Shown: positions 1-64,000 of the stretch, piece after piece
Numbering within the stretch: the stretch's first letter is position 1
How the letters are laid out: each line of letters opens with the position of its first letter
Assembly: GCA_902536085.1 (NCBI GenBank)
Contig: CACAWF010000002.1
Location: 17,226 to 81,225 of the forward strand
DNA length: 64,000 nt
Direction: 5' to 3'
Source: an uncultured Pelagibacteraceae bacterium
Lineage (GTDB): Bacteria > Pseudomonadota > Alphaproteobacteria > Pelagibacterales > Pelagibacteraceae
Program-made: the position numbers and the translations under genes
Notes under the pieces: generated by a model
Told to the model about the DNA's origin: nothing
What the model saw: the letters and a program-made list of their open reading frames with translations, nothing else
The model's database searches: none

Positions 1-291
1 GTCTGTTCTGTTTTTTGCTATTGCTAATAACTTGGGAACCATTTTTTGATAGGTGACTTGATGTTCTTGTATATATATTTCTCCTTTTGAGTTTATGCTT
101 ATTGTCAAGGGTTCTTGATCATCCGGTAAGGAGTCTGCAGCAGACTCTGGTAAATCCACTTGAACTCCTACTGTTAATAATGGGGCTGTAACCATGAAAA
201 TGATTAAAAGAACTAACATGACATCTACAAATGGAGTGACGTTTATTTCACTCATTGGTTCGTTTTTAGAGCGATTAAAATTAAATGCCAT
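1..291 (-). CDS. tolR: ExbD/TolR family biopolymer transport protein (C-terminus truncated by window edge)
   Basis: Reverse translation MAFNFNRSKNEPMSEINVTPFVDVMLVLLIIFMVTAPLLTVGVQVDLP is a typical TolR/ExbD N-terminus; not in the ORF track because it runs off the edge. Confidence 0.93.
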   Translation of the reverse strand, partial: MAFNFNRSKNEPMSEINVTPFVDVMLVLLIIFMVTAPLLTVGVQVDLPESAADSLPDDQEPLTISINSKGEIYIQEHQVTYQKMVPKLLAIAKNRTD

Positions 292-294
292 TGA

Positions 295-975
295 TTAAAT
301 AATTGATAAAAATCTTTTAGAAAAATTTTCTATTTTTGAGAAATATCTTCGAGAGTCGCTGTTAAATTTGTTATAAGCTACAACTGCAGGTATCGCTGCA
401 AGCAGTCCAAGCGCTGTGGCAAACAAAGCTTCTGCTATTCCTGGCGCAACAATTGCAAGGCTTGTATTTCTTGATATTGCAATTGATTGAAAAGAATTCA
501 TTATACCCCAAACTGTGCCAAACAAACCTATGAACGGTGCAGTTGATCCTATTGTTGCGAGATAAGTAAAATTTTTTTCAACTTTTTTTAGTTCATTATC
601 TGTAGCGATTTCTAATATTCTTTCAACTCTTGCAGATTGAGTTGCAGATGATTGTCTCTTTGTTTTGATTAACTCTGCCATTGCTGCTTTAAATATTAGA
701 GTAGCAGGGTCTTTCGAATTCACTGGTAGATTATTGTTAAAACTTTCAGCAGATTTTGCTTTCCAAAATTTTTTTTCAAAATCCTCTGTTGATTTATTAA
801 TAGTCTTAAAAAGTTTGAATTTGTCAAATATTAATGCCCAGGAAAATATTGAACTAGCAATTAATAGAATTATTACAAATTTTACAACAAAGTCCGCGCG
901 TATAAAAAGACTCCAAAGTGTAAAATCAGAGGCCCCACCTAGACCCACTACTTGAGAAGCAATTTCTTGTTCCAT
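295..975 (-). CDS. tolQ: TolQ/ExbB MotA-type proton channel protein
   Basis: GSTAPFIGLFGTVWGIMNSF and GIAEALFATALGLLAAIPAVVAYN motifs; upstream of tolR. Confidence 0.93.
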   Translation of the reverse strand: MEQEIASQVVGLGGASDFTLWSLFIRADFVVKFVIILLIASSIFSWALIFDKFKLFKTINKSTEDFEKKFWKAKSAESFNNNLPVNSKDPATLIFKAAMAELIKTKRQSSATQSARVERILEIATDNELKKVEKNFTYLATIGSTAPFIGLFGTVWGIMNSFQSIAISRNTSLAIVAPGIAEALFATALGLLAAIPAVVAYNKFNSDSRRYFSKIENFSKRFLSII

Positions 976-1032
976 AAAAATTGATTACTTTTAGAATGTG
1001 TCATGAATTTGGCGTATTTTATTAAATTAATA

Positions 1033-1524
1033 CTAATTTTCCACTTTTAAACTAGTCTCATAATAGAATCTTGCAATTAAAATGGCATCAGTTTTATTTA
1101 CATCTTTTTTTTTAGATAGTTGGCTTGATAAAGAAGGGTACATTTCTATGACTTTTGTTCTGCTAGTGTCCTTTGAAGAATTTAAAAGCTCAAAATGTTT
1201 TTTCCATTTAGCAGGTCTTACAAAAAAAATTGGTAAATTCAAAGCAGCACATATTCCTTTAATTGCTCCAAAAGTTTGGCCAAAATTAAACATGCTAGTT
1301 ACTCCTTGGCCTGGCATTGCATTAACTTGCTCTACTATAACTGCAATTTCACTTTCAGTTTTAATATTCTCTTTAATTATATTTACTAATTGTGCGCTAT
1401 TCAGTTGCCTTTTATTTTTTTTTCCTTCTGCCATCACTGGCATATCAAATATTGCTAAAACTTTTTTATCTTCTAGTATTGCAATCGCTCCACTTAAACC
1501 AGGGTCTATACCTACAATCCTCAT
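1033..1524 (-). CDS. ruvC: Crossover junction endodeoxyribonuclease RuvC
   Basis: MRIVGIDPGLSGAIAIL N-terminal motif, VEQVNAMPGQGVTSMFNFGQTFG. Confidence 0.93.
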   Translation of the reverse strand: MRIVGIDPGLSGAIAILEDKKVLAIFDMPVMAEGKKNKRQLNSAQLVNIIKENIKTESEIAVIVEQVNAMPGQGVTSMFNFGQTFGAIKGICAALNLPIFFVRPAKWKKHFELLNSSKDTSRTKVIEMYPSLSSQLSKKKDVNKTDAILIARFYYETSLKVEN

Positions 1525-1528
1525 AAAT

Positions 1529-2251
1529 TTAACTTTCTAAAATTACATTTGTAAATATATTTTGCACATCATCTATTTCTTCAAGCAAGTTCAATACTTC
1601 GATCATTTTTTTTGTTTTTTCTTTATCCAACTTAAGGCCGCTTATAGCTCTCCATTCTATAGCAAAATAAGAAAAGCTGTCTATTTTCTTTTCTAGCTGA
1701 TTTTTGATTTTATAGAAATCTTCCTTTTCCGTAATTATTTCATGAATATCGCCAATATGTAAACAATCCTTTGCGCCCACGGTTGTTGCTATCTCAAAAG
1801 CATCTTCCTCGGATAGTTTACTTTTTTCAACATGAATAACTCCACAATTATTGAACAAATGGCTGGTCGAACCGGTCTCTCCTAGTCTTCCTCCATTTTT
1901 TTGTAAAACAGTTCTGATGTTTGATGCTGATCTATTTTTGTTATCAGTTAAAGTTTCAATGATCAGTGCGCTATTAAATGGTCCAAAACCCTCGTATCTT
2001 AAATTTTCATAATTTCTATCACCTACAATCTCTGATTTACTTATTGCTCTAGAAATATTACCTTTAGGCATATTAGCTTCTTTTGCTGATTGAATAGCTG
2101 CACGCAATCTTGGATTCATATCGGGATTTTTATCTCCAAGTTTTGCGGCTACAGTAATTTCCCTTGAAAGTTTTGAAAATATCTTAGATCTTTCTTTGTC
2201 TGCTCGACCTTTTTTATGTTTTATTCCCGCCCAATGTGAATGCCCAGCCAT
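1529..2251 (-). CDS. yebC: YebC/PmpR family DNA-binding regulator
   Basis: MAGHSHWAGIKHKKGRADKERSKIFSKLSREI signature. Confidence 0.96.
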   Translation of the reverse strand: MAGHSHWAGIKHKKGRADKERSKIFSKLSREITVAAKLGDKNPDMNPRLRAAIQSAKEANMPKGNISRAISKSEIVGDRNYENLRYEGFGPFNSALIIETLTDNKNRSASNIRTVLQKNGGRLGETGSTSHLFNNCGVIHVEKSKLSEEDAFEIATTVGAKDCLHIGDIHEIITEKEDFYKIKNQLEKKIDSFSYFAIEWRAISGLKLDKEKTKKMIEVLNLLEEIDDVQNIFTNVILES

Positions 2252-2256
2252 AATTG

Positions 2257-3060
2257 CTATTCTAGTGTTCCACCTATAATAACTCTTGAAACTTTTTTAG
2301 CTAATCCGGTTTCCTTATCTGCTTCAACTATTATTCCTGATAATGTTCCTTCACCAATAGATGGAAAATGTTTTAAGGCATCTTTGTCTTTAAAAAATCT
2401 TTTTATAGAGTTTTCTTTGTTCATCCCAATTACTGAATTATAGTCTCCACACATGCCTATATCAGTTTGATAAGCAGTGCCTTTATCTAAAATTCTTGTA
2501 TCTGCTGTAGGCACATGGGTATGCGTCCCTACCACACAGGTTGATGATCCATCAAAGAAATGGCCTATCGCCATTTTTTCACTTGTAATTTCTCCGTGAA
2601 AATCAACTATTAAAAAATCAACATTTTTTTTTAATTTGATTTTTTCACAAATATTTTTTGCTTCCTTAAAAACATCTTCAGTTTTTCTCATAAAGACGTT
2701 TCCCATCAAATTTACTACTCCAATTTTATATCTTTTATCTTTGGAGAAGAAAATTCCAAAACCTCTTCCTGGGGATCCTTGAATTAAATTTGCAGGTCTC
2801 AAGAGTCTGTTCTCTTTTTCAATATAAGAGGTTGTTTCTGCTTTATCCCATATGTGATTGCCAGAGGTGATTACATCAATTCCCTGAGAAAAAAATTCCT
2901 CTGCGATATTTTTTGTAATTCCTTTTCCATCGTCTGCAGCATTTTCCCCATTTATAACTGAGAATTCAATTTTATTTTTATCTATAATTTTAGAAAGATT
3001 TTTCCTTAAAGCTTTTCGGCCAGAGATTCCCATAACATCTCCTAATACTAAAATTTTCAT
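2257..3060 (-). CDS. YmdB-family metallophosphoesterase
   Basis: MKILVLGDVMGISGRKAL, NGENAADGKGIT-like, DFHGEITSEKMA, GTHTHVPTAD motifs. Confidence 0.9.
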   Translation of the reverse strand: MKILVLGDVMGISGRKALRKNLSKIIDKNKIEFSVINGENAADDGKGITKNIAEEFFSQGIDVITSGNHIWDKAETTSYIEKENRLLRPANLIQGSPGRGFGIFFSKDKRYKIGVVNLMGNVFMRKTEDVFKEAKNICEKIKLKKNVDFLIVDFHGEITSEKMAIGHFFDGSSTCVVGTHTHVPTADTRILDKGTAYQTDIGMCGDYNSVIGMNKENSIKRFFKDKDALKHFPSIGEGTLSGIIVEADKETGLAKKVSRVIIGGTLE

Positions 3061-3614
3061 TCTATAATTCCCTTTTCTGTGATTACGTAATCTAAATTAT
3101 AATCATTATTTTTTATCGGAAGGTTATGGTGTTTTTGAAAAGAAAAAGCAATACCGACCGTCAAAATATTCTTTTTATTGATTTTAATTTGATTATTTAA
3201 ATATTTATCATAAAAACCTTTGCCATAACCAAGTCTATTTTTATTTTTATCAAATGCTAATAAGGGAACTAAAGCTACATCTGGTATTTCTTTATGAGAT
3301 TTTATCGGTTCTGGAATTCCATATTTATTAATTTTTAATACATCGTTTTTTTTCCACCTGTAAAAGTTAATTGTATTGTTATTTTCAATTACTGGTAACA
3401 GGAAAATACATGTTCTAAAGTATTCAATTTCTATAATTCGCAAAAGATCCACTTCAAATGAAGAAGGAAAATATATAGAAATCTTAAGATTTCCTACTTT
3501 ATTTTTTTTTTTAAGTAATTTTATCAATGGATTGAAATAATTTGGACTGATTCTAAAATAGTTTTTTTTTCTTTTAAGAAAATATTGTTTTCTAATAAAA
3601 GCTTTTTTGTCCAT
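3057..3614 (-). CDS. 5-formyltetrahydrofolate cyclo-ligase family protein
   Basis: VPLLAFDKNKNRLGYGKGFYDKYL motif. Confidence 0.9.
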   Translation of the reverse strand: MDKKAFIRKQYFLKRKKNYFRISPNYFNPLIKLLKKKNKVGNLKISIYFPSSFEVDLLRIIEIEYFRTCIFLLPVIENNNTINFYRWKKNDVLKINKYGIPEPIKSHKEIPDVALVPLLAFDKNKNRLGYGKGFYDKYLNNQIKINKKNILTVGIAFSFQKHHNLPIKNNDYNLDYVITEKGIIE

Positions 3615-4061
3615 CTATTGAATTTTAGATAGAGATTCGGTATTTGAAATTATTTTTTCAAGAGATTGTGAAGTCTTGTCTAACATTGACTCATAAAGAC
3701 TATTGTTTTCTTCAATTGTTTTTTTAAAATTTTCCAATTCATCATTAAGTTTCTGAATTTCAATATCCTTGTCTTTTTTATAATCTATGGCTAATGACTT
3801 AATTTCCTTAAACTTATTCGAGATTTGATCTAATTTTATCTTTTGTTTTGTTACATTTTGTTTTAAATCAAAATATTCATCAATCAATTGGATAGTAGTT
3901 ATCAGTAAAAGCTTATTTTCCCCGATATTGCCAAGCTTTTCTTTCAACTCAGAATATTTTTTATCCAAAAATTTTGTTAATTTTTTCAGAGACTCCTCTT
4001 GCCCATCATCGCAAGAAAGTAGATAATCTTTATTATTAAACTTAATATTTACATTTGCCAT
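3615..4061 (-). CDS. zapA: Cell division protein ZapA
   Basis: MANVNIKFNNKDYLLSCDDGQEE... with C-terminal coiled coil; next to the cyclo-ligase gene. Confidence 0.83.
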   Translation of the reverse strand: MANVNIKFNNKDYLLSCDDGQEESLKKLTKFLDKKYSELKEKLGNIGENKLLLITTIQLIDEYFDLKQNVTKQKIKLDQISNKFKEIKSLAIDYKKDKDIEIQKLNDELENFKKTIEENNSLYESMLDKTSQSLEKIISNTESLSKIQ

Positions 4062-4372
4062 TTTTCAATTTCGTTTACTAGGTTTTCTGTTTCTTGACTT
4101 AGCTCATCTATTTCTTGGTTAAAATTTTCCTCTAATTTCGATCTTTTTTTTACCTCTAGTTGTAAATTTTTAATTTTTTCTTTTAAGTATTTATGCTCTC
4201 TAATTAATTCCTTATTTTTTTTTTCAATTTCTAGTTTTTGTCTTAATATTTCATTTTTTTCATTCTTAATTTTTTCTACTTCATATGTTGGTTGTGAATA
4301 AGTTAAAGATAGTGAATTAAGTTTACTAATTAATAGATTTAAATTTTTTTCTTTTTTTTCAATTATGCTCAT
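4049..4372 (-). CDS. Small coiled-coil protein
   Basis: Charged heptad-like sequence, overlaps zapA start. Confidence 0.6.
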   Translation of the reverse strand: MSIIEKKEKNLNLLISKLNSLSLTYSQPTYEVEKIKNEKNEILRQKLEIEKKNKELIREHKYLKEKIKNLQLEVKKRSKLEENFNQEIDELSQETENLVNEIEKWQM

Positions 4373-4429
4373 AAATATTTATATCATATTATTGATATAC
4401 ATACTCTAAGTCTATATAGGTAATTAAAA

Positions 4430-6412
4430 GTGAGCATTAATTTTAATCAACTATCTAATGCAGTAAGATTTTTATCAATCGACGCTGTTCAAAAAGCAAA
4501 TTCAGGTCATCCTGGAATGCCAATGGGTATGGCTGATGTAGCCACCGTTTTATTTAAATACCACCTCAGGTTTAATCCAAAAAATCCTGATTGGATTAAC
4601 AGAGATAGATTTATATTATCTGCCGGCCATGGCTCGATGTTGCTTTACTCTCTTTTGTACTTAACTGGTTATGAAAGTATTTCGATTGATGACATAAAAA
4701 ATTTTAGGCAATTGAATTCAATTTGCGCTGGACACCCTGAATATAAAAAAGGAACTGGAATTGAGACAACAACTGGTCCGTTAGGACAAGGATTAGCTAA
4801 TGCAGTTGGTATGGCAATAGCCGAAGAAATATTTAGAAAAAAATTTGGTCAAGCAGTTATTGATAATAAAACGTATGTGATCGCTAGTGATGGAGATTTA
4901 ATGGAAGGAATAAGTCACGAGGCGATGAGTTTAGCTGGTCATCTAAAATTAAAGAATTTGGTAGTATTTTTTGATAATAATAAAATTTCAATTGATGGTT
5001 CTACCTCATTAAGTGTCTCGGATAATTATAAAAAAAGATTTGAATCCTATGGATGGAGTTTTCAAGAAATCAATGGTCATAATGAAAAACAAATATCTAA
5101 AGCAATTACAAAAGCATCAAGATCAAAAAAGCCGACAATTATATCTTGTAAAACTATAATAGGTTTTGGTTCACCAAATAAATCTGGTAAGGCTTCTTCT
5201 CACGGTTCTCCTCTTGGTGATGATGAAATATCTTTAGTTAGAAAGAAGCTTAAGTGGAATAGTCAACCATTTGAAATTCCCCAAGAAATCTTAAATGAGT
5301 GGAGAGAAATAGGAAAAAGAGGTGATCAATTAGAATTTCAATGGCTTGAAAAATTAAATAAAAAAAACCCTAAAATTAAAAACGAGATTACTAAAGTTTC
5401 TGAAAATTTTGATTTTGCAAATTTGGAAAAATTAATTTTAGAGGAAAAAGAAATACATTTTGAAACTAAACCTAGTTTAGCAACGCGGCAATGTTCAATG
5501 AGCGCAATAGAAAAAATTTCAACTTTTCTTCCGCAGTTAATTGGTGGTTCAGCAGATTTGAGTGGATCAAATAATACAAAAACAAATAATTCTAAGATTA
5601 TTAACAGTAAAAACTTTAACGGTAACTATATACATTACGGTGTCAGAGAACATGGTATGGCTGCTATAATGAATGGTTTGGCCCTTTATGGTGGATTAAT
5701 ACCTTATGGGGGAACGTTTTTAATATTCTCAGATTATTGCAAACCATCTATCAGACTTTCTGCTTTAATGGGCCTGAAAGTAATCTATATTTTTTCACAT
5801 GATTCTATTGGTCTTGGTGAAGATGGTCCAACTCATCAACCCATTGAACAACTTGCTGGTTTGAGAGCTATTCCAAATTTAAATGTATTTAGACCCGCAG
5901 ATATTAATGAAACTCTTGAATGTTGGGAGATAGCTTTAAAAAGTAATAACACCCCAAGTGCCATTGCTTTATCAAGGCAAAAAGTTCCCTACATAAATCC
6001 TAATAACTCTAGAGTAAATAAATGTGAAAAAGGAGCTTATACGGTAAATATAACATCACATGAAAGCAAAGTAACTTTAGTAGCTTCTGGCACTGAAGTG
6101 GAGCTGGCCTTAAAAGTTCAAGATAGGCTTAAAGAAAATAATATTCATTCAAAGGTGGTCTCGATGCCTTGTATGGAGCTTTTTGATAAACAGCCTGAAG
6201 ATTACCGTAAAGATATTTTGGAAGAAAATTCGTTAATTGTAACATTAGAAGCTGGAAGTATTATGTCTTGGCAAAAATATATTAAAGATAAGGGTATTAG
6301 TTTAGGTATAGATAAATTTGGCGAGAGCGCCCCATATAAAGAAGTTTACAAATATTTTAAACTATCAGAAGAAGATATAACAAATTTTATTCAAAAAAAA
6401 TTGAGAGAGTAA
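4430..6412 (+). CDS. tkt: Transketolase (full length)
   Basis: [29 protein letters not shown]-like TPP motif, [21 protein letters not shown]. Confidence 0.97.
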
Positions 6413-6421
6413 TAAAAATAG

Positions 6422-7612
6422 ATGGGTGAAATAAACTTCTTTCCTGAAGATTTAGAAATTAAAGATTTAAAAATAATCCTCAGATTAGATTTAAATGTAC
6501 CTATTAAAAATAAGATTATAACAGACGATACCAGAATAACTTTATGCCTTCCGTTTATAAATAGATTAATAGAAAAAGAAGCAAAAATTATAATTATCAG
6601 CCACTTAGGTCGACCAAAAGGAATTAATATTCCAGAATTATCTTTGATACCAATCTATAAATATCTTAAAGATGTATTAAAAACTAATGTGTATTTTTTT
6701 AGAGGAAGTTTTGATAACGAAACCAACGAAAAATTTTCTCACTTAAAAAGAGGCGAAGTAATCCTTATAGAAAACATAAGATTTTTTAAGGAGGAAACTG
6801 ATGATGATCAAGATTTTGCAAAAAAATTAGGTTCACTTGGGGATATTTACATTAACGATGCATTTTCATGTTCTCATAGGAAGCAGGCTTCAATACATAA
6901 TATAACAAAATTTATTAAGAAAAGTTATGCTGGTCCGCTATTAAAGAAGGAAATAACGGCAATTAACTTTGTTATAAAAAATAAAAAAGAACCAGTCACT
7001 TGCATTATAGGTGGATCTAAAATTTCAACAAAAATTAATGTTATTTTTAGTCTAATAAAAAAAGTTAATAACCTTATAATCGTTGGGGCAATGGCTAATA
7101 ATTTCTTTGTTTATAAAAATTTTAAAATTGGAAAATCATTAATTGAGGGAGATACTAATAAGATAATTAAAGATATTTATAAAAAAGCGGAGTTAAATAA
7201 TTGTGAGATATTTATACCAGAAGATTGCATGGTGGGGACAGATTTTGATGGAAATGGAAAAAACAAAAACCTTGATGAGATATTAGACAACGAGATAATT
7301 TTAGATATAGGTTGTAATACTATCAAAAATATTCAAAAAAAGATTAGTGAGTCTAATACGGTTTTATGGAATGGTCCAGCTGGGTATTTTGAAAATAAAA
7401 ATTTTTCAAGAGGCACTACATCTATTGCAGAAAATATCTCCAAATATACTATTGAAAGATCATTAATATCTGTTCTTGGAGGCGGTGACACTCTAGCTGC
7501 AGTTAATAAAATTAATAACAAACTTTCTTTCTCACACTTATCAACAGCAGGAGGGGCATTTTTGGAGTACTTAGAAGGAAAAGACTTGCCTGGTATTAGT
7601 GTTTTAAAATAA
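6422..7612 (+). CDS. pgk: Phosphoglycerate kinase
   Basis: LRLDLNVPIKN, SHLGRPKG, NDAFSCSHRKQASI, LGGGDTLAAV. Confidence 0.96.
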   Translation: MGEINFFPEDLEIKDLKIILRLDLNVPIKNKIITDDTRITLCLPFINRLIEKEAKIIIISHLGRPKGINIPELSLIPIYKYLKDVLKTNVYFFRGSFDNETNEKFSHLKRGEVILIENIRFFKEETDDDQDFAKKLGSLGDIYINDAFSCSHRKQASIHNITKFIKKSYAGPLLKKEITAINFVIKNKKEPVTCIIGGSKISTKINVIFSLIKKVNNLIIVGAMANNFFVYKNFKIGKSLIEGDTNKIIKDIYKKAELNNCEIFIPEDCMVGTDFDGNGKNKNLDEILDNEIILDIGCNTIKNIQKKISESNTVLWNGPAGYFENKNFSRGTTSIAENISKYTIERSLISVLGGGDTLAAVNKINNKLSFSHLSTAGGAFLEYLEGKDLPGISVLK

Positions 7613-7621
7613 ATAATTGCT

Positions 7622-8638
7622 ATGACACTGAATGAAATTGCAAAAAAAATGTGTGCTGGAGGAAAAGGTATCCTTGCTGCAGATGAAAGTACAGGAACAA
7701 TAGCTAAAAGGTTTAAAAGTATTAATGTTGAGAATATAGAAAAAAATCGACTAATTTTTAGACAAACTCTTTTTAATTCAAGTGCTATGAAAGATTTTAT
7801 TGGTGGAGTAATTTTATTTGATGAAACGATTAGGCAAAAAACTAGTTTGGGTATTTCAATTCCAGAATTAATTTCTAAACATGGCGCTGTACCAGGTATC
7901 AAGGTTGATAAAGGCGCGAAAAGTCTTGCAGGATCTAGTGATGAAACTGTGACAGAAGGCCTAGATGGTTTAAGAGAAAGATTGAGGGAATACTATGATT
8001 TAGGTGCAAGGTTTACGAAATGGAGAGCGGTATATAAAATCTCAAATAAATTTCCATCAGCACAATCAATTAAATCTAATGCACATGCATTAGCAAGATA
8101 CGCTGCTTTAGTTCAGGAAGCAAAAATGGTGCCGATAGTTGAACCAGAAGTCTTAATGGATGGTTCACATAATATCGATAAATGCTATCAAGTTACAACA
8201 GATGTACTCAATGAGTGCTATAACGAACTAGAAATTCATAAAGTTGATTTGAAAGGAACTGTTCTTAAACCTAATATGATTATACCTGGCTCAGAGTGTG
8301 AAATTAAATCTAGTGCTGAGGAAATTGCTAGAAAAACTTTAGATTGTTTGAAAAAAAATGTACCAGCAGAAGTTCCAGGCATAGCTTTTTTATCTGGCGG
8401 ACAGTCAGAAATAGAGTCTAGTAAAAACTTAAATGAAATTAATAAAATTAATGATACTAATTTTTTAATTACTTTCTCTTACGGTAGAGGATTGCAAGCT
8501 AGTGCATTAAAAGAATTTGGAAAAAATCAAGAAAATATAGAAAATATCCAAAAAGCTTTCAACCATAGGGCTAAAATGAATGGCCTATCATCTAAAGGGG
8601 AATGGTCAGAAGAATTAGAGAAAGAATTCGCGGCCTAA
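7622..8638 (+). CDS. Class I fructose-bisphosphate aldolase
   Basis: GKGILAADESTGTIAKRF, EPEVLMDGSHNI, FLSGGQSE. Confidence 0.95.
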   Translation: MTLNEIAKKMCAGGKGILAADESTGTIAKRFKSINVENIEKNRLIFRQTLFNSSAMKDFIGGVILFDETIRQKTSLGISIPELISKHGAVPGIKVDKGAKSLAGSSDETVTEGLDGLRERLREYYDLGARFTKWRAVYKISNKFPSAQSIKSNAHALARYAALVQEAKMVPIVEPEVLMDGSHNIDKCYQVTTDVLNECYNELEIHKVDLKGTVLKPNMIIPGSECEIKSSAEEIARKTLDCLKKNVPAEVPGIAFLSGGQSEIESSKNLNEINKINDTNFLITFSYGRGLQASALKEFGKNQENIENIQKAFNHRAKMNGLSSKGEWSEELEKEFAA

Positions 8639-8643
8639 TACCT

Positions 8644-9246
8644 TTGAAGAAACTAGTATACTTAATTTCACCTAGTAAAATTGATCGGAATTTCTACGCA
8701 AGTTTAGACAAAGTATTGTCTTTTAAAAACGTGAAATTTTTTCAATTAAGGATAAAAAATGTTAGTCAAAAAAAACTTCTTATTATCTCACGGAAAATTA
8801 AAAAAATTACAACTAAACATAAAGTAAAATTTATTATTAATGATTATTTTACTTTTACCTCTAAAATTAAAGCTGATGGTTGTCATATGGGGCAACTTGA
8901 TGGATCATTTAAAGTTGCTAGAAAAAAACTCAAAGGTAAGATTTTAGGAATTACATGTCATAATTCAAAAATACTTGCTAACAATGCTATTGAGAATAAA
9001 GCTGATTATATAGCTTTTGGCTCATTTTTTAAATCAAGCCTTAAACCAAGTGCTAAAAAAGCAAATTTAAATATTTTAAAATGGGCAAAAAAAAATATAA
9101 AAAAACCAATTGTAGCAATTGGAGGTATTAATAATACTAATTATAAAAAATTGGTAAACGCAGGTGCAAAATATATTGCATTATCAAGTTTTATTTGGGA
9201 TAACCCGGAATTAATACCTGACGAAGCGATTAGAAAATTTAAATGA
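8644..9246 (+). CDS. Thiamine phosphate synthase-like protein (ThiE/TenI TIM barrel)
   Basis: IINDYFTFTSKIKADGCHMGQLDG, ADYIAFGSFFKSSLKP, PIVAIGGINNTN; TTG at 8644 just after the aldolase stop is my preferred start, the ORF-track ATG at 8602 overlaps aldolase. Confidence 0.82.
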   Translation: MKKLVYLISPSKIDRNFYASLDKVLSFKNVKFFQLRIKNVSQKKLLIISRKIKKITTKHKVKFIINDYFTFTSKIKADGCHMGQLDGSFKVARKKLKGKILGITCHNSKILANNAIENKADYIAFGSFFKSSLKPSAKKANLNILKWAKKNIKKPIVAIGGINNTNYKKLVNAGAKYIALSSFIWDNPELIPDEAIRKFK

Positions 9247-9806
9247 AAATAACGGCTAATGAAATAAAACCTGGAATGATAATAGAACATAAGAATGACT
9301 ATTGGAATGTTCTAAAAACTCAACATGTTAAACCTGGGAAAGGTGGAGCTTTTAATCAAGTAGAATTGAAAAGCGTTGTAAAAGGAACAAAATTAAACGA
9401 AAGGTTTAGATCAAGTGAAACTATAGAAAAAGCAGAGGTGGATGAAAAAAAGTTTAACTTTTTGTACATAGATGGTGAGAACTGTCATTTTATGGATAAC
9501 TTAACTTTTGAACAAGTAGAAATACCTAAATCTATAACTGGTGAACAATATAAACTCCTAAAAGAAAATTTAGAAGTTACCATTTCATTTATGGAAGAAA
9601 AACCGATATCGATCGGGTTACCAAATAACATTGAATGTATAATTGAAGCAACTGATGCTGCAATAAAGAACCAAACAGCATCATCTTCTTATAAGCCTGC
9701 AATACTTGATTGCGGTATTAAAATAAATGTTCCACCTTTTATTGAAAGTGGAGAAAAAATTTTAATAGATACACGAACATTAGAATACGTAAAAAGAGTA
9801 AATTAA
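9243..9806 (+). CDS. efp: Elongation factor P
   Basis: MKITANEIKPGMIIEHKNDYWNVLKTQHVKPGKGGAFNQVELK. Confidence 0.95.
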   Translation: MKITANEIKPGMIIEHKNDYWNVLKTQHVKPGKGGAFNQVELKSVVKGTKLNERFRSSETIEKAEVDEKKFNFLYIDGENCHFMDNLTFEQVEIPKSITGEQYKLLKENLEVTISFMEEKPISIGLPNNIECIIEATDAAIKNQTASSSYKPAILDCGIKINVPPFIESGEKILIDTRTLEYVKRVN

Positions 9807-10606
9807 TGAGATTAAATTCTCCAAAAATGAACGTGATAATCAAAGCATGTATGAAAGCTGCAAAATCCTTAATTAGAGATTTTGGTGAAATTGAAAATTT
9901 GCAAGTTTCTACTAAAGCTCCAGGAGATTTTGTTACTTCAGCTGATAAAAGAACAGAAAAAATTCTCATTGAGGAATTACAAAAAGCAAATGCAGATTAT
10001 GGAATTGTTTCAGAAGAAGCTGGTTTGATAAATAAATCAAATAATAAAAATAAGTGGATCATTGACCCGATTGATGGAACTATGAATTTTCTAAATGGTG
10101 TTCCCCAATTTGCTATTTCTATAGGTTATGAGGAAGATCAAGAGATAAAATGTGGAGTAATATTTAATCCGGTGACGAATGAAATGTTTTGTGCAGAAAA
10201 GGGAAACGGCGCCTACTTAAATAATTCTAGAATAAGAGTTTCGAATAAAAAAAAAATTATTGATAGTTTGTTAGTCACAGGTGGTCCTAAATACGCAAGC
10301 GATATAAAAGAGAAAATTTTTTCAGAATATGTAGAAGTTTCAAAAAACGTTTCAAATGTTAGAAAATTTGGAAGTGCAGCTCTTGATATGGCTTATGTGG
10401 CGTCTGGAAGGTTTGATGGATATTGGCAAAGAGAATTAAACTATTGGGACATTGCTGCAGGTATTGTTATAGTCAAAGAAGCTGGTGGCTTTGTAAATTT
10501 TTTTGATGAAGATAATAAAAACCCTTTGAAAAAGAACATAATCGCTAGTAATGCAAACATTCATGAGGATTTAATAGGCATGATATCTAAAAAATATATT
10601 GAGTAA
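9806..10606 (+). CDS. suhB: Inositol monophosphatase family protein (SuhB-like)
   Basis: WIIDPIDGTMNFLNGVPQFAISIG and YWDIAAGIVIVKEAGG motifs. Confidence 0.93.
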   Translation: MRLNSPKMNVIIKACMKAAKSLIRDFGEIENLQVSTKAPGDFVTSADKRTEKILIEELQKANADYGIVSEEAGLINKSNNKNKWIIDPIDGTMNFLNGVPQFAISIGYEEDQEIKCGVIFNPVTNEMFCAEKGNGAYLNNSRIRVSNKKKIIDSLLVTGGPKYASDIKEKIFSEYVEVSKNVSNVRKFGSAALDMAYVASGRFDGYWQRELNYWDIAAGIVIVKEAGGFVNFFDEDNKNPLKKNIIASNANIHEDLIGMISKKYIE

Positions 10607-10634
10607 TAACAATTATTAATATAAGACTCCGTTC

Positions 10635-10859
10635 ATGAAAAAAAACTTACACCCAAACTATCATAAAATTAAAGTTGTAATGACCGATGGTTCAGAATTT
10701 GAAACAAGATCAACTTGGGGAAAAGAAAATGATACATTGAAACTTGACATAGACCCAAAGTCCCATTTTGCATGGACAGGCGGAGCTCAAAAAATTTTAG
10801 ATAAAGGAAGAGTGAGTAAATATAATAAAAAATTTAGTAATCTAAGAACGAAAAAATAA
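10635..10859 (+). CDS. rpmE: 50S ribosomal protein L31
   Basis: [29 protein letters not shown]; no zinc-binding CxxC. Confidence 0.93.
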
Positions 10860-10862
10860 CTT

Positions 10863-11447
10863 ATGACTGAAACTCCATTTATGCCAAAAGCAACTGCTGT
10901 TTGGCTGGTAGAAAATACTACATTAACCTTTAAGCAAATAGCTGAGTTTTGTAATTTACATGAGCTAGAAATAAAAGGTATTGCTGATGGTGATGTTGCA
11001 AAAGGAATTAAAGCTTATAATCCAATTTTAGCAGGTCAACTTTCAAGAGAAGAAATTGAAATATGCTCAAAAGACTCTTCAAAAAAACTAAATCTTTTGA
11101 AAAAACTTGATGAAGTTGAAATTAAAGAGAGAAAAAAACCTAAATATACTCCATTATCAAAAAGACAAGATCGACCAGATGCTATTCTATGGTTATGTAA
11201 AAATGCTTCAGATCTAACTGATGGTCAAATTTCAAAGCTAGTAGGAAGCACTAAAGCGACTGTGTCTCTTATTAGAAAAAGAAGTTATTGGAATTTCTCA
11301 AACCTGAAACCAAGAGATCCGGTTATATTAGCGCTTTGTACTCAAGAAGCTTTTCAAAAAAGTCTAGAAAAAGCAAAAAGACGGGTTGAAAGAGAGAGAA
11401 AAGCTAAAATTCGAGAGGAAAAAAAAGCTCAAGCAGCTTCAGTCTAG
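10863..11447 (+). CDS. DUF1013 family / TrcR-like cell cycle regulator
   Basis: MPKATAVWLVENTTLTFKQIAEFCNLHELEIKGIADGDVAKGIKAYNPI, characteristic alphaproteobacterial family. Confidence 0.88.
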   Translation: MTETPFMPKATAVWLVENTTLTFKQIAEFCNLHELEIKGIADGDVAKGIKAYNPILAGQLSREEIEICSKDSSKKLNLLKKLDEVEIKERKKPKYTPLSKRQDRPDAILWLCKNASDLTDGQISKLVGSTKATVSLIRKRSYWNFSNLKPRDPVILALCTQEAFQKSLEKAKRRVERERKAKIREEKKAQAASV

Positions 11448-11498
11448 ACAAACTTAAATGCAAATGATAACTACCATGAAAATTAACTGGAGGTTTTT

Positions 11499-11693
11499 AT
11501 TAAAATAGACGTTAAAGACAATAATGTAGAACAAGCTATAAGAGTTCTAAAAAGAAAACTTCAAAAAGAAGGTTTTTTTAAGGTGATGAAAATGAAAAGC
11601 ACCTACGAGAAACCATCAGAAAGAAAAAAAAGAGTTCAAACGGAAAATTTAAAAAGAATTAAAAAACTCCAAAAACTTAGAAATAGATATTAA
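11499..11693 (+). CDS. rpsU: 30S ribosomal protein S21, apparent AUU start
   Basis: Frame reads (I/M)KIDVKDNNVEQAIRVLKRKLQKEGFFKVMKMKSTYEKPSERKKRVQTENLKRIKKLQKLRNRY; GGAGG at 11489-11493 five nt before ATT 11499; in-frame TAA at 11484 leaves no ATG/GTG/TTG start; absent from ORF track. Confidence 0.88.
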   Translation: MKIDVKDNNVEQAIRVLKRKLQKEGFFKVMKMKSTYEKPSERKKRVQTENLKRIKKLQKLRNRY

Positions 11694-11718
11694 TTAAATG
11701 CAAATGAGAGGATTAAAA

Positions 11719-11922
11719 ATGCCATCTGGTAAAGTAAAGTGGTTTAACGCCAAAAAAGGATATGGGTTTATTAAAGATGATGAGTCAAAGAAAGATATTT
11801 TTCTTCACGTATCAGCACTGGAAAAATCTAAATTAAGAGTTTTAAAAGAAGAGCAAACTATTGTTTACGATATAAAAGAAGAAAAGAATAAGCTTCAAGC
11901 AATTAATATTAAAAAAAAATAA
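11719..11922 (+). CDS. Cold shock domain protein
   Basis: MPSGKVKWFNAKKGYGFIKDDESKKDIFLHVSALEKS; GAGG upstream of internal ATG 11719 favours it over the ORF-track start 11698. Confidence 0.94.
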   Translation: MPSGKVKWFNAKKGYGFIKDDESKKDIFLHVSALEKSKLRVLKEEQTIVYDIKEEKNKLQAINIKKK

Positions 11923-11927
11923 TTTAT

Positions 11928-12004
<77 letters not shown>

Positions 12005-12006
12005 TA

Positions 12007-13836
12007 ATGACAAACGAAATAAGAAATATTACGATTATTGCTCACGTTGATCATGGCAAAACAACTTTGATTGACAGTTTAATGAAGCAGAGTGGCTCAT
12101 TCAGAGAAAATGAAAATGTTGAGGAGCGCATAATGGACTCTGGTGAATTAGAAAAAGAAAGAGGCATTACGATACTAGCAAAGCCAGCTGCGATTAATTG
12201 GAAAAACTCAAGAATTAATATTATCGATACACCAGGACATAGGGATTTCGCTGCGGAAGTAGAAAGAGTTTTACATATGGCAGATGGCGCTCTTTTGTTA
12301 ATTGATTCTGCTGAAGGAGTGATGCCTCAAACCAAATTTGTATTATCCAAAGCATTGAAACAAGGGCTAAAACCAATTGTGGTAATTAATAAGTTAGACA
12401 AGTCCGATCAAAGAGCTAATGAAGTTTTGGATGAAACTTTTGATCTTTTTGTAAATTTAGATGCTAACGAGAAACAATTAGATTTCCCAGTTTTATATGC
12501 AAGTGGAAGAGCTGGATGGGCTTCAAAAGATATTGATGCTCCTAGAGAAAATTTGACTCCATTATTAGATTTAATAATACAACATGTTAAGCCATTAAAT
12601 TTAGATAAAACGAAGCCTTTTGCAATGTTGTCAACTTTGCTTTATGCCGATAGTTTTTTAGGTAGAAGTTTAGTGGGTAAAATAGCCCAAGGCACTGCAA
12701 AAGCAAATCAACAAATTAAAGCGATAAATCTTAAAGGCGATAAGGTTGATGAAGGACGACTTACAAAAATATTTAGATATGAGGGAACAAAAAAAGTCCC
12801 AATTCAAAAAGGTGAAGCTGGAGATATAGTTATAATTGCAGGTTTAGAAAAAGCCAACGTTGCAGATACGATTTGTGATTTAGAATTAAACAAACCTATA
12901 AGCGCGACACCAATTGATCCTCCAACAATGTCAATCACAATTACAGTAAATAGTTCTCCTTTAGCTGGAACAGAGGGAAATAAATTAACAAGTACTCAAA
13001 TTCGTGAAAGATTAGTTTTAGAGGCTGAGAATAATGTTGGAATAACTTTTAAAGAAAATGAAAATAAAGACTCATTTGTTATAAGTGGTCGAGGTGAATT
13101 AATGTTAGAAATTCTTCTAACACAGATGAGAAGAGAGGGATTTGAAATGACTGTAAGCCCTCCTGAAGTTTTAGTTAAAAAAGATAATAGCGGAGTGAAA
13201 CTAGAACCTTTTGAAGAAATAACTATGGATTTAGATGATGAATACACCTCAAAAATTATTGACTCAATGAATAGAAGAAAAGGGAAACTTATTGAGTTAA
13301 AAGATACAGGTAAAAATAAGAAAAGATTAATTTTCCGTGCTCCTACTAGAGGTTTGATGGGTTATACAAGTAGGTTTTTAACTTTAACGAAGGGCACTGG
13401 AGTAATAAATAGAATCTTTCATGCTTACGGGGACTATACAGGTGATATGGAAGGAAGAAGAAACGGAGCTTTAATATCGATGGAAACTGGAAAAGCTGTT
13501 GCTTTTGCAATTTTTAATTTACAAGCGAGAGGAGAGATGCTTGTTACTCATAATGATCCAGTTTATGAAGGCATGATTGTTGGTATTTCATCTAAGTCTG
13601 GAGATCTTGAAATAAATGTTTTAAAAGGAAAAAAATTGACTAACATGAGAACTCAAAATACTGACGAAAACGTAGTGCTTACACCAGTCAGAAAAATGTC
13701 AATAGCTGAGCAACTTAGTATATTAAATACAGATGAGGCTTTAGAGATTACACCAAAATCCTGCAGACTGAGAAAATTAATATTAAATCCTCACGAAAGA
13801 AAAAGACTTTCTCGAGCTAAATCAAAAGCTTCTTAA
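12007..13836 (+). CDS. typA: GTP-binding ribosome-associated TypA/BipA
   Basis: RNITIIAHVDHGKTTLIDSLMKQSG, DTPGHRDFAAEVER, NKLDK. Confidence 0.97.
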   Translation: MTNEIRNITIIAHVDHGKTTLIDSLMKQSGSFRENENVEERIMDSGELEKERGITILAKPAAINWKNSRINIIDTPGHRDFAAEVERVLHMADGALLLIDSAEGVMPQTKFVLSKALKQGLKPIVVINKLDKSDQRANEVLDETFDLFVNLDANEKQLDFPVLYASGRAGWASKDIDAPRENLTPLLDLIIQHVKPLNLDKTKPFAMLSTLLYADSFLGRSLVGKIAQGTAKANQQIKAINLKGDKVDEGRLTKIFRYEGTKKVPIQKGEAGDIVIIAGLEKANVADTICDLELNKPISATPIDPPTMSITITVNSSPLAGTEGNKLTSTQIRERLVLEAENNVGITFKENENKDSFVISGRGELMLEILLTQMRREGFEMTVSPPEVLVKKDNSGVKLEPFEEITMDLDDEYTSKIIDSMNRRKGKLIELKDTGKNKKRLIFRAPTRGLMGYTSRFLTLTKGTGVINRIFHAYGDYTGDMEGRRNGALISMETGKAVAFAIFNLQARGEMLVTHNDPVYEGMIVGISSKSGDLEINVLKGKKLTNMRTQNTDENVVLTPVRKMSIAEQLSILNTDEALEITPKSCRLRKLILNPHERKRLSRAKSKAS

Positions 13837-14531
13837 ATACTAAATCTTGATTTTTTACTATCTTTCAAGAAACCTTTAACAGTATCAAGTGTCATTGATT
13901 TGAAGCTTTTACCAAATCTATTTATCTGGTTAATTACTTTTGGAGGCATAGTAATTATATCACAATTAATTTGTCTAGCTTGAGTATAGTTATAAGCTTC
14001 TCTAGTACTAGCCCAAAGAATTTCAATATTTTTGTTTTTTCTAGTTAAAGAAATACTCTTTTTAAATATTGGTAAAGGATCTTTTCCTTTGTCAGCCATT
14101 CTACCAGCAAATATAGATATTATTGATTTGGTCTTTTTATTTAATCTTTTGTAGATTTTTTTAGTTTGATCAAACGTATAAACTGCAGTTATATTTAGCT
14201 TTATTCCTTTATCACTTAACTCTTTAATAACTGGTCCCGAAAATATTCCTTTTGAGTTAACCACCGGAATTTTAACATAAACATTCTTGCCCCAAGAATT
14301 AATTTCATAGGCCTGTTTAAGCATATTTTTATAATTGTCTGCAAAAACTTCAAAAGATATTGGTTTTTTTTTACATATATTCAAAATTTTCAGTGAGTAA
14401 TCTTTATAGCTTTTAGCACCTGCTAACCTCATTAAACTTGGATTAGTAGTAAAGCCATCAACTAAAGGTTTATTATTAAAAAATTTAATTGTGTTATAAT
14501 CAGCTATGTCGCAGAAAATTTTTGTTTTCAT
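13833..14531 (-). CDS. Transaldolase family protein (fructose-6-phosphate aldolase-like)
   Basis: MKTKIFCDIADYNTIKFF..VDGFTTNPSLMRLAGAKSYKD, NITAVYTFDQ, SIFAGRMADKGKDP. Confidence 0.9.
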   Translation of the reverse strand: MKTKIFCDIADYNTIKFFNNKPLVDGFTTNPSLMRLAGAKSYKDYSLKILNICKKKPISFEVFADNYKNMLKQAYEINSWGKNVYVKIPVVNSKGIFSGPVIKELSDKGIKLNITAVYTFDQTKKIYKRLNKKTKSIISIFAGRMADKGKDPLPIFKKSISLTRKNKNIEILWASTREAYNYTQARQINCDIITMPPKVINQINRFGKSFKSMTLDTVKGFLKDSKKSRFSI

Positions 14532-15934
14532 TAATCTAAATTTTTAACAATATCTTCTGTCATTTTTTTCGCGTCTGCAAATAACATTAATGTGTTATCT
14601 TTATAAAATAGTTCATTATCTATTCCAGCATAGCCAGGAGATAAACTTCTCTTAACAAATAAAACAGATTTACACTTTTCAACATCCAAAACTGGCATAC
14701 CAAATATTGGGCTTTTTGGATCTGTTTTAGCTACAGGGTTAGTAACATCGTTAGCCCCAATTACAAATGCAACATCAGAATTGGCAAAATCATTATTTAT
14801 GTCTTCTAACTCAAAAACTTCATCATAAGGGACATTGGCCTCAGCAAGTAAAACGTTCATGTGTCCAGGCATCCTTCCAGCAACTGGATGTATTGCGTAT
14901 GTCACTTTAATATCATTCTTTTTCAACTTATCTACCATCTCTCTCAATGCATGTTGAGCTTGTGCCACAGCCATCCCATAACCAGGAACTATAATCACAG
15001 ATGAGGCATTTTTCATTAGGAACGCTGCGTCTTCAGCATTACCACTTTTAACCGGTTTTTGATCTTTTTTGTCTTTGGTTTCATCTACAGAATTGTCAGC
15101 TCCAAAACCACCAAGAATTACGCTAAGAAATGATCTATTCATTGCTTTACACATTATGTAAGACAATATAGCTCCGGAAGATCCCACAAGTGCCCCGGTT
15201 ATAATTAAAGCAGTATTTTCTAATGTGAAACCTATACCTGCTGCAGCCCAGCCAGAATAGGAATTTAACATTGAAATTACCACAGGCATATCCGCTCCAC
15301 CAATCGGTATAATTATTAAAACCCCTACTAAAAAAGAGATTATAATTACTGTCCAAAATATATTTGTTGATTGTGTTTTACATAAATAAAAAATTAAAAC
15401 AAAAATTCCTACACCAAGTATTAAATTTAAAAAGTGTTGACCGCTGAATGTAATTGGTGAGCCAGACATTATTCCCCTTAATTTCAAAAAAGCTATTATA
15501 GAACCTGAGAAAGTAATGGCGCCTACTGCTGCACCAATAGACATTTCAATAAGACTTGCTAATTTAATGTTTCCTACAATTCCCAAATTAAAAGCGTCTG
15601 GATTTAAAAAAGCTGCAATTGCTACAAAAACTGCTGCCAAACCAACTAAGCTATGAAAACCAGCTACTAACTCAGGCATTGCGGTCATAGGAATTCTAAA
15701 AGCAATAAAGGCTCCTATACTACCTCCAATTACTAAGGAAATTATTACATAAGTTAATGATGTAGAAAAATTTCCAATTGATAAGAATGTTACAACTATG
15801 GCAATTATCATCCCTGCGATACCAAAATAATTTCCTTGTCTAGATGTATCTGGAGATGAAAGACCTCTTAGAGCTAAAATGAAAAGTATTCCCGAAACTA
15901 AATAAAAAACTGCTGATAAATTTGCAGAAATCAT
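14531..15934 (-). CDS. pntB: NAD(P) transhydrogenase subunit beta
   Basis: Multi-TM N-terminus; VIIVPGYGMAVAQAQHALREM, YAIHPVAGRMPGHMNVLLAEANVPYD. Confidence 0.96.
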   Translation of the reverse strand: MISANLSAVFYLVSGILFILALRGLSSPDTSRQGNYFGIAGMIIAIVVTFLSIGNFSTSLTYVIISLVIGGSIGAFIAFRIPMTAMPELVAGFHSLVGLAAVFVAIAAFLNPDAFNLGIVGNIKLASLIEMSIGAAVGAITFSGSIIAFLKLRGIMSGSPITFSGQHFLNLILGVGIFVLIFYLCKTQSTNIFWTVIIISFLVGVLIIIPIGGADMPVVISMLNSYSGWAAAGIGFTLENTALIITGALVGSSGAILSYIMCKAMNRSFLSVILGGFGADNSVDETKDKKDQKPVKSGNAEDAAFLMKNASSVIIVPGYGMAVAQAQHALREMVDKLKKNDIKVTYAIHPVAGRMPGHMNVLLAEANVPYDEVFELEDINNDFANSDVAFVIGANDVTNPVAKTDPKSPIFGMPVLDVEKCKSVLFVKRSLSPGYAGIDNELFYKDNTLMLFADAKKMTEDIVKNLD

Positions 15935-16242
15935 TTCTTTTTATCTTTCTTTTTTTTATACATTTGAAGCATTCTTTGAGTGACTAAAAATCCACCAAAA
16001 ATATTTATAGCTGCTAAGATAATTGCAATAAATCCAAAAATACTTGATGTGTTAAAAATACTGCCAGATGAACTAGCTAAAGCTGCAATAATTGCCCCTA
16101 CGATTATAACTGAAGAAATTGCGTTGGTTACTGACATTAAGGGAGTATGTAATGATGGTGTTACACTCCAAACTACGTAATAACCTACAAATATTGACAG
16201 AATAAAAATACTTAATCTAAATATAAAAGGATCTATTTCCAT
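15931..16242 (-). CDS. NAD(P) transhydrogenase subunit alpha, membrane part (alpha-2)
   Basis: FVGYYVVWSVTPSLHTPLMSVTNAISSVIIVGA. Confidence 0.95.
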   Translation of the reverse strand: MEIDPFIFRLSIFILSIFVGYYVVWSVTPSLHTPLMSVTNAISSVIIVGAIIAALASSSGSIFNTSSIFGFIAIILAAINIFGGFLVTQRMLQMYKKKKDKKK

Positions 16243-16247
16243 AATCG

Positions 16248-17339
16248 TTAATTCTTAAAAAGTGTTTTATTAATTATTTCATCTTCTAAATTGATATTAA
16301 AAACTTTTTTCTCTCTACTATATAAATTTCTGATAAAGCTAAAAAGGTTTTTTGCATATAAGCTTGAAGCTGTTAATGGTAATCTATTCATTAGACTTTT
16401 TACACCGATTATTTTAATCCCCTCAATTACATTAATATTGCCTGGTTCTGAAAAAGCAGAATTTCCACCATGTTCGGCTGCAAGATCATAAATAATAGAA
16501 CCTGGTTTCATAAGTTTTACCAATTCCTCTGACAGTATTCTTGGCGCTGGTTTTCCAGGTATTAGTGCCGTACATATAACAATGTCATTTTTTTTTAGAG
16601 CGTCTCTCATCATATCTGCTTGTTTTTTTTTATATTCAGTTGTTGCCTCTTTTGCATATCCTCCAGCAGTCTCCATATCATCAGATTGGTCTACAGTTAA
16701 AAATCTTCCACCAAGACTTTCTACTTGCTCTTTAGATGCAGCTCTAACATCTGTCGCAGATACGATCGCACCTAATCTTTTAGCCGTGGCAATTGCTTGC
16801 AAGCCAGCAACTCCCGCGCCAATTACCAAAACTTTAGCTGCTGGAACAGTGCCAGCAGCCGTCATCATCATTGGTACTGCTTTTTCAAATTCAGCTACGC
16901 AATCGACTACCGCTCTATATCCTGCTAAATTTGATTGAGAAGACAAAACATCCATCGACTGAGCTCTAGTAATACGAGGCAATGTCTCTAACGAAAAAAT
17001 ATCAACTTTTTTTTTATTAATTTCAATTAATTCATTTTTATTTTTTGAAGGATTCATCATACCTACTATTATAGTCTTTTCCTTTAAACTACTTATATCT
17101 TCTTGAGAAGGGCAATTAACTTTTAAAAGTAAATTACATGAACTTATAACTTCATTAGATGTATTTTTGATTTTTACTCCACTATTCTCATACTCTTGAT
17201 CTAGAATTCCAAGATGTGTTGCATAATTCTTTTCTAAAATTACCTGAAGTCCTAGCCCTATAATATTTTTGGCTGTTTCAGGAGTAAGCGATACCCGCTT
17301 TTCTAATGATAAATTTTCTTTAGTGGAGCCAACAATCAT
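16248..17339 (-). CDS. pntA: NAD(P) transhydrogenase subunit alpha, NAD-binding part (alpha-1)
   Basis: MIVGSTKENLSLEKRVSLTPETAK, VLVIGAGVAGLQAIATAKRLGAIVSATDVR; start set to 17339 because the ORF-track 5' extension overlaps a separate small ORF. Confidence 0.94.
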   Translation of the reverse strand: MIVGSTKENLSLEKRVSLTPETAKNIIGLGLQVILEKNYATHLGILDQEYENSGVKIKNTSNEVISSCNLLLKVNCPSQEDISSLKEKTIIVGMMNPSKNKNELIEINKKKVDIFSLETLPRITRAQSMDVLSSQSNLAGYRAVVDCVAEFEKAVPMMMTAAGTVPAAKVLVIGAGVAGLQAIATAKRLGAIVSATDVRAASKEQVESLGGRFLTVDQSDDMETAGGYAKEATTEYKKKQADMMRDALKKNDIVICTALIPGKPAPRILSEELVKLMKPGSIIYDLAAEHGGNSAFSEPGNINVIEGIKIIGVKSLMNRLPLTASSLYAKNLFSFIRNLYSREKKVFNINLEDEIINKTLFKN

Positions 17340-17356
17340 TTTAATTTTCCCTAATT

Positions 17357-17467
17357 TTACAGCAGTGTAACAGCTAAAATAACTAATAAAGCTACAACAG
17401 CTAATGTTCCCCATAAAACGAACTTTGTAAATCCGCTATAAGTTTTCTTGAAGTCGTTCTCGCTCAT
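17357..17467 (-). CDS. Putative 36-aa aa3-type cytochrome c oxidase subunit IV-like protein
   Basis: Reverse translation MSENDFKKTYSGFTKFVLWGTLAVVALLVILAVTLL: short polar N-terminus then one TM helix, upstream of pntA as is typical in alphaproteobacteria; not in the ORF track. Confidence 0.75.
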   Translation of the reverse strand: MSENDFKKTYSGFTKFVLWGTLAVVALLVILAVTLL

Positions 17468-17479
17468 ATATTATCTGTG

Positions 17480-17605
17480 TTATCCTTGACGAGCTTTAAA
17501 TTTTGGATTCTTTTTATTTATCACGTAAAGTTTACCTCTACGTTTAACTAATTTTGAATTTAAATCTCTTTTTTTCAATGATTTAAGTGAACTAGCTATT
17601 TTCAT
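17480..17605 (-). CDS. rpmJ: 50S ribosomal protein L36
   Basis: Reverse translation [41 protein letters not shown]; not in ORF track. Confidence 0.93.
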
Positions 17606-17616
17606 AATTTTTCAAG

Positions 17617-17730
17617 CCTGGCAACGTCCTACTCTCCCATATCTTAAGACAAAGTACCATCGGCGCTGAAGGTCTTAACTTCCGAGTTCGGAATGGGATC
17701 GGGTGTGGCCCCTTCGCAATAATCACCAGG
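17617..17730 (-). rRNA. rrf: 5S ribosomal RNA
   Basis: Reverse complement CCTGGTGATTATTGCGAAGGGGCCACACCCGATCCCATTCCGAACTCGGAAGTTAAGACCTTCAGCGCCGATGGTACTTTGTC...GGGAGAGTAGGACGTTGCCAGG with terminal helix. Confidence 0.97.
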
Positions 17731-17879
17731 CAGAGTTTTATAGTACTTTTGTATAAAAAAGTAAATGAGCTAAAATATAAATTTTTTAATAATTATTTTA
17801 GAAAAACCCCTATTTAAAGGATTTTAAAAGATAAATAATTGTAAGTTTTTGCTAATTGAAAAAAAATATGATAGTAAAA

Positions 17880-18008
17880 AAATACTGAAATGCATGGTGG
17901 GAAATCAGTGTGAAATTCATTGGCTGTACCTGCAACCGTAAAGTCGGAGCGCCACCCAGTAAAGCCCGCTGTTGAATGATGGCCAGGAGAAGTCTAGTTC
18001 TACAATGA
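17880..18008 (+). promoter_or_regulatory. Cobalamin (adenosylcobalamin-class) riboswitch
   Basis: GGTGGGAAATCAGTGTGAAATTCATTGGCTGTACCTGCAACCGTAAAGTCGGAGCGCCACCCAGTAAAGCCCGCTG...GGCCAGGAGAAGTC carries the conserved B12 core and B12-box-like segment; directly upstream of a BtuB-like gene; ends approximate. Confidence 0.92.
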
Positions 18009-18073
18009 AAAATTGACATCGGCATTATTATTAAAAGTGATGTTTAATATAATCACGTAACTAATAAAGATCG

Positions 18074-20020
18074 ATGAATAAAATTTTAAATTATTTTTTA
18101 TTAACTTTATTTTTTTTAACATTTAATAATATATTCGCAAAAGATATACCTATTTTGGTAATTTCTCCTGGTAAAACAATCCAATCAAAAAGTGTTGTAG
18201 GTAGTGACGTAGAAGTCATTGATAGTAAAACATTCTCTAAATCCAATGATTATTTTATTGGTGATATTCTAGACAATAATTTGAATGGAATTAATTACTT
18301 TCAATCAGGAGGATATGGAACTGTTTCAGGAATTCAGTTGAGAGGTCAACCTAAAAGGTATACTACTGTTTATATAGACGGTGTTAAAGTTTCTGATCCT
18401 TCAACCCCGTCAAACGATTACTATTTCAATAATTTATTACTTGGGTCATTTGATAAGATTGAAGTTCTTAAAGGAGCTCAAAGTTCATTGTATGGTAGTG
18501 GTGCATTAGCAGGAACAGTTCAAATATTCTCAAAAAAGGGCCGTGAAGGTAATAATAAAGATATTAATATTTCGACTGGCTCATTTGGAACAAAAAAAAT
18601 AGATCTTAGTTTTGATGGAAATAATGGGTATTACGATTATTATTTAGGTTACACAAATTTCTCCACCGATGGTGAGTCAGCAATGAGGGATAATCTGGAG
18701 AAAGATGGTTATAGGAGTGATAGTCTGACAATGAATTATGGTTATAACTTTAGTGACTCATTAAGGGTCGAAAATTATTTATATTATAATGACTCCTTTT
18801 TAGAGTACGACGCTGTAAATAAATCACAAACTGATTTAAATGATGCTACAGATGATCAACAGGCTATTTATACTGCTCGTTTAATACATAAAAATGGGAA
18901 ATTAAAAAATACTCTTTCTTATAACAATACTTATGTTTTAAGAAATACAACACAGTACAATAATAATAAAAGAAATTACTATGGTTATAGAGATGCAATA
19001 AATATTTTATCTGAGTATCATTTCAATTTAGATAATAAAATTATTTTTGGTTTTGATAATGAATTTGATAGAGCTGAGCTTTATAATTACTATACAAATA
19101 GTTCTTATGCTGAAAGTGATGAGGGAATTTTTTCTCAATATTTTGATTTACAATTTAGACCAGCAAAGAAAACCTATGCTACTTTTGGCTTGAGAAGGGA
19201 TGATCATACTACTGTGGGAGATTACTATACAGGGAGAATTACAGCATCTCATCGTATAGATAATAACACTAAGTTAAGAGCGAATTTAGGTTCATCTGTA
19301 AGATTTCCAGCCTTAAATTCCTTACATCATGGAAATTATTTAATAGATAAAGAAAATTTAAAAGCAGAAACTGGTAGAAGTATTGATTTTGGTGTAGATA
19401 AATTTTTTCCCAAAGAAAATATTAATTTAAGCGCTACAACTTTTTATTTAAAATATAAAAATGATATTAAAGGGTGGAAATCACACTCTGGTGGAGTTGG
19501 AGAAAATTATTATGCTGGAGGAGGTAATTATGCTTTAGATAACTCTAAGTCAAAAACTGAAAGTTATGGTTTTGAATTACAAACAGAATGGAAACCAGAT
19601 GAAAAACATATTTTAAATCTAGGATATACAAGAACAGAGTCTTTTGATGGAACAACTTGTGATAATCCAGACTCTACTGGAGGACCTGGATCAGCAGCTT
19701 GTAATGACGAAATGAATGTTAGAGTGCCAAGAAATCAAATCAATTTAAAGGGAACAAAGTTTATTAAAAATAATTTATCGCAAACGATTAAAATCAAATA
19801 TGTAGGTGAAAGACGCGATTATGGAAATGTGAACCAGGGTTTTGAAGATGTTATCCTTTCTAAATACTTTTTAGCAGATTATTTCATTAATTATAATTTA
19901 TTTGACACATACAGTTTAAGTTTATCAGCAAAAAACATATTTGATAAAAATTACTCTGAAGCATACGAATATAAAGCTCCTGGTAGATCTTTTAACTTTA
20001 TGATAAAAAGAAGCTATTAA
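18074..20020 (+). CDS. btuB: TonB-dependent outer-membrane receptor, BtuB-like
   Basis: Signal peptide, plug domain (QLRGQPKRYTTVYIDGVKVSDPSTPSNDYYFNN, IEVLKGAQSSLYGSGALAGTVQIFSKKG), beta-barrel ending in F-type strand; downstream of cobalamin riboswitch. Confidence 0.88.
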   Translation: MNKILNYFLLTLFFLTFNNIFAKDIPILVISPGKTIQSKSVVGSDVEVIDSKTFSKSNDYFIGDILDNNLNGINYFQSGGYGTVSGIQLRGQPKRYTTVYIDGVKVSDPSTPSNDYYFNNLLLGSFDKIEVLKGAQSSLYGSGALAGTVQIFSKKGREGNNKDINISTGSFGTKKIDLSFDGNNGYYDYYLGYTNFSTDGESAMRDNLEKDGYRSDSLTMNYGYNFSDSLRVENYLYYNDSFLEYDAVNKSQTDLNDATDDQQAIYTARLIHKNGKLKNTLSYNNTYVLRNTTQYNNNKRNYYGYRDAINILSEYHFNLDNKIIFGFDNEFDRAELYNYYTNSSYAESDEGIFSQYFDLQFRPAKKTYATFGLRRDDHTTVGDYYTGRITASHRIDNNTKLRANLGSSVRFPALNSLHHGNYLIDKENLKAETGRSIDFGVDKFFPKENINLSATTFYLKYKNDIKGWKSHSGGVGENYYAGGGNYALDNSKSKTESYGFELQTEWKPDEKHILNLGYTRTESFDGTTCDNPDSTGGPGSAACNDEMNVRVPRNQINLKGTKFIKNNLSQTIKIKYVGERRDYGNVNQGFEDVILSKYFLADYFINYNLFDTYSLSLSAKNIFDKNYSEAYEYKAPGRSFNFMIKRSY

Positions 20021-20508
20021 TGCAAAAATATTTAAAAGTTTCTTTATTAATTTTTATAACACTCGCTATATCAAGATTTATTCCCCACCCGCCAAACTTT
20101 ACAAGTTTAATTGCATTAGGATTTTATGTTCCAGCTTTATTAGGAGTTACATATATACCTATTGTAGTTATAAGCTTTGCCATAACAGATATTTTTTTTG
20201 GATTTCATAATACGATTTTTTTTACCTGGGGAAGTGTTTTGTTGATTGGATATTTATCTAAATATTTTAATGAAACTTCAATATTAAGATTTGGTGGGGT
20301 CTTATTAAGTGCTTTAATTTTTTACTTAGTATCAAATTTTGGGGTTTGGATAACAGGTGGGCATGGAGAAAACCTAAATAATCTTACTCAAACATACGCC
20401 TTGGCACTACCTTTTTTTGGTTACAGCTTAATATCTACCTTTTTTTTTAGTTTTGTAATAGAGATTGCTTACAAATTATTTAAAATTAAAATTAAAACGC
20501 AGATATAG
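20020..20508 (+). CDS. Small integral membrane protein (DUF6580 / ECF S-component-like), putative B12-related uptake
   Basis: About 5 hydrophobic helices with ISRFIPHPPNFTSLIALGFY; start overlaps btuB-like stop, so translationally coupled. Confidence 0.65.
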   Translation: MQKYLKVSLLIFITLAISRFIPHPPNFTSLIALGFYVPALLGVTYIPIVVISFAITDIFFGFHNTIFFTWGSVLLIGYLSKYFNETSILRFGGVLLSALIFYLVSNFGVWITGGHGENLNNLTQTYALALPFFGYSLISTFFFSFVIEIAYKLFKIKIKTQI

Positions 20509-20510
20509 TT

Positions 20511-22091
20511 TTAAACCATTTCGTCTGAATAACCCCTTTTGTCATCATTAGTCATAGTTACATCTGATGTTGGATCAGCATCAGCTTTTGGCATATATTT
20601 ATCAAGAAATTCTTTTTTTAATTCTATATATATTTTATTTCCTTCTTTAGTAAATTTTTCGGCTCGACCTATGTCTTTCCATCTACTCTTTGGAAACTTA
20701 ACATATAGAACAAAAGTTCTTTTAATCCCTTCAATAACTTCTGGTGGATACTCTGGAAGTACTACTTGCGGTTTATCCGTTAAACATTTTGTTATTGTTT
20801 TGTGGGAAATCAATCCAAGACTTTCAGTCAATTTCCTTAATGGAGTTCCGTGGAAAGGAACAAATGAATAAATGTTTTGATTGTTGGCATCAATCTCTCT
20901 ATTTATTTCTATTGTATCAAAAGCTAATTCTCTTGTTTCTTTTGGAAATCCAGTAATATTATTCACGCTAAAAGGAACGCCTAACTTTTTTGGTATCTTA
21001 CAAGCATTTATAATATCTTTGTTTTTCCACCTTCTATCTAATATTTTTTTTCTAAATTCTTCATTTCCATGTTCTAAGCCGAACGCCATTCTATGAAGAC
21101 CTACCTTTTGAAGTTTCTTTATTTTTTCCTCTGTTACAGTTTCTGGTCTTGTTTGCATCCAAAAAGGAAGATTGATTTCTTTATACATTTCACAAAATTC
21201 ATCAAATTCATTTGCATTATATGCGAGAAAGGTATCTGCCCAAAAATAGTTGTATTCCACTCCTATTTCCTCTTTAAAATATTTTAATTCCTCATAAACT
21301 AGATCAATTCTTTTTTTTCTGAAAAAAGATGATCCTGTTTCATTTTTATATAGTCTATTTTGATCTGGTGAATTGCAAAAAGAACATGTAAATGGACAAC
21401 CTCGATGTGTCTCGACTGGTACCATCTTATAAATTTTTCCTGCCATGGGCCTATATAATCTGTTTTCTTCGAACAATGATAAATCTAAATTTGGGCTTTT
21501 ATTTACATCAACGGGTTTAATAATTGTATTTTTAGTTATAGTTCCTTCTTTATCTTTCACCCATAAATTTGTAACGTTCTTAAAGTCTTCCCCTTTTTCA
21601 ATTTTTTCACATAAATCAACAATTGCTTGTTCACCTTCTCCAACACACACCATATCAACTAAAGGATAGCTAATACAAATATCTGGGGCAAAAGTACAGA
21701 ATACGCCGCCCGCTACTACTGGAATATCATTCTTTAGTTTATACTCTTTTAATTCCTCTAAAACCTTCATACCGAGTTCCCACATATCTTCAGTCGATGA
21801 AATGGCGAGTAAATCAGGATTAAATTTTTTTATATGATTGTCTAAATCAACTTTCCAATCAGAATTTTTTAATCGTATTCCTCTTGAGCCCATATCGAAA
21901 GGCATTACGTTTAAGTTCTCCATCTTTGAACCATCAGAGTCAATTCCGTGATCCATGGAGTAATACGTAGTATCAAAAATCTCAACTTTATGTCCTCTTT
22001 CTTTTAGCAGTGATGAAAACAATGCTATCGCTGGAGGCAGCATATTCATGCCAAATGTATTCGGATAAATAAATAAAACTTTTATTCCCAT
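20511..22091 (-). CDS. B12-binding-domain-type radical SAM protein
   Basis: VLFIYPNTFGMNMLPPAIALFSSLLKERGHKVEIFDTT N-terminal domain, RGCPFTCSFCNSP radical SAM cysteines. Confidence 0.9.
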   Translation of the reverse strand: MGIKVLFIYPNTFGMNMLPPAIALFSSLLKERGHKVEIFDTTYYSMDHGIDSDGSKMENLNVMPFDMGSRGIRLKNSDWKVDLDNHIKKFNPDLLAISSTEDMWELGMKVLEELKEYKLKNDIPVVAGGVFCTFAPDICISYPLVDMVCVGEGEQAIVDLCEKIEKGEDFKNVTNLWVKDKEGTITKNTIIKPVDVNKSPNLDLSLFEENRLYRPMAGKIYKMVPVETHRGCPFTCSFCNSPDQNRLYKNETGSSFFRKKRIDLVYEELKYFKEEIGVEYNYFWADTFLAYNANEFDEFCEMYKEINLPFWMQTRPETVTEEKIKKLQKVGLHRMAFGLEHGNEEFRKKILDRRWKNKDIINACKIPKKLGVPFSVNNITGFPKETRELAFDTIEINREIDANNQNIYSFVPFHGTPLRKLTESLGLISHKTITKCLTDKPQVVLPEYPPEVIEGIKRTFVLYVKFPKSRWKDIGRAEKFTKEGNKIYIELKKEFLDKYMPKADADPTSDVTMTNDDKRGYSDEMV

Positions 22092-22168
22092 AAACTGACT
22101 TAATAATACATTATTTTAACTTTTCAATAATTAGTTTTAATTTTTTTTTACTGATTTTGCAGTTTATT

Positions 22169-22243
22169 TGGTGGACCGTGTAGGTAACGCTCCTACTACC
22201 CCTCGCATGTCAAGCGAGTACTCTACTTTTGAGCTAACGGTCC
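22169..22243 (-). tRNA. tRNA-Val (GAC)-like, CCA encoded, atypical D and T loops
   Basis: Reverse complement GGACCGT TA GCTC AAAAGTA GAGT A CTCGC TTGACAT GCGAG GGGTA GTAGG AGCGTTA CCTAC ACGGTCC ACCA: all four stems pair, but D loop lacks GG and T loop lacks TTC. Confidence 0.75.
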
Positions 22244-23020
22244 AAATATTTTTTTTATTTTTTGCAATAAGACTTTAATTTGCAACTTTCTAAGATAAAA
22301 TTCAATACTGTAAAGATTGTAATTTTTAAAAAAAATTTTATTCTTATTTAACCAATCTTTTAATTCTGCAGCATGGAGTTTAATTCTCTTATTTGATAAA
22401 CTGTTTGAGTGAACTCTATAAAAAGCGAGAGGCTCTTGATTAGCGCAAAACTTGTATTTTAGGCTCGACTTTATGAAAAAGTCGAAATCACCAATTATAT
22501 CGTAACTTTTGTCAAATTGATTTTGGTCAAATAGTTTTTTTTTAATTAATACTGCCACTACTCCAATTTTATAATTTGAAATAAGGCTTTGAGTAATTCT
22601 TCCAGAAGGTAAAAAATTTTTTTCGTTCAAATATGTTTTTTTTTTAATTTCATCCACTACAAAGTAATTGCAATATATTAAATCACAATCGTTAGAAATA
22701 AGATCATTTAAAAGTTTTTCTAAAAAAAAATTATCCCATTTATCATCTGTATCAAGAAAACTTATTAAATTTCCATTAGTATATTTAATCGCCTCGTTTC
22801 TAGCATTGTATAAAGAAAGTTTTTCATTAGACCTAAAAATTTTAATCCTTTCATCTTTAAATTGTTCGATAATTGAAATACTATTATCTGTTGATTGATT
22901 GTCAAAAAATATTAATTCCCAGTTTTTATAATTTTGATTTAAAATACTTTCGATACTTTCTTTTAAATACTTTTCACCATTATGACAATTCATGATAATA
23001 CTAATTAAATTTTTACTCAT
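22223..23020 (-). CDS. Family 2 glycosyltransferase
   Basis: LISIIMNCHNGEKYLKESIESILNQNYKNWELIFFDNQSTDNS, SFLDTDDKW; stop lies inside the tRNA. Confidence 0.92.
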   Translation of the reverse strand: MSKNLISIIMNCHNGEKYLKESIESILNQNYKNWELIFFDNQSTDNSISIIEQFKDERIKIFRSNEKLSLYNARNEAIKYTNGNLISFLDTDDKWDNFFLEKLLNDLISNDCDLIYCNYFVVDEIKKKTYLNEKNFLPSGRITQSLISNYKIGVVAVLIKKKLFDQNQFDKSYDIIGDFDFFIKSSLKYKFCANQEPLAFYRVHSNSLSNKRIKLHAAELKDWLNKNKIFFKNYNLYSIEFYLRKLQIKVLLQKIKKIFGPLAQK

Positions 23021-23034
23021 TGGTATTAAATGAC

Positions 23035-23721
23035 TTAAAATTTTTTTAATCTTAATTTTTGCTCTAAAATTATTTTATCTCTGATGGTATCTAAACACTG
23101 CCAGAAACCTTGATGTTTGAAAGCTCCAAGTTTTTTCATTTTACAAACTTTTTCTAAAGGGCCTCTTTCTAAAACAGTAAAATCATTTTTGATATAATTT
23201 AAAAATTTTGGTTCCATTACAAAAAAACCTCCATTAATCCAACCCTCATCTAAACTAGATTTTTCTTTAAAATATTTTACTTTTGAACCACTAATTTTTA
23301 CACCGCCAAATCTTGCAGGTGGTCTCACAGCTGTTAAAGTAACGAGATTTTTCTTTTTTTGATGAAATTTGATTAAGTTTTTAATATTCACATTTGAGAC
23401 TCCATCTCCATAAGTAAGTAAAAAGCTTTCTTTATTCAAGATCTTGGCAAGCCTTTTAATTCTTCCTCCAGTCATTGTTTTTAGACCAGTATTAAAAACT
23501 TTTATTCTTAAATTTTTGTGATTTTTTTTAAAGTATTTTTCAATAATTTTTGATTTATAGCCACTTGCTACTAGAAAATCTTTAAAACCATACTTATGAT
23601 AATGTTTTATTATTCTCACTATTATCGGTGTACCCAGTACTTTAACCATAGGTTTTGGTAAAACTTTAGTGTATTCAGATAATCTTGAACCTAATCCTCC
23701 TGCTAATATTACGACTTTCAT
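23035..23721 (-). CDS. rfbF: Glucose-1-phosphate cytidylyltransferase-like nucleotidyltransferase
   Basis: KVVILAGGLGSRLSEYTKVLPKPMVKVLGTPII, LTYGDGVSNVN, ARFGGVK; precedes rfbG-like gene. Confidence 0.88.
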   Translation of the reverse strand: MKVVILAGGLGSRLSEYTKVLPKPMVKVLGTPIIVRIIKHYHKYGFKDFLVASGYKSKIIEKYFKKNHKNLRIKVFNTGLKTMTGGRIKRLAKILNKESFLLTYGDGVSNVNIKNLIKFHQKKKNLVTLTAVRPPARFGGVKISGSKVKYFKEKSSLDEGWINGGFFVMEPKFLNYIKNDFTVLERGPLEKVCKMKKLGAFKHQGFWQCLDTIRDKIILEQKLRLKKF

Positions 23722-24845
23722 TGTTTTTTCTTATTAATTAATTTTTCATAAAAATTAATTTGTTCATTAGAGATAATTCTTTTAGATTTTGTCGAATAAA
23801 AATGTTTATACCACTCACTTACTAATTTAATTGTTTGCTTTTGAGTAAGAATACATTTCCATTTTAATTTTCTCTTAGCTTTATTTGAGTTAAGTTGAAG
23901 AAGTCTTGCCTCCTTATAGGTTTTTTTTCTCTCAGATAATAATTTCCATTCAACTTTCTTCCAATGAATTCTCATTTGTTTTACTAAATCAATTACTCTC
24001 ATTTTTTTTGATTTTGGTGGCCCAAAGTTAAAAGCTTCATTCGAACTAATAAATCTTTTTTTTAAAAAATATGCTAGCTTTAAGTAACCAAATAAAACTT
24101 CCAATACGTGTTGCCATGGTCTTGTTGAGTTAGGATTTCGCAGAAAAACTTTTTTATTTAATGACCAAGACTTTACACAATCAGGGATAAGCCTTTCATA
24201 GGACCAGTCTCCACCACCAATAACATTACCAGCTCTTGCGACTCCAAATTTTATTTTTTTATTCCTAAAAAAGGACCTAATATAAGAATTTATTAAAATC
24301 TCCACACTACCTTTTGAAGCGCTATATGGATCCTCGCCACCTAATAAATCATTTTCTCTGTAACCCCTTTTAAGCTCTAGATTTTTATAAGCTTTGTCAC
24401 TAGTGATTAATATTACAATCATCTCCTTTTTAAAATTAACATTTCTTAGAGACTCTAAAAGACTCATCGTTCCTACTAAATTTGTGTTCCACGTTGTTAC
24501 TGGATCAGTAAAAGATTTTTTAACAATAGATTGCGCAGCTAAATGGAAAATATAATCTGGTTTAATCGTTTTTACAGTTTGTTGAAGCTTATACTTATTT
24601 TGTATTTCAAAAAAATACCCCTTAGCCTTTTTTGAAATATTTAATTGCTTATAGTGCGATGGGTTAGTCGGAATATCTTTTGAAATTCCATAAACCTTTG
24701 CACCAAAACTTAATAACCATAAAGTAAGCCAAGATCCTTTAAATCCTGTATGTCCAGTAATTAAGATCTTCTTTTTATAAAAAGCCTTTTTAAGACTTTG
24801 AAAGTCTTTATTAAATTTTAGCTTACTTGAATACAATTTTTTCAT
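23718..24845 (-). CDS. rfbG: CDP-glucose 4,6-dehydratase
   Basis: KKILITGHTGFKGSWLTLWLLSFGAKVYGIS, GVARAGNVIGGGDWSYERLIPD; ATG 24845 preferred over ORF-track start 24950 which runs into the upstream gene. Confidence 0.9.
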   Translation of the reverse strand: MKKLYSSKLKFNKDFQSLKKAFYKKKILITGHTGFKGSWLTLWLLSFGAKVYGISKDIPTNPSHYKQLNISKKAKGYFFEIQNKYKLQQTVKTIKPDYIFHLAAQSIVKKSFTDPVTTWNTNLVGTMSLLESLRNVNFKKEMIVILITSDKAYKNLELKRGYRENDLLGGEDPYSASKGSVEILINSYIRSFFRNKKIKFGVARAGNVIGGGDWSYERLIPDCVKSWSLNKKVFLRNPNSTRPWQHVLEVLFGYLKLAYFLKKRFISSNEAFNFGPPKSKKMRVIDLVKQMRIHWKKVEWKLLSERKKTYKEARLLQLNSNKAKRKLKWKCILTQKQTIKLVSEWYKHFYSTKSKRIISNEQINFYEKLINKKKQ

Positions 24846-25614
24846 CTTTTTGGATCTCATTGTTAGGTTGATCATAAAGCTCATTTGGGAACTTATTATC
24901 AATACTTTTTCTTCTTTTGTTATATTTTCTCTTTGAAAACATTGTCTCAATTACTCTTGCATAGCCTAATTTATTTTTGCCACCAAAATTGTTGATATGT
25001 ACGTGCACTAGGTCGAGTTTAAGTTTTTTTATAAATTTTTTTATATGAATTTCCATCAAATCTATTTCATGGAATTCAATAATTAAAAATTCAATTATTT
25101 TTTGATTTTTTATTATTTCATCTAAAATTCTGTATTCATTTCCTTCTATATCAATCTTTAATATAATATTTTTTTTGTTCCTTAGTTGAAGAATATCTTC
25201 GAATTTTTTTTCATATTCTTCATTTATGATTGTTTCTTTACTGTTTACTATATTTTTTTTTATGTGAAAGTTTTTTTTATTATCGAAAAAAAATATATAT
25301 TTTAAATATAATAAAATGGTAGAAATAACTTTTTTAATACTCAACTTGAGAGAAAAAAAATAAAATAATTCTTTAATAAGCTTTTTAATCCAATTTTTAA
25401 AATTCACTTGTGCATCAAACATAAAAATTTTGAGATTATTATTTATTCTTGAAGCGTTGTGTTCAAAAGTCCAATCTTCACCAAGTCCTATGCTAAAGAG
25501 ATAATTGGTTTTCTGTAAAATTTTAATGGACATTGGATAACCGCCGTCATTTGCTCCACCGACTCTCTCCAATTCAGTCTTATATTTTGGAAGTAAAAAT
25601 TTTTTTAATCTCAT
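24823..25614 (-). CDS. FkbM-family methyltransferase
   Basis: Conserved GGANDGGYP, ILKIDIEGNEYRILDEI, FEFHEI-type motifs. Confidence 0.75.
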   Translation of the reverse strand: MRLKKFLLPKYKTELERVGGANDGGYPMSIKILQKTNYLFSIGLGEDWTFEHNASRINNNLKIFMFDAQVNFKNWIKKLIKELFYFFSLKLSIKKVISTILLYLKYIFFFDNKKNFHIKKNIVNSKETIINEEYEKKFEDILQLRNKKNIILKIDIEGNEYRILDEIIKNQKIIEFLIIEFHEIDLMEIHIKKFIKKLKLDLVHVHINNFGGKNKLGYARVIETMFSKRKYNKRRKSIDNKFPNELYDQPNNEIQKDEKIVFK

Positions 25615-25615
25615 C

Positions 25616-27220
25616 TTATTTTAAGAATTGCTCAAATCTCATAAAGGCTTTATTGTCTAACTTGTTATAAAATTTTTTCTCTATTAATTTTTTATTTCCT
25701 AAAAATATATTAAAATTTTCTTTGTTTAAAATACTTTTTAAAATTTTGGCATCAGAGACAATTTTAATTCTATCTTGTATATCGTGAAAAAAGGGTTTTT
25801 CTAAATTGAGAAGTCTTATACTTGGAATACCTAAAATCGCAGCCTCTTGAGCAATTGTCGAAAAACCACAAATCACTAAATCAGTTTTTTTCAATAGTTC
25901 ATTTGTAGTTTTATTTTTGGAGTAAAAGATCTTACAATTTTTTTTTAATGTTACTAAATATTCATTTACATATTTTGAGTAAACAGGGTGTGGGGAAAGA
26001 AAAAAATTATGCTTATCGTTTACTGAAAATTTTAAAAAATTTAAAATTATTTCATGATCACCTATAGATGGACAAATTAAAATATTTTTTTTTCTTTCTC
26101 TTTTGGCTTTAAAAAAATTATTCCTTTTTTTTAGAACTAAATTATTATCATACTTTAATGGTCCTATTATTTTTGAAGATTTAAAATACGAATTCAATAT
26201 TTTGTTAAATTGAGGACCGTGAGTAAAATAAACGTCAGGGCAAGGTGAATATGTTTTTCCAGTATTGATAAAATTAGTGGTAAACTCTGATTTATCACTT
26301 AAATTATAAATTAAATTAGTATTTGCATTTCCATGTTGAATTGTAAAAATTTTTACATTCTTGTTCGAACTTCTTGCAAAATGGTATATTGGTCTATAGC
26401 CAGGAGTAAATTCACCGTAATTAATAAAATATTTTATATCTTTTTTTTTTAAAAACTTGCCGACCGATATACCTGTGAGAATATTATTTTGTATTTCTCC
26501 TGCAAATGATGAAATAAAAAAAGGTTTTAGAACTTTTTTACAATCAATATTCCCTATATGAAATATTTCTTTATTATCATTTAAAAAAGTTTGCAATTTA
26601 AAAAGAAAAAATAGTGTTTTAAAATAAACCTCTACAATATCTCTGATGCTGATTTGTTCATCTGCAATAATATAATTTATTTTTTTGCTTTTAAACTTTG
26701 AGAGTTCAAATAAAAATTTCAATCTATTAATAACATTAATTAAATAAAAATTTTTTTTGATCTGATTTGTAAAAGCATATTTATAACATCGATCTAAAAC
26801 TAAATTTTGATTTTTATCGTAGAAAAAATTGTAATTAAAGCTATGAAAGCATCTTTTTTGATTTATTGATTTAAATCTAGTAAATGAAATAAATTTTAAG
26901 ATGATATTCCATGCAATGTATAAAAAAAAATTTTTAAAATACTTCAGAAAAAAAATCGTATAAAATATAAAAAAATTATTACCTAGATTAGAATTTAAAG
27001 GTTTTTTATTCAAAATTTTATTAAGATTTACATACCAAATTTTCTTATTTAAATTATCTTTAGAGACTAAACTTGCTGCCCACCAAATTGATAAACCTCT
27101 TATTACTAAATTTTTTGCTGAATAATTTCTTAATTTAGAATTTGAAACCCATCTTACATATGACTTTTTAGTAAAACTCCATTCTCTAAAATATTTCTTT
27201 AGATTATTTTTCGGTACCAT
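25616..27220 (-). CDS. Surface polysaccharide biosynthesis protein, capsule-synthesis-like
   Basis: FTIQHGNANTN, SPHPVYSKYVNEYL, TDLVICGFSTIAQEAAILGIPSIRL resemble capsule/CDP-glycerol-type glycan transferases. Confidence 0.6.
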   Translation of the reverse strand: MVPKNNLKKYFREWSFTKKSYVRWVSNSKLRNYSAKNLVIRGLSIWWAASLVSKDNLNKKIWYVNLNKILNKKPLNSNLGNNFFIFYTIFFLKYFKNFFLYIAWNIILKFISFTRFKSINQKRCFHSFNYNFFYDKNQNLVLDRCYKYAFTNQIKKNFYLINVINRLKFLFELSKFKSKKINYIIADEQISIRDIVEVYFKTLFFLFKLQTFLNDNKEIFHIGNIDCKKVLKPFFISSFAGEIQNNILTGISVGKFLKKKDIKYFINYGEFTPGYRPIYHFARSSNKNVKIFTIQHGNANTNLIYNLSDKSEFTTNFINTGKTYSPCPDVYFTHGPQFNKILNSYFKSSKIIGPLKYDNNLVLKKRNNFFKAKRERKKNILICPSIGDHEIILNFLKFSVNDKHNFFLSPHPVYSKYVNEYLVTLKKNCKIFYSKNKTTNELLKKTDLVICGFSTIAQEAAILGIPSIRLLNLEKPFFHDIQDRIKIVSDAKILKSILNKENFNIFLGNKKLIEKKFYNKLDNKAFMRFEQFLK

Positions 27221-27231
27221 TTTTTATGGAT

Positions 27232-28056
27232 TTATTTTTTGACAAAAAAAGATTCGTATCTATAAGAAAGTTTATTTTTTTCTTCCATGCCTAAACTATT
27301 CATGAATTTTCTATCAGCATCATAATATTTGAAAAAAATATCTTTTTTAAAATTTTTTTTATAGGAACTCTTTAGTCTTTTTACTGAACTATATTTTCTT
27401 TTTAAATATTTTTCAATTTCAACAAAAAATGATAAGCAATTATTATTTACTGGTTCTTTAATTTTTTTAAGTTTCATTTTACTTCTCAACATATTTATGT
27501 ACGAAAAATTGAAGTTTTTTTTTTTGTAATATGCATCATCAAATGCCAAAATGAATTGTTTAGAAAGGGAGCTTTCCACTGATTTTATTTCACTCATCAC
27601 GTGTTTTAATGTGTGCCATGAGTCAAAAAAACAAAAATCTGTTTTTACCTTTTTTTCTTTTAAAATATTCATTCCAATATGTGGGTCTGTGCTATCAAAG
27701 CCTATAAATTCCCAAATTTCATTAACATCGACTTTCAATGATTTTCCAATGCTTTCAGATAAAACTGATCTTAAAAATGAACCTTTGTTAGCATTAGTAT
27801 CCCAGCTAAACATTTTACCTCCATAGAGTGAACAATGTAAAAACATAGCTATTGTACTTGCGCCGCAACCTGTTTCTGCTAGGAAAAGTTTTGATTTCTT
27901 TCTCTTCCTTAAAAGATCTAATGTTTCAAAGATTGCTATACACTCGCTATCTGGTATTCCATTAATCCATCTAGGTAATAATCTTTTAACAAAAACTAAA
28001 TAATCTTTTGGATCTTTTTTAACTTTATTAATATTTTTATAACTAAAATCGTACAT
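27232..28056 (-). CDS. Possible class I SAM-dependent methyltransferase
   Basis: LFLAETGCGASTIAMFLH (motif I-like), DFCFFDSWHTLKHVMSEI. Confidence 0.55.
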   Translation of the reverse strand: MYDFSYKNINKVKKDPKDYLVFVKRLLPRWINGIPDSECIAIFETLDLLRKRKKSKLFLAETGCGASTIAMFLHCSLYGGKMFSWDTNANKGSFLRSVLSESIGKSLKVDVNEIWEFIGFDSTDPHIGMNILKEKKVKTDFCFFDSWHTLKHVMSEIKSVESSLSKQFILAFDDAYYKKKNFNFSYINMLRSKMKLKKIKEPVNNNCLSFFVEIEKYLKRKYSSVKRLKSSYKKNFKKDIFFKYYDADRKFMNSLGMEEKNKLSYRYESFFVKK

Positions 28057-28865
28057 TAATTTAAAATATAATTATTTTTTACAAAATGTATGCCTTTAAC
28101 TATAGAGGCAATATCATCTTTTTTCATCTCTATTGAAAGAAATTTGTCGTATTTTATTTTTTGTAATGCATTAATCATTGATCGATGATCTTCAATTTTG
28201 TTAATTAAACCCGGTCTTTGCAAATTTTCATCACTTACATGTACATGCTGTATAAAATTTTGATACTTTTCGACAATTAACATTGGATCTTCTTTTGTAA
28301 AAAAAAAAGTTTTAGTATCTAAATGTAATTTAAAATGTTCACTATCAATTTTTTTTACAATTTCTCCGCCTTCTTCATTGGAAATGATAAAATCAGTATA
28401 ATTTTTACCTAAAGGTTCGATGCAAAATATCACGCCTTTTTTACTACAATAAATTGTGATTTCATTTATATCCTCTAAAAATTGTCTTAAACAAATATTA
28501 TAATCATTACCAAGTAAAGACCTGTTATTTGGTGAACCAAAAATTATTTGTTTGCCCTCTAGGTCAGAACAAAGATCAACAATTTTTTTTAGATAATTCA
28601 ATGTTTTTTTTCTACTCTCTTTATCTTTAAAAAGTTGTAAATCTGGTCTGGTAAAAAGTAATGAGTGAAAACCTGTAAGTTCAAGTTTGCTATTTCTAAT
28701 TTTTTTTTTTATGACTGATCTCTCGTTTTGATTGGAGTTTATCGGCTCATCCCATATCAAACTTGGTGCCAACTCTATACCTTCACAATTATTCTCTTTA
28801 ATTAAGTTTATAAAATCATCAAAATTTCCGTTACCCCAAGCAATATTCGATACAGAGATTTTCAT
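28056..28865 (-). CDS. Sugar phosphate isomerase/epimerase (xylose isomerase-like TIM barrel)
   Basis: ISVSNIAWGN, EGIELAPSLIW, FCIEPLGKNYTDFI, HVHVSDENL. Confidence 0.87.
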   Translation of the reverse strand: MKISVSNIAWGNGNFDDFINLIKENNCEGIELAPSLIWDEPINSNQNERSVIKKKIRNSKLELTGFHSLLFTRPDLQLFKDKESRKKTLNYLKKIVDLCSDLEGKQIIFGSPNNRSLLGNDYNICLRQFLEDINEITIYCSKKGVIFCIEPLGKNYTDFIISNEEGGEIVKKIDSEHFKLHLDTKTFFFTKEDPMLIVEKYQNFIQHVHVSDENLQRPGLINKIEDHRSMINALQKIKYDKFLSIEMKKDDIASIVKGIHFVKNNYILN

Positions 28866-29605
28866 TATTCACCGCCAGAGACAGATATAGTTTCACCAGT
28901 CATGTAAGAATTTAAATGGGTAGAGTAGAAGTAAATATATTCTATCATCTCACTTGGATCTATCATTCTTTGCATAGGTATTAGCTTAATTCTGTTTTTA
29001 CCTTTTAAAATCTTTTTCATTCTATGATGTATTTTTGTTTTAGCGTGACCTATTCTTATATTGTTAATTAATACGTTTTTTTTTGCCCATAATTTATATT
29101 TCCCTGGTATAAATTCTAGACAGTGCTTTGCTAAGTTGTAATTATAAGAAAATTCACCACCACCAAATTTTATACCAACAGTTGTACAATTTACAATTCT
29201 TCCCCAATTCCTTCTTATCATATGTTTTATATTTTTTCTGACTATTAAATTTGGAATGAGTGCATTTACTTTTAGAGAATTAATTAGATTATTTAAATTA
29301 TAATCGTCATAACTTTTATTGTCGATGAAACCTATTAAATTAATGATAATATCGAAGTTATTGAATTTTCTATCTTTTAACAAATTATCTATATTATTAT
29401 TAGAAATTTTATCAAAGTTTTTTTGAACAATTGATAATTGTTTATATTTTTTTTTTATTTTAGTTAAATTGTTTTTATTTTTTGAATAATGAGCAGTAAC
29501 CTCATAGTCATTTTTTAGAAATTTTTCTACTAATTCCCTCCCTATATCAGAGCTACCGCCTAATATTAAAATTTTTTTCTTCTTACTCATTACGTTACAA
29601 TGCAA
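28865..29605 (-). CDS. Short-chain dehydrogenase/reductase
   Basis: ILILGGSSDIGRELVEKFL, YNLAKHCLEFI; YxxxK-like. Confidence 0.87.
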   Translation of the reverse strand: MHCNVMSKKKKILILGGSSDIGRELVEKFLKNDYEVTAHYSKNKNNLTKIKKKYKQLSIVQKNFDKISNNNIDNLLKDRKFNNFDIIINLIGFIDNKSYDDYNLNNLINSLKVNALIPNLIVRKNIKHMIRRNWGRIVNCTTVGIKFGGGEFSYNYNLAKHCLEFIPGKYKLWAKKNVLINNIRIGHAKTKIHHRMKKILKGKNRIKLIPMQRMIDPSEMIEYIYFYSTHLNSYMTGETISVSGGE

Positions 29606-30747
29606 TTGTTACAAGGGTGTAAATTTTTTCTACTATTAGAAATATGTATTCTTCTATATTCCCCGTATTTATCGGATTTCCATAATTCGGAAATGTTATT
29701 ATCATTAATGTTTCCAACTACTAGCTTTGATTTATAATCAGAATCACATGGATTTACTTTTCCATCCCACCAAATAAACATTCTTCTCCATAAATCAGAG
29801 CATGGTTTAGAAATATCTGAAGGATCTTTATCATAAATATTTTCCCATGGATTGTAATCAACGAAAGCTACTTGATCTACCATTTTTTTCCAAAAACTTT
29901 CCATAGTATCTATACTTTGCTCATCATTAAATTTAACACCAGACACCCTTGAAATAATTTTGCTCTTTGGATAAGATTTTTGTCTAATATCGTTAAACAT
30001 TTCAATATTTTTAACAACTTTTTTTAATTCTCCGTTGACTCTTAATTTTGCGTATAATTTTTCCTCTGCCGCATCAGCTGAAAAAACTACTGTTTTAACT
30101 CCTCCGCTTAATATTGCATGAATAAATTTTTCATTAAGAAGAGAGGCATTAGTATTAAGCTTTAGGTTGAGAAATTTACCTTCTGTATACTCTAACATTT
30201 TGTCAATATTTTTATTAACTAAAGGTTCTCCTCTTGAAGCGATTGAAATAAATTCAATATTATTTTCTGCTTGGTCAATGATTGTTTTAAATAAGTTAAT
30301 ATCCATAGTTCCCATAAATCCATTTTTTTTGTTTGTGAAAGTTTTATCCGTTTCAAAACAAAATACACATCGATAATTACAAATCGAACTTGGCTCAATT
30401 TGTAAATAGGGAGGGTAATCGTCTACGATATTTTTTAAAGGAAAAATTTCATATCTATATCTGTGAATTAAATATTTTGGTATATCTTTTTTTTCAATTT
30501 TAAGTATCTCTTCACGAACGTGTGGGGTTATTTTAAAAACTTTGTCCTCTTTAGGATTTTCAATTTTAAAATCATTTTTTATTTTTTCAATTATATTTCT
30601 TTCTTCTAAAGTAAAATTTAATTTAAGGTCTTGGTTTATCAGTATTTGCTCAAGATATTTTTTAAAGTTTAAATTTTCACTTTCTTGAGAGGTTTTAAAA
30701 TTTATAAAACTATTGTGCTTTTTATATTCTCTTATTTTCTTGCTCAT
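29590..30747 (-). CDS. Radical SAM protein with SPASM-like C-terminus
   Basis: PSSICNYRCVFCFETD; C-terminal KPCSDLWRRMFIWWDGKVNPCDSDYK...HPCNNC. Confidence 0.92.
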   Translation of the reverse strand: MSKKIREYKKHNSFINFKTSQESENLNFKKYLEQILINQDLKLNFTLEERNIIEKIKNDFKIENPKEDKVFKITPHVREEILKIEKKDIPKYLIHRYRYEIFPLKNIVDDYPPYLQIEPSSICNYRCVFCFETDKTFTNKKNGFMGTMDINLFKTIIDQAENNIEFISIASRGEPLVNKNIDKMLEYTEGKFLNLKLNTNASLLNEKFIHAILSGGVKTVVFSADAAEEKLYAKLRVNGELKKVVKNIEMFNDIRQKSYPKSKIISRVSGVKFNDEQSIDTMESFWKKMVDQVAFVDYNPWENIYDKDPSDISKPCSDLWRRMFIWWDGKVNPCDSDYKSKLVVGNINDNNISELWKSDKYGEYRRIHISNSRKNLHPCNNCIVT

Positions 30748-31481
30748 AAAATTTTATTTTTTTTAATCCAATATTCTACAGATGGAAGCTGCCATTCAAA
30801 GTCAACGTCGCATCCCCCCCAAGAATGAATTGGTTTAATTTTTTTTCCCATCCATTTTTGTGGCAATAAACCATTTTTGAGATTTTCTAAACACTTTGGT
30901 CTGACTACAGAGACAGCCATGTCAGCAAAAAAAACATTTCCTTGAGAGTCTCTGTCGCAATTAAGTGTTTTTGGGTTTCCGAACGTTTTAAATGGAACAA
31001 ATGGTTTCAGGTAACCTTTTGAGTTCAATTTTCTTGCTCTTAAAGGGCTCCACATATTGTAGACTGACGTAGAAACTGCAGAGTCACAAAATTTGTCTCT
31101 TTTCAGAATTTTAATTCCATTATCAATTAAATTAGAATTAATTGTTGCTCCATTAGCAAACAACAGAACTAGAAAATCAATTTTTTTTTTTAATTTTTTT
31201 AATCTATTCTTTATTTCAAAATATCCAAATTCGAATACATGGTCGCCAAGTGCTTTGCTGTTATTAAGTTTTTTTGGTCTTTCGATAAATTCAGCATCAT
31301 ATTTTTTTGCAATTTTTTTAATTTTTGAGTCATCAGTAGATACATAAATCTTTTCAACAAACTTTGATTTTTTACACGCTAATAGCGGAAATTCGCACAA
31401 ATGTTTTCCTAAAATTTTTTTGGTATTTTTACCAGGAAATCCCCTGCTACCAGCTCTTCCAATCATCAAAGCTACAATCAT
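30744..31481 (-). CDS. Acylneuraminate cytidylyltransferase family protein
   Basis: IVALMIGRAGSRGFPGKNTKKILGKHLCEFPLLACKKS. Confidence 0.88.
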   Translation of the reverse strand: MIVALMIGRAGSRGFPGKNTKKILGKHLCEFPLLACKKSKFVEKIYVSTDDSKIKKIAKKYDAEFIERPKKLNNSKALGDHVFEFGYFEIKNRLKKLKKKIDFLVLLFANGATINSNLIDNGIKILKRDKFCDSAVSTSVYNMWSPLRARKLNSKGYLKPFVPFKTFGNPKTLNCDRDSQGNVFFADMAVSVVRPKCLENLKNGLLPQKWMGKKIKPIHSWGGCDVDFEWQLPSVEYWIKKNKIL

Positions 31482-32353
31482 TTTACCCGCAATTCCTTTT
31501 TAACCTCATTTACTAAACTTATTAAACTTTTTGTAAAGTTTAAATTTTTCTTAAGGGGGAGTTTTTTACCATATTTTGGCTTGTAGGTATAAGGTGTTTT
31601 TATATAGTGACCTAAAATTTTTTTATTTTTAAAAATAATTTTTCCTTTATAACCAAGAACTTTAGATAGAGTATTCAGAACACTTTTAATTTTTATTGAT
31701 TTACTTCCACTTAAAATAATGTGTTTATTTTTGAATCTCTTTTTAATAATGTCAGCTGTAATTTTAGCAGCATCTTTAACGTGAATATATTCTCTTTCAG
31801 TTTTACTATTTCCAAAATAAACTATTTTTTTTGCTTCTAACGAATTTTTGATAATTTTTTTTAACCCATTATTGAAATCAGACCTCTCTCCAAAAAGAGA
31901 TCCATATCGAAGTATTGTGTAATTTATCTTATATCGTTGGTGATATTCTTCTATATAATCCTCAGCAGCTTTTTTACTACTTCTATAAAAACCACCCTGA
32001 TGACTATTGACGTAAATAGAGCTGGCGTAAATAAATCTATTTATTTTATATTTCTTTGATAGCTCTAATAAAAAAATAGTACCAAGTATATTTAATTTAA
32101 CGGTTTCTAGAGGTTTCATTAGGGCTTCGTTAAGATCAGATAATGCTGCAAAATGAAAAACTACATCTTGATTTTTAACAACTTTTTCTAATTTTTTGTA
32201 ATTTAATAAATTTCCTCTTATAAATTTCTGATTTTTTTTTAACCAAGGCGACCTTTTTTTGTCAAATATCGTAACTTTATATCCCTTAGCTGTTAACATA
32301 TCGGCCACATGGGATCCCAAAAAACCGCTGCCTCCTGTAACTAAACATCTCAT
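31478..32353 (-). CDS. NAD-dependent epimerase/dehydratase
   Basis: RCLVTGGSGFLGSHVADMLTAKGYKVTIFDKK. Confidence 0.92.
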   Translation of the reverse strand: MRCLVTGGSGFLGSHVADMLTAKGYKVTIFDKKRSPWLKKNQKFIRGNLLNYKKLEKVVKNQDVVFHFAALSDLNEALMKPLETVKLNILGTIFLLELSKKYKINRFIYASSIYVNSHQGGFYRSSKKAAEDYIEEYHQRYKINYTILRYGSLFGERSDFNNGLKKIIKNSLEAKKIVYFGNSKTEREYIHVKDAAKITADIIKKRFKNKHIILSGSKSIKIKSVLNTLSKVLGYKGKIIFKNKKILGHYIKTPYTYKPKYGKKLPLKKNLNFTKSLISLVNEVKKELRVK

Positions 32354-32357
32354 AAAT

Positions 32358-32765
32358 TTACCAATTAAACTTTATCTGATTAAGTTTTTTGTTTAAGACC
32401 TCATTTTTATTATGTTTTATGTTAGAAAAATTTACAATAATTGATTTTTTCGAAGACATATTTTTGAAAGCAAACCAAATATTGGGTCCTATAAATAATC
32501 TTTTTGGATTATTTTCATTTAAATTTTTTTTATAAAATTTTTTTCTTTTATCATCATAAAATACAAATTTTACTTTTCCAGAAATAACAAAAATGTTCAT
32601 ATTCATTTTTTTATGTTTTTTCCAACCTTTTATTTTTTTTGGCTTTATAGTCGAAAAATAGATTTCGCCAAATCCTTTATATCCGTTTTGCCCTTTTTTT
32701 AAAAAAGTTAAAACGTTCCCTTTTTGTGAAAATATATTTTTCTGTTTATAAATTTTTATTTTCAA
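32358..32765 (-). CDS. Small cupin-like protein (WxcM/FdtA-like or sugar 3,5-epimerase-like)
   Basis: Short beta-rich sequence: GFGEIYFSTIKPKKIKGWKKHKKMNMNIFVISGKVKFVFYDD. Confidence 0.6.
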   Translation of the reverse strand: MKIKIYKQKNIFSQKGNVLTFLKKGQNGYKGFGEIYFSTIKPKKIKGWKKHKKMNMNIFVISGKVKFVFYDDKRKKFYKKNLNENNPKRLFIGPNIWFAFKNMSSKKSIIVNFSNIKHNKNEVLNKKLNQIKFNW

Positions 32766-32769
32766 TTTG

Positions 32770-33972
32770 TTACTTTGAGTTCAATTTTTGATTCAAATGA
32801 TTTATATACTGTTCTACCATTTTATCTTCATTGAATTTTATCTGAATTATTTCTTGATATTTTTTAGCAAGATCGCACCATTTTTCTCTATTATCTATGA
32901 ATTCAATTATCTTTTCCTTAATTGAATCTGGTGAGGATGGTTTTATAATTAAGCTATATTTTTTTTCTAAAAATTCACTTACTGCACCCACATCTGTAGC
33001 TATAATTGGAACACCAAGGGAAGCGCTTTCTAACATTGATAAACCAAATCCCTCGAATGATCTAGTTAAAGACAAAACCAAATCTAAATTACTTATAATT
33101 TCTGTAACCGGCTTATCTATATATCCTTTAAAAAAAACATTTTTAAGATCATATGTTTTTACTAAATGTTTTAGAGTTTCAACTTCCTCTAATTTTCCAT
33201 CACCAATGATATTAAATCTTATTTTTTGTAAATAACTCTTAGGTAGCTTATTTATTGCATATATTAAATCTCTATGACCTTTATATTCCTCTATTCTAGA
33301 AACTATACCGGCTTCAATAACATCTGTTTTTTTTTTCAAGTTATTAATTTTTTTTTTCTCTCCTGAAATACCATGATGAATTATAATAGTATCAACCTTA
33401 TCATTATCTAATAAATTGGATTTATAAAATAATGTTTTTTTCGTAGCTTCTGAAACAGCTATTACGCTAGAAATGATTTTTGATATTCTATTATTAATCA
33501 AGCGTAAAAAGAAATTCATAAAAGGTGGAGGGAACACACATGCGTGATGTACAACAAGAGAAACTACAGGAATATTTAATGAGGAGGCAGATAATGCTCC
33601 AGCCATCTCTCCCCTAATTTGACCATATCCACCACAAATGCCCAGATATGCATCATATTTTTTTTTTTTAAGTAAATTTTTAAGTTGATAATAAGTGTAA
33701 ATAAAAAATAGAGGTTTCAAAAAGTAGTATAGTTTATTAATTATTTGATTGTCGAATTGAAAATTAAGAATAGAATTATATTCTATAATTTCTAATGATA
33801 AATTTTTATTTGATCTAATAAATCTTTTAAGACCTTTATTGTTTTTATTAGAAAAAATTGTCACTTTAATTTTTTCAAACATTCTGTTGTTTAATAAATA
33901 GTTTAAATACGAGTCTACACCACCCCACTCGATTTGTTCCCATATAATAGCGATTGAATTGACTTTTTTCAT
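32770..33972 (-). CDS. Family 4 glycosyltransferase
   Basis: EAGIVSRIEEYKGHRDLIYAI, FEGFGLSMLESASLGVPIIATDVGAVSEFL. Confidence 0.93.
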   Translation of the reverse strand: MKKVNSIAIIWEQIEWGGVDSYLNYLLNNRMFEKIKVTIFSNKNNKGLKRFIRSNKNLSLEIIEYNSILNFQFDNQIINKLYYFLKPLFFIYTYYQLKNLLKKKKYDAYLGICGGYGQIRGEMAGALSASSLNIPVVSLVVHHACVFPPPFMNFFLRLINNRISKIISSVIAVSEATKKTLFYKSNLLDNDKVDTIIIHHGISGEKKKINNLKKKTDVIEAGIVSRIEEYKGHRDLIYAINKLPKSYLQKIRFNIIGDGKLEEVETLKHLVKTYDLKNVFFKGYIDKPVTEIISNLDLVLSLTRSFEGFGLSMLESASLGVPIIATDVGAVSEFLEKKYSLIIKPSSPDSIKEKIIEFIDNREKWCDLAKKYQEIIQIKFNEDKMVEQYINHLNQKLNSK

Positions 33973-35720
33973 GTAATAAATAATTTTAAATCATTAATCG
34001 GATCGACCGATTTTTTTGCGAATAAATTACAAAATTTTATTCTTAAGTTCTGAACTTGCTTATTTTTCCACCAATTATCGATATTTTCAAAATTTTTATT
34101 TACAAATTTAGCAGCTTTAATTGGATCGTAAAAAACAATATTTTTTTTTTCTAATTCTTTAATTATACCCTTGTGCTTTGGCCTAATTGTTTCTAAATTT
34201 TTTCTTAAAAGAATAATAGTCGGGATATTTAGAAATATACTTTGTAAAAAAGTTGTTGAATTTAAATCATGTATAACTATTTTACTTTTTTCTAGCTGCT
34301 CAAAAAAGTTTTTCTCGCCCTTATCGAAAGAAATATTTCCGTTGAAATAATTTTTATTGAAATTTAAAAGAAATAATCTATTTAATTTCTCAAGATACCT
34401 GATTATGATTTTTTTTTGTATCTTTTTTTTTATTGAATTTGTAAATAAAACTATATCGTTTATTTTATTTAATCTGTCGATATTTGTTTTTGGCATCGAA
34501 CTAATGGAAAACGAATATTTACCATGATAGTGAAATGGAATGAGAATTTTATCTTTATTGCCTATTTTTTGATTAATCGCTTGATTGCTTAGTAAAAGTG
34601 AGTAAAATTTTTTTACTGATTTTTTCATATCGCTCCATCCCCAAGTTAAAAAAGTGTCAGACATCTCCTTTTGCATATCTTCCTCTATACTAAATTTTTC
34701 AAGTCCAAACCCACCGCCATGTTGTAAAATTATATACTTTGCTCCTTGTTCCGTCATTTCAGCTGTCCAAACTTTAAATTGTTCATTAATCTTATAGTCG
34801 TATGCTGTTAATATTTTTTTACAAGACTTAGGCCAATATGATTTTGCTATCGACTCTTTTATACTTTTATAGTCTTCTAAATAACTTTTAGGTATAAATA
34901 AATGCACGTTTTGCAAAAAAAAATTTTCAAAACTATATTTGCTTTTATTTGTTTTTTTTTTAAAAAAAAGCTCTCTTTTTTTTATGTCAATTATATTTTT
35001 TTTGTAATCTTCAATTAGCCAAAAAAAAGGAAACTGTTTAAGTTTAAGATTTAAAATTATATTATGTTTTTTTTTAAATCCAATATTAAATATTATAATT
35101 TTGCTTTTGAAAAAAAACGAAAAGAATTTAAATGCTAATATAAATAATCTTTTCTTAATTTTATTTGGAATGTTAAGAGCAAATTGAACGTATTCTGTTT
35201 TTTGCTTTTTTATTTTAATCTTTTTATTTATTATTTTTTTTGAATTAAATTCAAGTATTTTTGTTATAATCCATAAATTAGTACTTTTGCTAAACCAGCC
35301 AATATCTTTATAATCTTCAAAAATTAAGTCTTTGTCTGCATATTCATAAAGATCAATTTTGAATTTTTTTTTATTAATTTGATTGACCATTTCCCACTTA
35401 TCAAAAGTCATATTTAAAATATTTATTAACCAAGGTAATATTATTATTTTCCAATATTTTTCACTGTAATTTGTATTGTGATATTCGTTTAAATTTTTTA
35501 CTAGAATTTTAAAAATTTTTTTTTGAATTTTTTTTAAAAACTTGTAGTCTTTTTCTAATTTTCTATCACTATTCCAATGATATTCATTGACAACTTTTTT
35601 TTTGAATTTTGAAAAACTATTTTTATCTAATTTTTTTGGGTCGTCTAAACACCAATCACCGAAGTATATATGCTTATTTTTTTTAAAATTTTTCGAGTTT
35701 TCAAAGAGAATTGATTTCAT
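33969..35720 (-). CDS. LIC12162-family surface glycan transferase
   Basis: IYFGDWCL, WNSDRKLEKDYKFL, QHGGGFGL, GWSDMKKSVKKFY, NSTTFLQSIFLNIPTIIL. Confidence 0.75.
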   Translation of the reverse strand: MKSILFENSKNFKKNKHIYFGDWCLDDPKKLDKNSFSKFKKKVVNEYHWNSDRKLEKDYKFLKKIQKKIFKILVKNLNEYHNTNYSEKYWKIIILPWLINILNMTFDKWEMVNQINKKKFKIDLYEYADKDLIFEDYKDIGWFSKSTNLWIITKILEFNSKKIINKKIKIKKQKTEYVQFALNIPNKIKKRLFILAFKFFSFFFKSKIIIFNIGFKKKHNIILNLKLKQFPFFWLIEDYKKNIIDIKKRELFFKKKTNKSKYSFENFFLQNVHLFIPKSYLEDYKSIKESIAKSYWPKSCKKILTAYDYKINEQFKVWTAEMTEQGAKYIILQHGGGFGLEKFSIEEDMQKEMSDTFLTWGWSDMKKSVKKFYSLLLSNQAINQKIGNKDKILIPFHYHGKYSFSISSMPKTNIDRLNKINDIVLFTNSIKKKIQKKIIIRYLEKLNRLFLLNFNKNYFNGNISFDKGEKNFFEQLEKSKIVIHDLNSTTFLQSIFLNIPTIILLRKNLETIRPKHKGIIKELEKKNIVFYDPIKAAKFVNKNFENIDNWWKNKQVQNLRIKFCNLFAKKSVDPINDLKLFIT

Positions 35721-37460
35721 TTATTTATTAAATTTTTCAAAATTTCCGGAGTCAATTATTTTACCGTTTTCAACTCTATAAATTATGTCTGATTGTTTAA
35801 GTGTTCCAATTCTATGTGCGACTGAAATAAATGTTTTATCTTTAAATTTATAAATTTCTTCTAGTATCTTGTTTTCAGTAAACGTATCTAAAGAACTAGT
35901 TGCTTCATCTAAAATTATAATCTGTGGATTTCCTAATAGAGCACGAGCTATTCCTACCCTTTGTATTTCCCCAACCGATAAATTAATACCTTTTTCTCCT
36001 AGGTTGTGGTCGAGACCTAAATGAAGTCTTTTAAATAAATTGAATAAATTTGTTTTTTTTAATAATTCAATAATATATGTATCATCAAATTTTTTCTGGT
36101 CTGAACCAAATAAAATATTGTTTTTAAGCGTATCATCTAAAATAAATATTTTTTGAGGTATATAAGCAACTTTTGTTTTCCAATTATTATTTGTTTTAAA
36201 AATTGATTTACCATCAATTTTTATATCTCCAATATTTGGTTTTAATATTCCAGATATTATTTCAATTATTGTGCTTTTACCTGATCCACTAGTTCCTATA
36301 ATACCGATTTTTTTATTAACTGGTATTTTCAAATATATATCTTCAATTTTAAATTCTCTATTGTTTGGATATTGATATTTTTTTATGTCTACCAGGATTT
36401 CTTTATATAGAGAGATATCTTCTGACTTTTCTTTTTGATTTAGTAAATCTAATTTAAAAGTTTTTGCCTCACTAGTTAAAACTTCTACAGCTGGAAAACA
36501 AAACTTAATCATCTGTATATTGTTTATAATTCTATTTGCTGAAGGCATTATTCTAAAAGCTGCAGCTAAGTATAAGGCTAATATAGAAAAAGTTTCTGAA
36601 AATTGAATATTTGATCTACTTAATAAAACAAAAATTATAATTACAATCAAAATAGCAACAAATTCGAATAGATGCCTTGGAATTTGATTTAAAAAATTTA
36701 TTTTAAGTGAAATATTTGCTAATTTTTGATTTTGATCAAAGAATTTACTGTAAAAAAAGTTTTCTCTTTCCATCATCTTAATGTCCTTTACTGCTCCAAA
36801 TCCTTCCTGCAAAAATTGGATTCTTTTTTTTTCCAAATTTTGTCTAGTGTAGCCCCAATCTTTAATATAATTTTTAAAATAGCTTATATAAATTGTTCCA
36901 ACAGTTATAAAAATTATAAAGGTAATCGATGTTACAAAAGGATTTATAAACATCAAAAAAACAAAAATTGAGGATAAAATTATTGTTTCTAAGCTTACTA
37001 GTAGAGAGCTCATGTAAAATCTGATCAGATGATCGATTTCACTCATAATATTTCTTAAAAATTCAGAAGAATTTTTTCCAATAAAAAAGCTGTAGTCTTT
37101 ACCAATGTAATTCTTAAAAAATTTATTAGATAAATTAAATTTAAAATTATTTAAAAAGCTTTGCTCATACCATGATATGAAAATTAAAAAAATTATTTTA
37201 AAAAGATAAATTAAAATAAATAATAATACAAAAAAATAAATTAGATTTTCTTTTGACATTGAAAATGTTTCAAGGATAAAATTTACAAGTTCATTATTAT
37301 TAATTTCATTAGAAATAAATAGAGACGAAATGGGTAAAATCATACTTAAACCTAGGAGTTCAAGTAAGGATGCAAATCCCATAAAAATAAATAAAAATAT
37401 AATTTTATTTTTTTCTTTCTTTTCGAAAAGATTGAAAATTTTCATATTTTTAAATTTCAT
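35721..37460 (-). CDS. ABC transporter, fused permease and ATPase (PglK/MsbA-like flippase)
   Basis: TM domain then Walker A GTSGSGKSTIIEIISG, signature NLSVGEIQRVGIARALL, Walker B IIILDEATSSLD. Confidence 0.92.
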   Translation of the reverse strand: MKFKNMKIFNLFEKKEKNKIIFLFIFMGFASLLELLGLSMILPISSLFISNEINNNELVNFILETFSMSKENLIYFFVLLFILIYLFKIIFLIFISWYEQSFLNNFKFNLSNKFFKNYIGKDYSFFIGKNSSEFLRNIMSEIDHLIRFYMSSLLVSLETIILSSIFVFLMFINPFVTSITFIIFITVGTIYISYFKNYIKDWGYTRQNLEKKRIQFLQEGFGAVKDIKMMERENFFYSKFFDQNQKLANISLKINFLNQIPRHLFEFVAILIVIIIFVLLSRSNIQFSETFSILALYLAAAFRIMPSANRIINNIQMIKFCFPAVEVLTSEAKTFKLDLLNQKEKSEDISLYKEILVDIKKYQYPNNREFKIEDIYLKIPVNKKIGIIGTSGSGKSTIIEIISGILKPNIGDIKIDGKSIFKTNNNWKTKVAYIPQKIFILDDTLKNNILFGSDQKKFDDTYIIELLKKTNLFNLFKRLHLGLDHNLGEKGINLSVGEIQRVGIARALLGNPQIIILDEATSSLDTFTENKILEEIYKFKDKTFISVAHRIGTLKQSDIIYRVENGKIIDSGNFEKFNK

Positions 37461-38140
37461 TTTTTTCTAATAATTTTCTTAAATTTCAGTAAGTCTTCCA
37501 TGGTATCAATGTCTATAGATCTTGAAGTTGGGATTTTAATATACGTACATTTATTTTTTTTTTGCCAAATGAATGGTTTAGAAAAATTTAGATAGAATTT
37601 TTTTTTAGCCAAAAAGATTGCTCCATTTAAAGAGAAATATTTTTTCTTTACTTTTTTAGAGTTAAAATTAAATTTCAAGAGATTTTTTTTTGTTTCAACA
37701 TTAAATTTTTTTTTTTTTTTTGAAGCTGAAATAGATATAAGTGAACTGAAATTTTTATCAATTATATGCTCTATGGACTTATCAATATCTTTACTATTTC
37801 TAAGTGGAGAAGTTGGTTGTAGCAGCAAAACATAGTCACATTTAAACTTAATTTTTTTAAGAACATGTTTAATTACTTCCTCTGAATCTACGTGATCATT
37901 AGAAAGATATTTTGGTCTTTTAAATGGAACATCAAATCCTATCCTAGTAGCTAAATTTTTTATCTTTTCACTTTCTGTAGACAATATTGAACAGTCAATA
38001 TATTTAGAATTCTTTATTGCTTCATATGTCCAATTTATTAAAATTTTACCTCGACTTACTTTAATTATGTTTTTTTGCTTTAGTCTTTTACTTGAGAGTC
38101 TAGCAGGAACTATAGCTAAAATTTTCTTTCCTTTATACAT
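37457..38140 (-). CDS. Acylneuraminate cytidylyltransferase family protein
   Basis: ILAIVPARLSSKRLKQKNIIKV, LLLQPTSPLRNSKDIDKSIEHI. Confidence 0.92.
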   Translation of the reverse strand: MYKGKKILAIVPARLSSKRLKQKNIIKVSRGKILINWTYEAIKNSKYIDCSILSTESEKIKNLATRIGFDVPFKRPKYLSNDHVDSEEVIKHVLKKIKFKCDYVLLLQPTSPLRNSKDIDKSIEHIIDKNFSSLISISASKKKKKFNVETKKNLLKFNFNSKKVKKKYFSLNGAIFLAKKKFYLNFSKPFIWQKKNKCTYIKIPTSRSIDIDTMEDLLKFKKIIRKK

Positions 38141-38144
38141 TTAG

Positions 38145-39335
38145 TCAATTTTTAGAAATTTTTTTCAGCGTAGAAATTACTTTTAATAAATCTGATTTTT
38201 TCAAATTTGTACTGGATGGAACTAATATCGTATTATTGAAAATTCTCTCTGAATTGGAAATATTATATCTTTGATATTTCTTATAAGGCTTTTGAAGGTG
38301 CAAAGGTTTCCAAATCGATCTTGTTTCAATCCCTTTTGAATAGAGAAAATTAATTATATATTCTTTTTTTAATATCAAGTGCTTTTTGCAATTAATCGAT
38401 AACATCCAGCAATTATTATCCGCGTAAGGAGGTTGATTATTAAAAGTAAAATTTTTTAAATTTTTAAATCTAGATGAATAAAAATTTTTAATTTTTTTCT
38501 TTATTCCTAAAAAAGTTTTAATTTTTTCTAGTTGCGCTAAACCAACTGAAGCCTGTAAATTTGTTAACCTATAATTGAACCCAATATCGTCATGTTCATA
38601 GTTTAACTTATCTACTGATGCTTGTGTCGAAAGGTGAAAAGATTTTTTAGCTAGTTCTTTAGAATTTGTAATTATTACTCCGCCTCCACCACTTGTGATA
38701 ATTTTATTTCCATTAAATGAAATGCATCCTAAATCTCCCACTGTTCCAGCATATCTATTTTTTAATTTTCCATATAAATACTTAGTACCTAAAGCACCGG
38801 CTGCATCCTCGATAACTTTTATTTTCTTTTTTTTACACAATGCTAAAATTTCTTTAATGTTCGCAGCATTACCAAAAACATGTACAACGATTAAAGCGCT
38901 AATTTTTCTATTTGTTTTTTTGTTAAAGGTTTTGCCATTCTTTGAAAAAGTTTCTTTTAGTAAAAATGATTTGGTTTTATCATAATCTAAATTAAAAAAT
39001 TCATCACAATCAATAAAAACTGGGCTAGCATCTAAATACCTGACTGCATTTGCAGTTGCGATAAAACTCATTGTAGGGACAATAACCTCATCTTTAGGTT
39101 CAACACCTGCAACTCTTAAGGCTAGATGAAGTGCTGAAGTACCGCTATTACAAGAAACGGCATATCTTACATTTAAAAATTTACTCAGTTTTTTCTCAAA
39201 TTTATTTACATATTCTCCAACTGTAGAAACGTAAGATGTTTTGATACAATTTTTTAGATATTTTTTTTCATTACCAATCAAATTTGGAATTGATAATGGT
39301 ATAAACTTATTTTTCTTAAATTTCATAATTTCCAA
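38145..39335 (-). CDS. DegT/DnrJ/EryC1/StrS aminotransferase, LegC-like
   Basis: SCNSGTSALHLALRVAGVEPKDEVIVPTMSFIATANAVRYLDASPVFIDCD, ISFNGNKIITSGGGGVIIT. Confidence 0.9.
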   Translation of the reverse strand: MEIMKFKKNKFIPLSIPNLIGNEKKYLKNCIKTSYVSTVGEYVNKFEKKLSKFLNVRYAVSCNSGTSALHLALRVAGVEPKDEVIVPTMSFIATANAVRYLDASPVFIDCDEFFNLDYDKTKSFLLKETFSKNGKTFNKKTNRKISALIVVHVFGNAANIKEILALCKKKKIKVIEDAAGALGTKYLYGKLKNRYAGTVGDLGCISFNGNKIITSGGGGVIITNSKELAKKSFHLSTQASVDKLNYEHDDIGFNYRLTNLQASVGLAQLEKIKTFLGIKKKIKNFYSSRFKNLKNFTFNNQPPYADNNCWMLSINCKKHLILKKEYIINFLYSKGIETRSIWKPLHLQKPYKKYQRYNISNSERIFNNTILVPSSTNLKKSDLLKVISTLKKISKN

Positions 39336-40293
39336 ACAACTTCTTATTTTTATTTTTAAATAAGTTAAAATTTTCTATTATTTCATCTATACCAAAAGAC
39401 ACTGGATATTTTGCTTTAAACTTTAATTTTTTTTTAATTTTTGAAAAATCTACTTTATAATTTCTTGGATCAATGTCTCCTGATTTAAAAATAACTTTTG
39501 TTTTCGTTATTTTATTTGAAATCAACTCTACAATATCTTTTTTCCTGTAATTATTCTCATCACTTCCACAATTAAAAATTTCAAAGTTAAGTTTATTTTT
39601 TTCTTCATTAAGAACAGAAAAAATTATTCTAGCAAAATCTTTTACATGACAATAAGGTCTCCATGTATTTGGATCATAAACTTCCAGCACTTTTTTGTGA
39701 AGTAAATCAAATGTAAATTCATTAACTGTCAAATCAAATCTCATTCTTGGTGATAATCCAAATGCAGTTGCAAATCTAAGTATAATTGGCTCGTAATTAA
39801 TTTTTTTATTTTGTTTGTTTAAAATAAAATTTTCTATTTCTACTTTTGCTTTGGCATATAAAGATAAAGGTTTCAATTCGAAGTTTTCATCTGCTTTTAA
39901 ATCTTGATTTATTAATCCATAGTTGGAACAAGTTGAAATGAATATAAGTTTACCGACCATTTCATTTTCAAAAAAATCAATGCACTTTTTGATACCATCT
40001 ATATTAGTAATTTTATTTAATTTTGGATACTTTTTAGTTATTGGATCGCCTACGAGTCCACCAAGAATTATCACATCTGTAGAGTCATTTATTTCAAGAT
40101 TTACTTTATTTAAATCTGAAAAATTTCCATTAATTAATTTGAAATGATCATTTTTTTGTAAATGCTTAATGCTATTAAAGTTTTTATAAATAAAATTATC
40201 TAATATTGTAACATTAAAGCTTTTTCTTAATAGTTCTTCAGCAATAACTGTTCCAACATATCCAGCTCCACCAATAAGTATAACGTTTCTCAT
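39316..40293 (-). CDS. NAD-dependent epimerase/dehydratase
   Basis: NVILIGGAGYVGTVIAEELLRKSFNVTILDNF. Confidence 0.92.
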   Translation of the reverse strand: MRNVILIGGAGYVGTVIAEELLRKSFNVTILDNFIYKNFNSIKHLQKNDHFKLINGNFSDLNKVNLEINDSTDVIILGGLVGDPITKKYPKLNKITNIDGIKKCIDFFENEMVGKLIFISTCSNYGLINQDLKADENFELKPLSLYAKAKVEIENFILNKQNKKINYEPIILRFATAFGLSPRMRFDLTVNEFTFDLLHKKVLEVYDPNTWRPYCHVKDFARIIFSVLNEEKNKLNFEIFNCGSDENNYRKKDIVELISNKITKTKVIFKSGDIDPRNYKVDFSKIKKKLKFKAKYPVSFGIDEIIENFNLFKNKNKKLFGNYEI

Positions 40294-40295
40294 AT

Positions 40296-41447
40296 TTAGG
40301 ATAAATAATTTGATATTTTTTTTCTCATCATATTGGATGTTTGATGACTATCTTCTATTATAAATTTTTTATCTGAATTTAATTGTTTAAAATAATCCTC
40401 TTCACTCATCTCAATTATTTTTAATACTATTTTTTTAAACTCTTCATAGTTATTCTTTGTAAAAAGGCATATATTGTTTAATGGAAAATTTATTGACTCA
40501 TTGTTCGTGAAATTACAGGATAAAACTTTTTTTCCTAAACTAAGTGCCTCTCTCATAACTGTGGAATATCCTCCTATGACAATTTTACTTTTTAAAAGAT
40601 TTATATAGGTTGGATAAGTATCTCTTTTTTTTTGTATAATTTCAAAATTGGTATGACTCAAATATTTTTTATAAAAATCATTTTCTATTTTCTGATAAAT
40701 TGAATCCGGTGCAGAGTCCCCACAAAAAACTAATCTTAATTTTTCCTCATCTCTCAATTTATGACAAAAGTACGCAATTTTTCCCACATGATCTGGATAT
40801 GACGGAATTAATTGTAAATCATCACTTTTACTTGGGAATAATTTTTTCTTGGATGGGGAGTATTCAGATATTAAACAAATATCATATTCAATATCTTTGT
40901 TTTGGTTGTTTTTGCTTAAATACTCTAAACTTAGAGAGGCTCTGAGAGATCCTATAGGAAAAAATTCTTTTATTTCAATTTCACTTTTTTCATAAATATT
41001 TTTTTCATAATTTCCAAAACAAAAAAACTCAGGAATAAATATTTTTTTTTTAAGACTTCTGCTTAGAGAAAGTAGGTCATGATGTCCATGTTGTATGGCT
41101 ATAAATTTTATTTCATTTTGTAAAAACTTAGCTATTATTGAAAATTCTATAGAGTGAGGAATATGGCTAATCACTATTTTAGGGGAAAACTCTTTAATTA
41201 ATGCAATTAGATATAATTGTTTAAGCGGTAACTGAAATAAATTTTTAATAACAAAAAAAATAATCTTGAAATTTACAAAAATTTCTGAAATTTTTTCTTG
41301 CCTTACACTTAAAACTTTATATTTCTCATTAGTTAATAATTGTAAAATAGCATCTTTGCCTTCACAATCAAAAATAATTAAATCAATTTCATCAATTTTA
41401 CCAAATAAAAATTTTGACCTTAAAAAAATCTTAAAAAGTTTAAGCAT
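40296..41447 (-). CDS. Surface carbohydrate biosynthesis / glycosyltransferase-like protein
   Basis: FIAIQHGHHDL, KSKIVIGGYSTVMREALSLGKKVLSCNFT. Confidence 0.6.
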   Translation of the reverse strand: MLKLFKIFLRSKFLFGKIDEIDLIIFDCEGKDAILQLLTNEKYKVLSVRQEKISEIFVNFKIIFFVIKNLFQLPLKQLYLIALIKEFSPKIVISHIPHSIEFSIIAKFLQNEIKFIAIQHGHHDLLSLSRSLKKKIFIPEFFCFGNYEKNIYEKSEIEIKEFFPIGSLRASLSLEYLSKNNQNKDIEYDICLISEYSPSKKKLFPSKSDDLQLIPSYPDHVGKIAYFCHKLRDEEKLRLVFCGDSAPDSIYQKIENDFYKKYLSHTNFEIIQKKRDTYPTYINLLKSKIVIGGYSTVMREALSLGKKVLSCNFTNNESINFPLNNICLFTKNNYEEFKKIVLKIIEMSEEDYFKQLNSDKKFIIEDSHQTSNMMRKKISNYLS

Positions 41448-41463
41448 TTTGTGTTTGTGGAGA

Positions 41464-41706
41464 TTATATAATTTCGACTTTGTATTTCTTTAAGATCTCT
41501 ATACCTTTTTTAAACGAGCTAAAATCAATAATATCATCAGTTTCAAAAGTGATTTTATATTCTTCCTCTAGCGCTGATATTAAAGTCATGTGTCCTATAG
41601 AGTCCCACTCGTCAACCTCATTATATTTTATTTCCTCAGAAAATTTAGAATTGTCTAAATTTAATGCAGATTTAAATACTTTAGAATAATTTTCTATATT
41701 ACTCAT
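41464..41706 (-). CDS. Acyl carrier protein
   Basis: EWDSIGHMTLISALEEEYKITFETDDIIDF: phosphopantetheine DS motif. Confidence 0.92.
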   Translation of the reverse strand: MSNIENYSKVFKSALNLDNSKFSEEIKYNEVDEWDSIGHMTLISALEEEYKITFETDDIIDFSSFKKGIEILKKYKVEII

Positions 41707-42694
41707 TATTTTTTAAATTTTTTATTTCTAATAGAATTTCATTTACAATCAAATTCGCATCTAATTTGAATTTTTTTTTAAGAAAATCATAATCTCCCCC
41801 TTTTGTATACCTATCATCTATACCATAAGAAATCATTTTGGGTGTATTTTCTAATTTTGCAAGACACTCTGAGATAGCTGAGTTTAAACCTCCATATAAA
41901 TTATGTTCCTCAATACAAATTATTAATTTATTTTTTTTTACAAATTCTTTAATCATGTTTTCATCTATTGGTTTTATAGTATGAAAATTTATTACTTCAG
42001 CAAAGATTTTTTTTTCCTCTAATTTTTTTGAAACAGCTAAAGCTTCACCTACCATTTGGCCAGATGAGACTATAGTTAGATCGCTACCTTTTTTAAGTGA
42101 AATTGCTTTTCCTATTTTAAATTCATAGTCTTCCTCATAAACCTGCTGAATTCCAGAGCCTCCTGTTAACCTTATATAAACAGAATTTTTATGATTAAAA
42201 CTAGCTAGCAAAGCTTTAGCTAATTCAGCAGAGTCTGCCGGAGAAATTATTGTAATATTAGGTATTGATCTCAATACACCTACATCTTCAATACAACAAT
42301 GAGTATATCCAAGATTTCCTAAGACTAGTCCACTCGCTAGACCAACCATGCAAATTTTTTGATTCATATAACCTAAATTTACTTTAATTTGCTCACAACA
42401 TCTCATGGTTTGAAAAGGTGCGAAAGTTGTAGTAATTACATTAAATCCTTCGCTTGATAAGCCAGTTGCGATACCGATAAGATTTTGCTCCGCAATGCCT
42501 ACATCTATATATTTCTCAGGAAATTTTTTCTTAAATCTATCAAGACCTGCTGAGGTAGAAACGTCAGCAGTTAATATAATTAAGTTTTTTTCTTTTTGAC
42601 TAATTTCTTGAGCAATTATGCCAAAACTCGCTCTCATTCCAAGTTTAGACCAAATTTTGAAATTGTTTTTACTCAAAAATTTATTCTGATCCAT
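41699..42694 (-). CDS. Transketolase, C-terminal half (split enzyme)
   Basis: RASFGIIAQEISQKEKNLIILTADVSTSAGLDRFKKKFPEKYIDVGIAEQNLIGIATGLS. Confidence 0.93.
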   Translation of the reverse strand: MDQNKFLSKNNFKIWSKLGMRASFGIIAQEISQKEKNLIILTADVSTSAGLDRFKKKFPEKYIDVGIAEQNLIGIATGLSSEGFNVITTTFAPFQTMRCCEQIKVNLGYMNQKICMVGLASGLVLGNLGYTHCCIEDVGVLRSIPNITIISPADSAELAKALLASFNHKNSVYIRLTGGSGIQQVYEEDYEFKIGKAISLKKGSDLTIVSSGQMVGEALAVSKKLEEKKIFAEVINFHTIKPIDENMIKEFVKKNKLIICIEEHNLYGGLNSAISECLAKLENTPKMISYGIDDRYTKGGDYDFLKKKFKLDANLIVNEILLEIKNLKNNE

Positions 42695-43505
42695 TTAATT
42701 CCTTAATTGCTATATCATACTGGCTCTTAGTAAGTATTTTATGATGCCAGTCATTATTATTCTCTGAAAACTTAAAACCCTTGCCTTTAGTTGTTTTTGC
42801 AAGAATTAATTTAGGCTTGTTAGATTTTATATTAAAGGCTTTGATCAAATCATCTGTATTATGTCCATCAATTTCAACTACATGCCAATTAAAACTTGAC
42901 CATTTTTTTGCTAAACTGTCTGAAGTCATAATTTCCTGATTAGTACCAGTTTGTTGTAAGTTATTATTATCTAGAATTGCTGTTAAATTATTTAATTGAA
43001 AGTGAGGAGCGGACATAGCTGCTTCCCAAACTGAACCTTCATTACACTCTCCATCTCCAATTAAGACATAGGTAGAAAAGTTCTTTTTTCTTTTTTTTGC
43101 TGCCAGAGCAACGCCTATTCCAAGAGATAGTCCCATTCCAAGGCTTCCGTTTGAAAACTCAATTCCAAATTTTTTATTAATCACCGGATGACCTAATAAA
43201 AAACTGTCATTTTTTTCAAAAAGCTGTAGTTCCTTTTTAGAAAAAAAACCTTTTTCAGCAAGAATTGAATAATAACCTAAACAGGCGTGACCTTTACTTA
43301 GTATAAATCTGTCTCTATCTTCCCACAAAGGATCGTCTATTTTATATTTTAAAATTTCTTCAAAAAGAGCTACTAAAATTTCTACGGTTGATAATGATCC
43401 GCCGAAATGTGAGCTACTTGCTCCAGCAGCTAAAGATGTGTCCAGGATGCTTTTTCTTATTTTTTTGCACATCAGACTTAATTTTTTTCTTTTTTCGATC
43501 ATCAA
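42681..43505 (-). CDS. Transketolase, N-terminal half (split enzyme)
   Basis: RFILSKGHACLGYYSIL, GSLGMGLSLGIGVALAAK, IGDGECNEGSVWEAAM. Confidence 0.93.
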   Translation of the reverse strand: MMIEKRKKLSLMCKKIRKSILDTSLAAGASSSHFGGSLSTVEILVALFEEILKYKIDDPLWEDRDRFILSKGHACLGYYSILAEKGFFSKKELQLFEKNDSFLLGHPVINKKFGIEFSNGSLGMGLSLGIGVALAAKKRKKNFSTYVLIGDGECNEGSVWEAAMSAPHFQLNNLTAILDNNNLQQTGTNQEIMTSDSLAKKWSSFNWHVVEIDGHNTDDLIKAFNIKSNKPKLILAKTTKGKGFKFSENNNDWHHKILTKSQYDIAIKELNGSE

Positions 43506-43508
43506 AAT

Positions 43509-44249
43509 TTAATAGCCTCCAGTAATATTAATTACCTCACCGTTGACATAACTCGACATGTCAGAAGCCAAAAATAATACTACATTTGCAACTTCTTCAG
43601 GGCTTGCTACTCTTTTTAAAGGTATTTTTTTTATTGCTTCTTCAAGAACTTTTTTATTTATTCCTTTTTCGATCATTCTAGTATTTGTAAGACCTGGGGC
43701 AACGGCATTTACCCTAATATTAAAAGGTCCTAATTCTTTAGATAATGACTTCGTAAAACTATTAATCGCAGATTTACTTGCAGCATATATTGATCTTCCT
43801 GCATCACATTCGGTTGCTGCATTAGAAGAAATATTAATTATAGATCCATTTTTATTTTTCATGAATATTTTTAAAACACCTCTAATAAGATACAATGCAG
43901 AAAAAAAATTCACTTGAAAAACTTCTTTGATTTTTTCATTAGTGGTCATTTGAAATAATGATACTTGGTCAACACCAGCATTATTCACTAATATATCTAT
44001 ATTTTTATTACAATTTAAGATCATTTCAATTCCCTCTTTAATTTCATTCTCACTATTCAAATCGAAGTAAATAGGAATAATTGAATTATTGTATTGATTA
44101 GAGAGCTCTTTTATTGATTTTTCAAATTCACTATTTTTTTTTCTCGCACAACAAATTATATCTGAGCCATTCTCTGAAAATTTTTTTATCAATGAAAGGC
44201 CTATGCCTCCGTTGCAACCTGTAATCAATGATGTTTTTTTTTCTAGCAT
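43509..44249 (-). CDS. SDR oxidoreductase (3-oxoacyl-ACP reductase-like)
   Basis: SLITGCNGGIGLSLIKKF, NNAGV, YAASKSAINSFTKSLSKEL, SYVNGEVINITGGY. Confidence 0.93.
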   Translation of the reverse strand: MLEKKTSLITGCNGGIGLSLIKKFSENGSDIICCARKKNSEFEKSIKELSNQYNNSIIPIYFDLNSENEIKEGIEMILNCNKNIDILVNNAGVDQVSLFQMTTNEKIKEVFQVNFFSALYLIRGVLKIFMKNKNGSIINISSNAATECDAGRSIYAASKSAINSFTKSLSKELGPFNIRVNAVAPGLTNTRMIEKGINKKVLEEAIKKIPLKRVASPEEVANVVLFLASDMSSYVNGEVINITGGY

Positions 44250-44254
44250 TATAG

Positions 44255-45400
44255 TTAAAACCTTAGATCTTGAAATTCCTTATTATTATTCTTTTTAAAA
44301 TTAAAACTAATTATTTTTTTTATAATTTTTTTTGAAACCAATTTATCATTTTTATTAATTTTTAAAAAAGTATTTCTTCTTTTTAGTTTTCTTAAATTTT
44401 TTAAAATATCTTTTTTTTTAAATTTACATGAAATAACTGAAGACGGTTTATCTCTTCCTTTTTGCCTATCACCAAGATTAATAGACGTAGTTGAAAATAA
44501 TGGAACCTCTGAAATTCCACTTGAAGAATTCCCAATGACCCCATCGATATATTTCAATAATGATAGATATCCTTTAGTTCCTAAATTCTTCACTAAAGTA
44601 AAGTTTTCTCTCTTTTTGATAAAATTTTTGATTAATTTTATCATAGCAACACCTCCAGCATCGGCGTTCGGTGCAGTTATTATGATTTTAGTATCTTTTA
44701 AATTATCTAAACAATTTAGGACGAGCTTTAAATTATGCAAGTTTTCTCTAATAGAGGTTTTTTCAGGATGAAATGTCATCAAAATATTTTTCTTTAAAAG
44801 TTTCATTTTAAATTCATTTTGAAATTCTGTTTTAGAAAAAAATTTAGTATTAGCAATTTTTTGTCTATTTAAACTACCAAAGTTAAAAACAGTTTTAGTG
44901 TTTTCTCCAAGTTGAATAATTCTTTTCCTGTATTTGTTAGAAGTAGGAAAGTGTAGATTTGAAAGTTTAGTAATTGAATGTCTAAAACCTTCATCTAATG
45001 AGCCTGAAGTTTTTTCCCCTCCAGCAATATGAACTATAGGTATCTTTAAAATATAAGCCGAAATAGTTGCTGCAAGCATTTCATATCTATCGCCAAAAGT
45101 AACAAATATGTCAGGATTAATTTTTTTTAAAGACTTAGAATATTTTTTCAAAAAACTTGAAAAAGATAGTAAAACTGAGAGTGAATTTTTATTCCTTTGG
45201 TTTGAAAAGGCTTTTACTATTTTTAATCCTTTTTTAAACTGGATCTCCTTTAAACTTTTTCCAAAAAAACTATCATTATGATTTCCTGATATTAATAAAA
45301 AGGTTTTAAAATATTTTTTATTTTTTAAAGTTTCGTCAACAATTATTTTAATCATTCCGAAATCTGCTCTAGACGTAGTAATAAAACAAATTTTTTTCAT
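44255..45400 (-). CDS. neuC: UDP-N-acetylglucosamine 2-epimerase (hydrolysing), NeuC/LegG-like
   Basis: ICFITTSRADFGMIKIIV, TFGDRYEMLAATISAYILKIPIVHIAGGEKTSGSLDEGFRHSITKLS. Confidence 0.92.
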   Translation of the reverse strand: MKKICFITTSRADFGMIKIIVDETLKNKKYFKTFLLISGNHNDSFFGKSLKEIQFKKGLKIVKAFSNQRNKNSLSVLLSFSSFLKKYSKSLKKINPDIFVTFGDRYEMLAATISAYILKIPIVHIAGGEKTSGSLDEGFRHSITKLSNLHFPTSNKYRKRIIQLGENTKTVFNFGSLNRQKIANTKFFSKTEFQNEFKMKLLKKNILMTFHPEKTSIRENLHNLKLVLNCLDNLKDTKIIITAPNADAGGVAMIKLIKNFIKKRENFTLVKNLGTKGYLSLLKYIDGVIGNSSSGISEVPLFSTTSINLGDRQKGRDKPSSVISCKFKKKDILKNLRKLKRRNTFLKINKNDKLVSKKIIKKIISFNFKKNNNKEFQDLRF

Positions 45401-46419
45401 ATTTTAATTAATTCATCAAATTGAAAATTTTTTTTGGCAATCTTACCTATGACAGAATTTATCAGCATTGGTGAAATTCCATTACCAGGTCTTTTAGCTG
45501 TAATATTGCTCCGAGTGAATTTTTCTCCTTTTAGTATTTTACGATTAGCAACTAAAGAGTTTCTAGCAATTATAATGTTTTTTTTCTCACTTTTTGTTGC
45601 AATTTTTTTTCCGTTTCCAAGTGCTGTTTCTAATTGTTTTATTTTTTTAACTAACATTTTGAGGTCTTCTTCTTCAATGCTTGCCTTATGATCGGGACCT
45701 TTTGATGACCTATTCAAAGTAATGTGTTTTTCGATAACTTTAGCTCCCATTGCAACTGCCCATAAGCTAGCATCTATACCTAAAGTATGGTCAGAGTAAC
45801 CAACATCAATATTGAATTTTTTTTTGAATGTCTGGATTACTCTTAAATTTACATCTTCTAAAGGAGTAGGATATTCTGTATTACATTGCATAACTGTAAT
45901 TTTCTTTTTAGGTGTTCCATTTTTAATTAAAATTTTTATGGCTTTCTCAACTTCGTAAATATTAGACATTCCTGTTGAAATAAGTATCTTTTTTTTTAAT
46001 TTTCCTATTTTAACAAGATAAGGCAAATTAGTTATTTCTCCCGATGGGATCTTAAAAAATTTCATTTTTAAAGATTGCAAAAAATCAATTGATTGAAGAT
46101 CAAAAGCTGTAGAAAGAAAATTTATTTTTTTTTTGATACAATATTTTGAAATTTTTCTAAAATCTTCATATGACAAAGAAATCTTTTTTGACATTTCTAA
46201 TTGATTTTGTTTATTTCCAGTATTTTTAATTTGGTATTTTGCTTTTACTGCGTACTTTGAAATATGCATAGAAGGAATAGAAGTTTGAAATTTAATAAAA
46301 TCAGCTCCACATCTTTTAGCCATATCTACAAGCTTATAAGCAAGCTTAATATTTCCATTATGGTTTACACCAGCCTCAGCAATTATGATAGTTGGAAAAA
46401 TTTTTTTTTTAAGACTCAT
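45397..46419 (-). CDS. neuB: N-acetylneuraminate synthase family, NeuB/LegI-like
   Basis: IIIAEAGVNHNGNIKLAYKLVDMAKRCGADFIKFQT, ISTGMS, GYSDHTLG, EKHITLNRSSKGPDHKASIE, SAF-like C-terminus. Confidence 0.95.
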   Translation of the reverse strand: MSLKKKIFPTIIIAEAGVNHNGNIKLAYKLVDMAKRCGADFIKFQTSIPSMHISKYAVKAKYQIKNTGNKQNQLEMSKKISLSYEDFRKISKYCIKKKINFLSTAFDLQSIDFLQSLKMKFFKIPSGEITNLPYLVKIGKLKKKILISTGMSNIYEVEKAIKILIKNGTPKKKITVMQCNTEYPTPLEDVNLRVIQTFKKKFNIDVGYSDHTLGIDASLWAVAMGAKVIEKHITLNRSSKGPDHKASIEEEDLKMLVKKIKQLETALGNGKKIATKSEKKNIIIARNSLVANRKILKGEKFTRSNITAKRPGNGISPMLINSVIGKIAKKNFQFDELIKI

Positions 46420-47053
46420 TTTTTTTTATAACTTTCCTTTGATAATCAATAACAGAAGAGTTTTTTAATAAATTTGAGGTTAAAGTACTTCCTATACCGA
46501 TTTTACAGTTCTCTTCGATTTTCAAATTTTGTAAAATTTTAGCACCTGATCCGATAAGTACTTTTTTTTCAATTGTACAATTCCCTCCTATTGATACTGA
46601 AGGCATTATTGTCAAAAAATCTTGAGCGCATAAATTATGACCTATATCGCAGAAGTTACTAACAACTGAATAGTTGCTAAGCTTAACTTCAAAACTAATA
46701 TGAACATTATTAAAAATTATATTTCCTATGCCAAGTTTCAAACATGGTGGAATGTGTATGTTGGGATGTATAAGGTTTGGAATTTTATACTTATTCTTTT
46801 TTATTTCTTTTTCAAATATTTTTTCTCTTAATGACGGACTCATCATGCCTGTAATAGCATATAGATTTTTTCCAACTGGTTTATTTTTTTGTGAGAACAC
46901 TTTTAATTTATCTAAAGTCTTGATTTTTGAACTTAATTTTTCGTCAACGTATCCGATAACTTTCCAAACTTTTTTTTTTTTATTTATTTCCTCTATTAAT
47001 TGATAAACCTCTCTTCCTGCAGGACCTGCAGAAAATATTAGTATTTTTTTCAT
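46409..47053 (-). CDS. neuD: Sugar O-/N-acyltransferase, NeuD family
   Basis: LIFSAGPAGREVYQLIEEIN then hexapeptide repeats; overlaps neuB-like start. Confidence 0.85.
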   Translation of the reverse strand: MKKILIFSAGPAGREVYQLIEEINKKKKVWKVIGYVDEKLSSKIKTLDKLKVFSQKNKPVGKNLYAITGMMSPSLREKIFEKEIKKNKYKIPNLIHPNIHIPPCLKLGIGNIIFNNVHISFEVKLSNYSVVSNFCDIGHNLCAQDFLTIMPSVSIGGNCTIEKKVLIGSGAKILQNLKIEENCKIGIGSTLTSNLLKNSSVIDYQRKVIKKNES

Positions 47054-47063
47054 AATAATAAAT

Positions 47064-48122
47064 TTAGCTGATTTCTTCCTCTGAAAAAATATCTTTAGCT
47101 AAAGATGGATTAAAAATAGTTTGTTTCTCTTTCGTCATAAATTTAGAAATGAAATCTTTATCCTCTCCAGCTAAGCAAAGGTTGCTGTGCTCCTTGAAAT
47201 ATTTTATTCTAAATCCAAAATCTACAATTTCTTTCAAAGGTTGCTCTAAAATATTGCCAATTTTAATATGAACATATGGACAAACTAAAACATCTCCCAG
47301 CGGGGTTATATAAAGCCTATTAACAGTTGTGCAGCCTAATATTTTTTCATTTTTTCTATCAAAAGGATTCCATAAATTTCTGACAAGATTTCCATATTTT
47401 TTTCTTAAGTTTTGAATATGTTTTCTATCTTTCTCATCACAAATAATTTCCTCCATTTTCTGCCACATGCCTGCCGGGACAGCTACGTTTAAAAGAGTTC
47501 TATATTTTTTTTGTTTTGAATATTTTAATAATTCCTCAAAATCTGGATTGAAAGCATTATAATGACCAACAGTGATATTTAAATAAGGGTCCATGCCAGC
47601 TTTTTGAACATGCTCCAGGGCTTCAATAGCTTTTCTCCAAGAATCCTTTCTTCCTCTAATTTCATCATGAGTTTTCTCATCCATACTATCAATACTTACA
47701 GATACTCTGCTCACTTGATAATCAGCCAGTTTTTTCGCCATTTTCTCATCTAAGTAAAAACCGTTTGTAGTTAAATATAAATAGAACCTCTCTGGCTTTA
47801 TAGCCTCCAATGTTTCAAACAATAAGTCAGGTCTAAGAAGTAATTCACCTCCCTGTAAATCAAATTCGAAATATCCTAATTCATCAGCCTGGTCGGCGAG
47901 ATTTCCAATTACTTTTGGGGAAAGGTACTCTTTTACATGGTCGCCCTTAGGAGAATTTGTAAAACAGTATTTGCATCTTAAATTACAAGCATTGTTTAAA
48001 TTTAAGTCTATACCTCTAGTTTTTGTCCCAACTTTTCCATCATTTTTATTTACATAGTTGTAAAAATCTCGAAGTTTCTTCACTAGTTTTGGTTTTTTTA
48101 ATAATGGAGAGTTTAAAGGCAT
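47064..48122 (-). CDS. Radical SAM/SPASM protein
   Basis: LNLNNACNLRCKYCFTNSP, FDLQGGELLLRPDL, C-terminal CPYVHIKIGNI. Confidence 0.92.
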   Translation of the reverse strand: MPLNSPLLKKPKLVKKLRDFYNYVNKNDGKVGTKTRGIDLNLNNACNLRCKYCFTNSPKGDHVKEYLSPKVIGNLADQADELGYFEFDLQGGELLLRPDLLFETLEAIKPERFYLYLTTNGFYLDEKMAKKLADYQVSRVSVSIDSMDEKTHDEIRGRKDSWRKAIEALEHVQKAGMDPYLNITVGHYNAFNPDFEELLKYSKQKKYRTLLNVAVPAGMWQKMEEIICDEKDRKHIQNLRKKYGNLVRNLWNPFDRKNEKILGCTTVNRLYITPLGDVLVCPYVHIKIGNILEQPLKEIVDFGFRIKYFKEHSNLCLAGEDKDFISKFMTKEKQTIFNPSLAKDIFSEEEIS

Positions 48123-48127
48123 AATAT

Positions 48128-48580
48128 TTATTTTATTTTATATTCTTTTATGACATGAGGTAATACAATATTGAAATCAGCACTGCAAGCTAGATCTCCT
48201 TTAACTTTTCCAATACCTTTACATTTTGCTACACCTCTGTTGAATGAAATAACACTCGTTTCTATGTCAAGCCTATCTTTAGGTATAATTTTTCTCTTAA
48301 ACTTTAAATTATCGGCTGAAGTAATGTAAACAATTTTACCTTTATTTCCAGGCAAAGTAAGAAGAGAAAGCGCGCACATTTGCACTAAAGACTCTATTTG
48401 AAGCATGCCGGGCATATTAGGATCTGATGGCCAATGAACTTTAAAAAACCATTCTTTAGGATCTAAATATTTATACCCTTTTGCTGATTTACCTGGGATT
48501 ACTTCTTCAACTAGGTCTATCATTAAGTATGGTGGTTTATTTTGTTGATACTCTAAGATTTCTTCTTTGGTTAGTTTCAT
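48128..48580 (-). CDS. FabZ-like 3-hydroxyacyl-ACP dehydratase (hotdog fold)
   Basis: PPYLMIDLVEEVIPGKSAKGYKYL, DPNMPGMLQIESLVQMCALSLL. Confidence 0.85.
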   Translation of the reverse strand: MKLTKEEILEYQQNKPPYLMIDLVEEVIPGKSAKGYKYLDPKEWFFKVHWPSDPNMPGMLQIESLVQMCALSLLTLPGNKGKIVYITSADNLKFKRKIIPKDRLDIETSVISFNRGVAKCKGIGKVKGDLACSADFNIVLPHVIKEYKIK

Positions 48581-48581
48581 T

Positions 48582-49766
48582 CTATTTGTAAGTTACTTCT
48601 CTTGATAAAGATTTAATTACATCATATCCATCCCACACTAGATCTATTTCTAATGATTTGCCTATAGGAACTATACGGTCAACACCAAGGAGATTGTATT
48701 CTAGGACAAAATTTTTAAATTCATTTTTACTAATACCATAATAAGTTATTGTTTGGCATTTCTTTGATACGTAATCTTTTAGTTCTGATAATTTACTAAT
48801 ATTTTTTTGAAAGAAAGTTCCGTTAACACCTCTTATATTTTCAATGGAATTTAGTTTTTTTTGGGATGAAACTACAAACAAATTGTTATTTTTTAAATAC
48901 TTCACCTCTGAAAAGTTTTTGTTTTTAATAACATTTGAAAGTAGATTTGTATACTTTTCTACCGCTTGAACTTCATCAAATTTGAATTTGTTTTCAACAA
49001 TTTTATTTAATTTTCCCCAAAATTTGTTTTGAAATTTTAAGTCTTTTTTTCCTAACCAAAAAATAAAATGTGGAGAATTACACGCTTTTTGACCCATTAC
49101 ATAGCCGTCATAGAAGAAATTTTTTATTAATAATTCAAGATATTTTTCATTTTGTTTTTTTAATTTATCAATATTAATTATTGAAAAAGAATATCTATCA
49201 CTAAAGGTCACCTCTATAGTTCTCTCAGGTATCCAGTTTTTTCTGATTTCATTTATTGTTTTGTCTCCTCCCCAAATAATTCTGGCATCGCATATAGATG
49301 AGAGATATTTTGTAATGTTATCATCGGAAGAATATTCTATAAAGTGGTTTGACTCCTTTAAAACTTTATAAATCTTTTTTTTAAATAATCTATTGATGAT
49401 TGATAAAATTATTTTTTTTTCTTTAAAATCTTTACTAGGAATTTTAACTACATTTGAATTTCCGCTTAATAAACCAAATATAAAAGAGTATACAAAATTT
49501 GTCGGTACATTTGACGGGCAAATATGGAAAGCCAAACCTCTGCCCACCACTAAAAAATTTTTTTTTTTTGATTTTATTTTTTTTACTTGTTTATTACACC
49601 AAAACATAAGATAAATTAAATCCGGGTGTCTCATGGCATTTTTGTCTTTTTTTATTTCATTTGAAAGATCATTTAAAAAATTCAAAGATAAAACATTATA
49701 AGCTTCGAATGTTTTTACTTTAAAATTTTTATTTAATATTTCTTTAGTTGAATTAGATGACATCAC
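48582..49766 (-). CDS. LuxC-like acyl-CoA/acyl-ACP reductase
   Basis: GRGLAFHICPSNVPTNFVYSFIFGLLSGNSNVVKIPSKDF, FYDGYVMGQKACNSPHFIFWLG. Confidence 0.9.
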   Translation of the reverse strand: MMSSNSTKEILNKNFKVKTFEAYNVLSLNFLNDLSNEIKKDKNAMRHPDLIYLMFWCNKQVKKIKSKKKNFLVVGRGLAFHICPSNVPTNFVYSFIFGLLSGNSNVVKIPSKDFKEKKIILSIINRLFKKKIYKVLKESNHFIEYSSDDNITKYLSSICDARIIWGGDKTINEIRKNWIPERTIEVTFSDRYSFSIINIDKLKKQNEKYLELLIKNFFYDGYVMGQKACNSPHFIFWLGKKDLKFQNKFWGKLNKIVENKFKFDEVQAVEKYTNLLSNVIKNKNFSEVKYLKNNNLFVVSSQKKLNSIENIRGVNGTFFQKNISKLSELKDYVSKKCQTITYYGISKNEFKNFVLEYNLLGVDRIVPIGKSLEIDLVWDGYDVIKSLSREVTYK

Positions 49767-50820
49767 TGCAACCTCTCATCTCAGCCTCTTTTGCTCTTCC
49801 ATAAATTTTAAAATACTTTCCTTTAAGACCACATTTACAATCATCTTCTCCAATTATTTCACCAATATCCTCTGTTAAAATATTATGACCAGGATAACTT
49901 GTAGGCAAAACTGATAATAGTTGTATTAAACCCTTCGATTTTTTACCTAAAACTCTAAATTTACTATCCCTGATAATTATATCTGAAAAAATTGAAGTGT
50001 GAAAATAACCGCATTTACTTGACTCAAAAAATATCGATCCAGTCTGCTCAACTAACCCGTAATAATTAAAAATCTTATCAAGATTTAATTTTGTTTTTAG
50101 TTTTTTTTTAAAATTCTTGTTACTTATTTTTAAGTTTTCCATCCTTTTCCAACCTCCCCCATGCACAAGTATACCTTTGTTAAAATCATAAGATTTTTTT
50201 TTTATATTAATATTATTAATTAATTTTTCAAAAATCATACTTGTAAATCCAAAAATTAAAAATTTTTCTTTTCCATAAAGATTTAAAAATTTCGATAAAT
50301 TATCAAAATCAATTTTATTTTCTTTATTGAGTAAGTAGGAATGATTTTTTCCAAAGATTGAAAATCCATAAATAGCTGCTGATTTCGCGTTCAAAATATT
50401 CCTATCATCTAAATTTGGATTTCTATCTACTATAAGCATTGGTAGTCTTTTATCACTAACCATTTTTTGAAAAATTGTGTCTAAAGCTTTTGTTTGAGCT
50501 AACGCGTTATTTTTATCCAAATAAATTTTTGAGGGATTTTGTCCAGATGTACCCGATGAAATAAGTTTTTTAACAACTTTTTCTCTTTTAACACTTAATA
50601 AATCAAAATGTTTGAATAATTGAACTGGTATCATAGGGAAATCCTCTACATTATCGATTTTTTTGAGATTAATTTTTAATTTTTCAATTATATTTTTATA
50701 TTCAATACAATGTTTATAATGATGAAAAGATAACTGTTTTATTAAACTAAAAAAAATATTTTTTTTAATTAAACTGGTTGTGCTAAAAGTTTCAAAATTT
50801 TTTAGTTTTTCAATGTTCAT
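49753..50820 (-). CDS. LuxE-like acyl-protein synthetase
   Basis: DFPMIPVQLFKHFDLLSV, KLISSGTSGQNPSKIYLDK, YYGLVEQTGSIFFES. Confidence 0.9.
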   Translation of the reverse strand: MNIEKLKNFETFSTTSLIKKNIFFSLIKQLSFHHYKHCIEYKNIIEKLKINLKKIDNVEDFPMIPVQLFKHFDLLSVKREKVVKKLISSGTSGQNPSKIYLDKNNALAQTKALDTIFQKMVSDKRLPMLIVDRNPNLDDRNILNAKSAAIYGFSIFGKNHSYLLNKENKIDFDNLSKFLNLYGKEKFLIFGFTSMIFEKLINNINIKKKSYDFNKGILVHGGGWKRMENLKISNKNFKKKLKTKLNLDKIFNYYGLVEQTGSIFFESSKCGYFHTSIFSDIIIRDSKFRVLGKKSKGLIQLLSVLPTSYPGHNILTEDIGEIIGEDDCKCGLKGKYFKIYGRAKEAEMRGCSDVI

Positions 50821-52190
50821 ATCATTTTTTCTAAATATGAATAAGATATTTTTCCTGATGAATTAGTGGGTGGTTCTTTGAGATTTTTAATTCCAAGAGA
50901 ATTAGTATTTACTCTTAATTTTTTTGATAAATATTTAATCACATCTTTGTTGTTCTCTTTACTTAAGTTGAATATAAAAAGTCTATTTTTTTTACTTAAG
51001 CAAAGACACTTAAATCCTTTACTAGATAATATCTTTTCAATTTCATCTAAATTGATTCTATGACCATATAATTTTGCCTCACGATTTTTTCTTCCCGTAA
51101 TAAATAAATATCCATCTGGATCGATACTTCCAATATCGCCAGTTCCAATTTTTCCTTTATTTTCATCTCCTTTAGATAAATCTCGGTACGATTTAGCATA
51201 ACCTAAACAAACGTTCTGTCCCTCGTATATTATTTCTTTATCAGAAAGGTTTATTGATAATTTACCACCTGGAATGGCTTTTCCTGCGCTTTCAAATTTT
51301 TCATTTAATTTATCAAAGGGTACATATGATATTCTAGAGGTTGCTTCGACTTGTCCATACATAACTATAAACTTATAATTATTTATTTTTGCATCTTTAA
51401 AAAAATATTTTTTAATTTCTTTATCTAAATGACCACCTGCCTGCGTAATATATTTTAATGAAGGAATTTTTCTCTTTGTGAACTTAAGTTTTTTTAAAAT
51501 TTCATAATTGAAAGGCACTCCACCAAAATTATTGATTTTAAATTTATTAGCTTTTTCCCAAAAACTTTTTTCTAAAAAACTTGAATTATTAATACAAATT
51601 CCTGATCCTGAAAAAATGTGAGTATTCACAATAGATAAACCATAAGTATAATGTAGTGGTAATGTAGTAATAGTTATATCCTCGGGTTGTATCCGCAGAT
51701 AGTTTGATATATTTTTAGTGTTTGAATAAAGATTATTTTTTGAAATTCGTACAAATTTTTTTGATCCAGTGCTACCAGATGTTCCTATGAGTAAAGCAAG
51801 ATCCTTAAAGATTTCATAATTTTCATCTTTTTTATTTTCTAAGATGATATTTTCATTCAATTCAGAATTAATTTTATAATTATTTATTACATATATAAAC
51901 TTTTTATTAATGAAAATATATAAAGGTTTATAAGATTGTATTATTTCTTTAATATCTTTTTTGTCGGTATTTGGATCAATAAACATAATCTTTAAATCTT
52001 TTCTTATTAAAGAGATATAAGTCATTAAAAATTCTGATGAATAATTTGATATAAAAAGGCATAATTTACCTTGTTTTAGTTTATGAAATTTTTTTTCAAA
52101 AGAAAAAATTTGCTTGTATAAAATCTTGTCTTCATTTTCATAAAAAAGAATATTGTCTTGAAATTTTTCGAGATGATTAAATATTTTCAT
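50817..52190 (-). CDS. AMP-dependent acyl synthetase/ligase
   Basis: LIGTSGSTGSKKFVRIS, YGQVEATSRISYVP, GTGDIGSIDPDGYLFITGRKNREAKLYGHRINLDEIE. Confidence 0.93.
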   Translation of the reverse strand: MKIFNHLEKFQDNILFYENEDKILYKQIFSFEKKFHKLKQGKLCLFISNYSSEFLMTYISLIRKDLKIMFIDPNTDKKDIKEIIQSYKPLYIFINKKFIYVINNYKINSELNENIILENKKDENYEIFKDLALLIGTSGSTGSKKFVRISKNNLYSNTKNISNYLRIQPEDITITTLPLHYTYGLSIVNTHIFSGSGICINNSSFLEKSFWEKANKFKINNFGGVPFNYEILKKLKFTKRKIPSLKYITQAGGHLDKEIKKYFFKDAKINNYKFIVMYGQVEATSRISYVPFDKLNEKFESAGKAIPGGKLSINLSDKEIIYEGQNVCLGYAKSYRDLSKGDENKGKIGTGDIGSIDPDGYLFITGRKNREAKLYGHRINLDEIEKILSSKGFKCLCLSKKNRLFIFNLSKENNKDVIKYLSKKLRVNTNSLGIKNLKEPPTNSSGKISYSYLEKMI

Positions 52191-52819
52191 ATTTTTAAAA
52201 ACCTTTGAATTAATTTAAGCCCGTTCACACCACTTTTTTCTGGATGAAATTGAAAACCGACAATGTTGCCTGAGGAAGCAATTGCTGGAATTGAGTTTTT
52301 ATCAAAATAATAGTTGGCTTTTATGATCGAGGGATCTTTTGGATAAACACAATATGAATGAACAAAATAAAATTTACTTTTTTGATCAAGGTTTTCAAAT
52401 AAATTCAATCGGTCTTGAGATTTTTGGTTAAAACTTAGTTTGTGCCATCCGATATTTGGTACCTTAAAAAAATTTTTATCATAGTTAGGTAGTAATTTTA
52501 CTTCTCCTTTCATTAAACCAAGTCCATTATGTAAGCCAAATTCTTTACTATTTTCAAAAAGTAATTGCATTCCAAGACAAATTCCTAATAGAGGAATTTT
52601 TTTAAATTTAGGTTCGAGTATCAATTCTGTAAACTTTATAGATTTTAGCTTATTAATTGCATTGCCGAAGGCTCCAACTCCAGGTAAAACAATTTTATCA
52701 GAATTTAGAATTTCATTATAATTACTTGTAATTTTTACTTTAGCATCAAATTTTTCTAATGCTCTTTTGATGCTGAGTAAATTTCCACTTTTATAGTCCA
52801 CTATAGCAACGGTCTGCAT
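52187..52819 (-). CDS. hisH: HisH-like glutamine amidotransferase
   Basis: VAIVDYKSGNLLSIKRAL, LPGVGAFG, LLGICLGMQLLFE, GFQFHPEKSG. Confidence 0.95.
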   Translation of the reverse strand: MQTVAIVDYKSGNLLSIKRALEKFDAKVKITSNYNEILNSDKIVLPGVGAFGNAINKLKSIKFTELILEPKFKKIPLLGICLGMQLLFENSKEFGLHNGLGLMKGEVKLLPNYDKNFFKVPNIGWHKLSFNQKSQDRLNLFENLDQKSKFYFVHSYCVYPKDPSIIKANYYFDKNSIPAIASSGNIVGFQFHPEKSGVNGLKLIQRFLKI

Positions 52820-53560
52820 TTAACAATTATTTTTTTCTATGTAATCTTTAATTTCTGCTATTGAGTGGCGATTATAATGAATACTATCTGCTACAGCCAC
52901 GGCATCAACTTGACTTTTAAGCACGCTATCTAAATGTTCTTTTACACCAAAACCTCCACTGATGATTAAAGGAATACTACAAATTTCTGACGCTTTTTTG
53001 ATCAATTTGGTGTCAAATCCAGATCTTGTACCCTCTTTATCAATAGATGTTAAAAGAATTTCTCCCGCTCCAAATTCAATAGTTTGATTTATCCAATCTA
53101 GAACATTAATTCCGGTCGGTTCTCTGCCGTTACTAGTATAAACTTCCCACCAATTTTCTCTTTCTTTTGCTTCTATTGAAATTACAACACTTTGAGAACC
53201 TATTTCATTAACTAAATTTTTTATAAATTTTGGATTTTGAACCGCCGCAGAGTTAATCGCAATTTTGTCAGCCCCACACAATAAAAGATTTTTTGCATCT
53301 TCAATTGTCCTAACACCTCCACCAATTGTAATTGGTATGAAGATCTCTTGAGTAATTTTTTTTAAGATTTCTGACAAATAATTTCTTCCATATAATGTCG
53401 CTACAACATCCATCAAAATTAGTTCATCTATTCCTTGATCGTAATATTTTTTTGCAAATTCATTTGGATTGCCAACAATTCTTAAACCCTCAAGATTAAT
53501 TGATTTAATTAAATTCGAATTTTTTATATCTAATCTACCGATAAGTCGAATCGATCTCAT
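52820..53560 (-). CDS. hisF: HisF-like cyclase
   Basis: PITIGGGVRTIEDAKNLLLCGADKIAINSAAV, LLTSIDKEGTRSGFD. Confidence 0.94.
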   Translation of the reverse strand: MRSIRLIGRLDIKNSNLIKSINLEGLRIVGNPNEFAKKYYDQGIDELILMDVVATLYGRNYLSEILKKITQEIFIPITIGGGVRTIEDAKNLLLCGADKIAINSAAVQNPKFIKNLVNEIGSQSVVISIEAKERENWWEVYTSNGREPTGINVLDWINQTIEFGAGEILLTSIDKEGTRSGFDTKLIKKASEICSIPLIISGGFGVKEHLDSVLKSQVDAVAVADSIHYNRHSIAEIKDYIEKNNC

Positions 53561-53567
53561 TTCAAAG

Positions 53568-54752
53568 TTATTTTTTCCAAACAGAATTTTTTAAAGTCCA
53601 TTCATTTCCAGATTTTTGCCAAATATGGTTAGGTCTAAATTTTTCGATGGTCTCCCAAAATTGGTTTTCTGAAATTTCCATATAATTTAAACAATCTTTA
53701 AAATATTTTTTTGGAAACTCTCCATCAAACTTTTTGACTAGTAAAACTGCTTCCTCTCTTGTGATTATCTTGTTTCTAACCTCAAGCGCAGCATCTTCGG
53801 TTGCTCTTCCTCTTCCAGTTTTTATATACCAGGTGAAGTAATGTAGCCCATCTAATTTGTCGTCCAAGCTAGAGTATTTGGTGTAGGTTCCTTCAGTTCT
53901 TCCATCGGGATTAACTTGAAATCCTGTTTTTTCTTTTGCGTAATAGAAATTATTTTGTGGGTTATAATTAATAAAATCTGGGAGATGTAATAAATTAATA
54001 TCTGAATTATCTACAACATCTTTACTCACAGGTAGAAAACAATTCAATTCATGCCTATCGATTTTATATTTTTTTTGAATTTCATCTATATTTACGCCTC
54101 CTAAATAAATTTCATCATTATTGTTTCGGTAATGCCAGAACTCAGGTTTATTAAAAGACTTGGCTTCATTGTCTTTTCCAACTGCTCTTTCTTTAATAGA
54201 GTCTCCATACACGATTAATTTTATATTTTTTTCAACTGCTAATTTTAAAGGCAATGAGTTCTGCCCCAGTGCAAAAGGTTGAAATGGATGTAAAAGATTT
54301 AGAAAAGCAAGCTTTGTAAGTAACTTGTGAACTTTTTTATTAGGAGTTAAAAGGAAATTATCGAATCCATAATTTATCCACGAATTATAATTTTTCCATC
54401 CAACTTCTGTATACATCCCTGGAGCCCATGTACAAGTTAGAGGGTGCATGCCATATTTTTCTTTTAATATAATTGAAGTGTAAATACTGTCTTTGCCTCC
54501 ACTTCCAGGAACTATTACGTCATATTCTCCATTGTTTGATCTAAATTTAGATAAAATATCTTTTAAATCCTCTTCTTTCTCACTCCAATTAAAAAACTCT
54601 TTTTTCTCAAAGTATCTGCAAGATAAACAAACTCCGTCATTATCGAAAGCTGCAAATTTTTTTTGACCTCCAGGTTTATCGGTATGCTGGGCTGTGCTTA
54701 AAAATCTATGATTAGACTCAACACACTTTTTGCAAAATTTAATGTTTTTCAT
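53568..54752 (-). CDS. N-acetyl sugar amidotransferase, WbpG/PseA-like
   Basis: KFCKKCVESNHRF, VPGSGGKDSIYTSIILKEKYGMHPLTCTWAPGMYTEVGWKNYNSWI; next to hisH/hisF. Confidence 0.93.
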   Translation of the reverse strand: MKNIKFCKKCVESNHRFLSTAQHTDKPGGQKKFAAFDNDGVCLSCRYFEKKEFFNWSEKEEDLKDILSKFRSNNGEYDVIVPGSGGKDSIYTSIILKEKYGMHPLTCTWAPGMYTEVGWKNYNSWINYGFDNFLLTPNKKVHKLLTKLAFLNLLHPFQPFALGQNSLPLKLAVEKNIKLIVYGDSIKERAVGKDNEAKSFNKPEFWHYRNNNDEIYLGGVNIDEIQKKYKIDRHELNCFLPVSKDVVDNSDINLLHLPDFINYNPQNNFYYAKEKTGFQVNPDGRTEGTYTKYSSLDDKLDGLHYFTWYIKTGRGRATEDAALEVRNKIITREEAVLLVKKFDGEFPKKYFKDCLNYMEISENQFWETIEKFRPNHIWQKSGNEWTLKNSVWKK

Positions 54753-55777
54753 TTTTTTGTTTTTCTTTGTCCTACATCAGTCCAATTTTCATAAATTGGG
54801 TAAATGATTACATTTCTTTTTTTCTTTTTTAACTTTAAAAAAAACTCAGTCATATCAATTTTTGTATTTGGCTTAAGAAATTTCAATATTCTAGAATTTA
54901 AAACATAAATACCTGCATTGATATTTTCTAAGGTAAGAGGTTTTTCTTCATAACTTAGAAAATTTTTACCTGAAGCTCTTATAACTCCAAATTGGTTTTT
55001 TTTTTCAAATCGTCTAACAACCATAGTAGCATCGGATTTATTTAATACATGGTAATCGAGTAAGTCTCCATAATCTAAATCAGTAATTACATCACAATTA
55101 GAAACAATAATATTTTGATTTTTTATTTTTCTTAAAAGATGTAAAGAACCAGCGGTCCCTAAAGGCTTCGACTCCTCTAAATAGTTAATTTTAACATTTA
55201 ATCTCTTTCCATCTAGAAAGTATTTTTTTATTTTCGATTTGAGATAATTTACAGATAAAGAAAAATTTATAAATCCGTTATTTCGAGCCTTTAAAATTAT
55301 ATGCTCAAGCATTGGTTTTCCAAATACTTTAACTAAGGGTTTCGGGGTTTTAATTGTATATGGAAGAAGTCTTTTGCCTCGACCCCCAGCCATAATAATA
55401 AATTTGTTGCTTCTTTTTAAAGTCTTCAAACTATCGTCGATGGTATGTAAAGCGACTGGTCGGTTTTTACTATCGATTATTGGTAAATGGTTGAGGTAAT
55501 TCAGTCTCATAATTTCATTAGCTTCTACTGTTGAGATTTGTTTTTTTATTACCTTTGGTTTGGTATTTATTATACTTAAGATCTTACTTTCTAAATTGAG
55601 TCCCTTTATTAAACCTCTTCTTATATCTCCATCAACTAATGTGCCTAAAATTTTTGAGTTTTTTTTTACAATTATTAATATTTTAAGACCTGTTTTATTC
55701 ATTATGCTTATTGCATGTCGCAAAGTAGAGTCCTGTTTAATTAATATTTTGCTGATTTCTTGTTTTGAAAAAATCAT
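54749..55777 (-). CDS. CBS-domain sugar nucleotidyltransferase (PtmE-like)
   Basis: CBS pair (VDGDIRRGLIKG) then FIIMAGGRGKRLLPYTIKTPKPLVKVFGKPMLEHII. Confidence 0.9.
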   Translation of the reverse strand: MIFSKQEISKILIKQDSTLRHAISIMNKTGLKILIIVKKNSKILGTLVDGDIRRGLIKGLNLESKILSIINTKPKVIKKQISTVEANEIMRLNYLNHLPIIDSKNRPVALHTIDDSLKTLKRSNKFIIMAGGRGKRLLPYTIKTPKPLVKVFGKPMLEHIILKARNNGFINFSLSVNYLKSKIKKYFLDGKRLNVKINYLEESKPLGTAGSLHLLRKIKNQNIIVSNCDVITDLDYGDLLDYHVLNKSDATMVVRRFEKKNQFGVIRASGKNFLSYEEKPLTLENINAGIYVLNSRILKFLKPNTKIDMTEFFLKLKKKKRNVIIYPIYENWTDVGQRKTKK

Positions 55778-55800
55778 TTTTTGGAAATTTAAAATTTAAA

Positions 55801-56571
55801 CTATTCTTTTATAGCGTTATAGTCTGTTCCGAAGTGAGGAATTTTTAACGGCGCATCTTCTTTTTTTAAGTAAGGTATTTTTTGTAGAGGGCAATACCTG
55901 TCACAAAGAATAAATCTTGCAAATCTTCTTTTAGTCGTTTTTACTGATCCGTGAATTAAAGCAGAGTGAATAAGAAGAGCTGATCCTGACTCTACTTCCA
56001 TTCTTTGTTTTTCAAATTTATTTAGGACATCTTCCTTCAAATGAGATGATCCAAGCTTATTAGAATTGGAATGTTTCCAATAACCATGTTTGTGTGATTT
56101 TTTATAAATTTCCAATCCACCTTGATCACCAATAGCATCAAATATTGGAGCCCAAATAAATAAAAAATCTTTTGCACATTGGTTTGTTTCTTGATGGGGG
56201 TCTAAAAATCTCTCATTTTCTGAGTCATGAATATGAATAGAGGGTCGTCCTGAAAAAACAACATTTGTTTTAAAATATCCTTTTACTAAATCAATTATTC
56301 TTTCATCAAACAATATTTTTAATGTATTTATATCAAATGATGTCATATCAAAAAAATGGCCTTTAAGTTTCATGCTATGATCTTTAACTTGATAGTACTT
56401 TTCTTGAAGATTTTTAATATTATCGTCGGGTTTAATATAATTTAAGATTGAGTAAAGAGACTCTTTAACACTTTCAATCTGCTCATTGGTAAATAAATTG
56501 TCTAGTTTGCAGAAACCATTATCGTCAATTTCCTTAAATATTCTATTTTTTTCCTCTTTTGAATATTTCAT
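55801..56571 (-). CDS. Phytanoyl-CoA dioxygenase (PhyH) family protein
   Basis: DDNGFCKLDNLFTNEQIESVK-like N-terminus, DPHQETNQ (HxD/E iron ligand region), LIHGSVKT distal His. Confidence 0.82.
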   Translation of the reverse strand: MKYSKEEKNRIFKEIDDNGFCKLDNLFTNEQIESVKESLYSILNYIKPDDNIKNLQEKYYQVKDHSMKLKGHFFDMTSFDINTLKILFDERIIDLVKGYFKTNVVFSGRPSIHIHDSENERFLDPHQETNQCAKDFLFIWAPIFDAIGDQGGLEIYKKSHKHGYWKHSNSNKLGSSHLKEDVLNKFEKQRMEVESGSALLIHSALIHGSVKTTKRRFARFILCDRYCPLQKIPYLKKEDAPLKIPHFGTDYNAIKE

Positions 56572-56573
56572 AA

Positions 56574-57383
56574 TTATTTATGTTCTAATTTTTTAAATTT
56601 CCAATTAGGATTATTTATATCATGATAGAAATTACTGCAAACATATCTCATCTTATTTTTTGTTTTATTTATGCCACTTTTATGCATTAATTTTTTATTA
56701 AAAAATATTGCTTCTCCTAAATTACAATAAATTTCTTTTTCTTTAAATTTAAATCCATTATTTAATATTTTTACGTTATGATTTGCTCTTAATATTTGTT
56801 TTTTTTTTAATTTTTCTTTTTCAACTTTAGTATGACTTGTTTTTATATCGTAGTTAAAGCTTTTATCTAAAATATGCAATCCTCCTAGATTCTTGTTAAT
56901 ATTTGTAAAAACTGGCATCCATACTTGCACAAAATCGGAGTCCTTAATATTGCTTTTATCGTCTTGGTGCCATCCATAAACATAAGGAGTTATTCCTGGT
57001 GTATCCATACGAATTGATGAACTATTTATATATAAATTTTCATCATACTCTCTTTCCAAAAGATAGTTTAAAACTTTTGTAATATTTTTATCGGAAATTA
57101 CATTATAGTAATTACTAGATTTTACTATTTGATCATACAACTCTGATAAATATTTATGATTTGATTTCTCTAAATAAATCATTCCTTTATTTAATAAAAA
57201 CTCGACTTTTTTTGATTTATTTTTAATGTTAACTGAATAGTTTAAATTTTTCTTTAAAGAAACTTCGATCATTTTAGCAAAGTTTTTTTTCAGCAATAAC
57301 AATTTCTTTTTATCAATACAATTAACCTTCACATAACCGTGCTTTTTAAAATTTTCCTTTAAGAATTGCATGTTATTTTTCAT
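56574..57383 (-). CDS. Phytanoyl-CoA dioxygenase (PhyH) family protein
   Basis: YGWHQDDKSNIKDSDFVQVWMPVFTNINKNLGGLHIL, MHKSGINKTKNKMRYVCSNFYHD. Confidence 0.85.
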   Translation of the reverse strand: MKNNMQFLKENFKKHGYVKVNCIDKKKLLLLKKNFAKMIEVSLKKNLNYSVNIKNKSKKVEFLLNKGMIYLEKSNHKYLSELYDQIVKSSNYYNVISDKNITKVLNYLLEREYDENLYINSSSIRMDTPGITPYVYGWHQDDKSNIKDSDFVQVWMPVFTNINKNLGGLHILDKSFNYDIKTSHTKVEKEKLKKKQILRANHNVKILNNGFKFKEKEIYCNLGEAIFFNKKLMHKSGINKTKNKMRYVCSNFYHDINNPNWKFKKLEHK

Positions 57384-57387
57384 TTTT

Positions 57388-58503
57388 TTAAAAAAAGTTT
57401 GATAAACATTTAATGTTTTTTGAATTAAAATTTATATCATTAATTAAAAAACTTTTAATTTCTTTCTCATAAAAATAAGGCAAAATTATAATTTTTTTAA
57501 CCCTTTTTTTTAATATTTTTTTGGGTTCAAAGACTTCGTTGGGGAAGGTTTTGATGTATTTTTTTTGCTTTTGAGTATCTCCATCGAAGATATATATATT
57601 CTTTTTTTTAAATTTTATCTGAGAAAAAATTGTACTTATTGATGCCGTCGCCCCATATAATCCCAAATTATAATCCTTGTTTTCTGTGTCCAGCCAACTA
57701 TCAATCTTTTTTACACACGCATAAAATTTATTTACATACTGTGCACTGTGAAAAGATTTTTTCAGATTTACTTTGTATATTTTATTTGCCCTCTTAACTC
57801 CTTTAAAACCAAGGCCAAAGAGATTTCCAAATTTATCAGAAAAAACTCTTACTTTTATAAATTTATTTTTTTTCAAATAATATTCTAAATTTGATTTTGT
57901 AAAGTAGTTTATATGCTCATGATTAATCAACGTTGGATCTCCATTTCTTATCAATTTAGTATAATCTGGAACACAAATAAAATTCATACCTCCAATTTTC
58001 AAATCATTGTAAGATTTTTTTAGAAATTTATTTGGATGAAATTCATGCTCCAAAACTGCATTACTTGTTATTATATCAAATTTACTCTGAAATTTTGTTT
58101 TTAAAAAAAAATCCTTTTTAATATTAATGTCATTTTTTTTTTTTATATTTGATGGTTCAATACCTAAAACCTCACAATTTTTTTTTTTAAAAAGCCCTAA
58201 AAGGAAACCCGTACCACAACCAATTTCTAAAATTTTTTTATCTTTAAGATTTTTTTTATAATTTTTTTGAATATGTTTGAAAAGTCTAAAACCATGTATT
58301 TTTCTATGCGAACTTTTTTCCATGGGTGAACTATTTGAATGGTTAGATTTATATCTTTCAATAAGAAATTTTTTAAGTTTTTTAGATATCTTTTGTTTTA
58401 ACAAACCTTCATTTTTTTTAAATATTAGATTAAAATCAAAATCTAATCCTTTAATAGATTTTCTATCATTTAATTCAAATACTGAAACATTTGGTATATT
58501 CAT
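57388..58503 (-). CDS. Class I SAM methyltransferase with C-terminal C-methyltransferase-like domain
   Basis: ILEIGCGTGFLLGLFKKKNCEVLGIEPS, SNAVLEHEFHPNKFL, LGLYGATASISTIFSQ. Confidence 0.88.
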   Translation of the reverse strand: MNIPNVSVFELNDRKSIKGLDFDFNLIFKKNEGLLKQKISKKLKKFLIERYKSNHSNSSPMEKSSHRKIHGFRLFKHIQKNYKKNLKDKKILEIGCGTGFLLGLFKKKNCEVLGIEPSNIKKKNDINIKKDFFLKTKFQSKFDIITSNAVLEHEFHPNKFLKKSYNDLKIGGMNFICVPDYTKLIRNGDPTLINHEHINYFTKSNLEYYLKKNKFIKVRVFSDKFGNLFGLGFKGVKRANKIYKVNLKKSFHSAQYVNKFYACVKKIDSWLDTENKDYNLGLYGATASISTIFSQIKFKKKNIYIFDGDTQKQKKYIKTFPNEVFEPKKILKKRVKKIIILPYFYEKEIKSFLINDINFNSKNIKCLSNFF

Positions 58504-58508
58504 AAAAA

Positions 58509-60023
58509 TTAATAGTAAGAAATTAGGCTTTTTCTATTTTTGTTGTTTCGTATTCTTTTGTCTAAATAATAAGAGTCGGATTTTATATGTTTTGAACTTA
58601 TTTCCTCAATTACTGCACCATCTTTAGATAAAGCTTTAAATTCATGGATCATTCCTTTCACTATCGTAAATGTTTCTCCAGAATTCATTATTTTTTTTTG
58701 AATTTTACCTTTAAATTTTATTTTAAGCATGATTCTTCCAAAGAGAATTAAAAATGTTTCTTGTTTTATCTTATGGTATTGCGCAGGATGTTTCTGATTT
58801 TTTAGCATAAATAAATATTTTTTACAGTAAGACTGATTAATTACTGTAATCATGCTCAGACCGTATTTAAAAAAATTATTTATTCCATAGTGATGTGAAA
58901 TTTCAATCCTAGATAAATTTGGCACAATAATATTAGCTAATGATGCTAAAGTTCTTATCTTGTTTCTAATAATTGAAACTTTATTTCTAGGATTTTTAAT
59001 AGATAAATTTTTAACCATAATCCTTTCACTATCATCAAGGTTTTTTTTCATTACTATTTCTGAGAATTTTGAAAAATTATTTGCAGTAAGTTGCCCTTTT
59101 ACTGCAGGAAAATTAAAAGTAATCGATTTTTCTTTTAAAGTTGTGCCTCTTTTTATATCCGAAATTTTATTCTTATAAACTCCTCTTTGAAAATTTCTTA
59201 ATTGTCTCTTTTCTATAGATAAATTTTTATCTCTACCTTTCACAGAACCAACTTGCTCAATTGTTTTTTCTAAAAATGATAACCATTTTTGCATTTGGTT
59301 AGAATTAACAGAGTATTTATTTAACCTAATTTTACCTTTGCTAACACCTATATGTTTTTCAAAAATTCTTGCGCCCATTGAGAAGCCTATTGCTCCGGAC
59401 AAAAATTCATTCGGTTCTTCATGAAGAGAAATTCCAGCTATTTTTTCTCTATGAAACTTTCTCATTTCTTGAAAGTATATTAAATTAAGATCATTTGATT
59501 GTGTTGGATATTTTGCAACGCAATATAAAAACTGAACTTTCATTTTTCTAGTAGAAAAAAAACTAATCACACTCGATATTTCATCTTTATTAAGCCCCCC
59601 AAGACTACAAATAATTTTTTTATTTTTTGCTTTTTTGGCAATATACTCAATCAATGGCCAATCTGTTGAAGAACAACTTGCTATTTTAAGATAGTCAAAC
59701 TTATCTTTAACCACGTTGTCTACAGAGATTTCATCGAATGGAGTACAAATTAGCTTAAACTTTGAACGGCTAAAATTTAGAATTTGTGACCACTGCTTTT
59801 TTGTTAAAAAGGTACTTTTAAATCTTTTAACATGTTTATCATCACTATTAATAAAACTTTGATGAATAAATGTTTTTGGATCTCTATATTGAAATTTTAA
59901 TGCAAAATCGATTTTATTTTTAAATTTTTTAGTCAGCTTATAATAGCTTTTTATAATAAGTTTTGCATGTGCTATGCTCCCCATATGATTGTTTGCTAAC
60001 TCAAAAATTACTAAAGGTTTCAT
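58509..60023 (-). CDS. NeuB/SpsE-family synthase with C-terminal cupin-like extension
   Basis: VIFELANNHMGSIAHAKLIIKSYY, ALKFQYRDP, CSLGGLNKDE, ISLHEEPNE, EKHIGVSKGKIRLNKYSVNSNQM; C-terminus IMNSGETFTIVKGMIHEFKALSKDGAVIEEIS. Confidence 0.88.
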   Translation of the reverse strand: MKPLVIFELANNHMGSIAHAKLIIKSYYKLTKKFKNKIDFALKFQYRDPKTFIHQSFINSDDKHVKRFKSTFLTKKQWSQILNFSRSKFKLICTPFDEISVDNVVKDKFDYLKIASCSSTDWPLIEYIAKKAKNKKIICSLGGLNKDEISSVISFFSTRKMKVQFLYCVAKYPTQSNDLNLIYFQEMRKFHREKIAGISLHEEPNEFLSGAIGFSMGARIFEKHIGVSKGKIRLNKYSVNSNQMQKWLSFLEKTIEQVGSVKGRDKNLSIEKRQLRNFQRGVYKNKISDIKRGTTLKEKSITFNFPAVKGQLTANNFSKFSEIVMKKNLDDSERIMVKNLSIKNPRNKVSIIRNKIRTLASLANIIVPNLSRIEISHHYGINNFFKYGLSMITVINQSYCKKYLFMLKNQKHPAQYHKIKQETFLILFGRIMLKIKFKGKIQKKIMNSGETFTIVKGMIHEFKALSKDGAVIEEISSKHIKSDSYYLDKRIRNNKNRKSLISYY

Positions 60024-60048
60024 ATATTAATGATTTATAATAATTGAT

Positions 60049-60789
60049 TTAAATAACAAGTGATTTTATTTTCCTTGTTTGATTTTTTTTCCAATACTCC
60101 TCCCTAAAATAGTTAAAATTGGAAATTTTTTTATTTTCTATTAAAAAATTGACTATCTGTTTACTAGTACTCATAATTTTTAATTTTTTAAAAATTTTTC
60201 TTAAAAGGATTAGATCCTCAACGTAGTCAAGAGTTAGTCTTATTTTTTTATTTAAAAAAATCTTATTTGGTTTTAAAAATCTTCTCTTTACCTTGGCTTT
60301 TTTTAAAAATGGTTCAATCATTTCACTATCTATCTCGTTGCTAAATAATTTTTTCATTTGTTTCATCGCTTCAAGTGTAATTATATGAGTGAAAAGACCA
60401 GTAATCATATTTTTTGGTGCGCTCAAAATTTGATAATTGGCTGTGCTATTTAAGTTTTTTTTATAAGTTTCAAAATCGAAAAAAACATCATCTCCATCTA
60501 TAATTGCCGCCTTTTTAATTTTAAACTTTATAAAACAATTGTACCATCTCTTCAATTTATTCAAATTTTCACCTCTAAAAATTTTTATATTGTATTTATT
60601 TTTTACATATGCACAAAGTTTGTCATCAGATTTATTTTTGGTAGTAGTTAAAATAATTGGGACATTAATTTTTTTTGCTCTCATAATAATAATATCAATA
60701 GCTCTTAATGTTGTGCCAATTTTCATCAGTATCTTTCCATTTAGTCTGCTAGAGTTGGTTCTAGCAGTAATTATTACTGCCTTATTCAT
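60049..60789 (-). CDS. Cytidylyltransferase-like protein (SpsF-type)
   Basis: AVIITARTNSSRLNGKILMKIGT, DGDDVFFDFETY. Confidence 0.8.
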   Translation of the reverse strand: MNKAVIITARTNSSRLNGKILMKIGTTLRAIDIIIMRAKKINVPIILTTTKNKSDDKLCAYVKNKYNIKIFRGENLNKLKRWYNCFIKFKIKKAAIIDGDDVFFDFETYKKNLNSTANYQILSAPKNMITGLFTHIITLEAMKQMKKLFSNEIDSEMIEPFLKKAKVKRRFLKPNKIFLNKKIRLTLDYVEDLILLRKIFKKLKIMSTSKQIVNFLIENKKISNFNYFREEYWKKNQTRKIKSLVI

Positions 60790-60792
60790 TTT

Positions 60793-62130
60793 CTAATTAA
60801 GTCTTTTGAAGCCCATCTGTTTTACAGGACCATTTAGGCTATCTTTAAGTTTATTTTTATTAGAGAGAAATGAAATCTTCTTAAAAATTTTTTGACAAGC
60901 TTTTTTATACTTAGCTAGCTCCTTATCAGTTTGACAATAATTTGAGTAACATCTATCAGAAGCTAGTATATTTTCTTTTAACATTTCTTGAATAAAATAA
61001 GTGATTGTAACAGGCCATTCATTTTTAATTTTTGTTTCAATTTTAAAACTTGATAGTGGCAATATTCCACTTAACGAGATTTCTAACCCTGCATTAGCTG
61101 CGGCGTCTGTCCAAATTTTTCTTATTTTTTCTCCTTTTGTTTTTAGTGTTTTTCCTAAGTTCAGTCTTTTGTGTTTTTCTATAAATGCCAATGAACACGC
61201 TGGGCCCATTCTCTCAGTCCAATTTGTACTACTTATGAAAGTGTTTTTAGCTTCTTCCATAATTTCTTTTTTTCCAATTATTGCTGACATTGGTATCCCA
61301 TTAGCCATAGTTTTTCCGAATGTTGCAAGATCCGGATTTACACCTAGCTCTTTATGAATTCCTGATGTATCGTTTCGCCAACCACAAGTTATTTCATCAA
61401 AAATAAGAACACATCCATTTTTATCGCAAATACTTCGTAAAGTTTCTAACCAAAGTCTACAAGCTAAAGTATTTCTAGCCGGTTCCACTATTATTGCTGC
61501 TGACTCAGAAGCATATTTTCTTACTATGTTAGTTATATCCTCACATTTATTGAAGTTAAAAGGAATAACGGTATTTTGTAAACCTCTTGGAACACCCTTA
61601 GGTTCTAGTCCAGGCAACAAATGATTATTCAAATTTTTATCACCATTAATATTTGTAGCTAGATACCAATCATGCCATCCATGGTACCCACAAATTAATA
61701 TCTTTTCCCTTTTAGTGTAGCTTCTTGCCAATCTGATAGCGACCGCAACCATTTCACCACCAGTCCTGGCAAATTTAACCTGGTCAGCCCAGTTATGAAT
61801 GTTTAATAATTTTTCAGCTAATAAAATTTCCTCTGGAGGATTAAGTGTTGTTAACGGACCTTCAGATATCACTTTTTTAGCTACCTCATTAATTTCATTG
61901 TCAGCGTATCCTAGAACACAGGAACCAATTCCTAGCATAGTGAAATCTGAGTATTTTTTACCTTTTAAATCCCAAATGTGAATTCCTTTTGCTTTAGAGT
62001 AATAAGTCGGCCAGTAACCCCCTGGTAAATACATTTCTGGTCTTTTTCCTAACAGACCGCTCAAGCCAGGAATAATTTTATGAGCATAGTTTTGGAGTTT
62101 TTTGTTATTTTTTTTTAATTTTTTAAACAT
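60793..62130 (-). CDS. Class III aminotransferase (glutamate-1-semialdehyde aminomutase-like)
   Basis: FTMLGIGSCVLGYADNEINEVA, GYHGWHDWYLA, LIFDEITCGWRNDTSGIHKELGVNPDLATFGKTMANGIPMSAIIG. Confidence 0.95.
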   Translation of the reverse strand: MFKKLKKNNKKLQNYAHKIIPGLSGLLGKRPEMYLPGGYWPTYYSKAKGIHIWDLKGKKYSDFTMLGIGSCVLGYADNEINEVAKKVISEGPLTTLNPPEEILLAEKLLNIHNWADQVKFARTGGEMVAVAIRLARSYTKREKILICGYHGWHDWYLATNINGDKNLNNHLLPGLEPKGVPRGLQNTVIPFNFNKCEDITNIVRKYASESAAIIVEPARNTLACRLWLETLRSICDKNGCVLIFDEITCGWRNDTSGIHKELGVNPDLATFGKTMANGIPMSAIIGKKEIMEEAKNTFISSTNWTERMGPACSLAFIEKHKRLNLGKTLKTKGEKIRKIWTDAAANAGLEISLSGILPLSSFKIETKIKNEWPVTITYFIQEMLKENILASDRCYSNYCQTDKELAKYKKACQKIFKKISFLSNKNKLKDSLNGPVKQMGFKRLN

Positions 62131-63154
62131 AACTTTTAAAAATACTTTTTAGTAACATATTAACTTGAATAGCATAAGCAAGATTTAAATATTTAGTTTT
62201 AACAATATCTTTATCAAGAAGTAACTTAAGTTCGTTGATAAAATCGTCTCTCCTTGTAATTTTAAAATTCTTTTCTTGATATGGTTTTAAATAAGTTTTT
62301 ACTAATTCTTTGCCATTTTCTAATTTTCTCGTCCACTCTAACAAATGAATAGAATCATTTTTTACGACGATCTTTTTAATAGGTGGATTATTTTTTGAAT
62401 TTGCAAATAGCCTTAGTCTAATAAATTTATTGAAGTAGCTAAAATATATAAATTCATCATAATGAATTCTTTTTTTCTTTAAAAATTTCATTTTTTTTTC
62501 GAATTTTATCTTTTTATTTTTAAATAAAATTTCTTTAAGTATTAAAAATAGATGAATTGCATGAGAGTATTCGTGGGATACCCCTCCTCCTTTTTTAAAA
62601 TTTGATAAATAACTTTGGCTTATTGATTTAATCCAAGGATGAGCTTTTAAAACAAGATCAAAGCTTTCTTTCCAATGTATATCTACTGTTAATTTATAGT
62701 TTTTTTCTTTTACTAATTTTTTTAAATTTTTTAAAAAGAATTCATATGATTTTGAAATAGAATGGTTATAGCCACAAAAAACTTTATTCTTCAAATCTTT
62801 TTTAAGTAAAAAATTATAATCGTCACTAAATACACATAGTGGCTTTTCTACTAAAACTTTTTTAAATTTTAAATTTTTTATACACGTTTTTAAAAGTTTA
62901 AGGTGATTATTTGGTGGCACGCCAATAATTATAAGATCAAAAGTATCTCTGAGATTAAAAACACTTTTATAAGGTAAACATTTTATCTGTTCGTTCCATT
63001 TTTTATATCTTGATGGATAAATATTTTCTCTCATATTAATTAGTTGATTTTCTTCTTTATCAGTTATGAATACATTATAATTTAAAGATACTGCTGCATT
63101 AGCATGATGTGTGCCAATGGATCCACTGCCAAATATAAGAATTTTTTTTTTCAT
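62123..63154 (-). CDS. Gfo/Idh/MocA-family oxidoreductase
   Basis: ILIFGSGSIGTHHANAAVSLNYNVFITDK, KVLVEKPLCVFSDDY. Confidence 0.92.
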   Translation of the reverse strand: MKKKILIFGSGSIGTHHANAAVSLNYNVFITDKEENQLINMRENIYPSRYKKWNEQIKCLPYKSVFNLRDTFDLIIIGVPPNNHLKLLKTCIKNLKFKKVLVEKPLCVFSDDYNFLLKKDLKNKVFCGYNHSISKSYEFFLKNLKKLVKEKNYKLTVDIHWKESFDLVLKAHPWIKSISQSYLSNFKKGGGVSHEYSHAIHLFLILKEILFKNKKIKFEKKMKFLKKKRIHYDEFIYFSYFNKFIRLRLFANSKNNPPIKKIVVKNDSIHLLEWTRKLENGKELVKTYLKPYQEKNFKITRRDDFINELKLLLDKDIVKTKYLNLAYAIQVNMLLKSIFKSYV

Positions 63155-63157
63155 AAA

Positions 63158-63901
63158 TTAATTAATTTTGCTTAAAATAAAAAACCATTCTAAAATAAGT
63201 GGACCAGATTTGGTGACCGATTTACCATTCAAATTTACGGTATGAGATCCCATTAGATTTTGTTTTTTTGTTTTTAAGTTTTTTGAATTTGTAAATTTTA
63301 GTATGAAATGTTTTTTGAACCCGATTTTATTTAGATACTTAATATAGTGACTCAGAGAATAAATATTATAGTGATTTACTTTTATAATATCTCTTGAATT
63401 CTTTTTTAAAAAATTTACTGAAATTTTAAAATCAATTTCTCCTTTCCAAAAAAGTGAATTGACACAAATAAATTTTGAACCAAGTCTTTTTGCAAATTTT
63501 ACTGTTTTTTTATAGTCGTCTAATACAGACAAAGTTTGAATGCAAGTAACGCCATCTAGTTTAAGTTTTAAACTTTTCATTTTATTACTTTGAATATCTG
63601 CTTTTTTAAAAAATAGACCTTTTATTTTCTTTTTCTTGGTAATTCTTTTAGCCTGATTTATTAATAATGAATTTTGGTCTAATCCATAACAATCCCCAAC
63701 CCTAAAATTTTTTTTTAAATAAATTAAATTAGCTCCATTTCCACAAGCGAGATCAGCAATTTTTTTATTTTTTAAATTACACTTAGAGTTTAAGAACTTA
63801 AAAAAACTTACCGTTGACTCATAAGGTTTTTTTAATTGTCTTCTATAGTACTCATGATCCAAATTTCTAGGATGGTAAATGCTTTTATAATCAATTTTCA
63901 T
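63158..63901 (-). CDS. Class I SAM-dependent methyltransferase
   Basis: KIADLACGNGANLIYLKKNFRVGDCYGLDQNS. Confidence 0.88.
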   Translation of the reverse strand: MKIDYKSIYHPRNLDHEYYRRQLKKPYESTVSFFKFLNSKCNLKNKKIADLACGNGANLIYLKKNFRVGDCYGLDQNSLLINQAKRITKKKKIKGLFFKKADIQSNKMKSLKLKLDGVTCIQTLSVLDDYKKTVKFAKRLGSKFICVNSLFWKGEIDFKISVNFLKKNSRDIIKVNHYNIYSLSHYIKYLNKIGFKKHFILKFTNSKNLKTKKQNLMGSHTVNLNGKSVTKSGPLILEWFFILSKIN

Positions 63902-63902
63902 C

Positions 63903-64000
63903 TTAAAGACTTTTTAAAGGACTATTATTAAAAATATTTATTCTCAAAAACTCAAGAAGAGTGAAAGTCTCTAAATACTTTATTTTTTTAGTTTCTTTCA
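63903..64000 (-). CDS. C-terminal end of an unidentified CDS running off the window
   Basis: Open reverse frame ...KKIKYLETFTLLEFLRINIFNNSPLKSL stop, abutting the next gene as elsewhere in this run. Confidence 0.45.
   Translation of the reverse strand, partial: KETKKIKYLETFTLLEFLRINIFNNSPLKSL

Follow-up and report, generated by a model that had tools for sequence, protein, structure and literature searches.

The gene run at positions 41464 to 52190 of a SAR11 genome fragment raises the question of what an acyl carrier protein (ACP), a split transketolase, a radical SAM enzyme and LuxC- and LuxE-type proteins could make together, and whether they act as one pathway. The window, the whole stretch of DNA analysed here, comprises 64,000 nucleotides from an uncultured Pelagibacteraceae bacterium (contig CACAWF010000002.1).

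Organization of the gene run

The run is composed of twelve minus-strand ORFs reading from 52190 to 41464, in which neighbouring ORFs overlap by 4–14 bp or are separated by gaps within about 10 bp. The first gene encodes an AMP-dependent ligase of 457 aa (50817–52190; AMP-binding domain PF00501, 77.8 bits, cutoff 29.9), whose gene also comes first in the cassette across SAR11 loci; the enzyme is predicted to charge the ACP with the completed acid. The next two genes encode a LuxE-type acyl-protein synthetase of 355 aa (49753–50820; PF04443, 181.8 bits, cutoff 24.9) and a LuxC-type acyl reductase of 394 aa (48582–49766; PF05893, 86.8 bits, cutoff 21). These are followed by a FabZ-like hot-dog dehydratase of 150 aa (48128–48580; FabA-like PF07977, 68.4 bits, cutoff 23) and a radical SAM/SPASM enzyme of 352 aa (47064–48122; PF04055, 105.2 bits, cutoff 29.5; SPASM domain PF13186, 27.3 bits, cutoff 21.5). 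The NeuD/PglD-like hexapeptide acyltransferase (46409–47053) scores 130.3 bits with TIGR03570, below the cutoff of 160.8, and precedes two inserted, non-core genes for a NeuB/LegI-type nonulosonate synthase (45397–46419; TIGR03569, 454.8 bits, cutoff 399.65) and a NeuC/LegG-type epimerase (44255–45400; TIGR03568, 359.5 bits, cutoff 235.9). The remaining ORFs encode a FabG-like SDR ketoreductase (43509–44249; PF13561, 191.7 bits, cutoff 27), the N-terminal, thiamine diphosphate subunit of a split transketolase, TktN (42681–43505; Transketolase_N PF00456, 149 bits, cutoff 22), its C-terminal subunit TktC (41699–42694; Transket_pyr PF02779, 105.4 bits, cutoff 27; Transketolase_C PF02780, 87.2 bits, cutoff 25.9) and a dedicated ACP of 80 aa (41464–41706), whose gene shares an 8 bp overlap with that of TktC.

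All genes named in the first-pass annotation, from the ACP, split transketolase, SDR and FabZ-like protein to LuxC, LuxE, AMP-ligase and radical SAM/SPASM enzyme, were found in this one run at these positions. In the family HMM tests it had called for, LuxC and LuxE exceed their cutoffs and every named gene passes Pfam except the short ACP, which lies just below (PF00550, 19.9 against 20.8 bits).

Conservation of the cassette

The AMP-ligase, LuxE, LuxC, FabZ-like, radical SAM/SPASM, SDR, TktN, TktC and ACP genes are co-inherited and form one cassette of nine core genes. Among SAR11 loci 20 kb or longer, all 24 have the full set, as expected of the single functional cassette first suggested, and its order is nearly fixed. 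FabZ adjoins the radical SAM gene in 44 of 45 loci, LuxE adjoins LuxC in all 37, and SDR adjoins TktN in 42 of 46. The cassette genes are under purifying selection, which is strongest on the radical SAM gene. Random co-occurrence across SAR11 islands, named beforehand as the result that would count against a cassette, was looked for, and the cassette survived. A second alphaproteobacterial lineage (G547) carries a radical SAM-type cassette split over two contigs, which appear to have one AAC(3)-type gene in common. Carriage of the cassette by phages was rejected, since viral contigs hold no close relative of the radical SAM gene (best matches partial, 20–39% identity) and no LuxC relatives were found in them.

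Interleaving with neuCBD, taken at first as a defining feature, does not hold: just 5 of the 47 loci have neu genes between the radical SAM and SDR genes, with NeuD alone in two and with NeuB/NeuC on the opposite strand in three. Only a minority of loci carry neuCBD, as an insert outside the conserved unit, and these genes were rejected as part of the cassette.

The same cassette is found in Gammaproteobacteria and Rhizobium, with a GMC oxidoreductase and a gluconate-2-dehydrogenase-3-like (G2DH3-like) subunit in place of the radical SAM enzyme. Five loci (L057, L068, L126, L130 and L131) encode ACP, ligase, LuxE, LuxC, FabZ, GMC, G2DH3-like, TktN and TktC without a radical SAM gene, and no GMC gene was found in the SAR11 loci; L126 comes from a Rhizobium strain. 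In L130 and L131 the GMC gene and its small subunit sit exactly between FabZ and SDR. This is an apparent non-orthologous replacement, because the pair stands where SAR11 has the radical SAM gene. PglD-like genes adjoin the ACP gene in GMC-type cassettes. In the non-SAR11 sample, all 7 FabZ-bearing loci also carry a thiamine enzyme (Fisher 1.7e-5, ignoring kinship), and in one locus, L056, the transketolase is present but both FabZ and an oxidoreductase are missing. In a LuxE tree, a branch with 89/84 support has all proteins from thiamine-enzyme cassettes on the same side, those of radical SAM-type cassettes group together (99/99), and those of the sampled simpler ACP/SDR/ligase/LuxE/LuxC modules lie outside the thiamine-enzyme group.

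Acyl-handling and radical SAM enzymes

The LuxE protein aligns to the solved LuxE structure 7xc6 and keeps the acyl-carrying cysteine of the C-terminal R-G-C motif (89-row alignment), and LuxC keeps the nucleophilic cysteine of Q-x-x-C (84-row alignment). By their Pfam matches, the two are assigned to the acyl-protein synthetase family PF04443 and the acyl reductase family PF05893, respectively. The ACP, despite its marginal PF00550 score, keeps the phosphopantetheine serine in W-D-S-x-G-H-M (88-row alignment). The FabZ-like protein scores 99 bits with the NCBIfam FabZ equivalog (cutoff 113) and keeps the catalytic His and Glu (72-row alignment).

The radical SAM gene, understated in the first-pass annotation, is a core gene and the most constrained of the cassette, with 64–89% identity among SAR11 copies and dN/dS of 0.01–0.03 in four pairs. 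C46, C50 and C53 of the Cx3Cx2C core are invariant in 19 copies, and this motif together with the SPASM HMM places the product among radical SAM/SPASM enzymes on sequence criteria; it is predicted to be a putative oxidoreductase. The radical SAM alcohol dehydrogenase BtrN is matched by sequence only at E 0.003 and is absent among the 50 best folds listed for the moderate-confidence structure model (pLDDT 68). The nearest folds are SkfB, viperin, MoaA, PqqE and anSME, and assignment of a specific function by fold was rejected.

Split transketolase

The closest solved structures are those of the split transketolase of C. hydrogenoformans, 6yak for TktN and 6yaj for TktC. The catalytic residues H26, H66, H100, H261, E411 and H473 are kept, and with the ThDP and pyrimidine-binding domains these identify TktN plus TktC, as judged from sequence, as a transketolase. 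At the positions of E. coli H461, D469 and R520, the cassette copies of TktC have A/G, L/F and no Arg, whereas the window's own full-length transketolase (4430–6412) and the C. hydrogenoformans enzyme retain all three. By these residues TktC, with its altered acceptor site, falls outside the housekeeping (sugar-phosphate) transketolases. The H461 and D469 losses are also seen in most other split transketolases sampled as a control set, and they were rejected as a cassette-specific signature; they mark a non-housekeeping enzyme and not a particular acceptor. The active-site argument is weakened because the control enzymes share these losses. The only change that looks cassette-specific is found around R520, where the basic residue is missing and one residue is inserted.

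Relation to known systems

The resemblance to the V. cholerae O1 rfb region noted at the outset is borne out: rfbKLMNO, which provides 3-deoxy-tetronate for perosamine, likewise has amino-sugar genes next to those for a dedicated ACP, an AMP-ligase and LuxE and LuxC activities. In RfbN the LuxE and LuxC parts are fused into one protein, and RfbM is an alcohol dehydrogenase. The SAR11 cassette adds a split transketolase, FabZ and a radical SAM enzyme to this tetronate pathway, which lacks a C2 extension, and we know of no gene for any of the three in the V. cholerae O1 rfb region. RfbL has been assigned to 2,4-dihydroxybutanoate (PMC12208996).

The gene combination had not been recognised as described, which stands in part. 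Aeromonas Group II and enterobacterial flagellin islands have already been reported to contain, next to pseudaminate genes, the sub-module of ACP, 3-oxoacyl-ACP reductase (FabG), AMP synthetase, LuxE and LuxC, for which a fatty-acid function was proposed; in the portions of those papers available, no split transketolase or radical SAM enzyme is reported there (PMC7874193, PMC4875605). No paper describing ACP, LuxE and LuxC with a transketolase, or with a radical SAM enzyme, was found in a literature search, and neither the nine-gene set nor its presence in unrelated bacteria appears to have been described before. A link to Lux genes is likewise unreported in the available portion of the C. hydrogenoformans source. 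In the sfmABCDE flagellin modification of S. oneidensis, the modified nonulosonate depends on a ThDP enzyme together with a FabG-like reductase, alongside NeuB, but that ThDP enzyme is of the IlvB type and the five described sfm products include no ACP, LuxE or LuxC (PMC3765264).

Reported glycan masses bear on the acyl group. In A. piscicola AH-3, whose island carries ACP/FabG/ligase/LuxE/LuxC, flagellin has unassigned units of 376.14 and 102 Da (PMC7874193). Pseudaminate with one acetyl exchanged for dihydroxybutanoyl is computed at 376.148 Da and the acyl residue at 102.032 Da, so that a C4 dihydroxyacyl fits both units for this simpler module, although such matches are blind to isomers such as O-methylglyceryl, which is equal in mass to dihydroxybutanoyl. 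The predicted two-carbon-extended, O-methylated analogue on pseudaminate is computed at 450.185 Da and matches the T. denticola flagellin glycan of 450.2 Da. The T. denticola acyl group is reportedly 2-methoxy-4,5,6-trihydroxyhexanoyl.

Proposed pathway and alternatives

On balance, we favour the reading that the nine core genes are one mobile pathway, which would build a C2-extended, hydroxylated short acyl group on the dedicated ACP and pass it to an N-acyltransferase acting on a surface legionaminic-type nonulosonic acid or another amino sugar. The substrates, the reaction order and the final acceptor in this scheme are those that we infer. LuxE would adenylate a small mono- or dicarboxylic acid (malate or a related compound) and hand it to LuxC for reduction to the semialdehyde. 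The split transketolase would then move a C2 ketol unit onto the semialdehyde, the FabG-like SDR would reduce the new ketone, and the AMP-ligase would load the remaining carboxylate onto the ACP. The cassette would thus hold two adenylating enzymes because one serves reduction and the other ACP loading. Extra oxidation or dehydration may come from FabZ together with the radical SAM enzyme or, in other lineages, with GMC and G2DH3. The acyl group would then be placed on a legionaminic-type nonulosonic acid, or on another amino sugar in other loci, by an N-acyltransferase that in the window is probably the LegH/NeuD-like protein. Aldehyde extension and acyl delivery had been offered as alternatives; both ideas are supported, and probably both belong to one pathway as separate steps.

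The suggestion that the acyl group may be destined for a nonulosonic acid agrees with the window's own pathway, which is classed by sequence as legionaminic-type because LegC (452.4 bits, cutoff 420), NeuB/LegI and NeuC/LegG all exceed their curated NCBIfam cutoffs. The NeuD/PglD-like protein is a candidate LegH-like N-acyltransferase using acyl-ACP. It is missing from many SAR11 cassettes, and the acceptor is therefore uncertain. More tentatively, the cassette may represent a new way of making short polyhydroxy acyl substituents for the surface sugars of bacteria: LuxE/LuxC would reduce a carboxylic acid to an aldehyde, a dedicated split transketolase would lengthen it, and the radical SAM enzyme and a flavin GMC/G2DH3 complex would be interchangeable oxidation modules of different lineages. 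The same logic may explain both the Aeromonas 376/102 Da and the T. denticola 450 Da units.

The linear scheme offers no obvious substrate for FabZ or the oxidoreductase. A possible but rather unlikely arrangement keeps all steps on the ACP: the ligase would first load a dicarboxylate, the free carboxyl would be reduced and transketolase-extended while tethered, FabZ would dehydrate a 3-hydroxyacyl and the radical SAM or GMC enzyme would oxidise an alcohol, giving an unsaturated or keto acyl group and not a simple polyol acid. FabZ-family enzymes use ACP thioesters, the catalytic His/Glu pair is kept here, FabZ of the non-SAR11 sample occurs only together with a thiamine carboligase, and the overlap of the TktC and ACP genes is consistent with this order. 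However, malate loaded via C4 would give an alpha-hydroxy aldehyde acceptor, for which the recognition residue D469 is lost (as it is in other split enzymes), and the arrangement requires LuxE to use an acid that is already tethered, an activity without precedent to our knowledge.

That the cassette makes a fatty-acid 'liposugar', with FabG, FabZ and ACP lengthening or shaping a fatty acyl and LuxE/LuxC making a fatty aldehyde, is improbable. The FabZ and FabG folds are present, and such a function was proposed for the ACP/FabG/LuxE/LuxC sets of flagellin islands in PMC7874193 and PMC4875605, but a Pfam search of the gene run found no condensing enzyme, the transketolase would have no role, and the AH-3 masses agree with a C4 dihydroxyacyl. 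Against the NCBIfam equivalogs for long-chain fatty acids in bioluminescence, LuxC scores 54.1 bits (cutoff 750) and LuxE 66.5 bits (cutoff 550), and membership of the bioluminescence fatty acid reductase was ruled out on these scores.

We are equally doubtful that the island holds two independent activities, an acyl module of the V. cholerae kind alongside a split transketolase plus SDR making a branched or higher-carbon sugar. The acyl module without the thiamine enzyme does occur alone in many genomes, a few SAR11 loci (L107, L122) have rearranged cassettes, and the sfm operon has a flagellin-modifying ThDP enzyme without Lux genes; against this stand the fixed order and full co-occurrence in SAR11, the equal gene set in other lineages and the grouping of LuxE by presence of the thiamine enzyme. 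That the genes came together by chance in a hypervariable SAR11 island, as the patchy occurrence (LuxE in 24 of 297 genomes of the SAR11 order, ~8%) and flanking genes that vary from locus to locus might suggest, is excluded by co-occurrence far above chance and by nine-gene conservation under purifying selection.

Significance

If the single-pathway reading is true, the cassette would represent a pathway class by which bacteria that rank among the most abundant in the ocean decorate nonulosonic acids and amino sugars, and it would suggest chemical identities for the flagellin glycan masses left unassigned in PMC7874193. It would give LuxC/LuxE-like proteins a biochemical role outside luminescence and would provide an example from nature in which one slot is taken by either a radical SAM enzyme or a flavin oxidoreductase. 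The surface glycans of SAR11 are thought to be relevant to phage recognition and, given this role, variation in the cassette could affect host range.

Cassette genes in the window

The source genome is a 759-kb, 72%-complete assembly of 32 contigs, and the window is part of contig 2. All genes of the first-pass annotation, which had described an acyl carrier protein (ACP), split transketolase, SDR, FabZ-like, LuxC, LuxE and AMP-ligase cassette interleaved with neuCBD, were found on the minus strand from 52190 to 41464, with ends overlapping or nearly abutting. Family HMMs back every cassette gene, the ACP just marginally. In catalytic-residue alignments, the LuxC and LuxE cysteines, the FabZ His/Glu pair and the ACP serine are intact across related copies, and the radical SAM Cx3Cx2C and the transketolase histidines and glutamate are likewise kept. 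The legionaminic-type LegC, NeuB and NeuC exceed their NCBIfam cutoffs, and the NeuD-like protein, which scores below its own, may be an N-acyltransferase of LegH type.

Immediately upstream of the AMP-ligase lies a set encoding HisH, a HisF/WbuZ-like protein and the N-acetyl sugar amidotransferase WbuX (52187-54752), by which acetamidino modification of a nonulosonate is likely. Two consecutive genes (55801-57383) encode PhyH-type dioxygenases. A further NeuB-family protein of 504 aa (58509-60023) has a weak D-lyxose-isomerase-like C-terminal match, and with the nearby cytidylyltransferase and class III aminotransferase it points to a second nonulosonate-like pathway.

Conservation of the cassette in SAR11

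The nine cassette genes form one unit. The original observation is real and stronger than first put. Of 297 genomes of the order, 24 have LuxE; among those of good quality it is 14 of 150. Across 23 neighbourhoods the order AMP-ligase, LuxE, LuxC, FabZ, radical SAM/SPASM (rSAM), SDR, TktN, TktC (the two transketolase subunits) and ACP is nearly always kept where the contig reached, and the flanking genes vary. A separate search of GTDB genome contigs, anchored on rSAM, yielded 47 loci, every one from Pelagibacteraceae; the two sets share genomes and their counts are not additive. The complete nine-gene set occurs in 29 of the 47 loci and in every one of the 24 that span 20 kb or more. Omitting loci with a contig ending at the junction, adjacency was observed for ligase-LuxE in 27/29, LuxE-LuxC in 37/37, LuxC-FabZ in 41/42, FabZ-rSAM in 44/45, rSAM-SDR in 38/46, SDR-TktN in 42/46, TktN-TktC in 43/44 and TktC-ACP in 36/41.

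Comparison of close pairs shows that the cassette genes are under purifying selection, rSAM most strongly (dN/dS 0.01-0.03 in four pairs). In the locus pairs L079/L083 and L115/L116 synonymous divergence jumps within the cassette (for example, LuxE-FabZ 0.4-0.5, rSAM-ACP 1.1-2.9), an abrupt change that points to internal recombination. The inclusion of neuCBD as a cassette part was not borne out: Neu genes lie between rSAM and SDR in just 5/47 loci, with NeuD by itself in two of the five, and neuCBD is therefore a passenger or partner outside the core.

Cassette forms outside SAR11

LuxE loci of the sampled Pseudomonadota mostly carry a simple module of ACP, SDR, ligase, LuxE and LuxC, often beside NeuB; two papers report the same module from Aeromonas and Enterobacteriaceae flagellin islands (PMC7874193, PMC4875605). 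Seven sampled non-SAR11 loci have a thiamine carboligase in addition. Five (L057, L068, L126, L130, L131) encode TktN/TktC with FabZ, a GMC oxidoreductase and a small protein, L056 has TktN/TktC and lacks FabZ, and L050 has FabZ with an IlvB-type enzyme. In L050 (3724-7070) FabZ adjoins the IlvB-type ThDP enzyme and NeuB upstream of ACP/ligase/LuxE/LuxC, as another type of thiamine carboligase cassette.

The small protein is over the Gluconate_2-dh3 HMM cutoff in L131 and just under it in L130; the small proteins of the GMC loci align together, the L068 and L126 copies having no match to this HMM of their own. The order FabZ, GMC, small subunit, SDR, TktN, TktC in L130 and L131 parallels the SAR11 order FabZ, rSAM, SDR, TktN, TktC, so the rSAM gene takes the position of GMC. 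Among the loci compared, the GMC pair was found in no SAR11 locus and rSAM in no GMC locus. G547, an alphaproteobacterium of a different order, carries an rSAM-type cassette over two contigs (L049 and L145). The break falls in what looks like a single AAC(3)-type gene, with one contig ending and the other beginning in it. In L070-L073, from one genus, LuxE is part of one long open reading frame (about 820-830 aa) that probably runs on into LuxC-like sequence. V. cholerae RfbN is likewise a LuxE continuing into LuxC-like sequence.

A LuxE tree of 45 rows has a branch (89/84) separating the thiamine-enzyme cassettes from core-only LuxE; rSAM-type LuxE is one group (99/99) and the GMC-type group is poorly supported (46/18). 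With the two G547 contigs treated as one case, FabZ accompanies the thiamine enzyme in 7/7 cases of the non-SAR11 sample and is absent from all of the roughly 17 loci that lack such an enzyme (Fisher 1.7e-5); kinship is uncorrected, so the association is indicative. The open-access literature searched has no description of the cassette combination; as subscription papers lie outside it, this speaks only weakly for novelty.

Transketolase active site

Relative to the E. coli enzyme, TktC of the cassette retains R358, S385, E411 and H473 and has A/G at H461 and L/F at D469 in 70/70 aligned copies (some loci being the same genome twice); its R520 region is replaced by 'YIRLTG'. The genome's full-length transketolase (4430-6412) keeps all canonical active-site residues, including H461, D469 and R520, and is a useful internal control within the window. 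The C. hydrogenoformans split transketolase, unlike the cassette TktC, also retains equivalents of these three. Evolved E. coli transketolases with D469T/R520Q accept non-phosphorylated, even carboxylated, aldehydes (PMC5073344).

Loss of H461/D469 as a cassette-specific mark was ruled out by a control set of 26 further split transketolases from the same phylum, nearly all of which have lost both. The cassette transketolase is best read as a specialised rather than housekeeping enzyme; the only traits that appear particular to the cassette are the missing basic residue near 520 and a one-residue insertion. Many Pseudomonadota split transketolases (L170-L195) lack H461/D469 of the sugar-phosphate site and make up a set of specialised carboligases, for the most part unassigned. 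Apart from the window's own copy, the three best TktC relatives in a 399-genome scan, at 268-292 bits, were precisely the copies in LuxE-linked cassettes; the next scored 197 bits.

Proposed chemistry and delivery

The presence of two adenylating enzymes makes sense if LuxE supplies LuxC and the AMP-ligase supplies ACP. In the simple module, malate would be reduced at C4 and the aldehyde then reduced to 2,4-dihydroxybutanoate, the acid assigned to V. cholerae RfbL (PMC12208996). By arithmetic, the 2,4-dihydroxybutanoyl residue weighs 102.032 Da, and a pseudaminate residue with one acetyl swapped for it 376.148 Da. A. piscicola AH-3 has the simple module, and its two unassigned units are a pseudaminate derivative of 376.14 Da and a moiety of 102 Da (PMC7874193). 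In exact mass both fit a C4 dihydroxyacyl, as isomers such as O-methylglyceryl do equally; the literature passages covered do not make this link.

With the transketolase, the semialdehyde would gain two carbons and then be reduced to 2,4,5,6-tetrahydroxyhexanoate, whose O-methyl acyl form on pseudaminate has a calculated mass of 450.185 Da. The acyl group of the T. denticola flagellin glycan is said, by Kurniyati et al. in 2017, to be 2-methoxy-4,5,6-trihydroxyhexanoyl. These flagellins bear a 450.2 Da glycan (PMC9481697). FabZ and rSAM/GMC would then add a dehydration and an oxidation at some point in the scheme.

A PglD-like acyltransferase adjoins ACP in the GMC-type loci. A PhyH-type dioxygenase, homologous to the two in the window, lies at most 170 bp from ACP in about 9 of 43 SAR11 loci and directly beside it in L049, which suggests optional hydroxylation. 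As proposed chemistry, the pathway logic of the cassette is plausible.
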